This document shows positions 1 through 43,788 of a stretch of DNA of 43,788 nucleotides, in pieces. The notes under the pieces are model-generated. The model was not told where the DNA came from. It ran no database searches and was given only the letters and a program-made list of their open reading frames with translations. The position numbers and the translations under genes are program-made. The stretch covers positions 1 through 43,788 of the forward strand of contig CALJJR010000151.1 of NCBI GenBank assembly GCA_937973905.1, in the 5' to 3' direction. Each line of letters opens with the position of its first letter. Positions within the stretch are counted from its first letter, which is position 1. The stretch is from an uncultured Arenicella sp. GTDB lineage: Bacteria; Pseudomonadota; Gammaproteobacteria; Arenicellales; Arenicellaceae.

Positions 1-36
1 ATACTTTCATTCTTGAACACTCTTAACCACCCTTGC

Positions 37-1665
37 TCACTCGTCGAGCAATTGATTAGTGCACAGACGCCCGAGAAAAGGGTTTGGATCGCAATTGTAG
101 ATAATTCGCCCACGTTGTTTTAGGCGACGATCTAATATCTGTTCAGAAACTTTGCTCGGCGCAATGCTGGAAGTCGGTTCAGCTTGCAAAAGCTCGCTCT
201 TAATCGGGTAGCTAGCCCAATCCAAGGGCGCGCGCCAACCTGGGGGAGGAGAAAGCTTAGTGCGCGTACCATTGATTGGATGACGCGCACGCCATTGCAA
301 AATATCCCGCGCCATCGCTTGCACTTTGTCCGGGTATTTCTCTGCTAGATTGTGATATTCGCTAAGATCATTTTTGAGATTAAACAGCTCATGTCTGACC
401 GTGGTAGAGGTAGGTTCCTGCTCAATCCATTGCACCAGCTTCCAGTCTCCGGAAATTGCAGTGAAATTAAAATCACCATAGTTCGGGATCTCCGAACCGA
501 AAAAAACCGTATCTTCGCGCTTGATATCAACGCCCTCAGTCAGCGCTGGCAGTAAATTTTTGCCATCTAATTCAAACTCTGTACCCATCTCGATACCGGT
601 CGCGGCCGCTAAGGTTGGGAACAAATCCATGACTGTAAACATCACGTCACTTGAGCTGCCAGCCGCTATTTTTTGTGGCCAGCGGATCATTGAAATGGTT
701 CGAATCCCGCCTTCATACGTCTCTGCTTTACCGCCTCTAAGAGGCGCGTTATCACCGCCAACTCGTCCTGAAATTCGCGAGGCACCGTTATCGGAAAAAA
801 ACAGCACGATCGTATTATCGTCCAAGCCTTCTTGCTCAAGGGTAGTAAGTACTCGGCCCATGGCTTGATCCATCGCATCCACAACAGCAGCATATAAAGG
901 TCGGCGGCTGCTCAACGAGGCCAACCGCGTCATGATGTCTGCACCACCCGAAGGACTGCGCGGAGGTTCGCGTCGATCTGCTAGGTCGGCGTATTTTTCA
1001 ACCAAGTCAGTCGGGGCTTCGAGTGGCTCGTGAGGTGCGATAAACGGTACATATAGAAAAAAGGGCTTCCCTGCATCGCGCTCGCGAATCCAGCTTGAGG
1101 CATGATCAGCCAGTAAAAACGATTCGTAACCCTCATCGGTAATCGTTTTACCGTTATGCTGAAAGTCTCGACCACCGACCATGGCAAACGGTGGGTAATA
1201 ACCTACATTGGTGTGCAGATGACCGTAGAACTCATCAAAGCCTCTCGCCAGTGGTGTGAACTGTTCTTGCGCGTGCCCCAAGTGCCACTTGCCCACAATC
1301 GCTGTTTGATATCCCGCTTCTTGAAAACTCTCTGACATGAGTTTTTCTTGTGGATGCAGACCGCCGTTATCCCAAGGCAGTAGCACGCTGTACGCCATTC
1401 CCAAGCGCATTGGGTCGCGCCCAGTCATGAGAGCGGCTCGCGTGGGCGAGCATATCGGCGCGGTGTAAAAACGATTTAACACCATGCCATCACGGGCTAA
1501 TGAGTCGATGGAGGGCGTTTCTATTTCGGAGCCTTTAAAACTGACGTCCGCATAACCTAGGTCATCGGCGACAAAAATCACCACATTAGGTTTTCCAGGC
1601 TCAGCAAGTGCCGCAAAACTGACCGAGAGAACAGCACAGATGAGCCAACGGCAACGCCTCTTCAT
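37..1665 (-). CDS. Secreted sulfatase (arylsulfatase A-like, formylglycine type)
   Basis: A 542-residue hydrolase of sulfate esters. An N-terminal signal peptide (about residues 1-21, ending AALA) points to the periplasm or outside. The active-site motif CSPTR at 72-76 gives Cys72 as the residue converted to formylglycine. Other family residues are present: Asp34-Asp35 (ADDLG), GKWHLG at 125-130 (Lys126, His128), His212 (APHEP) and Asp292-Asn293 (FSDNG). The length is normal for type I sulfatases. The start codon follows the stop of the upstream SDR directly (TGA then ATG), so the two are probably cotranscribed and translationally coupled. It is the last gene of a seven-gene minus-strand operon. 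No formylglycine-generating enzyme is in the window. The sulfated substrate cannot be told from sequence. Confidence 0.93.
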   Translation of the reverse strand: MKRRCRWLICAVLSVSFAALAEPGKPNVVIFVADDLGYADVSFKGSEIETPSIDSLARDGMVLNRFYTAPICSPTRAALMTGRDPMRLGMAYSVLLPWDNGGLHPQEKLMSESFQEAGYQTAIVGKWHLGHAQEQFTPLARGFDEFYGHLHTNVGYYPPFAMVGGRDFQHNGKTITDEGYESFLLADHASSWIRERDAGKPFFLYVPFIAPHEPLEAPTDLVEKYADLADRREPPRSPSGGADIMTRLASLSSRRPLYAAVVDAMDQAMGRVLTTLEQEGLDDNTIVLFFSDNGASRISGRVGGDNAPLRGGKAETYEGGIRTISMIRWPQKIAAGSSSDVMFTVMDLFPTLAAATGIEMGTEFELDGKNLLPALTEGVDIKREDTVFFGSEIPNYGDFNFTAISGDWKLVQWIEQEPTSTTVRHELFNLKNDLSEYHNLAEKYPDKVQAMARDILQWRARHPINGTRTKLSPPPGWRAPLDWASYPIKSELLQAEPTSSIAPSKVSEQILDRRLKQRGRIIYNCDPNPFLGRLCTNQLLDE

Positions 1666-2520
1666 TCAATCACTCGTGGCGTTGCTAGCCACGCGTTCTC
1701 GCCGCAATTTGTCGGCCACCTTCTTCATGAGCTTGACGAAGCCGACGGGAACGTAGCGGCTTAAAATATCGGTGATGATGGCATCTTTACCGATGCGGAT
1801 GCGTTGATGGTTTTTCTCCACCGCGTTGACAATCTTTTCCGCGGCATACTCAACCGTATTACCCATTTTTTCAACCAGCTTATAGTTTTTGGTTGCTTGC
1901 TTTACATCATCGGATTCATCCAAGGTAGCCAAAATCATTTTGGTTTTGATAGCCCCTGGGTGGACTGAGGTCACGCCAATTCCGTAATGATAAAGCTCTG
2001 AATACAAGGATTGACTGATGGCCTTCACCGCGGCCTTGGTGGCGCCGTACGACGATTGATTTGGCATCCCCACAAACCCGGCCAAACTCGACATATTTAA
2101 TATATGCGCGCCCTCATTCGCGGCTGCCTGTTTGAGCGCTGGCAGAAAAAACTGCGTGCCGTAAATTACACCCCAGACATTGATGCCGAGCATGCGTTCC
2201 CAATCTTCAATGGAATGATTCTCAAAGTTCTTCTGCAAGGTGATGCCCGCATTATTGTGCAAGATGTTTACCTTGCCGTGGCGTTCAACAACATCCTTAG
2301 CAAGCGCTTCCATTTGCACGCGATCAGTGACATCAACAACATGGGTGCTAATAGTGGTGCCGAGATCAACAAGCTTAGCTTTGTTTTCATCCAATGCGGT
2401 TTGCGAGATATCCACTAAAGCTATGTGGCAGCCTTTGCTCGCTAGCAACTCGGCTACGCCCAAGGCAATGCCACCGCCACCGCCAGTAATTACAGCAACC
2501 ATGCCTGCTTCTATTTTCAT
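1666..2520 (-). CDS. SDR family oxidoreductase
   Basis: A 284-residue classical short-chain dehydrogenase/reductase. The cofactor motif TGGGGGIA lies at 12-19, NNAG at 89-92, serine(s) at 144-145 and the catalytic YGATK at 158-162. Asp37 at the end of the second beta strand (ALVDIS) favours NAD(H) over NADP(H). The C-terminal part is longer than in minimal SDRs, which typically have about 250 residues. It lies between the OYE-type reductase (40 bp upstream) and the sulfatase (no gap) in the catabolic operon. It probably oxidises an alcohol or reduces a ketone made by the Rieske oxygenase pathway; the substrate is unknown. Confidence 0.9.
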   Translation of the reverse strand: MKIEAGMVAVITGGGGGIALGVAELLASKGCHIALVDISQTALDENKAKLVDLGTTISTHVVDVTDRVQMEALAKDVVERHGKVNILHNNAGITLQKNFENHSIEDWERMLGINVWGVIYGTQFFLPALKQAAANEGAHILNMSSLAGFVGMPNQSSYGATKAAVKAISQSLYSELYHYGIGVTSVHPGAIKTKMILATLDESDDVKQATKNYKLVEKMGNTVEYAAEKIVNAVEKNHQRIRIGKDAIITDILSRYVPVGFVKLMKKVADKLRRERVASNATSD

Positions 2521-2560
2521 TGTGTCTCTACCTTAATAATTATTATCGGCTCGTCGAAAT

Positions 2561-3790
2561 TCATACATCAATTGCCGCTAATCCCTTCGGATCATTCAGT
2601 TCACAATGCACACCGCCAGGCAGATCGATACTGGTCAAACAATAGTTGCAGTGAGTGCATCCGTTGCGATACTCGCCTTGCTGTGACCGCATATTGTTGA
2701 CCATATTTGGATCTTTAATAAGCGCACGAGCTATTTGAATAAAATCAACACCAGCGCGCATGACTTCTTCAACACTCTCGGTTGTATGGCAACCACCGAT
2801 ATACACCATCTTGGCGTTCTTAACGTTGTCGCGAAAGCGCTTATGTCCGTCGAGCAAATACAATTCCTTATACGGCACATCGCGAAACATCTTCGGCGCC
2901 AAGTATTTTAGAAACGTCTTAGCAACCGCGTTCGGAGCCGTTTTGATAATGCCTGGGGCCAAGGATTTGCCGCGCACCATTGGCATTGGGTTATAACTAC
3001 TGGTGCCGGCACTGGTGATCAACGCGTCGATACCCGCCTGGTCCAACATCTGCGCAACGATGAGCGCTTCGGGTTCTTTTAAACCACCTCGTACACCATC
3101 AAACATGCTTTGCTTGCCCAGTATGGGAAAGTCTTCACCGACTGCTTTACGCACCGCTTCATAGCAACGTAGGGGCACTCGCATGCGGTTTTCGATGGAG
3201 CCACCGTACTTGTCACTGCGACGATTGGTCAACGGACTAATAAACTGGCTCAAGCCATAACCATGCCCAAAATGAATCTCCAAGGCATCGAAGCCCAACT
3301 CCTTCATAAAGGCAGCGGTATCAAAATAACTCTGCACAAAGAGTTCGATATCCTTCTCGCTCATTGCCCCGGCAAATGGCCGCCCGACCATTAGGCCTAG
3401 ATTATTAAAATGACGACTCGGGCCTAGCGGTCGCTTCAAACGTTGCAACTTCTTGTTCTTTGAAAAGTGGCCACAATGCCCAAGCTGACCGGACACTTTG
3501 GCTCCAGTTGCCTGTAGAGTTTCCAAAAGGGTACTGAGCTGAGGGCGCACTGATTCATTGACCAGAATCATGTCCTCATGAATGCGGCCATCGGGTTCAG
3601 TTGCGCAATACCCGATGGTGGTCATAGCGACCCCGCCTTCACAGGGTGCGCGATGAAAATCTATCAACTCAGGCGTAGGAATCCCGCGCGGGGTTTTACC
3701 TTCAAAAGTAGCGGCCCGGATAATGCGATTGCGCAATTCCAGGCCGTTTAGTTTAGCCGGCGCAAGCGCCTTCTCTAGCTCCGGGCTCAT
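2561..3790 (-). CDS. NADH:flavin oxidoreductase, Old Yellow Enzyme family, with Fe-S cysteines
   Basis: A 409-residue FMN TIM-barrel reductase. The family signature with HFGHGYG, LSQFISP and YGGSIENR lies around residues 172-201. Near the C terminus Cys378, Cys381, Cys384 and Cys396 form a C-x2-C-x2-C-x11-C pattern like the 4Fe-4S site of 2,4-dienoyl-CoA and trimethylamine dehydrogenases. Unlike those enzymes (about 650-730 residues) it ends soon after the cluster and lacks the C-terminal FAD/NAD domains. Its start overlaps the stop of the amidohydrolase gene by four bases (ATGA), so the two are translationally coupled. It probably reduces an activated C=C bond or demethylates in the pathway; the substrate is unknown. 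Confidence 0.88.
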   Translation of the reverse strand: MSPELEKALAPAKLNGLELRNRIIRAATFEGKTPRGIPTPELIDFHRAPCEGGVAMTTIGYCATEPDGRIHEDMILVNESVRPQLSTLLETLQATGAKVSGQLGHCGHFSKNKKLQRLKRPLGPSRHFNNLGLMVGRPFAGAMSEKDIELFVQSYFDTAAFMKELGFDALEIHFGHGYGLSQFISPLTNRRSDKYGGSIENRMRVPLRCYEAVRKAVGEDFPILGKQSMFDGVRGGLKEPEALIVAQMLDQAGIDALITSAGTSSYNPMPMVRGKSLAPGIIKTAPNAVAKTFLKYLAPKMFRDVPYKELYLLDGHKRFRDNVKNAKMVYIGGCHTTESVEEVMRAGVDFIQIARALIKDPNMVNNMRSQQGEYRNGCTHCNYCLTSIDLPGGVHCELNDPKGLAAIDV

Positions 3791-5001
3791 GCAAACTCGG
3801 ATTTGAGTGGGCCAACCTCTGCTGCAACCTTGCCGAGTGCATCGACATCAAAATTATAAAAGCGCGCCGCGTTACCACCGAGAATCGCCGCTACGTCGTC
3901 TTCAGGGAAGCCCGAGAATGCGGCCTTCACATCGCGCGCAGTATGTGGCCAAGTGCCTTCTGGGTGCGGGTAGTCACTTCCCCACATAAGTTGCTCAAGA
4001 CCGAGTTCATGGCGAATTTCAACATCACCCCGCGGCATACATGAAGCGCCAATCGCGCAGTTGCGCTTGAAATACTCAACCGGAGACATCGACAAATGCG
4101 TTCGATAGTCTCCTAACTTGGCCGAGAAGTGGGTGTCATGATAGTGATGATCGAGCATGCGCAACATCGGTGGCAATAAAAAGCCTTGGCCGGTCTCGGT
4201 GACACTGGCTTTTAGTTTTGGGAATCGTTCGAACACACCACCCCAAGTCATGAAGATCAAGGGTCGGTACGTCCAGAAGAACACTTCTGAAATAAAGATA
4301 CCGACGGCACCCGGATAGTTGCTGATATCACCCATCGGAAACATCTGCCCATAGTAGTCTTCCATCGGGGCTGGGCCAGAATGAAAACAAACCACGATAT
4401 TGAGGTCTTCACAGGCCTCCCAGAATGGATCATATTTTGGATGATGATATGACTCGTACTCGTTGGTTAGCAGCGGCAGCAACACACCGCCCAAGCCGTT
4501 TTCAGACGCCCACCGAACTTCTTTGATAGCCTCTTCTACGTCCCAAAGAATTGGACAAACTGCGATGCCAAAATGCCGAGCAGGGTTATTCGATACGAGT
4601 TCAGAAAGCCAACGATTGTGCGCCCGCGCACCTGCCCATTGCAGCTCGCCCATCACGTCTTTGGTCGGCATTTGTAAGCCGGCGCCAAACGGAGGTGCGT
4701 TTTGCTCAGTAATGCCATCGGGGAAAATTACCTCGCCAGCGATACCATCGCCATCGAGTACTTCAATTCGCTTCTCATAGTCCCAGGCACCAGTAAGGTG
4801 GTCTTCAATCCCGCTGCGCCATTCGTCGTTGATCTCTTTAAGAAGAAAGACGCGCTCAGCCATGTCGGTCATTTCGGTTTGAATCGGCAGCGCCATATCA
4901 AACATGTCCCGATATTTGGGGTCGATATAGTCTCGGTACTTGTGCGCTGGTAACCCAGCATGACAATCTGAAGAAACGACTAAATGTCTATCTGCACTCA
5001 T
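3787..5001 (-). CDS. Amidohydrolase family metal-dependent hydrolase/decarboxylase (Amidohydro_2)
   Basis: A 404-residue TIM-barrel enzyme of the ACMSD-like amidohydrolase group. The N-terminal metal motif is Asp12-Cys-His14 (SSDCHAG) instead of the usual HxH. His207 (CFHSGP) and Asp343 (GSDYPH) fit the other conserved metal and catalytic positions. Members of this group decarboxylate or hydrolyse aromatic and other cyclic acids. A good ribosome-binding site (AAGGAG, near 5007-5012) precedes the ATG at 5001. It lies directly after the Rieske oxygenase and is coupled to the OYE reductase, so it probably acts on an oxygenated ring product. C-C hydrolase and decarboxylase are both possible roles. 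Confidence 0.88.
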   Translation of the reverse strand: MSADRHLVVSSDCHAGLPAHKYRDYIDPKYRDMFDMALPIQTEMTDMAERVFLLKEINDEWRSGIEDHLTGAWDYEKRIEVLDGDGIAGEVIFPDGITEQNAPPFGAGLQMPTKDVMGELQWAGARAHNRWLSELVSNNPARHFGIAVCPILWDVEEAIKEVRWASENGLGGVLLPLLTNEYESYHHPKYDPFWEACEDLNIVVCFHSGPAPMEDYYGQMFPMGDISNYPGAVGIFISEVFFWTYRPLIFMTWGGVFERFPKLKASVTETGQGFLLPPMLRMLDHHYHDTHFSAKLGDYRTHLSMSPVEYFKRNCAIGASCMPRGDVEIRHELGLEQLMWGSDYPHPEGTWPHTARDVKAAFSGFPEDDVAAILGGNAARFYNFDVDALGKVAAEVGPLKSEFA

Positions 5002-5017
5002 TTTTTACTCCTTACCT

Positions 5018-6043
5018 CTAACCAACGGCACGCAGGGGTGTGGAGCTTGTACCGCCCTCACCTTCTTCTGCGTAAAACTGTTTAAACCACTTTCGATACT
5101 TAGCGATGGGACCATCACCGTCACACAATATTGGGTTGTCGCGATAAATTTTGTTCTCCCAAATTGGAATATCATGACCAACCTGACGCACAATCTCTTC
5201 GATCAATACGTCGGTGAACATATTGAACTGTTCAGAAATATCGTTGGGTTTAGTAAATGCAAAGCGAAGCTTAATTCGATCTGCGGTTATCGGCACCATG
5301 GTTGCCATCATCACGGTTTTAAACGCACGGGCGAACTCTTGCAGCGCCATACCTGGGCCAAAATTTTGCGTGACCAGATGCATTTCTTCCATCTCGGTCA
5401 TATCAATATTGCCTTCTTCGTCAATCTTGGGGCTACGCGTCACCATATCGGTCATGCGATGGGCACCGTCCAATTTAACATCGGCTTGCGGCATGTCTGC
5501 AGCGCCATGCACATAAACAAAATGCGCAATGTCGACCGCATTTTCGCCAGACTCCTGCAAACACGTATTGATTTCCCACTCGTAGGTGTCCAATTCTGAC
5601 CAATTTGGATCAGAGAATTCCGCCACATCGGTGATGTCAAAACTAGGCGCAGCTTGATTTGGGTGGTACCAAGCCCAAACCATTTGGTTGCGCTCCTGCA
5701 TCGGAAAAGTATGCAGGCACGAACCTTCTGTTGCCCGTTTAGGCATGTTCTTTGCATAGGGAATATTGGCAACCTCACCTTTAGTGGTCAACTCCCAAGC
5801 ATGAAATGGGCAAGCGAGGTTCTCGCCCACTACTTTGCCGCCATGCCCAAGATGCGCGCCTAGATGCGGGCAATACGGCTCCATCAATTGGGCAACCCCT
5901 GACTCAGTTCGAAACAAAACCAGTTCTTGACCGAAAAAGTGTACCGGTAAGACGTCCCCAGCTTTAAGGTCTTTGCTGTAAGAGACGGCATACCAACCAA
6001 AAGGAATTGGCAGTCCAGAGGAAAGATCGTGTGCGTGTCCCAT
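5018..6043 (-). CDS. Rieske non-heme iron oxygenase, KshA-like oxygenase component
   Basis: A 341-residue ring-hydroxylating oxygenase alpha-type subunit. The Rieske [2Fe-2S] ligands are Cys58, His60, Cys78 and His81 (CPH-x17-CPFH). The mononuclear iron site is within ENAVDIAHFVYVH at 167-179: Asn168, bridging Asp171, His174 and His179. This arrangement and the length resemble 3-ketosteroid 9-alpha-hydroxylase (KshA) and Neverland-type oxygenases more than phthalate or benzoate dioxygenases; that is family recognition, not a search result. No ferredoxin reductase gene is nearby, so electrons must come from elsewhere. The AGGAG ribosome-binding site is just before the start. It is probably the committing hydroxylation step of the operon. 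Confidence 0.92.
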   Translation of the reverse strand: MGHAHDLSSGLPIPFGWYAVSYSKDLKAGDVLPVHFFGQELVLFRTESGVAQLMEPYCPHLGAHLGHGGKVVGENLACPFHAWELTTKGEVANIPYAKNMPKRATEGSCLHTFPMQERNQMVWAWYHPNQAAPSFDITDVAEFSDPNWSELDTYEWEINTCLQESGENAVDIAHFVYVHGAADMPQADVKLDGAHRMTDMVTRSPKIDEEGNIDMTEMEEMHLVTQNFGPGMALQEFARAFKTVMMATMVPITADRIKLRFAFTKPNDISEQFNMFTDVLIEEIVRQVGHDIPIWENKIYRDNPILCDGDGPIAKYRKWFKQFYAEEGEGGTSSTPLRAVG

Positions 6044-6054
6044 TCTATTACTCC

Positions 6055-6945
6055 TCAGCCGAGCGTGGCTGGCACGGGGTTCGTTTGATTTAAAATTGAT
6101 TGCATACGCGTCTCAACTTTCGCACGCGTATCTTGGTTCCATTCCAGCACCCAGAACTGGTCATCGCGAATACCCTTGAGGGCAATCTGAGCGACTTCAT
6201 CCGGGTGCGTGGTGATCAGCTCAGCACCGTACTCCTGCATAAGTTTGCGTAAGTCTTCGGTGGTTTTGATGCCACTATCTGGTGCATCGGCGGCTTTCGC
6301 GAAATGCTCTGGGCGCACTCGATCTGAGTCAAAGATGCCGGTGTCCACAATATGCGGCCCAGGGAACAGCGCATGAACTTTCACCTTACTTTGCGCCACC
6401 AGCAGCTGCTGGTACAAGGCCTCGGTAACGGCTTGCACAGCGGCTTTTGTGGCGGAATATACCGGCTGGTCAGGATAGACTAAAAACGCGCCATTACCTG
6501 AACCGGTGATCATGAAATGCGCATCCTGATCGTCATTCGTTGCCTGCGCCATCAAACGCGGCATAAAGGCATTAATGGTGTTAACCACGCCCCAAAAGTT
6601 AACCTCAAAACACCACTTCCAATCGTTGTCTGCATAACCCCAGAGAGGCCCTGCCTCACCCGCCGCAACACCCGCGTTAGCGAAGACTAAATGCGCGCCA
6701 CCGAGATCATCGAACGCCCTTGTGGCCAAGTCATTGAGCTGACCCGCTTGAGTGACGTCGCAAAGCTGCGCATGTGCCTCAAAGCCTTGATCTACTAATT
6801 CTGCGCGCGTCGATTCGAGCGCTGATTCATCTACGTCAGCGATTAAAACGCGCGCACCCGCCTCGCCCAAAGCAAAGGCCAATGAACGACCGACGCCGCT
6901 CGCGCCACCAGTAACAACCGCCAATTTGCCCGAGAAATCTTGCAT
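6055..6945 (-). CDS. SDR family oxidoreductase
   Basis: A 296-residue classical SDR. TGGASGVG lies at 12-19, ANAG at 89-92, Ser149 in TGSGNG and YSATK at 163-167. Asp37 (IADVDE) suggests NAD(H) preference. The residues after the active site (190-270) are longer than in minimal SDRs and resemble those acting on bulky hydrophobic alcohols. It sits 8 bp downstream of the acetoacetate-decarboxylase-like gene and 11 bp upstream of the Rieske oxygenase, so it is part of the same transcript. It probably oxidises a hydroxylated intermediate; the substrate is unknown. Confidence 0.9.
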   Translation of the reverse strand: MQDFSGKLAVVTGGASGVGRSLAFALGEAGARVLIADVDESALESTRAELVDQGFEAHAQLCDVTQAGQLNDLATRAFDDLGGAHLVFANAGVAAGEAGPLWGYADNDWKWCFEVNFWGVVNTINAFMPRLMAQATNDDQDAHFMITGSGNGAFLVYPDQPVYSATKAAVQAVTEALYQQLLVAQSKVKVHALFPGPHIVDTGIFDSDRVRPEHFAKAADAPDSGIKTTEDLRKLMQEYGAELITTHPDEVAQIALKGIRDDQFWVLEWNQDTRAKVETRMQSILNQTNPVPATLG

Positions 6946-6953
6946 GACTCAGC

Positions 6954-7706
6954 CTAAGTGTTAGCAGGGAAGCGCGTGCCACCGACCGTTTCTGCAAACG
7001 GCCAAAACTCTTCGGCATTCAATTCGCCAGCCTTGGTGATGCTGCGATCAAGAAAGTTTGGCGTCCATAAATAGCTGTCTACCATTTCTCGCATTGGCAG
7101 GCGCGAAGCAATCGGGTCAGCGCTACTCTCCCGCAAAATCAATTCGCCTTTTACGGTTTGACGGTAAGCCGTGGAATACTTTTGATAGACGCGCACTACT
7201 TGAGGTGGGAACTCAAATTTACCCGGCTCCATGCTGACGTCGCGCACGCTTTTGATCCACCACTCGTTGAGTTCAAACTCTTCGCCGGGACCATCTTGTT
7301 TATTCACCGCACCGCGAAACTCAATAAAAGTGTGACCCGCATGCTTAACCTTGGCCGTGACATCGCCCATAAAAAGGAAGTAATCAATGTCAGCAAGGTA
7401 CTTGGGTTGCCCCCAATGCTCGCGACTCGGATACACGGCATCTTCTTGGTCAATGGCATAACCCAATGCGTACTGACCTTCCATCCCATCATAGTCGGCC
7501 GCCACCATAATTGTGCACCCGTACTCGGGCACATCCATCACCGGGTAGTTGTACACCGTAAGAAAGACCTTTGGGTCTTTACCGACCGAGAAGCCGGGCG
7601 GCAATAGCTTGGCAATCGCATCAGCGTCGGTACGGTACTCAATTTTGAGCATTGGCCAGTTCATAATATCGCCGGGCAAACCTTGTGGTGGGGTGTTGGT
7701 GCTCAT
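6954..7706 (-). CDS. Acetoacetate decarboxylase family protein (ADC fold)
   Basis: A 250-residue protein of the acetoacetate decarboxylase superfamily. The motif EHWGQPKYLA at 96-105 contains Pro101-Lys102; this lysine matches the Schiff-base lysine of true acetoacetate decarboxylases. The length fits the family. Many relatives use the same fold for aldolase, dehydratase or decarboxylase reactions on beta-keto or pyruvyl acids, so the exact reaction is open. It is the first gene of the seven-gene minus-strand operon and lies opposite the TetR regulator. A GGAG ribosome-binding site precedes the ATG at 7706. Confidence 0.85.
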   Translation of the reverse strand: MSTNTPPQGLPGDIMNWPMLKIEYRTDADAIAKLLPPGFSVGKDPKVFLTVYNYPVMDVPEYGCTIMVAADYDGMEGQYALGYAIDQEDAVYPSREHWGQPKYLADIDYFLFMGDVTAKVKHAGHTFIEFRGAVNKQDGPGEEFELNEWWIKSVRDVSMEPGKFEFPPQVVRVYQKYSTAYRQTVKGELILRESSADPIASRLPMREMVDSYLWTPNFLDRSITKAGELNAEEFWPFAETVGGTRFPANT

Positions 7707-7944
7707 ACGGATCTCCTGTTTTTTTATGCCGACTTGTTTAGGTGCTCAGTTAGAGCGTCGAACGATTTAGCCAAGGCACACAGCTCTCAATGAACTAGAC
7801 AGACCAAGATAAGACGATCAGCCGAGCTAGCTAAACTTGCTGGTGCGGGTGGAAAGATAGAACCTAATCTATTTGCGGTATAGATTAGGTGATACTGTTC
7901 CATTTGTCTATGGAAATAGAACAAAATATGCTAATGTGTTCCAT
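7707..7944. promoter_or_regulatory. Divergent TetR/catabolic operon intergenic region
   Basis: This 238-bp non-coding stretch separates the ADC-like gene from the TetR gene. It holds a perfect 11-bp inverted repeat (ACCTAATCTAT and its complement, 7862-7872 and 7880-7890, 7-bp spacer). It also has a repeated TGTTCCAT motif, near 7896 and 7937. The arrangement is typical of a TetR-family repressor controlling itself and the divergent operon. Confidence 0.6.
7862..7890. promoter_or_regulatory. Probable TetR operator (11-bp perfect inverted repeat)
   Basis: The arms are ACCTAATCTAT (7862-7872) and ATAGATTAGGT (7880-7890), separated by TTGCGGT. The repeat lies 55 bp before the chosen TetR start and about 160 bp before the operon start. 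That the TetR protein binds here is inferred from position and symmetry. Confidence 0.6.
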
Positions 7945-8595
7945 ATGTCAGCCGAAGCACTCTCATTAGACCCGTCAACTCACGACGGCAACACTGCAAA
8001 AATAGACCCTCGTATTGCGGCAACTAGGAATACGATTCTCGATGCTGCGGTTTCCCTATATAAGCAACATGGCATCGACAAAACATCGATCAGCGCTGTG
8101 ATTGAAGCCTCGGATGTTGGGCGCACCACTTTTTATCGGCACTTCACCGATCGGGATGATCTGTTAAGTCAAACCCTCATCCGCGATTTCGAATCGCTGA
8201 TGGACGACTTTCAAAAAGCCACGCGGCGCTACGATACGATCGAAGAGCAAATCGAGGAAGACATGCTGTGGTTCCTAGATCAATTTGCTCAGCGTGGCGC
8301 GCTCTCACTGTTGTTTTCTGAAACGCAGTGGCATCGATATCAACAAGCATCACAGACATTAGGTTCCTTTCGCCGCGCAGCGATCGCCTGCGCTACACCC
8401 ACCTATGAACGCGCCGTCTCTGAAGGCCGTTTACGCCCTGCGATTACCCTAGAGAAATACATCGATTGGGCCTCATTCGTGGTGATGTCTTTGCAAGTGG
8501 TAAAACTTCCGGCCACCGCGACTCGCATGCACTCACGCGAGATGCTGCGCAACTTTCTAGTACCATCCCTGATCTCTGACATCCCTAAAGGTTGA
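7945..8595 (+). CDS. TetR/AcrR family transcriptional regulator
   Basis: A 216-residue DNA-binding regulator when started at the ATG at 7945. An in-frame TTG at 7873 would add 24 residues but lies inside the inverted-repeat operator, so the ATG is preferred; neither start has a good ribosome-binding site. The HTH region at about 23-67 contains TRNTILDAAVSLYKQHG, TSISAVIEASDVGRTTFYRHF and DRDDLL, the standard TetR pattern. The C-terminal ligand domain is not diagnostic. It is divergent from the ADC-SDR-Rieske-amidohydrolase-OYE-SDR-sulfatase operon and probably represses it until the substrate or an intermediate binds. Confidence 0.9.
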   Translation: MSAEALSLDPSTHDGNTAKIDPRIAATRNTILDAAVSLYKQHGIDKTSISAVIEASDVGRTTFYRHFTDRDDLLSQTLIRDFESLMDDFQKATRRYDTIEEQIEEDMLWFLDQFAQRGALSLLFSETQWHRYQQASQTLGSFRRAAIACATPTYERAVSEGRLRPAITLEKYIDWASFVVMSLQVVKLPATATRMHSREMLRNFLVPSLISDIPKG

Positions 8596-8614
8596 CCGGA
8601 GAAAGAACCCAATC

Positions 8615-8640
8615 GCTCCGCACCCTTCGCTGTGCGGAGC
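8615..8640. terminator. Hairpin between convergent TetR and hyuB genes
   Basis: A 9-bp perfect stem (GCTCCGCAC and its complement) with an 8-nt loop lies 20 bp after the TetR stop and 40 bp from the hyuB stop. There is no U-tract, so it is at best a weak or bidirectional terminator. Confidence 0.4.
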
Positions 8641-8679
8641 TTGCGACTTAAGCCTACTTCAGCCTCTAGCCGATGCCAG

Positions 8680-10545
8680 CTAATGATTGAACTGTGGCGT
8701 CACCGGCGGCGGCATGTGCGTTTCTTCAAGCGCGACTGCCTTGATTTCTTCGATGCTACCGCCAAAATTGAAGACCGGAATATCTACGCCTCGCGCAGCT
8801 ACTAAGTCGGCACGTAGTTTCTCAGTTGCCTCGCTATCTACGTTCAACTGATCATCGAGGATCACGCCATAGCGTTTGGCGCCTTCGGCTGACACCAAGC
8901 CACGTTCAACATCCACCCGCACTAGTTCTGGGTCACGTGCGAATGGGTCACCCCAGCCGCCGCCGCCCCAAGTATTAAAGTAAAGCAGGTCGCCTTTTTT
9001 GACCTTGATGTCTTCACACTTAGCCGGCAACCATTCCTCACTGCCATCGCCACGCACCAGCTTTTTCGTGGATCGCAAGCCGGTATCGCCGCCATTGACA
9101 CCCCATGGGTAGGTTAACCAACGCTCGTCATGGATGCTGATGTTGCCATCATTCAGGAACCGATAGGCTACGCTTAAACCGTTGCCACCTCGATGTAAGC
9201 CCGCGCCACCCGAATCGATAATCGCTTCGTACTTTTCAATACGTAGTGGGAAATACGATTCGATAAACTCGTTTGGCACGTTAGTAAAGCCAGGCCACAA
9301 TGAATGCCCATCAGGGCCATCGCCTACCGGGCGACCGGGAATGCCACCAAAGCCAATTTGGAAAAGCTGGAACCACTCGCCTTGATCGTCATAACCGGAA
9401 TAGAACAAATGCGGGGAATCTGAAAAGCCGGCCGCATTCAACATTTGGTCTGGTGCGCCCATGCCAAGCAGAGCACCCATCACATCAAAAATCCGCCCTA
9501 GGGCATGGGTTCGACCAGACAGCGCCGCAGGGTAATTGGGTTTTAAGATCGTGCCCTGCGGTATGCGGACGTCGACCAAATCATAAAACCCATCGTTAAA
9601 CAGAATCTGCGGGTCGACGATATTGATCGTGAATGAGCCGAAGAACATTTTGAACATGTCTTCGTTCATGTAAAAGTTAATCGAGCTCTGTGCTTGCGGG
9701 TCGGTGCCATCAAAATCAAATATCACAACCGAGCCTTCACGCCACATTGTGCACTTAATTTTGTATGGCCCCATACCCATACCGTCATCACAAATATAGT
9801 CGGTAAATTCGCGCGGCTCTTCGGGAATAAACATTTCAATGATGTGCTTCATCGCCATGTGATTTCGATCCAACATGATCTGCATGGTGGAATGAAATAC
9901 GTCTTCGCCAAAGCGCTCGGAGATTTCAACACAACGACGGCTGGCCGTTTTGCAAGCGGCGACCAGAGCATTCAAATCGAACCGATTCCATTGCGGCGTA
10001 CGCACGTTATGCAAAATCAGCTCCAATACGTCTTCTTGCAGCTCACCTTTCTTGTAGAGCTTAGTAGGAGGTATGCGAATGCCCTCTTGATAAATCGTGG
10101 TTGCTCCAATCGGGATGGAACCCGGCACCATGCCGCCATTATCCGACATATGACCAAACATGGCCGTCCAAGCGATGTGGCGACCCTCTTTAAATACTGG
10201 CACTAGCACGAGCCAATCTGGTAGATGGCTGACCGCAGCATTACATAGGTAGGGGTCATTGGTAAGAATGATATCGCCCTCCTCTATCTCTGCTTCATAG
10301 ACCTCTAAAAACGGCACGATAAATGAGCCGAATTGGCCAACCACCATCTTGCCATCTTTGTTGGCGATCATTGGAAAGCAATCGCCCTGCTCTCTGATGC
10401 CGGGAGACATTGCGGTGCGAAATAGCACCGCGTCCATTTCTTCGCGGGCATTTCTTAAGGCATTCTCGATGATATCGACAGTCACCCCATCAACATCGAC
10501 GTTTTTAAGTGGAGTGCTGTTGCTTTGTTTGATTGTTGCTGACAT
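8680..10545 (-). CDS. hyuB: Hydantoinase B/oxoprolinase family subunit
   Basis: A 621-residue subunit of the HyuB family, found in N-methylhydantoinases, 5-oxoprolinases and acetone/acetophenone carboxylases. Family blocks seen include RTAMSPGIREQGDCFP near 43-58, GDIILTNDPYLC near 93-104, the FDFDGTDPQAQSSINF region near 274-289 and, near the C terminus, WGGGGWGDPFARDP. The gene follows hyuA by 9 bp and must work as a complex with it. The pair performs ATP-dependent opening of a lactam or hydantoin ring, or ATP-dependent carboxylation of a ketone; sequence alone does not decide. It converges with the TetR gene. Confidence 0.92.
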   Translation of the reverse strand: MSATIKQSNSTPLKNVDVDGVTVDIIENALRNAREEMDAVLFRTAMSPGIREQGDCFPMIANKDGKMVVGQFGSFIVPFLEVYEAEIEEGDIILTNDPYLCNAAVSHLPDWLVLVPVFKEGRHIAWTAMFGHMSDNGGMVPGSIPIGATTIYQEGIRIPPTKLYKKGELQEDVLELILHNVRTPQWNRFDLNALVAACKTASRRCVEISERFGEDVFHSTMQIMLDRNHMAMKHIIEMFIPEEPREFTDYICDDGMGMGPYKIKCTMWREGSVVIFDFDGTDPQAQSSINFYMNEDMFKMFFGSFTINIVDPQILFNDGFYDLVDVRIPQGTILKPNYPAALSGRTHALGRIFDVMGALLGMGAPDQMLNAAGFSDSPHLFYSGYDDQGEWFQLFQIGFGGIPGRPVGDGPDGHSLWPGFTNVPNEFIESYFPLRIEKYEAIIDSGGAGLHRGGNGLSVAYRFLNDGNISIHDERWLTYPWGVNGGDTGLRSTKKLVRGDGSEEWLPAKCEDIKVKKGDLLYFNTWGGGGWGDPFARDPELVRVDVERGLVSAEGAKRYGVILDDQLNVDSEATEKLRADLVAARGVDIPVFNFGGSIEEIKAVALEETHMPPPVTPQFNH

Positions 10546-10554
10546 GACGCGCTC

Positions 10555-12618
10555 CTATTTATTGTTGGGGTTAATGATTAGATTACCCAGTGAGTCAACA
10601 CTGGCATTGTGCTGCGGCAGCACAACAGTCGTAGAGTCCATCTCAATAACAATCGCAGGCCCCTGCACTACCAACTCGTCATGTAACTTTGCACGGTCAT
10701 AAATATTGATGTCGTACCAACCGCCCGCATAGTAAAACTTACTCTGCTCAATAACGCAGTCTTCTAAACTGAGCCCCGTATTCGCGAGTGACTTATTCTC
10801 GATCTGCGCGGACTTGGCTTTCACCAAGGCACGAATCATTAAGATCTCGTGCCCATCGCCGAGCTTAAATGTGAAAAGCTGCTCATGCTCCTTATCAAAC
10901 GCGTCAGTGATGAGGCTAACGCCTTTGTCCTTAAGTTCTCGCTCGACGAAATCAATCGTGATTTGAAAAGCTTGCCCGGCGTAACGCATGTCCACTTGGT
11001 AACTGACGTCGCAGTCGTCCTCTTGGATACCATCTTTTAATAGTGACTCACTGGCTTTCTTACGCAGCTCGCCTAGATCACTCAATAAATCGAAATCGCT
11101 TACGTCGCTGGCTAATTTGATATAGGTGCGCGTTGCTTCATCTTGTACTTGAGTCGTAGCGTCACCATAAGCACATAGCACGCCTGGTCCAGGCGGAACG
11201 ATGACTGGCCATGCATCGGTCAAAATCCCCAGCGCATTGGCATGCAATGGACCAGCACCGCCAAAACCAACCAAAGAAAAATTACGCGGGTCATAGCCTT
11301 GTTCAACCGAGACCAGCCGTAATGCGCCAAACATGGATTCATTCACAATTTTGATAATCCCTTCAGCAGCTTCCATCAAACCAATACCCATTGCGTCAGC
11401 AACGGTTTGCACTGCTGCAATAGACGCATCACGATCAATTTCCATTTTACCGCCAAGCTGTACATCGCTCGGCAAGTAACCAAGCACAACATTAGCGTCG
11501 CAAACCGTTGGCAATTCACCGCCCTTTTTGTAGCAGGCTGGGCCAGGTACAGCACCGGCCGATTCAGGCCCGACCCGTAAGGCCTTGGTAAGTTCTGGTA
11601 CAAATGCAATCGACCCACCGCCAGCACCCACGGTGCGCACGTCAACCGATGGTGCGCGAACCCGTACATCACCGACCAAGGTTTCGCGTCTTACCCTCGC
11701 TCGTGAATCTTGAATGAGCGCCACATCAGTGGATGTGCCGCCCATGTCAAAGGTTAAAATATCTTTATAGCCAGCACGGTCGCAAAAATACACCGCGCCG
11801 GCCACACCACCCGCGGGGCCCGACATCAACAAATTAACCGGTGATTCTGCCGCTGCCCGCGCCGACGCCAAACCGCCATCAGAGCGCAAGATAGAAAGCT
11901 GTGTGCCCTCACCGAGATTTTTCTGCACTGCATCTTGTAGGTTGTTTACATACAGTGATACTTCCGGTTGAACATAGGCGTTCACCACAGTGGTTTCAGT
12001 ACGCTCGTACTCCTGCATTTCTGGAATGATGTCGCTGGAAATCGAAACCGGTATATCGGCAAACACCTTCTGCGCGACCTTTTGCGCGGCAACTTCGTGT
12101 GCATTATTTAAATATGAATTCACAAAACAAATGGTCAGCGCATCGATTCCGCCTTTGGCTTTCAATGCTTCCAACTCAGCTTGCAGGGCAGCCTCATCTA
12201 GGCTGGTTACGGTTTCACCGTCAGCGCCCATTCGTTCATCGGCTTCAATGGTGAGTTCTAAAGGCGCAAGCAAGGGCTTTTTAATGTATGACACCCAACC
12301 GCCCAAGCCGCCGGGGCAGAATGATCGAGCCACTTGCAGTACATGCTTGTAACCCTTGGTCGTAAGTAGCGCGACGCTCGCGCCCTTGCCCGTGAGTACG
12401 GCGTTAGTTGCGACTGTAGTGCCGTGCATTACGCGTTCAACTTCGGTCGGATCAACGCCAGATTCTTCGCAGATACGTGCGATGCCGTTGAGCACTCCAA
12501 TCGAGGAATCTTCAGGTGTTGACGGTACTTTGGCGGTGAATGTATCGCCGCTCTCTTCGTTGATTAACAGTAAATCTGTAAATGTGCCACCTACATCGAC
12601 ACCTAATCGATAACTCAT
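10555..12618 (-). CDS. hyuA: Hydantoinase A/oxoprolinase family subunit
   Basis: A 687-residue ATP-using subunit. The N-terminal ATPase motif GVDVGGTFTDLLL is at 6-18, the family block MHGTTVATNAVL at about 64-75, and a second phosphate-binding motif FDMGGTSTDVAL near residue 295. The actin/hexokinase-like fold phosphorylates the substrate so that HyuB can act on it. The length fits N-methylhydantoinase A and the acetone/acetophenone carboxylase beta-type subunits. It lies between the CoA-transferase (74 bp upstream) and hyuB (9 bp downstream), suggesting a route in which a ring or ketone carbon is activated and the acid moved onto CoA. Confidence 0.92.
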   Translation of the reverse strand: MSYRLGVDVGGTFTDLLLINEESGDTFTAKVPSTPEDSSIGVLNGIARICEESGVDPTEVERVMHGTTVATNAVLTGKGASVALLTTKGYKHVLQVARSFCPGGLGGWVSYIKKPLLAPLELTIEADERMGADGETVTSLDEAALQAELEALKAKGGIDALTICFVNSYLNNAHEVAAQKVAQKVFADIPVSISSDIIPEMQEYERTETTVVNAYVQPEVSLYVNNLQDAVQKNLGEGTQLSILRSDGGLASARAAAESPVNLLMSGPAGGVAGAVYFCDRAGYKDILTFDMGGTSTDVALIQDSRARVRRETLVGDVRVRAPSVDVRTVGAGGGSIAFVPELTKALRVGPESAGAVPGPACYKKGGELPTVCDANVVLGYLPSDVQLGGKMEIDRDASIAAVQTVADAMGIGLMEAAEGIIKIVNESMFGALRLVSVEQGYDPRNFSLVGFGGAGPLHANALGILTDAWPVIVPPGPGVLCAYGDATTQVQDEATRTYIKLASDVSDFDLLSDLGELRKKASESLLKDGIQEDDCDVSYQVDMRYAGQAFQITIDFVERELKDKGVSLITDAFDKEHEQLFTFKLGDGHEILMIRALVKAKSAQIENKSLANTGLSLEDCVIEQSKFYYAGGWYDINIYDRAKLHDELVVQGPAIVIEMDSTTVVLPQHNASVDSLGNLIINPNNK

Positions 12619-12692
12619 ACTATGTGCTCCACCAATATTGTTGTGCGGGTATTATTCAGACAGCTTTAATGGTTTTTAATTGTCGGCGATCG

Positions 12693-13892
12693 TTATGCCA
12701 CCACGCCTTGTGACTTAAGTGCATCGATATCTGCTTGCGATAGACCCAGCAGTTCATCGAACACGATATCTGTGTCCTGGCCAAGCTTGGGCGCGGCCGT
12801 AAATGTCTCGTTGTCATTACGAGAGAGTTTGATTGGGTTGCCCGGCCCCTTGGTGCTATCACCGTTAGGGTGTTGCAAGTCGATCACCATGTTTCGATGC
12901 AATACTTGTTCATCTTGCATCGCTTGTGTGATGGTGTTTACTGGCGCGCAAGGAATACGTTCAGCCTCCAGCAAAGCTTGCCAATGGGCGACGGTGTTTT
13001 GCGACAGAACCTCATTGAGTTTTTGCTCGATAAACTCACGGTCGTCCCAACGCCCGGGGCGCAAATCGTATTTCTCATCATCAAACTCAGGGCATTTAAC
13101 AACCCGATTGAGATTCTTCCAGAAATTGTCGGTGATCACAGCAATAACGATAAACCCGTCGGAACACTTGAAGGTGTTATAGGGCACATGCACAAAATGC
13201 GAGTTACCAATGGGGTGCGGGTCGGTACTGGATAACCCGGCCATAGTCGCCATATAGTTGAGCAATGAGACTTGGACATCCACCATGGATATATCGACAT
13301 GCTGGCCTTGGCCCGACTGTTCACGTTCAAACAGCGCAGCAAGAATTCCCATCACGCCAAACATGCCGCCGCCAAGATCGCCAATGGGGATTCCAGCGCG
13401 CACCGGATGCTCTTCATCATGGCCTGTTATCGACATGCCGCCACCGAAGGCTTGCGCAACCATATCGAACGCCGGCCGCTTAAAGGCTGGGCCATCAGAG
13501 CCGAAGCCTGTGATTGAGCAGGTGATAATTTTAGGGTTTACCGATTTCAAAGAATCGTAGTCAATGCCGAGTTTGGCAGGAACGCCCGCACCAAAATTGT
13601 TGATCACAATATCTGACTCGCGTACCAAATCGTAAAACAACTCGCGGCCCTTTTCTGATTTGAGATCAATGGCGACGCTCTTTTTATTACGGTTGAGCGT
13701 TAGATAGTACGCGCCCATCTCATGCAAAGAATTTTCTGGGTCATCGGCCAAAAGCTTGCGTGTGCCTTCTCCGTGAAGAGGTTCTACCTTGATAGTCTCG
13801 GCGCCTAAATCGGCCAAAATCATCGCACCGTAAGGGCCAGATAACATGTGGGTGAGGTCCAACACTCTCACGCCTTGCAAAGTCTTATTCAT
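12693..13892 (-). CDS. CaiB/BaiF family CoA-transferase (class III)
   Basis: A 399-residue class III CoA-transferase, related to formyl-CoA and carnitine CoA-transferases. The N-terminal block VRVLDLTHMLSGPYGAMILADLGAE and the motif KVEPLHGEGTR are typical. Asp143 in RPAFDMVAQ matches the catalytic Asp169 of formyl-CoA transferase, which carries the acyl anhydride. The glycine loop (GGGMSITGHDEE) follows at about 150. It is the first gene of the caiB-hyuA-hyuB operon and divergent from the LysR gene. The CoA donor and acceptor are unknown. Confidence 0.92.
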   Translation of the reverse strand: MNKTLQGVRVLDLTHMLSGPYGAMILADLGAETIKVEPLHGEGTRKLLADDPENSLHEMGAYYLTLNRNKKSVAIDLKSEKGRELFYDLVRESDIVINNFGAGVPAKLGIDYDSLKSVNPKIITCSITGFGSDGPAFKRPAFDMVAQAFGGGMSITGHDEEHPVRAGIPIGDLGGGMFGVMGILAALFEREQSGQGQHVDISMVDVQVSLLNYMATMAGLSSTDPHPIGNSHFVHVPYNTFKCSDGFIVIAVITDNFWKNLNRVVKCPEFDDEKYDLRPGRWDDREFIEQKLNEVLSQNTVAHWQALLEAERIPCAPVNTITQAMQDEQVLHRNMVIDLQHPNGDSTKGPGNPIKLSRNDNETFTAAPKLGQDTDIVFDELLGLSQADIDALKSQGVVA

Positions 13893-14038
13893 TCGTTGAT
13901 CGACTCTTTGATTTTTGAGCGCTCAGTCTAGTACAAAGAATAAATGCTTAATATTTATTATTATTTATCGTTTTGATGATTCTAGATTATGATTGTGCAA
14001 AAGATCGATTTCACTACAAGACAGAGCAAACCAGCGAT
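13893..14038. promoter_or_regulatory. Divergent LysR/caiB promoter region with inverted repeat
   Basis: A 146-bp AT-rich region between the CoA-transferase and LysR genes. An inverted repeat with perfect 7-bp arms (AATAAAT at 13939-13945 and ATTTATT at 13953-13959) has a 7-bp spacer. LysR proteins usually bind such AT-rich dyads in divergent promoters; binding here is inferred. Confidence 0.45.
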
Positions 14039-14941
14039 ATGGAAACAAACTCTATAAAAGCTTTTATTGCCGTCGCAGAAACCATGTCGGTGACCAAAGC
14101 GGCCAAGAAGCTATTCTTGACTCAACCTGCCGTCAGCCGACGCATTGGGCACCTTGAAGACCAACTCGGCGTAAGGTTGTTTGACCGCGTGAACAAGAAA
14201 ATGTTTCTAACCCTGGCTGGCGCCAAGCTCTTGCCGCGTTGTCAGCAAATAATGGCGGATATCGAGATTGCCGCGCGTGAAGCCTCCTATATGGGCGACA
14301 AAGTAATGGGCCATCTCGCCATCGGCATGTCTCACCATGTGAGCCTTTATCGCGCCCCAGAAAACCTTAAACGCTATCAGGATTTGTATCCGGACGTAGA
14401 GCTGGATTTAAACTTCCTGACCTCGGAGGACGCGATTAGCTTGGTAGAGCGCGGCAAATTAGAGCTGGCGATGGTCACGCTCCCGCCCAAGCCAAAACCC
14501 AACCTCAAATACCACGCTATTTGGCGCGACGAGCTCTATATTGCCATCCCCAAAGACCAAGAGTACAAAAATGCCTCACTAGAAGAACTAGCGCAAAAGC
14601 CAGTCATGCTGCCCCACAGCACCAGCACCACTCGCAAAAACATCGACAAGGTGTTTGCCGAGCTCGATATAAATTTTGCGCACATCACTGAAACCTCAAA
14701 TCTTGAGGTGAGCGGCAAGATGATCGAGACAGGGCTTGGCTGGAGCGTGCTCCCCGCGCATATGATCAACGATCACATTATGCGTGCATTTCCAGACGTC
14801 TTTGTTTCAGTTCGCCAGCAAGGAGTGGTGCGGCACAGCCAACGCCAGCTTTCATTGGCTTCAGAAGCCATGTTAGAACTGCTCGTCGATCAACTATCCA
14901 GTACTCGTAAAGCCAGCCGTCGACGTAATGCACGTAAGTGA
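14039..14941 (+). CDS. LysR family transcriptional regulator
   Basis: A 300-residue regulator when started at the ATG at 14039. An upstream in-frame start (13973) would add 22 residues that do not look like LysR sequence and sits in the promoter region. The winged HTH at about 5-62 has the usual ETMSVTKAAKKLFLTQPAVSRRIGHLE pattern. A type 2 periplasmic-binding-protein-like effector domain follows (about 90-290). It is divergent from caiB-hyuA-hyuB and probably activates that operon in response to a pathway acid. The VOC gene lies 117 bp downstream. Confidence 0.9.
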   Translation: METNSIKAFIAVAETMSVTKAAKKLFLTQPAVSRRIGHLEDQLGVRLFDRVNKKMFLTLAGAKLLPRCQQIMADIEIAAREASYMGDKVMGHLAIGMSHHVSLYRAPENLKRYQDLYPDVELDLNFLTSEDAISLVERGKLELAMVTLPPKPKPNLKYHAIWRDELYIAIPKDQEYKNASLEELAQKPVMLPHSTSTTRKNIDKVFAELDINFAHITETSNLEVSGKMIETGLGWSVLPAHMINDHIMRAFPDVFVSVRQQGVVRHSQRQLSLASEAMLELLVDQLSSTRKASRRRNARK

Positions 14942-14945
14942 TAAT

Positions 14946-14967
14946 TGATGATTATTAATCATCATCA
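14946..14967. other. Small hairpin after the LysR gene
   Basis: A 7-bp perfect stem (TGATGAT and ATCATCA) with a 5-nt loop lies just after the LysR stop in an AT-rich stretch. It may end LysR transcription or be an operator for the downstream VOC gene. Support is weak. Confidence 0.25.
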
Positions 14968-15058
14968 TAATTACAATAATGAATTTGTTTTATTAGCAGG
15001 TGATTTATTAGACTGAATCGATGACCAGTCACAAATCAAGAGCAAGCACTCGGCGAGC

Positions 15059-15481
15059 ATGATTTCCCATATTCATCACCTTACTTTAATAGTGCGAGAT
15101 TTAGACTTGGCTGTTGAACGCTACGAAAAAGTGCTGGGCTTGAGCGGATTCATCTACGATTCTCTCAACCAGCGCGGGGTAAAAACGGCACGTGTGGATG
15201 TGGGTGGAACTTGGCTGGTTTTGGTTGAGCCAACTGACGCCACAGGCGTGCCCGCTGAACATCTGGCGCACCACGGTGAAGGCATTTTTCTACTGTCATT
15301 CGCCAGTGACGACTTTGACCATCCTTTTAGTGAGCTCGAAAAACTCGGGCTTGAACCATCTGCTAATGCGAACAGAACACCACGCCAAGGCCTTGATAAC
15401 TGGCGTGTTGAAGATTTACCAGTGAGTGCATTTTTTGGGGCACAACTGCAATTAACTCAGGAAAGAGAAGCATCAAAATAA
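15059..15481 (+). CDS. VOC family protein (glyoxalase/methylmalonyl-CoA epimerase-like)
   Basis: A 140-residue vicinal-oxygen-chelate protein with two beta-alpha-beta-beta-beta modules. The N-terminal HIHHLTLIVRDLDLAVERYEKVLGL carries the first metal histidine at position 6 or 7 and the usual FYxxxLGL-like helix. The C-terminal end (GAQLQLTQE) corresponds to the strand that normally supplies the final glutamate. Size and pattern resemble methylmalonyl-CoA epimerase-like proteins, but the activity cannot be assigned. It precedes a TonB receptor gene by 40 bp and may be cotranscribed with it. Confidence 0.82.
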   Translation: MISHIHHLTLIVRDLDLAVERYEKVLGLSGFIYDSLNQRGVKTARVDVGGTWLVLVEPTDATGVPAEHLAHHGEGIFLLSFASDDFDHPFSELEKLGLEPSANANRTPRQGLDNWRVEDLPVSAFFGAQLQLTQEREASK

Positions 15482-15521
15482 CCAACCATAAACACTAAGA
15501 CTTTCTTAGAGGGGTACAAAT

Positions 15522-18035
15522 ATGAAGCTCATCTTTTACGTTGCAAGCGCGCTGATACTAGCCAGCGGCCTCAATCTTGCATCATTCTCTTCAGCTGCCG
15601 CCGCTGAGCTCGAGGAGATTGTCGTTACCGCTCGAAAACGAACTGAAAGCTTGCAAGACGTTCCAATTGCAATCACTGCGTTCACTGAAACTACGATTCA
15701 ACAAGCTGGGATCGAACGGCCAAATGATTTCATCACCTTAATGCCGAATGTCACCATCGTCGACACTGCTAACGTCGGTGATACGCAGGTCAGTATCCGC
15801 GGAATCGTATCCACTCGCGACGCTGAGTCAACCTTCGCTTATGTCGTGGATGGCGTTCTGAATACCAACCCCAATGCCTTCAATGAGGAGCTGGTTGATA
15901 TTCAACAAATCGAAGTGCTAAAAGGCCCGCAAGGGGCGCTCTATGGTCGCAATGCCGTCGCTGGTGCCATTCTCGTTACTACTAAACTCCCCTCGGAGGA
16001 GCCTGCAGGCAAGATCAAGCTAAGTGCTGGCACTGAAGGCATCATTAAACTCGCGGGCAGTTATTCCGGCGCACTAAGTGACACTCTCAGAGGCAGTATC
16101 AGTTATAGCCACCGCGAACAAGACGGGCACTATGAAAACATTTTCACCGGCGCCGACGATACCGTCGATTACTTAGAGGACGACACCGCACGACTGCGTT
16201 TGGTCTGGGATGCTAGTGAAGACTTGTCGTTTGATTTTAAGGCCGGCTATTCTGATGTGAGCGCCGGAGCAATTAACTTCAATGCGGCATTCGCGATTCC
16301 AGCCTTTGTCAGCATTTTTGGCAGCCCCACGTTTAACAGCGATGTTAATGATCTCGATTTCATCTACGCCTTTAATGTGCCTGGTGAAAATGAACAGCAA
16401 ACGACCGATCTGTCTTTAAAGATGGATTACGCCGCTTCCTTTGGTGACGTCACGGCAAACATTACTTACAACGATTTGGAAGAGTATCTGCTGTCTGATG
16501 GTACCAGCGCTACGTTTTACGGCTATGAGCTCACGCCGCAATGCCAAGCTGATCGAGCTACTCTCAATAGTTTCAGTCGGCCTGATTTATTTGGTCAACC
16601 GTTCCAACCCTTTGGAGTATTACCCCCCGGACCGGGCAACGATTTTGCTGGTGTTTATGGTCCCTATACGCCAACGTCTTGCGATGGGTATCAGTATCAA
16701 GAGCGCAATCAAAATGACATCAGCGCTGAGTTTCGCGTCACTTCCAACGAAGACAGTGAATTACGTTGGTTGGCGGGCGCCTACGCGACGAAAATTGAAC
16801 GCGAAGTGGTCGTTGCCTATGGCGCTGATCAAGGTTTAGGATTCGAACGCCAACCCTATGTTGCTCCTACTGGGCTGAATCCAACCGACTTACTATTTTG
16901 GGATGAATTCGACACCGATGTATTTGCCGTGTTTGGACAAATCGAATACGACTTGTCGGAAACTCTAGAGCTAGCACTGGCGCTGCGTTACGACCGTGAA
17001 GATCGCACCGTCAACAACCGCGTACCTAATGTGAGCGCATCTGGTCTGAATGTGAACACATTGGACGCCAACTTTCAGCCTGGCCCAATCAACCCAGGCT
17101 TGGTTGCCAATCCCGGAGGCATCCCGAGTCGTTCAGCCGACTTTGATCAACTGCAACCAAAAATCACATTAGGCTGGGCTGCGTCTGACGCGACCAATCT
17201 CTATGCCAGCTATGGTGTTGGATTCCGCAGCGGTGGGTTCAATTCACTGGGCAGTAGCGACTTGCTAAACTTCTGGTTTAACGCTGGCTCAGGTGGGCCG
17301 GGCGAAGCCGTTGGTGCGGCCTTGGTCATCAATGATGAGTATGAAAAAGAAGTGTCTACCAATCTGGAGTTAGGTTTCAAATCAACACTGCTCAATAACC
17401 GTTTACAGCTCAACGCCGCTATTTTCAGTACTGAGGTGGATGACAATCAATTCTTTGAGTTTTTTGCTGGCCCATTTGGCCTGCTGCGGGTGGTCACCAC
17501 GATTGAAGAGATTGAGATTCAAGGTGTAGAAGGCGATTTCAATTACATCGCCAATGATTATCTCTCCATCTTCGGTGGTTTTGGTTTCTTAGATTCAGAA
17601 ATCAAACAAAACAATAACCGCCCGTTATCGGTGGGCAATGATGTGCCACAAGCGCCGGATAAAACGTTCAATTTGGGTGCGGCCGTGGAATTTCCGTTTG
17701 GCAATGATAAGAACATCTTTGCACGAGCCGATTGGCAGTACATTGGTGAGACTTGGTTTCATACCTTACAAGGCGAGCAAACTCCCACCATCTGGCAGGC
17801 ATTTTTCGGGCCAGGGTTATTACAAGACTTCAGTAATTCAAAACGCGATTCGTACAACACCTTGAATCTGCGTGTTGGAATCTCGGCTGAAGACTGGTCA
17901 ATCACCGCCTGGGGTAGAAATATCACCGACGAGCAATACCTAGAGGAAATCATTCCAGCACCTGAATTTGGTGGCAGTTTCAATCATCAATCGGCGGGCG
18001 ACAGCTTTGGATTGGACCTGAGCTACAGCTTCTAG
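15522..18035 (+). CDS. TonB-dependent outer-membrane receptor
   Basis: An 837-residue receptor. The signal peptide covers about residues 1-28 (ending AAAA). The TonB box follows at once (EEIVVTARK), then a plug domain (about 45-160, with LKGPQGALYGRNAVAGAI) and a 22-strand barrel ending in a terminal aromatic residue (SYSF). The plug-barrel sequence resembles the general proteobacterial TonB receptors found next to Rieske and CoA-pathway genes rather than the carbohydrate type at 32,788. A GAGGGG ribosome-binding site precedes the ATG. It likely imports the substrate of the catabolic operons to its left, which is an inference from position. Confidence 0.93.
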   Translation: MKLIFYVASALILASGLNLASFSSAAAAELEEIVVTARKRTESLQDVPIAITAFTETTIQQAGIERPNDFITLMPNVTIVDTANVGDTQVSIRGIVSTRDAESTFAYVVDGVLNTNPNAFNEELVDIQQIEVLKGPQGALYGRNAVAGAILVTTKLPSEEPAGKIKLSAGTEGIIKLAGSYSGALSDTLRGSISYSHREQDGHYENIFTGADDTVDYLEDDTARLRLVWDASEDLSFDFKAGYSDVSAGAINFNAAFAIPAFVSIFGSPTFNSDVNDLDFIYAFNVPGENEQQTTDLSLKMDYAASFGDVTANITYNDLEEYLLSDGTSATFYGYELTPQCQADRATLNSFSRPDLFGQPFQPFGVLPPGPGNDFAGVYGPYTPTSCDGYQYQERNQNDISAEFRVTSNEDSELRWLAGAYATKIEREVVVAYGADQGLGFERQPYVAPTGLNPTDLLFWDEFDTDVFAVFGQIEYDLSETLELALALRYDREDRTVNNRVPNVSASGLNVNTLDANFQPGPINPGLVANPGGIPSRSADFDQLQPKITLGWAASDATNLYASYGVGFRSGGFNSLGSSDLLNFWFNAGSGGPGEAVGAALVINDEYEKEVSTNLELGFKSTLLNNRLQLNAAIFSTEVDDNQFFEFFAGPFGLLRVVTTIEEIEIQGVEGDFNYIANDYLSIFGGFGFLDSEIKQNNNRPLSVGNDVPQAPDKTFNLGAAVEFPFGNDKNIFARADWQYIGETWFHTLQGEQTPTIWQAFFGPGLLQDFSNSKRDSYNTLNLRVGISAEDWSITAWGRNITDEQYLEEIIPAPEFGGSFNHQSAGDSFGLDLSYSF

Positions 18036-18049
18036 ATAACTCAATCGCT

Positions 18050-18084
18050 GTGCTAACCGCGCTCATGCTGGTCGCGGTTAGCAC
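18050..18084. terminator. Hairpin between convergent TonB receptor and kdgK genes
   Basis: A perfect 12-bp stem (GTGCTAACCGCG and its complement, 18050-18061 and 18073-18084) with an 11-nt loop lies 14 bp after the TonB receptor stop. There is no U-tract on either side, but position and stem strength suggest a transcription end for the convergent genes. Between it and kdgK lies a short tandem repeat of ATTACTGAGA (18101-18120). Confidence 0.55.
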
Positions 18085-18130
18085 CCCCTCGACCTACTGA
18101 ATTACTGAGAATTACTGAGAGTTACAAGAC

Positions 18131-19063
18131 TTAAGCAGCCGTGTCTGAATGCAACGGCATAATGGCGCCACGGTGTTGAATAACCTGCGAGGCCAAGGCG
18201 TGCCCAGAACAACAGGCCTCGGAGGGAGAAGCGCCTTTGAATCGTGCGGCAAGATAGCCCGCATTAAAAGAATCGCCCGCTGCGGTGGTATCGACCGGAA
18301 TCACCTTTTCAGCCTCGACATAATTCTGCTCATGATTGGAAAGGCATAAACACCCATCTCCACCCATTTTCACCACGATTTCCGGCACACCACATGCGCT
18401 AATAGCCTCAACAACTTGCTCCGCATTTTCGTAACCGAATAACATCGCTTCGTCTTCCAGCGTAGGTAGCGCTAAATCACTCATGCGATACATAGTCGTA
18501 TAGGCTTGTTGTGCTTCAGCGACGCTATTCCAAAGATTTGGCCGGTAGTTGCCATCAAAAGCAATCTTGCCACCGTTTGCACGGTACAACTTTAAGCAAT
18601 CGAATACTCGGGCTAACGACTCGGAATCTAAAATGGCCAGACTGATCCCAGATAAATAGAGATAGTCGAATTCTTGCAAGGACGCGAAAATTTGCGTGGC
18701 TCGCTGATCATCAGCGAACATTTTGCTCGCCGGAGAACCTTTGCGCCAGTATAAAAACGAGCGTTCACCATCCTCGGCCACGTTCACCATATACATACCC
18801 GGCGCTGCACCTTTCTCCTGCCGAACGCGAGAACAATCAATGCCTTCGCTAGTCCATTCCTCGAGCAACCAGTCACTCATAATATCGTCGCCAAGAGCGG
18901 TGACATAACTTACGTTGATTTGGTTTCGAGCCAAATAGATGGAGGTGTTAAGAGTGTCACCCCCATAGCCTAAGCTCATCGGCCGCGCGCCTTTTCTCGA
19001 CGCTGGCCCTGCGTGAGTCAACTCGAGCATGCACTCGCCAATTACTGCAATGGATACAGACAT
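18131..19063 (-). CDS. kdgK: 2-keto-3-deoxygluconate kinase (PfkB family)
   Basis: A 310-residue sugar kinase that phosphorylates 2-keto-3-deoxygluconate (KDG) to KDPG in uronate degradation. PfkB features are the N-terminal GYGGDTLNTS at 32-41, a substrate loop FDGNYRPNLW at 169-178 and the C-terminal signature DTTAAGDSFNAGY at 258-270 with catalytic Asp264. It is the last gene of the alginate operon (PL6-kdgF-MFS-SDR-kdgK), 52 bp after the SDR. The operon context makes KDG kinase much more likely than another PfkB sugar kinase. The KDPG aldolase that should follow is not in the window. Confidence 0.9.
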   Translation of the reverse strand: MSVSIAVIGECMLELTHAGPASRKGARPMSLGYGGDTLNTSIYLARNQINVSYVTALGDDIMSDWLLEEWTSEGIDCSRVRQEKGAAPGMYMVNVAEDGERSFLYWRKGSPASKMFADDQRATQIFASLQEFDYLYLSGISLAILDSESLARVFDCLKLYRANGGKIAFDGNYRPNLWNSVAEAQQAYTTMYRMSDLALPTLEDEAMLFGYENAEQVVEAISACGVPEIVVKMGGDGCLCLSNHEQNYVEAEKVIPVDTTAAGDSFNAGYLAARFKGASPSEACCSGHALASQVIQHRGAIMPLHSDTAA

Positions 19064-19115
19064 AAACCACTCAGCGGTGGAACAAAGAATAGTTTAGATA
19101 ATACTCGCCGCAGCG

Positions 19116-19868
19116 CTAAGAGAATAGCATGCCGCCATTAATATCGAGATTTGCACCGGTCACAAACGAAGCATCATCAGAAATAAGGAAGCTCACTGTG
19201 TCAGCGATTTCTGCAGCGTTGCCTTCGCGCCGCAATGGCGTGCCATTCGCCACGTTCGCACGCACTTCGTCTTTAGTGAACGTATCATGGAAAGTAGTGC
19301 TAATCATGCCTGGGCACAGCGAGTTAACGCGAATACCTTGCGGCCCAAGTTCCTTAGCCATTGAGCGAGTAAACGTCATCACCGCGCCTTTAGACGTGGC
19401 ATAGGCAGACGCCCCGGGGCCACCGCCGTCACGCCCAGCTTGAGAAGCGAAGTTTACGATCGCACCACCGTCCGTCATATGAGGCACAACGGCTTTCACT
19501 GTTAGGAATGTGGAAGTGACATTCAACTGCATAACGTAGTTAAAAAATTCTTCGTCCATGGCATCTATAGTTTTGCGCTCGACCATACCGCCAACAACAT
19601 TGACCAGCCCGCTAATAGTGCTACCAAATTCTGACGTGGCTTGACTCACTAAACTATCAACATCAGATTGCTTAGTCATATCGCCCTTAACAATAATGGC
19701 TTGCGCATCTGACGCGGCCAATTCTTCACGCAGCGATTGTGCTTGATCTTCACTGCCATAGTAGTTGATTGCGAGCTTGGCCCCTTGAGCAGCTAACTTT
19801 TTGGAAACCTCGCGACCAATGTCTCGTGCTCCGCCTGTAATAATTATTAGTTTGTTTTCCAGTTTCAT
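19116..19868 (-). CDS. SDR family oxidoreductase, probable DEH reductase
   Basis: A 250-residue SDR that most likely reduces 4-deoxy-L-erythro-5-hexoseulose uronate (DEH), the product of alginate lyases and KdgF, to KDG. The cofactor motif is TGGARDIG at 11-18, with Asp16 in place of the usual glycine. NVVGG at 90-94 replaces NNAG, and Asn115, Ser142, Tyr156 and Lys160 form the catalytic set. The gene lies between the MFS transporter and kdgK in an alginate operon, which supports this substrate. The specific activity is inferred from context; the SDR fold is certain. Confidence 0.85.
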   Translation of the reverse strand: MKLENKLIIITGGARDIGREVSKKLAAQGAKLAINYYGSEDQAQSLREELAASDAQAIIVKGDMTKQSDVDSLVSQATSEFGSTISGLVNVVGGMVERKTIDAMDEEFFNYVMQLNVTSTFLTVKAVVPHMTDGGAIVNFASQAGRDGGGPGASAYATSKGAVMTFTRSMAKELGPQGIRVNSLCPGMISTTFHDTFTKDEVRANVANGTPLRREGNAAEIADTVSFLISDDASFVTGANLDINGGMLFS

Positions 19869-19914
19869 GATTGTTCCAACTACGTTATCGATTTATATAA
19901 GAGAGTGTCTTGGA

Positions 19915-21216
19915 TTAATTCTTAGGCTTTAGTGGTTCGATTTTTGGGCACAAAATCCAGATGCTGGCCATGGCGACAACAGCTAACCCTGCGCCAATAA
20001 TGAATGCCGGCGTATAGTTGCCACCGGCAGTCAACCAAGGAACCAACGAGGTCAGCGCCACCGCACCCAGTTTAGCGGCCATACCGGCCAAGCCTGCCAA
20101 AGTGCCGACTGATTTCCCCCCGAAGAAGTCGCTTGGCAAAGTTTGTACATTACCGATTGCGGTTTGGAACCCAAAAAGAATCACTGCCATTAACAAAACA
20201 GCGTTGACTGGCGAACCCGGGTTGGCCATGGCTAGCAGTGTTGGCAACATAATCAAGCACCCTAAAGTGATGGTCAGCTTTCTCGTGGCATCGACTGTCC
20301 AACCTGCCTTCAAGCGATTCTGCGCAAGTAGCCCACCAAACCATGCGCCGAACATGGCGCCGACATAGGGAACCCAACCGTAGATGCCGATAGTTTTAAC
20401 GTCCATCCCGTAAACTTCTGACAGGTAGATCGGTATCCAAAATACGAATAACCACCAAATCGGGTCGATCGCGGCAGACGCGATAATGACGCCCCAACTT
20501 TGTTTATGCGAAAGCATCGTAGCGGTTGTAGGGTTATAACCTTCGTCGAACTCTCCATCGCTATTCAGATCTTGATTCTGCTGACCACTGAGGATGTATT
20601 CACGTTCTTCATCGGTAATCCACGGGTGTGATTTTGGTGGTGCTTTTACCAATACTAACCACGGAATCAACCACAACAAGCCGGTCAAGCCGACGATGAT
20701 AAATATCATCTTCCAACTAAAATAAATGGTTAAAAACGCAATCAAAGGAATAGAAATGATGCCGCCGATTGCCGCACCAGAATTAAATATCCCCTGCGCC
20801 AAAGCACGCTCTTTAGTCGGAAACCACTCCGCATTACCCTTGGTGGCGCCAGGCCAGTTACCGGCCTCGGCAACTCCCAAGATAGCCCGCACGATACTAA
20901 AGCTGACTACGCCCCGAGCAAAGGCATGTAATGCCGTGGCGATAGACCAAATACCAATGGAAAGCGCAAAACCGATCCGAGTACCGACCCAGTCGAATAT
21001 CTTGCCAAAAATCGCTTGACCAAAAGCATAGGAAAAAACAAAAACAACCGAGATAAAAGCGTAAATCTCTTTTCTCTCGTCAGCCGATTTGTCTGGGTAT
21101 AAATCCGCTGCAATATCTGGCCATAAAACGCTTAAGGATTGACGATCAATATAGTTAATGATCGTAGCTAACGCGATCAGAGCGACTACCCACCAACGCA
21201 AGTTTTTTATTTTCAT
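19915..21216 (-). CDS. MFS transporter, anion:cation symporter type (uronate uptake)
   Basis: A 433-residue inner-membrane transporter with about 12 hydrophobic segments. The first segment ends in NYIDRQSLSV, the hallmark of the ExuT/NanT-like anion:cation symporter family. A charged loop near residues 205-235 separates the two six-helix halves. It lies 2 bp after kdgF and 46 bp before the DEH reductase gene. It probably brings alginate-derived monouronates (DEH or unsaturated uronates) from the periplasm into the cytoplasm. Hexuronate transport is the family role; DEH as substrate is inferred from the operon. Confidence 0.88.
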   Translation of the reverse strand: MKIKNLRWWVVALIALATIINYIDRQSLSVLWPDIAADLYPDKSADERKEIYAFISVVFVFSYAFGQAIFGKIFDWVGTRIGFALSIGIWSIATALHAFARGVVSFSIVRAILGVAEAGNWPGATKGNAEWFPTKERALAQGIFNSGAAIGGIISIPLIAFLTIYFSWKMIFIIVGLTGLLWLIPWLVLVKAPPKSHPWITDEEREYILSGQQNQDLNSDGEFDEGYNPTTATMLSHKQSWGVIIASAAIDPIWWLFVFWIPIYLSEVYGMDVKTIGIYGWVPYVGAMFGAWFGGLLAQNRLKAGWTVDATRKLTITLGCLIMLPTLLAMANPGSPVNAVLLMAVILFGFQTAIGNVQTLPSDFFGGKSVGTLAGLAGMAAKLGAVALTSLVPWLTAGGNYTPAFIIGAGLAVVAMASIWILCPKIEPLKPKN

Positions 21217-21218
21217 AA

Positions 21219-21566
21219 TTATTTCTCCTCGAGAAAGTCTTCGCGCTGAGGATTGAATATATCAATCAGCACGCCCGCCTTTTTGCACACCGCGCCATGC
21301 ATTTGATGCGGCGCTACATAAAAAGAGTCGCCTGCCTTTAGCAGCTTGGTCTCACCATCAATCGTTGCTTCGAATTCTCCGCTTTCGACGTAACTTACCT
21401 GTACGTGAGGGTGATGGTGTTGATAGCCTTCAGCGCCTTCATCGAACCAAACTTTTACAGCCATAAGATCAGGGCCGTAGCCAAGCATCTGGCGCTTAAT
21501 TCCCGGTTCAACTTGTTCTATGGCACCTGGATCGGCGGTCACAAATTTGTCACTCTGTTTATTCAT
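21219..21566 (-). CDS. kdgF: Cupin KdgF, unsaturated uronate ring-opening enzyme
   Basis: A 115-residue single-domain cupin. KdgF converts 4,5-unsaturated uronates, released by alginate or pectate lyases, into linear 5-keto-4-deoxyuronate (DEH). Metal ligands fit His50, His52, Gln56 (HHHPHVQ) and His90 (PHQMHG). The tail IDIFNPQRED carries Asp102, Phe104 and Arg108, positions typical of KdgF proteins. The gene lies between the PL6 lyase and the MFS transporter, the expected place in the pathway. The upstream gap to the PL6 gene is 114 bp with no clear terminator, so a single transcript is plausible. Confidence 0.9.
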   Translation of the reverse strand: MNKQSDKFVTADPGAIEQVEPGIKRQMLGYGPDLMAVKVWFDEGAEGYQHHHPHVQVSYVESGEFEATIDGETKLLKAGDSFYVAPHQMHGAVCKKAGVLIDIFNPQREDFLEEK

Positions 21567-21680
21567 ATTTGCCTTGTGTTTACGGACTTATATTTTTCTC
21601 TACACACAACTTGGTGCTTGGGATACAGGGCGAGAAAGTAAGCAAAACGGGCGGACTTTCATCACACTCTTACTCTGCTG

Positions 21681-23954
21681 CTACTCTGTCGTTCGGTAAA
21701 CGTTGTTTGATAAATGCGCAGTATCTCTCTTATCGCTGTACAGCTCCGAGATTTCGAGTTTAGGCGTGTCGATAAACTCATTATTTTTTATCTTAGTCAC
21801 TGGTTCGCCCACCGTGTGCAGCACTTTGACAGGCAAGCTGTCGCTAATCTTATTTCCGGCAACCTCTGTTACCTGAACGCCGTGCAAGAGCATCGAACTC
21901 TTGGATTTATTTCGCTTACCACCGCCAACATCTGTCAGGATCGAATCGCTTAGTTCAAAATGCGGCCCGAAGGTACTTTCGTCAGTACCACCACGATAAA
22001 AATCAACCAAGTCACCCGCCACCTTGTCAAACTGAGAACTGCGAATTGTCACGTACTCCGCGTTGTAGATTCCGTAGTCGTCGCTCTCTTTATCTAGGCT
22101 GAGAATAGCGCCAGTAACATTCGAAAATTTAGAATTGAGTATCTCAATGCGATCAGCGAAGGTACCCTTTGCTACGGTTAAGAAATTGAACGAATGATTG
22201 ATGTCTAAATCGACCACTTCACAGTTTTCAATGATCAATTCGTAATTTTCAAGCATCGAACGCCGTTGTGTTCGAATCACCGAGTTGCCCGCACTGTCCG
22301 GGGCTTCCGCACCTGAAATTTTAATGCCCTTGAGTTTTAAGTTACCGCCTTGCTGAATTTCGAATAAAGCACCGCGCTCAAAGAACAGTTCCACTTCTCC
22401 TTCATCAGACGTGGCTGCTAAAGTAACGGATTTAGTGAGACCCAGCATTCTTGAAACCGTATATCGACCCGCTGTAAGCGCTAATACATCACCATCAGAT
22501 GCTTCTTTTAGTGCGTCGGCAATCGTATCCAAGCCAGGCTCAACCTGAATCTTTTCGCCATGATCAAAGGTTGCCCGAGCGGCTGGTTTTGGATACCACG
22601 CCACACCAACCGCCTCTTTCGCAATTGGTTGGATATCTTTGTTAGCACCGACGCCATCTAGAGACGACTCCGCTACTGGATAAAGCAAACCATTCTCAGC
22701 GCGCTGCATATCAAAGGATTGATTGGTAAAACCATCTTCAAGCTGAAAGCTGGCTGCGCCGTTGATGGCATTATCTTTAAAGCTGATACCACTTACGTCA
22801 TCGTATACGGTGAATGGATCTTGCTTCACATCACGATAAATTAGATTCTTCTCAAAGGTCGAGCGAATAGGCACAGCCGAACGTTCGAAGTCACTACCAG
22901 CGGCCAATTGAATATGATCTGAATTAATGAGCGAGTTGTTTTCTACTAACGAATCTTCGACTTGGTGATAACGATTAATCGGCGAATTTGGAACGCCATT
23001 CATCACCACGAGAGCACCGCCAAAACGGTAGCCGGCCAAGCCTTCCATATAATTGTTGCGAATGGTCTGACGTTTATTAATCACACGAATCCCGCCGGTG
23101 TGATCGACACCATTGCCAAAAAAGACATTGCGTTCGATCAGAGTGTCGTTACCGTGCCTCATAGTGAGCGTGCCGCGAGATTCGAAAAACACGTTACCGA
23201 TAAACTTGTTTTTACCTGACTTACTGGAAATTATTTCAAGCTCACCGTCGCAACGATCGAAATAGTTGTTTTCAACCACCGTGAAGGAATCCGTCAATGA
23301 ATAGTGGCTGGTGCCAATTCTTAAAGTTTCGCCCCCATTGGAACCTAAAATTTGCCTTGGCCCAAAGTAGTTATGATCAATCCGGTGGTGATTATTTTGA
23401 CTTGCTTCGGTATTGAGTCGCACCGCCATGGTCACGCCTTTGGTGCTCTTACCTTCCAGATGGTTATGGTCGAAGCGATTGTTTCGGCCATACATCATTA
23501 CCCAATTTTCGTTCTCGAAACGCTCAGGGTTGTTGTACTCGTGAATCACGGTTTGCGTTATGCGCGAGTTATTCGCAAGCTCGGTTTTATTTTTTCTGAA
23601 CGCGATAACCGAACTGGTTGGCGTAAACCCGTTCTTGAAAACCAAACCAGACACCACCAAGTGCTCGCCAGCGAGACGAAGATTTGAGTTGCCACTCAAA
23701 ATGACTTTGCCCTTGGTTTGCGCCCGCAACTCGATCGGTTCTTCTGCAGTCCCGACTCCTTCGAACAGAATTTCGAAGTCATTCCAGACTCCGTTTTTAA
23801 GCTCTACTGTATCGCCAGGCTTAAGTTTACTGGCCACCTTTTGGTAAGCCACTTGATCTTTTACTCGATAAGTCGCTGCGTTCGACTCACTCGTTACTAC
23901 CAAGGCAAGGATAAGAACTAACAGTGGAATGGCGTTCATGTGATTGCTTTTCAT
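21681..23954 (-). CDS. Alginate lyase, polysaccharide lyase family 6 (two beta-helix domains)
   Basis: A 757-residue secreted enzyme that cleaves alginate by beta-elimination. The signal peptide is about residues 1-26 (ending SNA). Two parallel beta-helix domains cover roughly 28-440 and 480-750, the architecture of PL6 subfamily 1 lyases such as AlyGC. The catalytic region matches: Lys245 and Arg266 have the same 21-residue spacing as AlyGC Lys220 and Arg241, and Glu238/Glu240 fit its calcium-binding acids. NGGETLRIG at 206-214 is also typical. It is the first gene of the alginate operon and divergent from the GntR regulator. Chondroitinase B is the other activity in the family, but the neighbours favour alginate. 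Confidence 0.93.
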   Translation of the reverse strand: MKSNHMNAIPLLVLILALVVTSESNAATYRVKDQVAYQKVASKLKPGDTVELKNGVWNDFEILFEGVGTAEEPIELRAQTKGKVILSGNSNLRLAGEHLVVSGLVFKNGFTPTSSVIAFRKNKTELANNSRITQTVIHEYNNPERFENENWVMMYGRNNRFDHNHLEGKSTKGVTMAVRLNTEASQNNHHRIDHNYFGPRQILGSNGGETLRIGTSHYSLTDSFTVVENNYFDRCDGELEIISSKSGKNKFIGNVFFESRGTLTMRHGNDTLIERNVFFGNGVDHTGGIRVINKRQTIRNNYMEGLAGYRFGGALVVMNGVPNSPINRYHQVEDSLVENNSLINSDHIQLAAGSDFERSAVPIRSTFEKNLIYRDVKQDPFTVYDDVSGISFKDNAINGAASFQLEDGFTNQSFDMQRAENGLLYPVAESSLDGVGANKDIQPIAKEAVGVAWYPKPAARATFDHGEKIQVEPGLDTIADALKEASDGDVLALTAGRYTVSRMLGLTKSVTLAATSDEGEVELFFERGALFEIQQGGNLKLKGIKISGAEAPDSAGNSVIRTQRRSMLENYELIIENCEVVDLDINHSFNFLTVAKGTFADRIEILNSKFSNVTGAILSLDKESDDYGIYNAEYVTIRSSQFDKVAGDLVDFYRGGTDESTFGPHFELSDSILTDVGGGKRNKSKSSMLLHGVQVTEVAGNKISDSLPVKVLHTVGEPVTKIKNNEFIDTPKLEISELYSDKRDTAHLSNNVYRTTE

Positions 23955-24352
23955 AGCGAAATTAAATGTATCGTGCTTGTTCTTTTCATAATTACCAGTA
24001 ATCCAATTTGTCTATTTAAAACACTCCACTCATCTACTTGGCGACAACTATTTGATAACAACCAAGAAGCAGGGTCTGACGCCAGTAATACGTAGGAAAG
24101 TTAGGCAAAAGCGCGGGGTAGAGACGCTCGTAGTTCTAAGCACATCTACCCCACGGTTAACGCATTCAAAAAAGAGGAGAGAAAATTTTGAACGCATCAC
24201 CTTTGCAAAACTCATTGATCTAAACAAATCCCGCGGATTCACACACTCGACCTTTTGAGTATAAGTCGGCCGCTCAGCACTAAGTAATACTGGTTGAAAT
24301 TTACTCGGAATACTTACTGAATACCGTCGATGAATAGCCAGATTGTATGTAT

Positions 24353-24367
24353 TTTTGTATTACCAAT
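24353..24367. promoter_or_regulatory. Probable GntR (FadR-type) operator, site A
   Basis: TTTTGTATTACCAAT is centred on GTA-T-TAC and differs at only a few positions from the perfect site at 35,859. It lies about 400 bp before the PL6 start and 280 bp before the GntR start, 45 bp from site B. Confidence 0.5.
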
Positions 24368-24397
24368 TATACGTTTTTATTATGACTTCAGTATACA

Positions 24398-24412
24398 TAT
24401 TGTAATACCAAT
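24398..24412. promoter_or_regulatory. Probable GntR (FadR-type) operator, site B
   Basis: TATTGTAATACCAAT shares the GTA-A-TAC core and the right half TACCAAT with the perfect site at 35,859. The 45-bp distance between the centres of sites A and B is close to four helical turns. Confidence 0.5.
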
Positions 24413-24578
24413 TAACAATACACATTTCTTTCGTGAACCCACCTCCTAACTGCTTAAAAGCCTGCCCTGAAGGCGCTTTCAATCAATGGGCGGCAGGGCA
24501 GCAGCGGCAGGTTATCGAGTCAAACAAGGGCAATAGGCAAGCTCTCCAATACTGTGAATTCGCATAAAACGAGCGATT

Positions 24579-24593
24579 GATTGTATTACAATC
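24579..24593. promoter_or_regulatory. Probable GntR autoregulatory operator, site C
   Basis: GATTGTATTACAATC is a perfect 7-1-7 palindrome with the GTA-T-TAC core expected for FadR-subfamily regulators. It lies 52 bp before the chosen GntR start, fitting autorepression. Confidence 0.6.
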
Positions 24594-24645
24594 GGAAAAA
24601 GTTAAGATATACTCACTATTGCTTCAAAATTTCATAACTACTTTT

Positions 24646-25386
24646 ATGGCAAATAAAAAGCGACTGTATCTGACCGTTTTCAATAAAATCTCGACGCTGA
24701 TTCGCGAAGGCGAATTTCCGGTCGGCAGCCGCTTGCCCACAGAACGTGAATTGGCGGAGCGCTTCGAAGTCAGCCGACCAACCATAAGAGAGGCTATAAT
24801 CGCGCTGGAAGCCAAGGAAGAAGTCACGGTAAAACCGAGCTCGGGTGTCTACGTTCTAGGCAACAACCTGATCAACGATGACTTCAGCCATGAAATCAGC
24901 GCCTTCGAATTACTCGAGGCAAGGGTATTACTAGAGGGCGAAGCTGCAGCACTTGCTGCTAGAATGATTCAGCCCGATGAGGTTAAGGAGTTAGAAAAAG
25001 CCTTGCGCAAAATTGAACTGGAAGACGTGAAAGACACTTCTCCATCCGGTGCGGATCGACAGTTTCACACCATCATTGCCCAGGCCACACACAACAGAGT
25101 TATCGGCAAACAAATCAGTTTTCTTTGGGACCTACAAGAAAACCTCGGCCACATTAACAAGGCTCACAATGCGGTCTGTATTGAAGAAGATCGACGTAAG
25201 CGAATTGATGACCACGCGGCCATCTACCAAGCGATCGCCAACGGCGATGCCGGCAAAGCAAGAATTGCGATGCGCGAACACTTTTCTGACTTACTTGAAG
25301 CCATGCACGCCGCTTCTGAGCAGGAAGCAGTGGAAGCCGCCAAGAAAAAAGTCTCGAGAATGCGTGAGCGCTTTAAGATCGCCTAA
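24646..25386 (+). CDS. GntR family regulator, FadR subfamily (alginate/uronate)
   Basis: A 246-residue regulator when started at the ATG at 24646. A TTG at 24577 would add 23 residues but overlaps operator site C, so the ATG is preferred. The winged HTH is at about 8-70 (SRLPTERELAERFEVSRPTIREAI). The FCD effector domain runs from about 85 to 225, with likely metal/carboxylate residues in EARVLLEGEAA, the DRQFH segment and the HAAIYQAI segment. FCD-type GntR proteins of this kind (UxuR, ExuR, KdgR-like) sense uronates or KDG. It is divergent from the PL6 operon. Matching palindromes suggest control of that operon, itself and the TonB receptor at 32,788. Confidence 0.9.
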   Translation: MANKKRLYLTVFNKISTLIREGEFPVGSRLPTERELAERFEVSRPTIREAIIALEAKEEVTVKPSSGVYVLGNNLINDDFSHEISAFELLEARVLLEGEAAALAARMIQPDEVKELEKALRKIELEDVKDTSPSGADRQFHTIIAQATHNRVIGKQISFLWDLQENLGHINKAHNAVCIEEDRRKRIDDHAAIYQAIANGDAGKARIAMREHFSDLLEAMHAASEQEAVEAAKKKVSRMRERFKIA

Positions 25387-25404
25387 GCTTTGAATAGTAG
25401 CTTT

Positions 25405-25432
25405 TAGAAACCACCTTCTAGAAACCACCTTC
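25405..25432. repeat. 14-bp perfect tandem duplication
   Basis: TAGAAACCACCTTC occurs twice in a row between the convergent GntR and MATE genes. It looks like a replication-slippage duplication; no function is evident. Confidence 0.8.
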
Positions 25433-25491
25433 AATTTCGAGAGCTTTAGACTGCCAAGTTGGCCTGCAAGAAGTTCGCACCCGACACAAAC

Positions 25492-26835
25492 TTAGTGTAA
25501 GCCACCATCGGGGTTGAGCTTCATTTTTGTGTATCTGTTGAAGTGATAAATCTTTAGCAGCTCCTCTATTGGCATAATCGCAAATGCCCAAAACAAAGAA
25601 ACGTCGAAATAGAGAATAAGCAAGGCACATACTGGCAAGGATATTAGCCACTGCGCGGTGAAATTTAGTTTTAGCACGCGCTTACTCTCACCCAAAGCGC
25701 GCAACACATTCCCAGAGAGTGCGTTGTAGCCGCGCAGCACGGGCAGCAAGATATAGAGCGGCGCAATAACCGCCAAGGCCGTGTAGGTTTCAGGCAAAAC
25801 ACTTGGATAAACTAGGTGAATGAACCGACTAAGAACATAGAACATCAAGGCAACTAACACAGATAAAGCAATCGCGGTTTTTGTGCAGGTTGCGATGAAC
25901 GCATTGAGGTGCAAGATTTCACCACGCCCCAATGCTTGGCTAATATTAATTGCCGAAGCCTGCGCCCAAGCGGAAACGAACTGAGTACCAATTCGCAACC
26001 ACGGGAAAATCAGAGTGATTGCGACAAAGGAACTCAACTCAAGTTGCGCATACAGCAACTGATAAACCGAAGCGCCGATAAAAAGCACGAAGAAGTTGAC
26101 GGCGACAGGAAAAATCTCAGCACTCTGTGGTCGCAGCTCATCAATAAATGCCCGTTCGCGCGGATAGGCCAATGTAAGGCTTCGGTCCAAGTGCAAGCAA
26201 ACCCCAAAATAGACAGCCCGCAAAAACACGGCGACCAAGCTACCCCAAGCAGCACCCACCAAGCCAAGCCCGAGGAAACTTCCTACTCCGTAGATAAGAA
26301 CGTAGCTCAAGGTGATATTTGCTGGAATTTCAATCAAAAAGCCTTTTAGGGAAATCCAGGTATTGCCGCAACCGTTATAAAACGCGGTGCACACCTGCGT
26401 GAATGCGGTAAACAAAATGATGTATTTTGTGATCGCAAGATAAGACAGCACTTGCTTGCCTATCTCGGCATCAGTCGTAATGGCAGCCACCAGCGCCGGA
26501 CCGAAAGCACTCAAGATAAGAAAAAAAGATAGCGCAGTCAGCGAGTTTAGAAACAGGCCAACCCAAAAAACAATCACCAAGTCTTCTGAATTTTTGGAAC
26601 CGTAAGCCCTACCGACGAGCAATTGAATTCCATTTCCAAGCGCCAACAAGATGCCGAGTGCAAATGCCACTAGCGCGGTGGCTATGCCCATCGCCGCAAC
26701 CGGTATCTGGCCAAGCGGCGCAACCAACACGGTATCAATCATCAACATGGATTGAACCAGCAATACATTGATCGCCAGTGGCCAGGCCAAGGCGAGATTT
26801 TTCCTAAGGTCAGACCTGTAGGCCGTCGAACTCAT
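25492..26835 (-). CDS. MATE family efflux transporter
   Basis: A 447-residue inner-membrane protein with about 12 hydrophobic segments in two similar halves, the NorM/DinF-type MATE fold. The N terminus (LAWPLAINVLLVQSMLMIDTVLVAPLG) is the usual MATE opening helix. MATE proteins expel organic cations, drugs or other small molecules in exchange for Na+ or H+. It lies 75 bp after the PL17 lyase on the same strand, so it may be the last gene of that transcript. A role in alginate use is not obvious; export of a by-product or chance placement are both possible. Confidence 0.88.
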   Translation of the reverse strand: MSSTAYRSDLRKNLALAWPLAINVLLVQSMLMIDTVLVAPLGQIPVAAMGIATALVAFALGILLALGNGIQLLVGRAYGSKNSEDLVIVFWVGLFLNSLTALSFFLILSAFGPALVAAITTDAEIGKQVLSYLAITKYIILFTAFTQVCTAFYNGCGNTWISLKGFLIEIPANITLSYVLIYGVGSFLGLGLVGAAWGSLVAVFLRAVYFGVCLHLDRSLTLAYPRERAFIDELRPQSAEIFPVAVNFFVLFIGASVYQLLYAQLELSSFVAITLIFPWLRIGTQFVSAWAQASAINISQALGRGEILHLNAFIATCTKTAIALSVLVALMFYVLSRFIHLVYPSVLPETYTALAVIAPLYILLPVLRGYNALSGNVLRALGESKRVLKLNFTAQWLISLPVCALLILYFDVSLFWAFAIMPIEELLKIYHFNRYTKMKLNPDGGLH

Positions 26836-26910
26836 TTAACTAGCTGCGCCGGCAGCATTCATGTCTTGCAGCGAATTAAAACAACAGCGGCACCCCTTTT
26901 TAGAGTGATC

Positions 26911-29166
26911 TCACTCGAAATACTGATAGGGACCCGTCCAGGAATAGCGTTGGCTCCCTAGCTGTAATTCATGTTGTGCGGTTGCACCAGCGTCGGCGTT
27001 CGAAACGATGAATACCGATTCCTGCCCATCTTTCTCTGTGATCGACACCGCGGTGTAACGATCATCGTCATGGATTACCGCAAGATTCATTATCCTACTC
27101 TTGGCATTGGTGGCGCTTTCGGTCACATAGCTGTAGTTACCATGTGGCTCAACCACCGAAGCAAACACTGTGTCTTTGGTGCGTTTGCGTCGAACAATAA
27201 ACGTTGGATCTTGACGTAAGTTAAATTCTGGGTCGTTAGCTCCGAGCTGGGCGAACAGAAGCTCATCTCTTTTGTCGACCGCTGAACTTAGAGTGTAAAA
27301 CCGCTGCTTACTCAACCAAGTTAATTGACTCGTGCTTGATGTTGGCTTTCCCTTTCCTTGCAGGAAGAGATGTTGATAACCATTGTTTGAACCCAACGGT
27401 GAGAGTTTCTTTGGACGGGTATAGTCGAAATTGGTATCAATTATTTGCCCAAGATAGTGATGCGGCAAATCGTACTGATTCGCGGAGCCAGAATTCACCT
27501 TTAGCACATCCAGCAAAAAGGGCTTTTCAAACCTCTCGGAATTAATCAGCGCCATGGTCCGCAACATGTCGGTACCAGGGTAAGCATTAGATTCACGTGC
27601 ACTGGCAACATGCACCTTCGGATTTGAATCGTCAAAAAAGTGGAGCTCGGAATGATGCTGGCTGCCGATTTCATACTTACCCTGAAAGTGTGAACTGGTA
27701 TTTTGCACAAGGGTATTGTGGGCAATAGTTTGTTTCACCCAGGTGCTATTTTCAGGTAAGTAGTTGCCGCCGCCCTTCTGCCCGATATTCACAAAGCGCG
27801 CCATTCCATAGTCTTGCAAAACCTCATCGCCTTTCTCGAACAATGAGTACGATAATTTATCGTAGTGCCCGTGACTCAAACCCTGCGACGTGTACTTAAA
27901 CAACACCTCGATATCCTGCGACGGCTCGCGCAATATCGCCAATCCCCCCTGTTTGCCATCAGGGCCATCTGCCAGCTTGACGGTGTTTTTATCAAAAGGC
28001 TTAGCCTGACTTTCAGCAATTGCCAAGGCAGTCGCTATCCCTGCATCATCAAGCAGCACCTGCCCCTGTTGTTCGGCAATACTCAACAGACGTGGGTCAC
28101 GACCCCCAACCAAGTAAGCAATGTTAACCGCTGTTACCACCTCATTAGCATGATAAGACATGCCCTTTTGTGCATCATTTAATGGAAAAAAATCACCGTT
28201 TGAATCAGACAGGTTAAGCAGCGCATCAACTGCTTTTAACAAGACTTCGCCCTGCTGCTCGTAGATCTTCAGGTCAGGTCGAGCATTGTGTAACCCCTGC
28301 GCGAAAATCAAAAAGGGAGACATCGCATAACGTTGGTAATACGGGCCTTCAGTGTAGTAACCGTCAGGAGAAAATGGTTCAGCTAGGTTCGCCAAAAAAC
28401 CCGCGTTCTGCCCTTCCACAAATAGAAAGCCGCCATCATTGTCTTTGGCTGACGAATCAATCTTGTCGAAAGGGATACCGTACAGAGCGCGCTCAACCAA
28501 TTCATCATCACCCATGACCAACCCAATCATGCCCACCGCTGCGGTGCCCCAAGTGCTGTGGTTGTGCACACGATTAAAAAATTGTGGGCTATCAATTGAA
28601 ATGTGATCGGCGAACGGGCGAAACAAGTTGTCTTCAAGGCGCTGCCGTTGTTCTGCGGTCAAATAGTCGTGAATTGCGTCATAAGCCTGGCTGGTATATA
28701 CAAGCCAGTTTGAGTCATTGAGGTTTTGCCAGAACAACTTACCTCGCGCATAAGATCGCTCCTTGGGATGCAACGGCAAATCTTTGTACATGGCCTCATA
28801 CTGAAGAAGCATATCACGAACATACTGCGCGTACTTTTCATCTTCTAGAATCTGGTATAGCACCCCCGCTTTTTGCATGACAAAAAAGTTTTTTTTGTGT
28901 CGTGCATGAGTGTAGCCGCCTGAAAAATCTTTCGGAATTGGGGTATCGATACCCATCTCGATCTCTGCATCCACCTCCGCCTTCACCTTGGCAAGAGTCT
29001 GGTCAAAAATTGGCACGCTTCCCAGTGCGGCACGAATCTTTTTAACGCCATCTTGGGTCAAGATTACTTTTGGGTGGTCGCTAGCCCTGGAATCAGCGGG
29101 CACAATCAACAGTGTCCAAAATAAAATCGATACGAATTGGATTAGGTTTTTCGTCATAGTCGGCAC
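26911..29166 (-). CDS. Exolytic oligoalginate lyase, polysaccharide lyase family 17
   Basis: A 751-residue enzyme that releases unsaturated monouronates from alginate oligomers. An N-terminal signal peptide (about 1-29) indicates the periplasm. The N-terminal alpha/alpha barrel is followed by a heparinase II/III-like beta domain (from about 390, with LSHGHYDKLSYSLF). PL17 features are Asn202-His203 (HNHSTWG) and YYTEGPYYQRYA at 270-281, with the tyrosines that serve in catalysis in Alg17C-type enzymes. Length agrees with PL17 subfamily 2. It lies 6 bp after the dienelactone-hydrolase-like gene. Together with the PL6 enzyme it gives complete alginate breakdown to monomers. Confidence 0.92.
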   Translation of the reverse strand: MPTMTKNLIQFVSILFWTLLIVPADSRASDHPKVILTQDGVKKIRAALGSVPIFDQTLAKVKAEVDAEIEMGIDTPIPKDFSGGYTHARHKKNFFVMQKAGVLYQILEDEKYAQYVRDMLLQYEAMYKDLPLHPKERSYARGKLFWQNLNDSNWLVYTSQAYDAIHDYLTAEQRQRLEDNLFRPFADHISIDSPQFFNRVHNHSTWGTAAVGMIGLVMGDDELVERALYGIPFDKIDSSAKDNDGGFLFVEGQNAGFLANLAEPFSPDGYYTEGPYYQRYAMSPFLIFAQGLHNARPDLKIYEQQGEVLLKAVDALLNLSDSNGDFFPLNDAQKGMSYHANEVVTAVNIAYLVGGRDPRLLSIAEQQGQVLLDDAGIATALAIAESQAKPFDKNTVKLADGPDGKQGGLAILREPSQDIEVLFKYTSQGLSHGHYDKLSYSLFEKGDEVLQDYGMARFVNIGQKGGGNYLPENSTWVKQTIAHNTLVQNTSSHFQGKYEIGSQHHSELHFFDDSNPKVHVASARESNAYPGTDMLRTMALINSERFEKPFLLDVLKVNSGSANQYDLPHHYLGQIIDTNFDYTRPKKLSPLGSNNGYQHLFLQGKGKPTSSTSQLTWLSKQRFYTLSSAVDKRDELLFAQLGANDPEFNLRQDPTFIVRRKRTKDTVFASVVEPHGNYSYVTESATNAKSRIMNLAVIHDDDRYTAVSITEKDGQESVFIVSNADAGATAQHELQLGSQRYSWTGPYQYFE

Positions 29167-29172
29167 GGCCTC

Positions 29173-30063
29173 TTAGTTAACCGTTGAAAGATGTTTGTTA
29201 AAAAATGCCACCATCCGGTCCCAGGCCAGTTGTGCGGCTGTTTGGTCGTAACGTGGCGTTGAATAGTTGTGAAACCCATGGCGCGTGCCCGCGTAAGTGT
29301 GCATTTCATACTCTACTCCAGCCGCCTTGAGCGCAGTTTCATACTCGGCCTTCATGGCATTAACGCGGTCATCGTGCTCAGCATAATGAACCTGAATCGC
29401 GGCCTTGATCTGCGGCACTTTTTCTGTGGCGGCGGCGCTTCCATAAAACGGTGCGCCAGCACTCAGCTCGTCACCCATTTCGGTCGCTAGAAAGTTGGTA
29501 GTACCACCGCCCCAGCAAAAACCGGTGGCGCCGAGCTTGCCATTGGAAAGCTTATGCGATTTAACAAAGCGAGCACTATTCACCATATCTTGCCTTAACT
29601 CACTCTGGTCAAGCGTGCGCTGCATACTTCGGCCGTCATCGTCATTGCCAGGATAGCCGCCGATTGGAGCTAAGCCATCTGGCGCCAAGGCGAGGAACCC
29701 AGCTACCGCGAACCGCCTCGCCACATCTTTAACGTAGGGGTTTAAACCACGATTTTCGTGCATCACCAACACAGCAGGAAACGGCCCTTCACCGACTGGC
29801 GCAACTAAGTACCCTCGCATTTCACCAGACGTGCCGCCCGGAGATGAATAGTCTATCCAGTTGGCCTTGATGCCATCATCGGTGAACTGAATCTCTTGTG
29901 CTTCAACATAGTTTGGGATCAAAGCTTCGGCCATAGCGAGGGCAGACACACCAGCAATGGATAATTTGCTTGCTCGAGACATAAATTCACGCCGATCAAT
30001 ATACCCATGGCAATATTCATCGTAGAGTTCAAATACCTGATCATCGATTTCGTGCTGTTGCAT
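29173..30063 (-). CDS. Dienelactone hydrolase family protein with Tat-like N terminus
   Basis: A 296-residue alpha/beta hydrolase when started at the ATG at 30063, which has an AGGTG ribosome-binding site; a start at 30117 would add 18 unlike residues. The catalytic triad is Cys183 (GFCWGG), Asp231 or 232 (EHDDRVN) and His262 (RHGF); Glu103 (HENRG) is also conserved. A DRREFM motif at 23-28 followed by a hydrophobic stretch resembles a twin-arginine signal placed after an unusual 22-residue leader, as in YghX-like proteins. It lies between the Nramp-like transporter and the PL17 lyase. Hydrolysis of a lactone or ester of a uronate is possible, but the substrate is unknown. Confidence 0.88.
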   Translation of the reverse strand: MQQHEIDDQVFELYDEYCHGYIDRREFMSRASKLSIAGVSALAMAEALIPNYVEAQEIQFTDDGIKANWIDYSSPGGTSGEMRGYLVAPVGEGPFPAVLVMHENRGLNPYVKDVARRFAVAGFLALAPDGLAPIGGYPGNDDDGRSMQRTLDQSELRQDMVNSARFVKSHKLSNGKLGATGFCWGGGTTNFLATEMGDELSAGAPFYGSAAATEKVPQIKAAIQVHYAEHDDRVNAMKAEYETALKAAGVEYEMHTYAGTRHGFHNYSTPRYDQTAAQLAWDRMVAFFNKHLSTVN

Positions 30064-30142
30064 AAGAACACCTAAAGGATTGTTAGAAGTTAATAGCAGC
30101 TTATCCGCTTGGCTCAATCAAGTATTGATAAGCACGCCTAAC

Positions 30143-31408
30143 TTAGATTAGTTGCATTACTCCCTGTATCCCAATGACAGAGGTGAAGACTGAGAATGCC
30201 AATATAACAGCGAGACCTAGGTTCGCCAGCCAGTTATTTTTGTGTTCTCCCATCAACGATTCTTGATTAGTGAGATAAAAAATACAGGCAACGGTCAGTG
30301 GCAAAATTACCGCGTTGAATGCTTGTGAGACTATCATCACCGACAGCGGTCTGGCGGCAAAAATAGGCACGACCAATCCAAGCAGAGAAATGAGTAAAAC
30401 CAGAATACGATATTTGGGCAGCGTCATATCGCGTGGGGTACCCGAGTAATCACAAAGCAACCACGGCAACATTAATACGTTGGGGAACTGGGAAGACACC
30501 CCGGCCGCGACCAAACCCAAAGCAAAGATTGATACCGCAAAACTCCCAGCCAGAGGTTGCAATAACTCAATCATCTGAGAAGCCTTAGCTAAGGTTGCCC
30601 CTTCTACATGCAGAGTACCAGCAGCGGCAGCCATGATGGCCGCGCTTATAACAAACATGAGCGCTACCGAAACCGCAGCATCATTGCGCTGATTTTTATA
30701 ATCCTTCAGTGACCACCCCGCTTCTTTAACCAAGGTGGTGCGAATAATAAAGAGCCCTGAGAACACAGTGGTACCCACCATCGAGGCGATTATTAATAGC
30801 GGGCCCTTGCTCGACCCTTCAGAGACTTTGGGAATGCTTGGCACCAAGCCGTTCAGAATATCTGCGGGTGGCGGCATCAAGATGAAAAAGTTGATCAAAA
30901 AGCAGGCCGACATAATCGCTACGATCACCGCCAGACTGCGTTCAAAAAATTGCGTCCTGCCGTTCCAAAAAATAAAGTAGACCAGACTGACAAAAAACGC
31001 AGCAAAGTAAACCGGCGCGACTCCGCCCTCGACGAATGATTTCGACCATTCGTGGCAAATATCAGCAACGATTCCCATTACGCCCATCACGCTGCCACAC
31101 ACTCCGGCAGTCAAAGCAACAATAAAGAAAATCCCTACGGCAGGATGAATGTGTCTTCGAAACGCCTGTAATGCGGTTTCACCAGTCACTAAGGTATAGC
31201 GCCCGTAAAGATTAATCATGAAAAAGGTGCATAAACAGGAAGCGACGATAGTCCACAGCAGCGACATTCCATAATCTGCACCAGCTTTGGCCATGGCCGT
31301 CACACTGCCGGTACCGATATTGAAGCCCAATAAAAATATCCCCGGCAGAAACATGGCCAGTGCACGAGACCATTTTTGTTTAAGTGATGTGTTGTTCTGA
31401 GCTTGCAT
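30143..31408 (-). CDS. Nramp-fold transporter lacking the metal-binding motifs
   Basis: A 421-residue membrane protein with about 11 hydrophobic segments and clear Nramp (SLC11) likeness: the first helix ends AGADYGMSLLW like AGAQYGYSLLW of metal transporters. The metal-binding motif DPGN of helix 1 is replaced by NIGTGS, and the helix 6 motif MPHN is replaced by FSGL. It is therefore unlikely to carry Mn2+ or Fe2+ in the usual way. It lies 9 bp after uxuA and 79 bp before the dienelactone-hydrolase-like gene, so it probably moves a sugar acid or related anion. That role is an inference from missing motifs and context. Confidence 0.8.
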   Translation of the reverse strand: MQAQNNTSLKQKWSRALAMFLPGIFLLGFNIGTGSVTAMAKAGADYGMSLLWTIVASCLCTFFMINLYGRYTLVTGETALQAFRRHIHPAVGIFFIVALTAGVCGSVMGVMGIVADICHEWSKSFVEGGVAPVYFAAFFVSLVYFIFWNGRTQFFERSLAVIVAIMSACFLINFFILMPPPADILNGLVPSIPKVSEGSSKGPLLIIASMVGTTVFSGLFIIRTTLVKEAGWSLKDYKNQRNDAAVSVALMFVISAAIMAAAAGTLHVEGATLAKASQMIELLQPLAGSFAVSIFALGLVAAGVSSQFPNVLMLPWLLCDYSGTPRDMTLPKYRILVLLISLLGLVVPIFAARPLSVMIVSQAFNAVILPLTVACIFYLTNQESLMGEHKNNWLANLGLAVILAFSVFTSVIGIQGVMQLI

Positions 31409-31417
31409 AATATTTGC

Positions 31418-32629
31418 CTAATTTAGCTCGACGTTATCGGCAGTAAGTGCCCTGATAACACCGCGAATTTCTGCCAAGCCTTTGAGGCGGCCAATCCCTG
31501 AGTAGCCGGGATTTACGGTTTTATTAATGTCATCCATCATCTGATGGCCATGGTCTGGGCGAATATAAATACCTGCTTCATGTGCTTGATCTTGGCTTCT
31601 CCGCCGCTGCTCATTTAACAATTCACGAATCACCTGCACCATATCAATATCACTATCGAGATGAGCAGCCTCATAAAAAGAACGCGGTTCTAAGGGGTCG
31701 CGCGTAACACCACGCAGATGGGAGAAATGAATTCTTGGGCCGAATTGTCTGGCCATTGCTGGCAAATCGTTGTCCGGGCGACTGCCATAGGTTCCAACGC
31801 AAAGAGTGATTCCGTTCGAAGGGCTCGGCAAAGCATCAAACAAAAGTTCTAGATCTGATGCGGTACAAATGATGCGCGGTAAACCCAACATATCACGCGG
31901 AGGGTCATCGGGATGAATAGCCAGCTTTACGCCAACTGCTTCGGCTCGCGGTAACACTTTGGCGAGAAACGCGAACAAGTTTTTGCGCAGAGTATCCTTG
32001 GTCATTCCCTGGTAGTTAGCGAGTGCTGCTCGAAACTCATCGAGGGTGTAGCTGTCTGTCATCTTGCCTGGTAGACCGGCGATGATGTTGTCGCTTAGTT
32101 CAGCACGTTCCGCTGCTGACATGCCGTCGAAACATTGCTTGGCGGCTTGCGTTTCCATCGCGGAGTAATCGGCGCCCGCATTTTCACGTTGCAAAATAAA
32201 CAGGTCAAATGCGGCAAATTTTTGCTGGTCAAACCCTAATGCGTAAGCCCCACTTGGGAGCTGCAAATTCAGATCTGTGCGAGTCCAGTCAATCACTGGC
32301 ATAAAGTTATAGCAAATAACCTTGACCCCACACTGCGCCAAATTCTCCATTGAAACGGCCCAGTTCTCGACGTACTTTTCGTGCCCAGGCCGCGCTAGTT
32401 TAATGTCTTCGTGTACTGGGATACTCTCAACCACTGACCAAGTTAAACGGCTCATTCCCGGTGCGCATTCTTCTATGCGCGCTCGGTGTTCACGGATTGA
32501 CTGGAGAGTCCAAACTTCGCCAGCGGGAACTTCGTGAAGAGCACTAACAACGTCTGTTGCACCAGTTTGCCGAATATCGTCAATTGTTACCGGGTCATTG
32601 GGTCCAAACCATCGCCAAGATTCGTTCAT
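31418..32629 (-). CDS. uxuA: Mannonate dehydratase
   Basis: A 403-residue TIM-barrel enzyme that dehydrates D-mannonate to 2-keto-3-deoxygluconate in glucuronate catabolism. The N-terminal WRWFGPNDPVTIDDIRQTGA, the metal site in AIHPDDPP, the motif CVGTYGSRPDND and HLRGVTRDP are UxuA hallmarks. Length agrees with the E. coli protein (394 residues). It is the first gene of the uxuA-Nramp-like-DLH-PL17-MATE run, directly downstream of the TonB receptor's terminator. The fructuronate reductase UxuB and isomerase UxaC are not in the window. Its product feeds the same KdgK as the alginate genes. Confidence 0.95.
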   Translation of the reverse strand: MNESWRWFGPNDPVTIDDIRQTGATDVVSALHEVPAGEVWTLQSIREHRARIEECAPGMSRLTWSVVESIPVHEDIKLARPGHEKYVENWAVSMENLAQCGVKVICYNFMPVIDWTRTDLNLQLPSGAYALGFDQQKFAAFDLFILQRENAGADYSAMETQAAKQCFDGMSAAERAELSDNIIAGLPGKMTDSYTLDEFRAALANYQGMTKDTLRKNLFAFLAKVLPRAEAVGVKLAIHPDDPPRDMLGLPRIICTASDLELLFDALPSPSNGITLCVGTYGSRPDNDLPAMARQFGPRIHFSHLRGVTRDPLEPRSFYEAAHLDSDIDMVQVIRELLNEQRRRSQDQAHEAGIYIRPDHGHQMMDDINKTVNPGYSGIGRLKGLAEIRGVIRALTADNVELN

Positions 32630-32695
32630 AGATTTAATAATTCATGCCGGGCATTAACGAGGATTCGGTGTGGCCCCGATTGAGTCATGTGCGAC

Positions 32696-32732
32696 AAAAA
32701 AATAAGGCACCAATGATTGCCATTGGTGCCTT
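32696..32732 (-). terminator. Intrinsic terminator of the TonB receptor gene
   Basis: A perfect 12-bp stem (AAGGCACCAATG and its complement) with a 5-nt loop at 32704-32732 is followed on the minus strand by a U-rich run (32696-32703). It lies 56 bp after the receptor's stop codon. It separates the receptor from the uxuA operon, which must then have its own promoter in the 75 bp before uxuA. Confidence 0.88.
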
Positions 32733-32787
32733 AAGTTAACGACTTATTATTATTTTAATAATGCTTCGTCACACTGCTTAGAAAATC

Positions 32788-35745
32788 CTAGAAACGATAG
32801 CTAGCACCAATGGTGATGCGTCGATCTGGAATTCCAACGAAACACAGTGGACCAGTCTCACTCACGCAACGCTGTTCAATACCTTCTTCAGTGAGGTTTA
32901 CAAACTCAACCCCAAGATTCAGGTTGTCGTTTACGTCGTAATTGATACTGGCATTCAACTGGCCTCTGTCGAGTGTATTAACCGGGAAGCTGAAAGTACT
33001 ACTACCACTGGTGTTAGCGCCGCCACCAAAGTCTTGGGTGCGGAAGCCTTCACGCCATGTGTAACGCGCTCGTGCAGAGATGCCATACTTTTCATAAAAC
33101 ACAGTAAAGTTATAAGCATCTTCAGAGAAGTCGAGTAGTCCACGTGGAATGCTGACATCACCAAGAACTGTTAGACCACGACCAGAAGTTGTATCAACAA
33201 CCGAACCGCCTTTGAAGTCTTGGCTTGTGTAGTTGGCAATTACGCCAAATCCAGACGCCCAGCCCAAGCTATCTTCAAAGCTTGAAAGATCATATTGAAA
33301 GGCAAGCTCAATGCCAGATTGAGTCGTTGTATCTGGGTCGTTACCCGGCCGGGTAAAATCCACACATAGACCAAGCTGATTGGGATCACCCAACTGATTT
33401 GGTACTACGATCGGGTTAAAGATACCGCCACCTGGGCAGCTTGGGTCGGTCTCACGCGCAAACCCAGCCGTTGTGTTGCCAGGAATCAATAAGGCGCCTT
33501 CAAAGTCTTGGCCGAAAATATTGGTACGGTCTTTTTTAAAGTAGCCAATACTCGCCACGGCAGCAGGAGCAAAATACCACTCAGCCGCGATGTCGAACGA
33601 CTCCACTTCTTCAGGCTCAAGGCCAGGATTACCCAATGAAACGGCGGCGTTCTCGCTCTCATTAAAAGTAAAACCAGTATTTAGATTATTGAAGTTAGGC
33701 CGTCTGATATCTTCGCCGTAGCCTAAACGAATAACCATGTCATCACGCACTTGGGCAACGATGTTCAAACGAGGCAGCAAGAAGTCATAATCACCTCTAG
33801 TTGATTGCAATGATCTAACACCATTGCCATCAGCAGGGCCGAAAGCGATTGAGTTAACTTCTGTCTCAATATAGCGCACACCCAGATTGCCGCGGAAAAT
33901 ACCGTACTCAAAGTTCGCTTGTGCGTACAAAGCATCGGTTTCTTCTCTCACGTCAAAGAACGCATTCTGATCATCTTGAAGGTCGAGGATATCGGGGCTC
34001 TCTGGATCATGCGCAATAACCGCGTTCTGCAAAATAGCAATAGTGCCATCAGGATCAGAGAAAGCACGATCTGGATCTACAAGCAGGAAGTTATCAACAA
34101 ACAAACTTCTGCCATCGCCCGAACCATAGTTGTTTGGCCCAGCAACAAGAAGATCAGCAAACAAAGCGCCATTCGGGCTGTCCACGATTCGGCTGAATCC
34201 ACCGATACGATCATTAATACGGTTAAATCTGCTTGATGATTCGTTGGTGCGGAAGCCAAAATCCAATGACGTAATGCCGCCCCAATCGAGGTCGTAAGAG
34301 AAGTCTGCGCGCAACGCATCTTCTTCGTTATTCGTCGTGTTGCGACCAACTTCAACCTGGTCTAGAACAACATTGTTTGGATTCAAAAGATCACCCGGAG
34401 CCGGTGAGAACGGTGAATTGAAATTCACATCCCAAGCCAAAGTGCCGCCTGACAAGTCATAGATGAAAGGCACGCAGTTATCATTACTTGTGCCGTCCAG
34501 AGGACAATTCGGATTAATAAAGTTCAGAGTTGTGCTCAAGTTAGGATTGAAAGTATCTGACGTAGTCGTCGCATACTCAAAACGTGAACTCAGTCTGTCA
34601 TTAATTTGCCACTCGGCACCCAAGCTGAAAATTTCGCTATCAGTGATTCGGGCACCAGTGTCACTTGAGAACCGCAAGTTCGGATCATCGTCATCATTGG
34701 CCAAATCTGGCTCGAGCGTACCAGCGAGAGCGGCTGGGAAAACAGCTCGATCACCAACCCCGAAATTCACAGTTTCAAACGCGGTAGGAATGCTGATCTG
34801 ACGCAAAGAACTCACACCTGACGCTTGGATTCGATATGAATCTTGGCTGCGCTCTTGTTCATTGATGATGGCGTCAAACGAGAACTTAAGATTGTCATTG
34901 GGTGCCCACTCGAAAGTAGTCGCCAAATTAGTTGTTTCGTAGTCGTCGTTCTCTTGCTCCTGAACTAAAAACTGAATACCGAGGAATTCTGACGGGCTGG
35001 CACCTGGAGGCGAAGCTACGTTGTCCCGGTCGGTACGAGGGCGGAATGACACCGCTTCTTGCTCTGTGTAACTACCGCTGATTACGATACCGAACTCACC
35101 GTTGTCGGTTGTCCAGTTGTCTCCCCATGCAGCCGATACCCTTGGTTGTAAGCTTTCAGTACTTAAGCTGCTGTCTTCACCTTGAATTCGGATAGATCCC
35201 AACGTTTCGGTCAGCTCAAGTGGGCGGATAGTTCTGAGGTTAATCGTACCGCCCACAGAACCTTCAATAGTTTTGGCTTCTGGAGCTTTAACAACTTCCA
35301 CAGCTGAGATAATCGAAGCATTGACGTCTTCGAAATCAATACCGCTTCGGCCCGAGCCAGAACCAACAGTGGAGACACCATTAATTTCTACTCGGTTAGC
35401 ACCAGTACCACGGATTTGTACGCCGGTACCCACACCCGCTCTTCGAGTAATTTGGATACCAGTAATATTTTCCAGGACTTCAGCTAGGTTTTGGTCCGGT
35501 AATTTACCGATGTCTTCAGCAATGATTACCTCTTTCAAATTATCCGAATTTCGCTTTTCTGCGAGCGCATTCTGCAGCGAGCCGCGAATACCTTGCACAA
35601 CGATTTCTTCTAATTCTGTACCTTCGGACTGTGCATACGTCACACCGGACGTGGTGGCCAATCCAAACGCAGATGTAGCTACCAGCACGCTTCTAGTAAG
35701 CGATCGCCGTAGCAACGCCGCATCTCCTCTCAACACTGTTTTCAT
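32788..35745 (-). CDS. TonB-dependent receptor, carbohydrate type (TIGR01782-like)
   Basis: A 985-residue outer-membrane receptor when started at the ATG at 35745 (GAGAG-rich leader); a start at 35796 would add 17 residues before the positively charged signal peptide. The signal peptide ends near residue 38 (TYAQ), followed by the TonB box EEIVVQGIRGSL and a plug domain with EDIGKLPDQNLAEVLENITGIQI, typical of the large receptors in polysaccharide loci of Xanthomonas, Caulobacter and alteromonads. The barrel ends in ASYRF. A perfect GTA-A-TAC palindrome lies 114 bp upstream, like those around the GntR gene, so it probably takes up alginate oligosaccharides. It ends at a strong terminator. Confidence 0.94.
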   Translation of the reverse strand: MKTVLRGDAALLRRSLTRSVLVATSAFGLATTSGVTYAQSEGTELEEIVVQGIRGSLQNALAEKRNSDNLKEVIIAEDIGKLPDQNLAEVLENITGIQITRRAGVGTGVQIRGTGANRVEINGVSTVGSGSGRSGIDFEDVNASIISAVEVVKAPEAKTIEGSVGGTINLRTIRPLELTETLGSIRIQGEDSSLSTESLQPRVSAAWGDNWTTDNGEFGIVISGSYTEQEAVSFRPRTDRDNVASPPGASPSEFLGIQFLVQEQENDDYETTNLATTFEWAPNDNLKFSFDAIINEQERSQDSYRIQASGVSSLRQISIPTAFETVNFGVGDRAVFPAALAGTLEPDLANDDDDPNLRFSSDTGARITDSEIFSLGAEWQINDRLSSRFEYATTTSDTFNPNLSTTLNFINPNCPLDGTSNDNCVPFIYDLSGGTLAWDVNFNSPFSPAPGDLLNPNNVVLDQVEVGRNTTNNEEDALRADFSYDLDWGGITSLDFGFRTNESSSRFNRINDRIGGFSRIVDSPNGALFADLLVAGPNNYGSGDGRSLFVDNFLLVDPDRAFSDPDGTIAILQNAVIAHDPESPDILDLQDDQNAFFDVREETDALYAQANFEYGIFRGNLGVRYIETEVNSIAFGPADGNGVRSLQSTRGDYDFLLPRLNIVAQVRDDMVIRLGYGEDIRRPNFNNLNTGFTFNESENAAVSLGNPGLEPEEVESFDIAAEWYFAPAAVASIGYFKKDRTNIFGQDFEGALLIPGNTTAGFARETDPSCPGGGIFNPIVVPNQLGDPNQLGLCVDFTRPGNDPDTTTQSGIELAFQYDLSSFEDSLGWASGFGVIANYTSQDFKGGSVVDTTSGRGLTVLGDVSIPRGLLDFSEDAYNFTVFYEKYGISARARYTWREGFRTQDFGGGANTSGSSTFSFPVNTLDRGQLNASINYDVNDNLNLGVEFVNLTEEGIEQRCVSETGPLCFVGIPDRRITIGASYRF

Positions 35746-36146
35746 CTTGTTTTCTCTCGTGATTGTTTTAAAAACATAGTCACATTTCTGTAACACTGCT
35801 TGATTCTTACAAAATATTCTGCCATATGCAATAACATTGGCATAACATTTCAGACTATATTGGTAATACCAATTACAACTTTAATTATCAGATAAATCAT
35901 TATTCAAACCGTTGATCACCATATGCTTACCACTTAATAGGCGTCAAAATTGCCCGATATCATTGAATCTGCGCGGATTTACAAACGTTTCTAACATTGC
36001 ATGACAATATATTATTACCAATAAATTGATTCAATTTCGACAACAGCAGCACATGACCATGATCTGCACGCTGCAAGAAGGCCAAAAAAATCCACCTTGG
36101 TTTCTTTGATATAGCCGTGAAATCCGTCACCACCCGTTGAATTGTT
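35746..36146. promoter_or_regulatory. TonB receptor promoter region, non-coding
   Basis: About 400 bp without a convincing gene between the FAH-family gene's stop and the receptor start. It is AT-rich. On the minus strand a TATAGT (35854-35859) abuts the palindrome at 35859-35873 and could be the -10 box. A half site with TTACCAAT lies near 36014-36021. A 65-residue open frame at 35960-36157 has no family features. Confidence 0.5.
35859..35873. promoter_or_regulatory. Probable GntR (FadR-type) operator, site D
   Basis: ATTGGTAATACCAAT is a perfect 7-1-7 palindrome, 114 bp before the TonB receptor start. It shares the GTA-N-TAC core with sites A-C near the GntR gene and resembles ExuR/UxuR-type operators. 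It touches a putative -10 box, fitting repression. Confidence 0.7.
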
Positions 36147-36971
36147 CTAAGCAGCATCCACCATCTCCAACTCTATTTCACCGTGACCGGCAAAGCTCAC
36201 CTGAGCAGTCGAACCAATGCTTGCTTCATGAACACCGGTAATAGCGCCGGTAGAAACAAGAAGGCCCTCGGGGATTGGATGATTCATTGCACGCAATTGC
36301 ATGATTAGGAACAACACAGCACCTAACGGCCCGTCGAGGCCAGCAGCCGTGGTGCTCTCTCCTACGCACTGACCATTAATAGTTGTAGACACTTTGATCT
36401 GCGCTAGTGAACTAGAACTCCATTCATTGATCTCGTTGCCAACGACAAGGCCATGATTATTGCCAAAGTCGCTGATAATCGCCGCCGGGCCATAGTCATT
36501 GATATCAGGGACTGGACTCGAAGCAACCTCGATGCCAATAAAGCATCGGTGAATTACGTCTGCAACGCTGCCGGGTGTAGCAGCCTCAATATCGACCTGT
36601 GATACATCCCCCAACTCTAGAATAAACTCGGGTTCGATGGCCGCAAAACCATCACGGAATACGGGCATCTGGATGGGCCCATTAGCCGGCAGTTTGGCAA
36701 TTTGGCTGCTAAATATCGGGCCGGCAAGGCGCTCAGCGCGAAAGGCTTCTCGGAACATCGTTGGCACACCGCCAACTTTCCAACCTGCTACCTTGTCAGG
36801 CCACGCCGCGATGGAAAAATGTTGAAGAATATAGGCATCATCAAGAGTGTTTGGGACTCTCCCTGGGAACTCCTTGAGAGCTGATTTCGCTGAACGAGCC
36901 TTGCGTAATGCCATGGAGACCTCCTCCAAGTCACTATCTAAAGACCGATGTTGAGCCAACTCTAATGCCAT
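36147..36971 (-). CDS. FAH superfamily enzyme, 2-keto-4-pentenoate hydratase-like
   Basis: A 274-residue protein of the fumarylacetoacetate hydrolase superfamily, closest in pattern to 2-oxopent-4-enoate hydratase (MhpD/XylJ type). The fold's metal-site acids are visible in EPEFILELG around 113-121 and in the IGIEVASS segment around 144-151. The central block LDGPLGAVLFLIMQL and the C-terminal LVSTGAITGVHEA are typical. In a uronate locus it more likely acts on a 2-keto-3-deoxy or related sugar acid than on an aromatic ring product. A CCGGT palindrome upstream (37050-37063) links it to the LacI regulator. The exact reaction is unknown. Confidence 0.85.
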   Translation of the reverse strand: MALELAQHRSLDSDLEEVSMALRKARSAKSALKEFPGRVPNTLDDAYILQHFSIAAWPDKVAGWKVGGVPTMFREAFRAERLAGPIFSSQIAKLPANGPIQMPVFRDGFAAIEPEFILELGDVSQVDIEAATPGSVADVIHRCFIGIEVASSPVPDINDYGPAAIISDFGNNHGLVVGNEINEWSSSSLAQIKVSTTINGQCVGESTTAAGLDGPLGAVLFLIMQLRAMNHPIPEGLLVSTGAITGVHEASIGSTAQVSFAGHGEIELEMVDAA

Positions 36972-37049
36972 TTTGCAGTGCCGTGTCCCATAGTTCAGGT
37001 GCTTTCGAGGTGGCGTTTACCACCAGAACAGTAACACTCTAAATCATAA

Positions 37050-37063
37050 TGCCCCCGGTGGCA
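37050..37063. promoter_or_regulatory. Probable LacI-family operator before the FAH-family gene
   Basis: TGCCCCCGGTGGCA is a near-palindrome (six of seven arm positions match) with the CCGGT centre shared with the site at 43058-43081. It lies about 80 bp before the FAH-family start, in the gap after the LacI gene. Confidence 0.5.
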
Positions 37064-37099
37064 ATAAATTATTTAGTTTGATGGTCTGAGTCACTTTGT

Positions 37100-38194
37100 T
37101 TAATTTTCGTGCGGAGGGGGGCCTACCGATTCACGAATAACCAGCCACGGTTCCGTTTCATCCTGACTCGCGTCACCGCCCTTGTTTCTTCGCGACAACA
37201 AGCGCGTCGCCGCTAACCGCCCGATTTCCTGAGTCGGAGAATGAATGGTAGTGAGGCGCGGCCAGACGCTAGTGGCAATATGGAAATCATCAAAGCCAAT
37301 CACAGAAAGATCGTCGGGCACACGCAGGCCACGAATCCGCACCGCCTGTAAAACGCCAGCCGCCATTTCGTCGTTGGCCGCGAATACGGCTGTAGGTCGT
37401 ACTCGCAAAGACAATAAACGTTCGGTTGCTCCCACCCCTGACTCAAACGAGTAATCGCCTTCAAATATATGCTGAGGCCTAATTTCGAGGCCCGCTTGTG
37501 CCAATCCTTCACGAAAACCATCTAAGCGCTCCTGCGAAGAGCGAAAAGTCGGCGGGCCCGCAATGTAAGCAATACGTTGATGACCAAGCTCGGCGAAGTA
37601 GTTTGCCGCGCTAATGCCGCCCAGCCGGTCGTTGGACACGATCATTCGGTGAGGCTCGTCCAGAGCAACCGAGGCCACACGGACATATTCACTGCCCGTG
37701 GCCCGAATCATTGCGGCCAACCGGTCGTCTTCCGATGCCGACGGCGTTAAAACTACGCCGTAAAGCTTTTGTCGCTCTACAAAGCTGCGTGCCTTCTCTA
37801 TAAAGTTAGGGTCGGATCGGTCGCATCGGTGCACTGCTAGTTCGAACTCGTTATCAACCAGTGCTTCTTGGATGCCCTCAAGGATATTGACCACATATTG
37901 AGGGTTGGGATTGTCGTAAATTAAGCCAATAAGAAATGAGTGGCGGAAAGCCAAACCACGCGCTTGCGTATCAGGTTCGAAACCCAAGATCGTGACGATT
38001 TCGCTTACTTGCTTGCGGGTTTCTTCCCCCACCAATGTCGATCCATTGATTACCCGCGAAACAGTGCGCTTCGATACTTGAGCAAATCGGGCCACATCGT
38101 TAATCGTGGGCTTTTTATTATCGGGAAGTGCATCAAGCCAGCTCCGGATCGTATCTTCTAGATCGTCCGGGAGAACGGGTGTTTTCTTGCGCAT
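37100..38194 (-). CDS. LacI family transcriptional regulator
   Basis: A 364-residue repressor. The HTH is at 30-51 (TINDVARFAQVSKRTVSRVING), preceded by an unusual 29-residue charged N-terminal extension; no better internal start is seen. A periplasmic-binding-protein-like effector domain follows (about 85-345, LIGLIYDNPNPQYVVNILEG). It lies upstream of the FAH-family gene on the same strand and divergent from the TRAP transporter genes. CCGGT-centred palindromes before the FAH-family gene and between the beta-helix lipoprotein and kduI are likely targets. It probably senses a uronate or KDG-type metabolite. Confidence 0.92.
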   Translation of the reverse strand: MRKKTPVLPDDLEDTIRSWLDALPDNKKPTINDVARFAQVSKRTVSRVINGSTLVGEETRKQVSEIVTILGFEPDTQARGLAFRHSFLIGLIYDNPNPQYVVNILEGIQEALVDNEFELAVHRCDRSDPNFIEKARSFVERQKLYGVVLTPSASEDDRLAAMIRATGSEYVRVASVALDEPHRMIVSNDRLGGISAANYFAELGHQRIAYIAGPPTFRSSQERLDGFREGLAQAGLEIRPQHIFEGDYSFESGVGATERLLSLRVRPTAVFAANDEMAAGVLQAVRIRGLRVPDDLSVIGFDDFHIATSVWPRLTTIHSPTQEIGRLAATRLLSRRNKGGDASQDETEPWLVIRESVGPPPHEN

Positions 38195-38388
38195 ACTGTG
38201 GCTGAGTTTTTAGTTTTTGGAGCACTCTGTAATCGAACTATAGCATTTTAGTCTTTGCTGCAATCACGGCGATTATCAGGGGATCAAGTTTGAAACAGTC
38301 GTGCGTTATTTCGACCGCGAATACCATAAACTCTGCAAAATTTACTTTCTGGCGTATACTTTTGCAAAATCAATCGACCATTTAAGCC
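38195..38388. promoter_or_regulatory. Divergent LacI/TRAP transporter promoter region
   Basis: A 194-bp region. A perfect palindrome TTTTGCAAAA lies at 38360-38369, 19 bp before the dctP start, and a half copy (CTGCAAAA) near 38333-38340, about three helical turns away. These could be operators for the TRAP genes; no CCGGT site is present here. Confidence 0.4.
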
Positions 38389-39387
38389 ATGCACGATAAC
38401 CCAGTAACTCGCCGAACTGCTCTCAAAGCCGGTCTTTCAACAGCACTTATTGCCACCGGTGGCTGTTCTCGTTCAGATCAGCGAGTGCTGCGTTCATCAG
38501 ACACGCACCCAAGCGGCTACCCGACAGTTGAAGCGGTTCGGCATATGTCAGAACAGTTATCCATACGTAGCGATGGTCGTTTACAGTTGAAAGTCTACCC
38601 GGGCGCTGTGCTTGGAGATGAAAAAGGCACGCTCGAAATCACCGTATTCGGCGGCCTTGATTTCAATCGGGTCAATCTAGCGCCATTGAACTCAATCGCT
38701 GAAGAAACCTTGGTGCCTAGCTTGCCATTTATGTTTCGCTCCATCGCCCACATGCGAGCCGCGATGGATGGCGCACCGGGGCAAGCAATTTTAAAAGCAC
38801 TCGAACCGCACGGATTAATCGGACTCAGCTTTTACGACAGCGGGGCGCGCAGCTTTTACACCACCAGCCGCTTTATTCGAGAACCGGCGGATTTGAAAGG
38901 CTTGAAAATACGCGTTCAAAACTCTGACTTATATGTTTCGATGGTCGAGGCTTTGGGCGGTGATGCAACGCCCATGGCGTTTGGTGAGGTCTACCAAGGC
39001 TTACTGCAGGGTGTGGTTGATGGCGCAGAGAACAACTGGCCCAGCTACGAGAGCACACGCCACTTCGAGGCCGCGCAATTCTATAGCTTAACTCGGCATG
39101 TTATGGCGCCTGAAGTTCTCCTAATGTCTGCTCGCAGCTGGCGCAAGCTCTCGGAAGACGATCAGCAGCTAATTCGTACCTGCGCTACAGAAAGCGTGCA
39201 AGTCATGCGAGATCTATGGGACGCCCGCGTTGAGAAATCGCGACAAACTGTGATGGCTGCCGGGAACGAAGTTTATGAGCCAGACCTTGTTCCATTTCAA
39301 AAACAAGTAGGTCCGGTTTGGGATCGTTATTTAAGTACCCCTGCTCTGCGTGCATTAGCAGACCAAATACAAGCACTGGAGGCATAA
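38389..39387 (+). CDS. dctP: TRAP transporter substrate-binding protein, DctP family (uronate type)
   Basis: A 332-residue periplasmic binding protein of a tripartite ATP-independent transporter. The N terminus has both a twin-arginine motif (TRRTALK, Arg8-Arg9) and a lipobox with Cys26 (ATGGC), so it is probably a Tat-exported lipoprotein. Arg175 in LKGLKIRVQN is the conserved carboxylate-binding arginine. The DGAENNWPSY motif at 211-220 is typical of TRAP proteins that bind hexuronates and related sugar acids. It is followed by the small and large membrane subunits. Together with kduI and uxuA nearby this supports uronate uptake. Confidence 0.92.
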   Translation: MHDNPVTRRTALKAGLSTALIATGGCSRSDQRVLRSSDTHPSGYPTVEAVRHMSEQLSIRSDGRLQLKVYPGAVLGDEKGTLEITVFGGLDFNRVNLAPLNSIAEETLVPSLPFMFRSIAHMRAAMDGAPGQAILKALEPHGLIGLSFYDSGARSFYTTSRFIREPADLKGLKIRVQNSDLYVSMVEALGGDATPMAFGEVYQGLLQGVVDGAENNWPSYESTRHFEAAQFYSLTRHVMAPEVLLMSARSWRKLSEDDQQLIRTCATESVQVMRDLWDARVEKSRQTVMAAGNEVYEPDLVPFQKQVGPVWDRYLSTPALRALADQIQALEA

Positions 39388-39390
39388 ACG

Positions 39391-39876
39391 ATGGCGAGTT
39401 TATCTAAATTTTTATCCAAGCTGTCACTTTGGTTTAGCGCCGCCGGCCTAGTTGGCATGACGCTCATAATCGGCTGGCAGGTGTTTGCCCGATACATCTT
39501 AGATGCTGCACCGGCGTGGACCGAACAAGCCTCGTTGTTTTTAATGTTGTGGTTCATCTTATTCGCATCAGCCGCCGGCGTGCGCGAAAACTTCCACATT
39601 CGAATCTCACTGGTGCTGGATATTGCCAGTCAAGCGAAACGAAAAGTGCTGTCGGTCATCGGCAACCTGGTGGTGCTCTTATTTGGAATAGCGATGGCTT
39701 ATAACGGCTGCATACTGGTTCTCGAAACCTGGCAGCACACCATCCCTACCCTAGGCCTTCCGCGCGGCACCGCTTATTTCCCGGTGGTGGTAGCAGGCGC
39801 ATTCATTACTTTCTTCGCTGCCGAACAAATCCTGTGTGAAGTTAACGAGACTGAGGTTGAACCATTATGGAACTAG
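39391..39876 (+). CDS. dctQ: TRAP transporter small permease, DctQ family
   Basis: A 161-residue membrane protein with four hydrophobic segments. It has the usual DctQ pattern: GWQVFARYILDAAPAWTEQASLFLMLWFILFASAAGVRENFHI, in which the WTEQ and REN-x-H positions are conserved. It starts 3 bp after dctP and overlaps the start of dctM by 10 bp, so the three genes form one operon. It forms the membrane complex with DctM. Confidence 0.93.
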   Translation: MASLSKFLSKLSLWFSAAGLVGMTLIIGWQVFARYILDAAPAWTEQASLFLMLWFILFASAAGVRENFHIRISLVLDIASQAKRKVLSVIGNLVVLLFGIAMAYNGCILVLETWQHTIPTLGLPRGTAYFPVVVAGAFITFFAAEQILCEVNETEVEPLWN

Positions 39877-41147
39877 CCTTTTTGTTGATTTCGTTGGCGG
39901 CGCTCTTAGCGCTCGGTGTACCCGTTGCCTTTGCGCTAGGCGGCGCATCGCTAGCAACTTTTTTACTGTTAGACATTCCTACCGTCGTCGCATTTCAGCG
40001 CATGGCGGCAAGTATGAATGTGTTCGTGCTAATGGCGATTCCGTTTTTTGTCTTCGCCGGCGAACTAATGGCCCGCACTGGAATAGCAGAGCGCTTAGTG
40101 CAAGTGGCTGAGGGTGTGTTCGGGCGATCACGTGGCGGGCTTGGCCAAGTAGACGTGGGCGCCTCGATGATGTTTGGTGCAGTCTCAGGTTCTGCAGTTG
40201 CATCGGTTTCAGCGATGGGCTCAACCTTAATGCCAATGATGCGCGAGAAAGGCTACGACAGCGACTACGCGGTCAACGTGACTATCACCGCGGCAATTCT
40301 AGGCATACTCATTCCGCCATCACACAATATGATCATTTATGCCGCTGCGTCTCCTGTAGGGGTGAGTGTTGGCGACTTGTTTCTCGCCGGCTTGGTGCCC
40401 GGTGTGCTCGCTGGTGCTGCGCTAATGCTGGTGGCTTGGCGAGTAGCAATAAAGAGGAATTATCCTCCAGGGGAATCACCAGGCTTGCGGGCATTGGCTC
40501 GAGCCACACTGGCTGCGATTCCCGGCCTATTTACCGCGCTTATCATTGTTTTTGGAATTCTGTTGGGAGCTTTTACGCCCACCGAGAGCTCAGCGGTGGC
40601 CGTGCTCTACACCATTCTTATCGGCGTGCTGGCTTACCGAACATTGAACTGGCAAAGCTTTATGCAAGCCGCCGCAGGAGCAGTTAAGACCACCGCAATG
40701 GTCATGCTGATCATTGGCGCTGCCGGCATGTTTGGTTGGTTATTCGCCCTGCTCGAGGGCCCCGCAGGCCTCGCTTCGTTATTAACATCGATTTCATCAG
40801 GGCCGGTTACAACCCTACTTTTTATTCTGTTGGTCTTACTACTGCTCGGGGCCTTCATGGATATGGCACCGCTGATTATTATCATGACGCCAATCTTCTT
40901 GCCGGTAGCGATGGAAGTCGGTGTTGATCCGATTCACTTTGGGATCATCATGCTGCTTAACTTAGGAATCGGCCTCGTGACGCCACCCGTTGGCTCAGTG
41001 CTGTTCGTCGGTTGTGCAGTTGGCAATGAAAAGCCTGAGAATGTTATCCGCACGATTTGGCCCTTTTATGGGGCACTGATAGTTGTCCTGCTTGCGGTCA
41101 CATTTATCCCGGCCTTGAGTCTTTGGTTGCCGAGCATTTGGAACTAA
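39867..41147 (+). CDS. dctM: TRAP transporter large permease, DctM family
   Basis: A 426-residue inner-membrane protein with about 12 hydrophobic segments, the Na+-coupled channel of the TRAP transporter. Family motifs include GVPVAFALGGASL near the N terminus, the MMFGAVSGSAVASVSAMGS segment near 95-113, IPPSHNMIIYA near 150 and TPPVGSVLFVGCAV near 375. Length is normal. It overlaps dctQ by 10 bp and ends 23 bp from the convergent beta-helix lipoprotein gene. Confidence 0.94.
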   Translation: MELAFLLISLAALLALGVPVAFALGGASLATFLLLDIPTVVAFQRMAASMNVFVLMAIPFFVFAGELMARTGIAERLVQVAEGVFGRSRGGLGQVDVGASMMFGAVSGSAVASVSAMGSTLMPMMREKGYDSDYAVNVTITAAILGILIPPSHNMIIYAAASPVGVSVGDLFLAGLVPGVLAGAALMLVAWRVAIKRNYPPGESPGLRALARATLAAIPGLFTALIIVFGILLGAFTPTESSAVAVLYTILIGVLAYRTLNWQSFMQAAAGAVKTTAMVMLIIGAAGMFGWLFALLEGPAGLASLLTSISSGPVTTLLFILLVLLLLGAFMDMAPLIIIMTPIFLPVAMEVGVDPIHFGIIMLLNLGIGLVTPPVGSVLFVGCAVGNEKPENVIRTIWPFYGALIVVLLAVTFIPALSLWLPSIWN

Positions 41148-41170
41148 TTGCTCAGCTGATGCACCGATGC

Positions 41171-42886
41171 TTAAAGCGCCTTCTTCCTCTGGGCCAGCTG
41201 GTAATCGTAAAGTGAAGGCACCTCAGTCAACTGCGAATTCAGAGACTCGACATATGGCTGGGGCCGGTAACTTAGGGTAATGGGTCGGTTAGCGTGTACA
41301 CCAATCAATTGCGCACCCGGCCCATAAAAATTCTTGTCCCAAGTAAACAAATCTACAGACCCACCCTGCGGCACGGTCTCATCAACCACCAAGTTTAGAT
41401 TCCAAATGGTGTTAAATAGGCCGTGCTGTGGCAGCCAATATTTAGCCCCACCGCTGCGAAAAATATCGGCTTTATATTCGCCATCATGCAGTTCAGGCTT
41501 GATATGCACGGTAACGTTATCAAACAAGTTTTGATGATTGGCACCACCGTGTTGATCCAGAGACGGCCACTGAAAAACTTCACTATCTTTATAAACAGCA
41601 CGCGTTGACAGCGTGTTAACGGTAAGGGAGTGTTGCACCTTATTGAAGGTGCGAATCCGTTCGGCGAGCACATTGTGCGCACTGCCAATATGTACGGCAT
41701 AGTGCGCCAATACGTCACCGCGCGTGGTGATATCAGCATAAGTAATACTTGCGCTGTTGTAGGTCAAAATCCCAGACTCAGCATTAACAAAGGTCAAATT
41801 GCGTGCCCAACCGTTGCCTACCCCGCCCATATGTATCCCGTTAAAACCCCATTCACGGTGATGCGCAATGTACTCAGAATTAGGAAACTCCATGCGAAAA
41901 TGTTCAAAGCCTACGTTCTCTAGAGGCTCCCAGGGCGCAATATCAACGGGGGTTTGCGCGCTTACGTTATGCAGCAATGGATCGCCCAAGACCACAGAGC
42001 TCCCATTTATCGCTTTAATTTTAGTGAGCTGACGAACAATCGGTCTTTTCGGAAAGGTCCAGTGATGACTGCCGACTCGAGACACAGCTGATTCCCCATA
42101 CATTTCTTGCAGTAGCGGGCCGTTTTCGCCACCGTGGTTGAACCATAGTACTTGGACCCATTGACCGGCCTCCAGATCGTCGGTGGAGTCTAAGGCCAAG
42201 GTGAATTCACCACGCTTACCACTGATTGAGCGAGCGGTAATTGGCGTCGCAGTATCCAATTCGACCAAATAAGGCGTCTCTCTGATTTCTGGCCTACCCA
42301 CCCAGATTAGCCCGCCGGTCCATGAATATTCCGAAAACAATGTTCTCTCACCAGTCGTCTTGTCTACGACCATCTTGTCGAAGCGTTCTAGATAGTCACG
42401 CAATTCATCCAAGCGCCCGCCATCGCCGGTTTCACTCAGCGGTTTGCTGAAACTGAGGACCGTGCCGTTCTCTTCATCGCCAGCTCCTACAAACGTTATA
42501 TTTCCACGCGTAACCTCGAGCATGTCGCTCACAACATATCTGCCTGCAGGGAAAACCACCGTAACCGGCCCGTTTACGTCGTTCGCTGCCTCAATAGTCG
42601 CTTTGATCGCCGCGGTGTCATCGGACTTATCATCGGCAACCGCACCGTAGTCGATGACGCTGAGCCGCTTACCGGTCGGGCCAGGGATAGGCGTTATCCC
42701 AAACCCGTATCCAGCATACGAGAAGTCTGGCAAATAAGTATCGGGATCCCTCGTAGCTGCGCTCAGAATTAACGGCGTTCCTGGCACGGCGCCATTGGTC
42801 ACCTCCTTGTTACTCGATTCTCCACCCACACCAACACAGGATGACAGAACCGTGGAGAGCATTACGATTGAAAGAGTTTTAAGCAT
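41171..42886 (-). CDS. Secreted lipoprotein with pectate-lyase-like beta-helix
   Basis: A 571-residue protein when started at the ATG at 42886, which gives a clean lipoprotein signal (lipobox LSSC, Cys17); a start at 42907 would add seven residues. Residues about 55-140 match the Pectate_lyase_3 pattern: VIDYGAVADDKSDDTAAIKATIEAA and VVFPAGRYVVSD. The rest shows many short beta strands, as in a right-handed parallel beta-helix. No known polysaccharide-lyase catalytic set can be assigned. It lies divergent from kduI across a LacI-type operator. It probably acts on a uronate-containing polysaccharide at the cell surface; the family is uncertain. Confidence 0.75.
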   Translation of the reverse strand: MLKTLSIVMLSTVLSSCVGVGGESSNKEVTNGAVPGTPLILSAATRDPDTYLPDFSYAGYGFGITPIPGPTGKRLSVIDYGAVADDKSDDTAAIKATIEAANDVNGPVTVVFPAGRYVVSDMLEVTRGNITFVGAGDEENGTVLSFSKPLSETGDGGRLDELRDYLERFDKMVVDKTTGERTLFSEYSWTGGLIWVGRPEIRETPYLVELDTATPITARSISGKRGEFTLALDSTDDLEAGQWVQVLWFNHGGENGPLLQEMYGESAVSRVGSHHWTFPKRPIVRQLTKIKAINGSSVVLGDPLLHNVSAQTPVDIAPWEPLENVGFEHFRMEFPNSEYIAHHREWGFNGIHMGGVGNGWARNLTFVNAESGILTYNSASITYADITTRGDVLAHYAVHIGSAHNVLAERIRTFNKVQHSLTVNTLSTRAVYKDSEVFQWPSLDQHGGANHQNLFDNVTVHIKPELHDGEYKADIFRSGGAKYWLPQHGLFNTIWNLNLVVDETVPQGGSVDLFTWDKNFYGPGAQLIGVHANRPITLSYRPQPYVESLNSQLTEVPSLYDYQLAQRKKAL

Positions 42887-43232
42887 TGTTTTTTTACCGT
42901 CATACATTAACGACTATTATTGGATCAAACACGGTCTACTAAAAACCCATCATAATCTGTTTTGGAGACGTCTCGTAAGCTAAGCTCCAATCTGAACAGA
43001 TCTCTGAAATCGAAATTTTTAGGCCGTATTTCTTTACTCAGTGTATCTAGGTGATATATTAATGCAACCGGTAGCATTAATTCTCTTTTACGCCTAATTC
43101 CTTGCCCTGAACCCTTATTAGCATTCAAGGCCATGATTGTTTGTAAGAAAAAAATACAACAATCGCAGCGGCGAACTGCATACTATTTAAAATAATGCTG
43201 GGCTTAACCAGTGAACGATTTGGAGAACGACC
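42887..43232. promoter_or_regulatory. Divergent beta-helix lipoprotein/kduI intergenic region
   Basis: About 345 bp, AT-rich, without a convincing gene. It holds the LacI-type palindrome at 43058-43081. A 69-residue open frame at 42925-43134 on the minus strand has no family features. Confidence 0.55.
43058..43081. promoter_or_regulatory. Probable LacI-family operator between lipoprotein and kduI
   Basis: A 24-bp near-palindrome: arms ATTAATGC and GCATTAAT flank A-ACCGGT-A, so 11 of 12 arm positions match. The ACCGGT centre with TGC/GCA arms resembles LacI-family sites such as that of gluconate repressor GntR. It shares TGCNNCCGGTNGCA with the site at 37050-37063. Confidence 0.65.
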
Positions 43233-43788
43233 ATGTATCAAAAGACTTTTCAGGCCACGCATCCAACCATGATGGACGGCGTCAGTAATGAACAGCTCAA
43301 AGAGCGTTACATGGCTGAAAACATGTTTGTTGATGATGCCTGTACCTTGTTCTACTCCCACAATGAACGCCTGGTCATTGGCGGCGTATCGCCACTCAGC
43401 ACGGCCGTCGCGCTGCCCACTCACAGCGAACCTGAGTCAGCTAAAGGCCAGCCATTCTTAGTACGGCGAGAGCTGGGCGTATTTAACGTTGGCAAGGGGT
43501 CAGGAACAGTCACTTGCGATGGCGAAGTCGTTGAAATGAATCCGCGTGACGGACTCTATGTACCCATGGGCACCGAATCAGTCGTGTTCGAATCGAACTC
43601 AGCTGAAGATCCCGCGCAGTTCTACCTAATCTCCGCCGGCGCTCAAAAAACATTGCCACTCAAACGCATCACCCCCGATATGGCCAACCCCTTGGCACGT
43701 GGATCATTGGAGGAGTCTAACGAGCGCGTTATCTACCAATATATTATTCCCGGCGTTTGTGAGTCCTGCTCTTTGTTAGTGGGCTTAA
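43233..43788 (+). CDS. kduI: 5-keto-4-deoxyuronate isomerase KduI (3' end outside the window)
   Basis: The frame from the ATG at 43233 stays open to the window end, giving the first 185 of an expected 275-280 residues. KduI converts 5-keto-4-deoxyuronate (DKI/DEH) to 2,5-diketo-3-deoxygluconate in pectin degradation. The opening LKERYMAENMF, ERLVIGGVSP and the RRELGVFNVG block are family hallmarks, as is the bicupin GLYVPMG segment. The C-terminal metal-binding histidines lie beyond the window and cannot be checked. A GGAG ribosome-binding site (43222-43225) precedes the start. It is divergent from the beta-helix lipoprotein; KduD would be expected next. Confidence 0.9.
   Translation, partial: MYQKTFQATHPTMMDGVSNEQLKERYMAENMFVDDACTLFYSHNERLVIGGVSPLSTAVALPTHSEPESAKGQPFLVRRELGVFNVGKGSGTVTCDGEVVEMNPRDGLYVPMGTESVVFESNSAEDPAQFYLISAGAQKTLPLKRITPDMANPLARGSLEESNERVIYQYIIPGVCESCSLLVGL

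Follow-up and report, generated by a model that had tools for sequence, protein, structure and literature searches.

Positions 30143-31408 of the window (by which we mean the whole 43,788-nucleotide stretch of DNA analyzed here, from an uncultured Arenicella sp.) encode an Nramp-related protein immediately behind uxuA, and raise the question of what such a protein carries in a uronate operon once both metal-coordinating motifs of its superfamily have been replaced. A first-pass annotation had proposed a sugar-acid transporter built on the Nramp fold; genomic context and the altered site, as read from sequence, support that proposal, whereas transport itself we infer. On this evidence the protein is probably an inner-membrane permease importing a hexuronate or a close sugar acid.

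Genomic context of the Nramp-related gene

The features of the window that bear on this question are the following.

18131-19063, minus strand: KDG kinase (NF052444, 352 bits; cut-off 400)
19116-19868, minus strand: SDR reductase, DehR-like by position as it adjoins KdgK (PF13561)
19915-21216, minus strand: MFS hexuronate/aldonate-type transporter (TIGR00893, subfamily match below cut-off)
21681-23954, minus strand: PL6-type lyase, chondroitinase B/alginate lyase fold (PF14592, 394 bits)
24577-25386, plus strand: GntR/FCD regulator, nearest to the UxuR and ExuR models
25492-26835, minus strand: MATE-family transporter, end of the gene run (PF01554)
26911-29166, minus strand: PL17-type oligoalginate lyase (NF042990, 682 bits, below cut-off; PF07940, PF05426)
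29173-30117, minus strand: YghX-type dienelactone-hydrolase-like protein (NF041440, 368 bits, below the cut-off of 460; PF01738)
30143-31408, minus strand: Nramp-related gene (GTGS clade), 421 aa, ATG at 31408; proposed hexuronate permease
31418-32629, minus strand: uxuA, encoding D-mannonate dehydratase and heading the operon (TIGR00695, 494.7 bits; cut-off 199.6)
32703-32733, minus strand: strong intrinsic-terminator-like hairpin, 14-bp stem plus T tract
32788-35796, minus strand: TonB-dependent receptor (TIGR01782, 502 bits)
43233-43787, plus strand: KduI-type uronate isomerase, truncated where the window stops (NF002091, 176 bits over 180 aa; PF04962)

The hairpin stands between the TonB-dependent receptor gene and uxuA and suggests that uxuA begins its own transcription unit, so that uxuA, the Nramp-related gene, the YghX-type gene and the PL17 lyase gene, perhaps with the MATE gene, read as a single unit. 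The 9-bp gap to the end of uxuA given in the first-pass annotation was confirmed, as was its placement of the Nramp-related gene in line with the PL17 lyase, on the same strand and with the one YghX-type gene between. More broadly, the part of the window between 18 and 43.8 kb makes up a uronate-polymer region: it holds the PL6 lyase, KDG kinase, SDR and MFS genes and the UxuR/ExuR-like regulator together with TRAP and KduI genes. Three further transporter types (MFS, TRAP and MATE) near the Nramp-related gene may make its product dispensable, which counts against the reading of that product as a permease.

Some features of this neighborhood recur or extend beyond the operon. A second, adjacent uronate cluster (36147-43787) comprises a LacI regulator, a TRAP transporter, a hyaluronan-lyase-like protein (weak match to the BT3328 model) and KduI. 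The YghX-type hydrolase gene lies immediately ahead of PL17 in this window and in locus L025 (84% identity), and a MATE-family transporter occurs in three uronate loci, namely the window, L023 and L052.

An Nramp fold with a replaced metal site

Assignment to the Nramp superfamily rests on a full-length match to PF01566 (204 bits, E = 4.9e-60, cut-off 29.8), in which residues 36-392 cover profile positions 1-356 of 357; the canonical MntH model of NCBIfam gave 101 bits, far under its cut-off of 430. The protein has an Nramp-type LeuT fold as predicted by AlphaFold2 (pLDDT 82.5, pTM 0.82), and the best PDB matches to the model were all Nramps (Z 31-42), including DraNramp (6d91; Z 41.8, 385 residues at 2.7 Å) and EleNRMT (Z 40). 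KimA, the auxin carriers LAX3/AUX1 and APC amino-acid transporters followed with lower scores. A common fold is not proof of a common function. The substrate site was compared position by position, by gapless alignment to BfraNramp from B. fragilis (10ky).

31304-31321, minus strand: TM1 motif NIGTGS, residues 30-35
30752-30763, minus strand: TM6 motif FSGL, residues 216-219, counterpart of MPH-N/x

The counterpart of DPGN is GTGS (residues 32-35) and that of MPH is F216-S217-G218, with G32 and S35 in place of the ligands Asp and Asn, and F216 and G218 in place of Met and His. The predicted TM3 helix (89-115) contains no acidic residue in either the sequence or the model helix, and the TM1 helix is broken at residues 31-32 in the model. 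All 84 members of the clade described below share G32, T33, G34, S35, F216, G218 and R223, and S217 is found in 83; T37, Q307, N310, D320 and Q362 are also invariant among them. Where canonical and PxpT-type proteins have their second TM6 His, the clade has Arg223. The gapless alignment and the 84/84 conservation rule out chance differences and an annotation or motif-alignment error. What the first-pass annotation had read from the letters thus stands: both motifs are replaced, while the fold and the AGADYGMSLLW helix (residues 42-52) are kept, and the structure prediction that it had called for returns an Nramp fold devoid of the metal ligands. The loss of all known central metal ligands, through substitutions fixed across the clade, counts for the permease reading, and the protein is very probably not a canonical metal carrier.

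A distinct clade shared across phyla

The GTGS clade comprises 84 members at 69-81% identity from at least three phyla. The genome scan contributed 80 relatives in this identity range, from Gamma- and Alphaproteobacteria, Bacteroidota, Planctomycetota and Lentisphaerales. The clade is rare, since within the class 3 of 369 genomes have a match, and its scattered spread fits transfer between lineages without proving it. Together with a sister subfamily of 38% identity (motifs GTGS and MAAATFLSR) it forms a branch far from the other sampled Nramps, separated by a long branch (length 3.5) whose support is 100%. The sister subfamily adjoins PL6 in all three of its loci, which counts for the permease reading; used as a query, the sister protein retrieved no new member from 369 genomes of the class. 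The sister loci (L093, L121 and L122) carry PL6, DehR-like SDR and TonB genes, and the same genomes also hold the first subfamily.

Conserved linkage to mannonate-branch genes

Taking UxuA, UxuB, ManD or a PMI- or AGE-type isomerase as the mannonate branch, we found such a gene within 8 kb for 45 of the 51 clade members with full flanks and for 0 of 24 other Nramps, the latter drawn as control loci from genome searches and not matched for taxon (Fisher p = 2e-14); the survey of homologues with the same motif changes envisaged in the first-pass annotation accordingly places them in uronate loci. UxuA is encoded at 50 of the 80 relatives' loci, a PMI-like protein at 28, PL17 at 24, PL6 at 17, UxuB at 13 and ManD at 9, with DehR-like SDR genes at 31, an ExuT-like MFS at 15 and an AGE-type isomerase at 7. 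Co-directional neighbors within 150 bp were UxuA (27), PMI-like (14), UxuB (7), AGE (7) and a 6-phosphogluconate-phosphatase-like HAD protein (4 loci), and the gaps to co-directional adjacent partners were mostly below 60 bases. In the Woeseiaceae loci L013, L023, L036 and L052, this HAD gene lies at most 50 bp after the Nramp gene. Galacturonate was rejected as a substrate, UxaA being encoded at 0 and UxaC at 1 of the 80 loci.

On the Nramp tree UxuA switches position at least 26 times and the isomerase switches type 17 times, which indicates that the linkage has been re-made and not merely inherited. Recent inheritance of one block was ruled out on the same grounds, UxuA lying variously upstream, downstream, divergent or distant, and the division of the UxuA copies at clade loci into two identity classes also speaks against it. 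In Alteromonadales, uxuA-PMI-uxuB-nramp operons occur at loci such as L007, L018, L028 and L058, and the Nramp is the sole permease in the gene run of each.

The association extends to whole genomes: UxuA was present in 19 of 22 clade-bearing genomes versus 5 of 227 genomes of the class without the clade (p = 4e-21), a rough comparison in that the clade-bearing genomes cover several classes and the others a single one. Across the class, UxuA was found in 7 of 229 genomes. Among the three exceptions without UxuA, G302 has ManD; from G301 and G307 ManD is missing as well, which counts against the permease reading. Three congeneric genomes (G452, G560 and G652; 99% complete) hold neither UxuA nor a GTGS Nramp, as if the operon were gained or lost as a unit.

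Candidate isomerase partners and the proposed route to KDG

A distant class I PMI-like protein (at L049:6689-7789 and 27 other loci) adjoins the Nramp gene or shares its operon. It retains Q97, H99, E134 and H255 of E. coli ManA, which we take to be zinc ligands, and occurs with UxuA and UxuB where UxaC is often missing: UxaC was not found in 9 of 20 genomes, among them those of L016 and L058. In genomes with a PMI-like copy, the best copy mostly adjoins the Nramp gene. These features of sequence and context make the PMI-like protein a candidate D-mannuronate (or glucuronate) isomerase, and if it is a uronate isomerase, the uxuA-PMI-uxuB-nramp operon would comprise import, isomerization, reduction and dehydration to KDG. 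At seven loci (L012, L015, L017, L020, L026, L030 and L067) the next gene downstream of the Nramp gene encodes an AGE-type isomerase, as if this stood in for the PMI-like protein. Both are members of mannose isomerase families and would here act on a uronate, and it is on this account that D-mannuronate is indicated; GH115 next to one locus (L048) leaves D-glucuronate a possibility. The route from uronate to mannonate appears incomplete in the source genome, a metagenome-assembled genome 89% complete in which no UxaC, PMI-like protein, AGE or PF08125-type UxuB was found, and this counts against the permease reading.

The same loci could instead point to another of their products as the cargo, whether DEH, an oligouronate, D-mannonate or D-fructuronate, or D-mannose, a possibility that we consider unlikely. 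The DehR-like SDR genes at 31 of 80 loci, the many PL6 and PL17 genes and the linkage of the sister subfamily to PL6 and DehR-like genes would suit DEH or oligouronates, the origin of the PMI- and AGE-type isomerases in mannose isomerase families would suit mannose, and G301 and G307 lack mannonate dehydratases. Conversion of DEH to KDG, however, needs neither UxuA nor an aldose-ketose isomerase, the most frequent of the adjacent partners, and mannose leaves the presence of UxuA in 19 of 22 genomes unexplained.

Proposed function and mechanism

If the protein is a hexuronate permease, its most likely substrate is D-mannuronate, with D-glucuronate second, although D-mannuronate in particular is put forward tentatively. 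More tentative still is the extension to the clade as a whole, whose members may be dedicated D-mannuronate permeases partnered by PMI- or AGE-type D-mannuronate isomerases in place of UxaC. For the window protein we infer not only the substrate but also the direction, binding mode and coupling ion.

After cleavage by a lyase such as the PL17 enzyme, the reducing end carries a saturated uronate, and D-mannuronate freed in this way from alginate oligomers would be the imported hexuronate. The permease would move it over the inner membrane by LeuT-type alternating access, the small, glycine-rich TM1/TM6 break (GTGS, FSG) in place of the metal site giving room for a sugar acid. In APC amino-acid transporters a GSG motif binds the carboxylate; the GTG motif is similar to it, and the GTGS/FSG break may perhaps hold the carboxylate of the sugar acid in the same way. 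D-fructuronate would then be formed by an aldose-ketose isomerase, which in many relatives is PMI-like or AGE-like, a reductase would convert D-fructuronate to D-mannonate, and UxuA would dehydrate D-mannonate to KDG, which KdgK would pass to the Entner-Doudoroff route.

UxuA needs Mn2+ or Fe2+, and as it is a metalloenzyme, a carrier still moving metal ions and feeding them to UxuA and the PMI-like isomerase would also pair the two genes, in keeping with the 27 cases in which UxuA is the co-directional neighbor. Such a role is nonetheless quite unlikely: Asp, Asn, Met, His and the TM3 acid are all missing from the site, the metal-independent AGE-type isomerases are also among the partners, the sister subfamily adjoins PL6 without UxuA, and UxuA stands beside none of the 24 other Nramps. 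Two relatives lend metal supply some weight, namely EleNRMT, an Nramp-related protein that carries Mg2+ with an altered motif (PMC12873925), and YcsG, a G-motif relative of PxpT reported as an importer of Mn2+ that raises cell Mn2+ (PMC10448178); EleNRMT, however, retains an Asp at the site (DAGG), which the GTGS clade does not.

EIN2 exemplifies an Nramp domain that has lost transport, but that the window protein is an accessory or non-transporting one, a sensor or degenerate carrier riding along with the operon, is highly improbable in view of its full length, the 69-81% identity across phyla, the invariant polar and charged TM residues and its place as sole permease in several operons.

Relation to known Nramp-type and uronate transporters

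Canonical Nramp/MntH proteins (DraNramp, BfraNramp and EcMntH) have the same fold and length as the window protein, which shares about 20% identity with them and has no DPGN, MPH or TM3 acid; among the loci sampled they never lie beside uronate genes. EleNRMT, also Nramp-related with an altered metal site, is 18% identical to the window protein and has DAGG in TM1 and APW in TM6 where the latter has Gly and FSG, and the two are thus of different types. The ExuT (MFS), GntP and TRAP hexuronate permeases have in common with the clade the proposed substrate class and the operon partners uxuA and uxuB, but their folds are unrelated to that of Nramp.

The literature covered, which was incomplete and hence gives no proof of absence, yielded a single relevant paper (PMC6431674) on Nramp in connection with alginate, glucuronate, mannonate or uronates generally, and none linking the Nramp fold to uronate transport; matches of the PMC12445098 type concerned mouse Nramp genotype and were set aside. 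In that paper a figure legend draws the alginolytic systems of Alteromonas sp. 76-1 with an "Nramp, metal-ion transporter" (PMC6431674), placing an Nramp gene in an alginate locus as here but taking it as a metal transporter, and the legend discusses no Nramp motif or substrate. The uronate link of Nramp-related proteins therefore appears unreported. The novelty that the first-pass annotation saw for the superfamily holds to that extent, and is narrowed by the organic-acid precedent of PxpT/YcsG and 5-oxoproline (PMC13274462).

Nramp-related proteins without DPGN are a recognized, paraphyletic and mostly uncharacterized group that includes the G-motif groups (PMC12873925), and the window protein, having the Nramp fold without the TM1/TM6 substrate motif, belongs among them. 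Most lack an assigned substrate and readily receive a metal-transporter annotation; the GTGS clade points to a specific substrate class, and if the permease reading is true, MntH-like metal-transporter annotations of these genes are wrong. It would also fill a transport gap, and probably an isomerase gap too, in the use of alginate and other uronates by marine bacteria.

An organic-acid role has precedent in the Nramp-related PxpT of C. glutamicum, which is essential for growth on 5-oxoproline, a plasmid copy complementing its deletion (PMC13274462). Like the GTGS clade, PxpT/YcsG ("G-motif 3") are Nramp-related, lack DPGN and MPH and belong to a catabolic operon. They differ in having GPGT and VPY where the clade has GTGS and FSG, in retaining His at the position of the clade's Arg223, and in having another operon and another substrate class than those proposed here; the clade is a separate branch, and the window's own operon has no pxp gene. 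The clade is relevant to the question of whether organic acids or metals were the original cargo of the Nramp fold: if it consists of D-mannuronate permeases, then together with PxpT it would make organic-acid transport general to the Nramp-related proteins with G motifs, and would mark metal transport as derived in the canonical branch. At L102 and L117, GPGT/VPYN Nramp-related genes adjoin genes of the LamB_YcsF and carboxyltransferase types, which make up the 5-oxoprolinase operon pxpABC.
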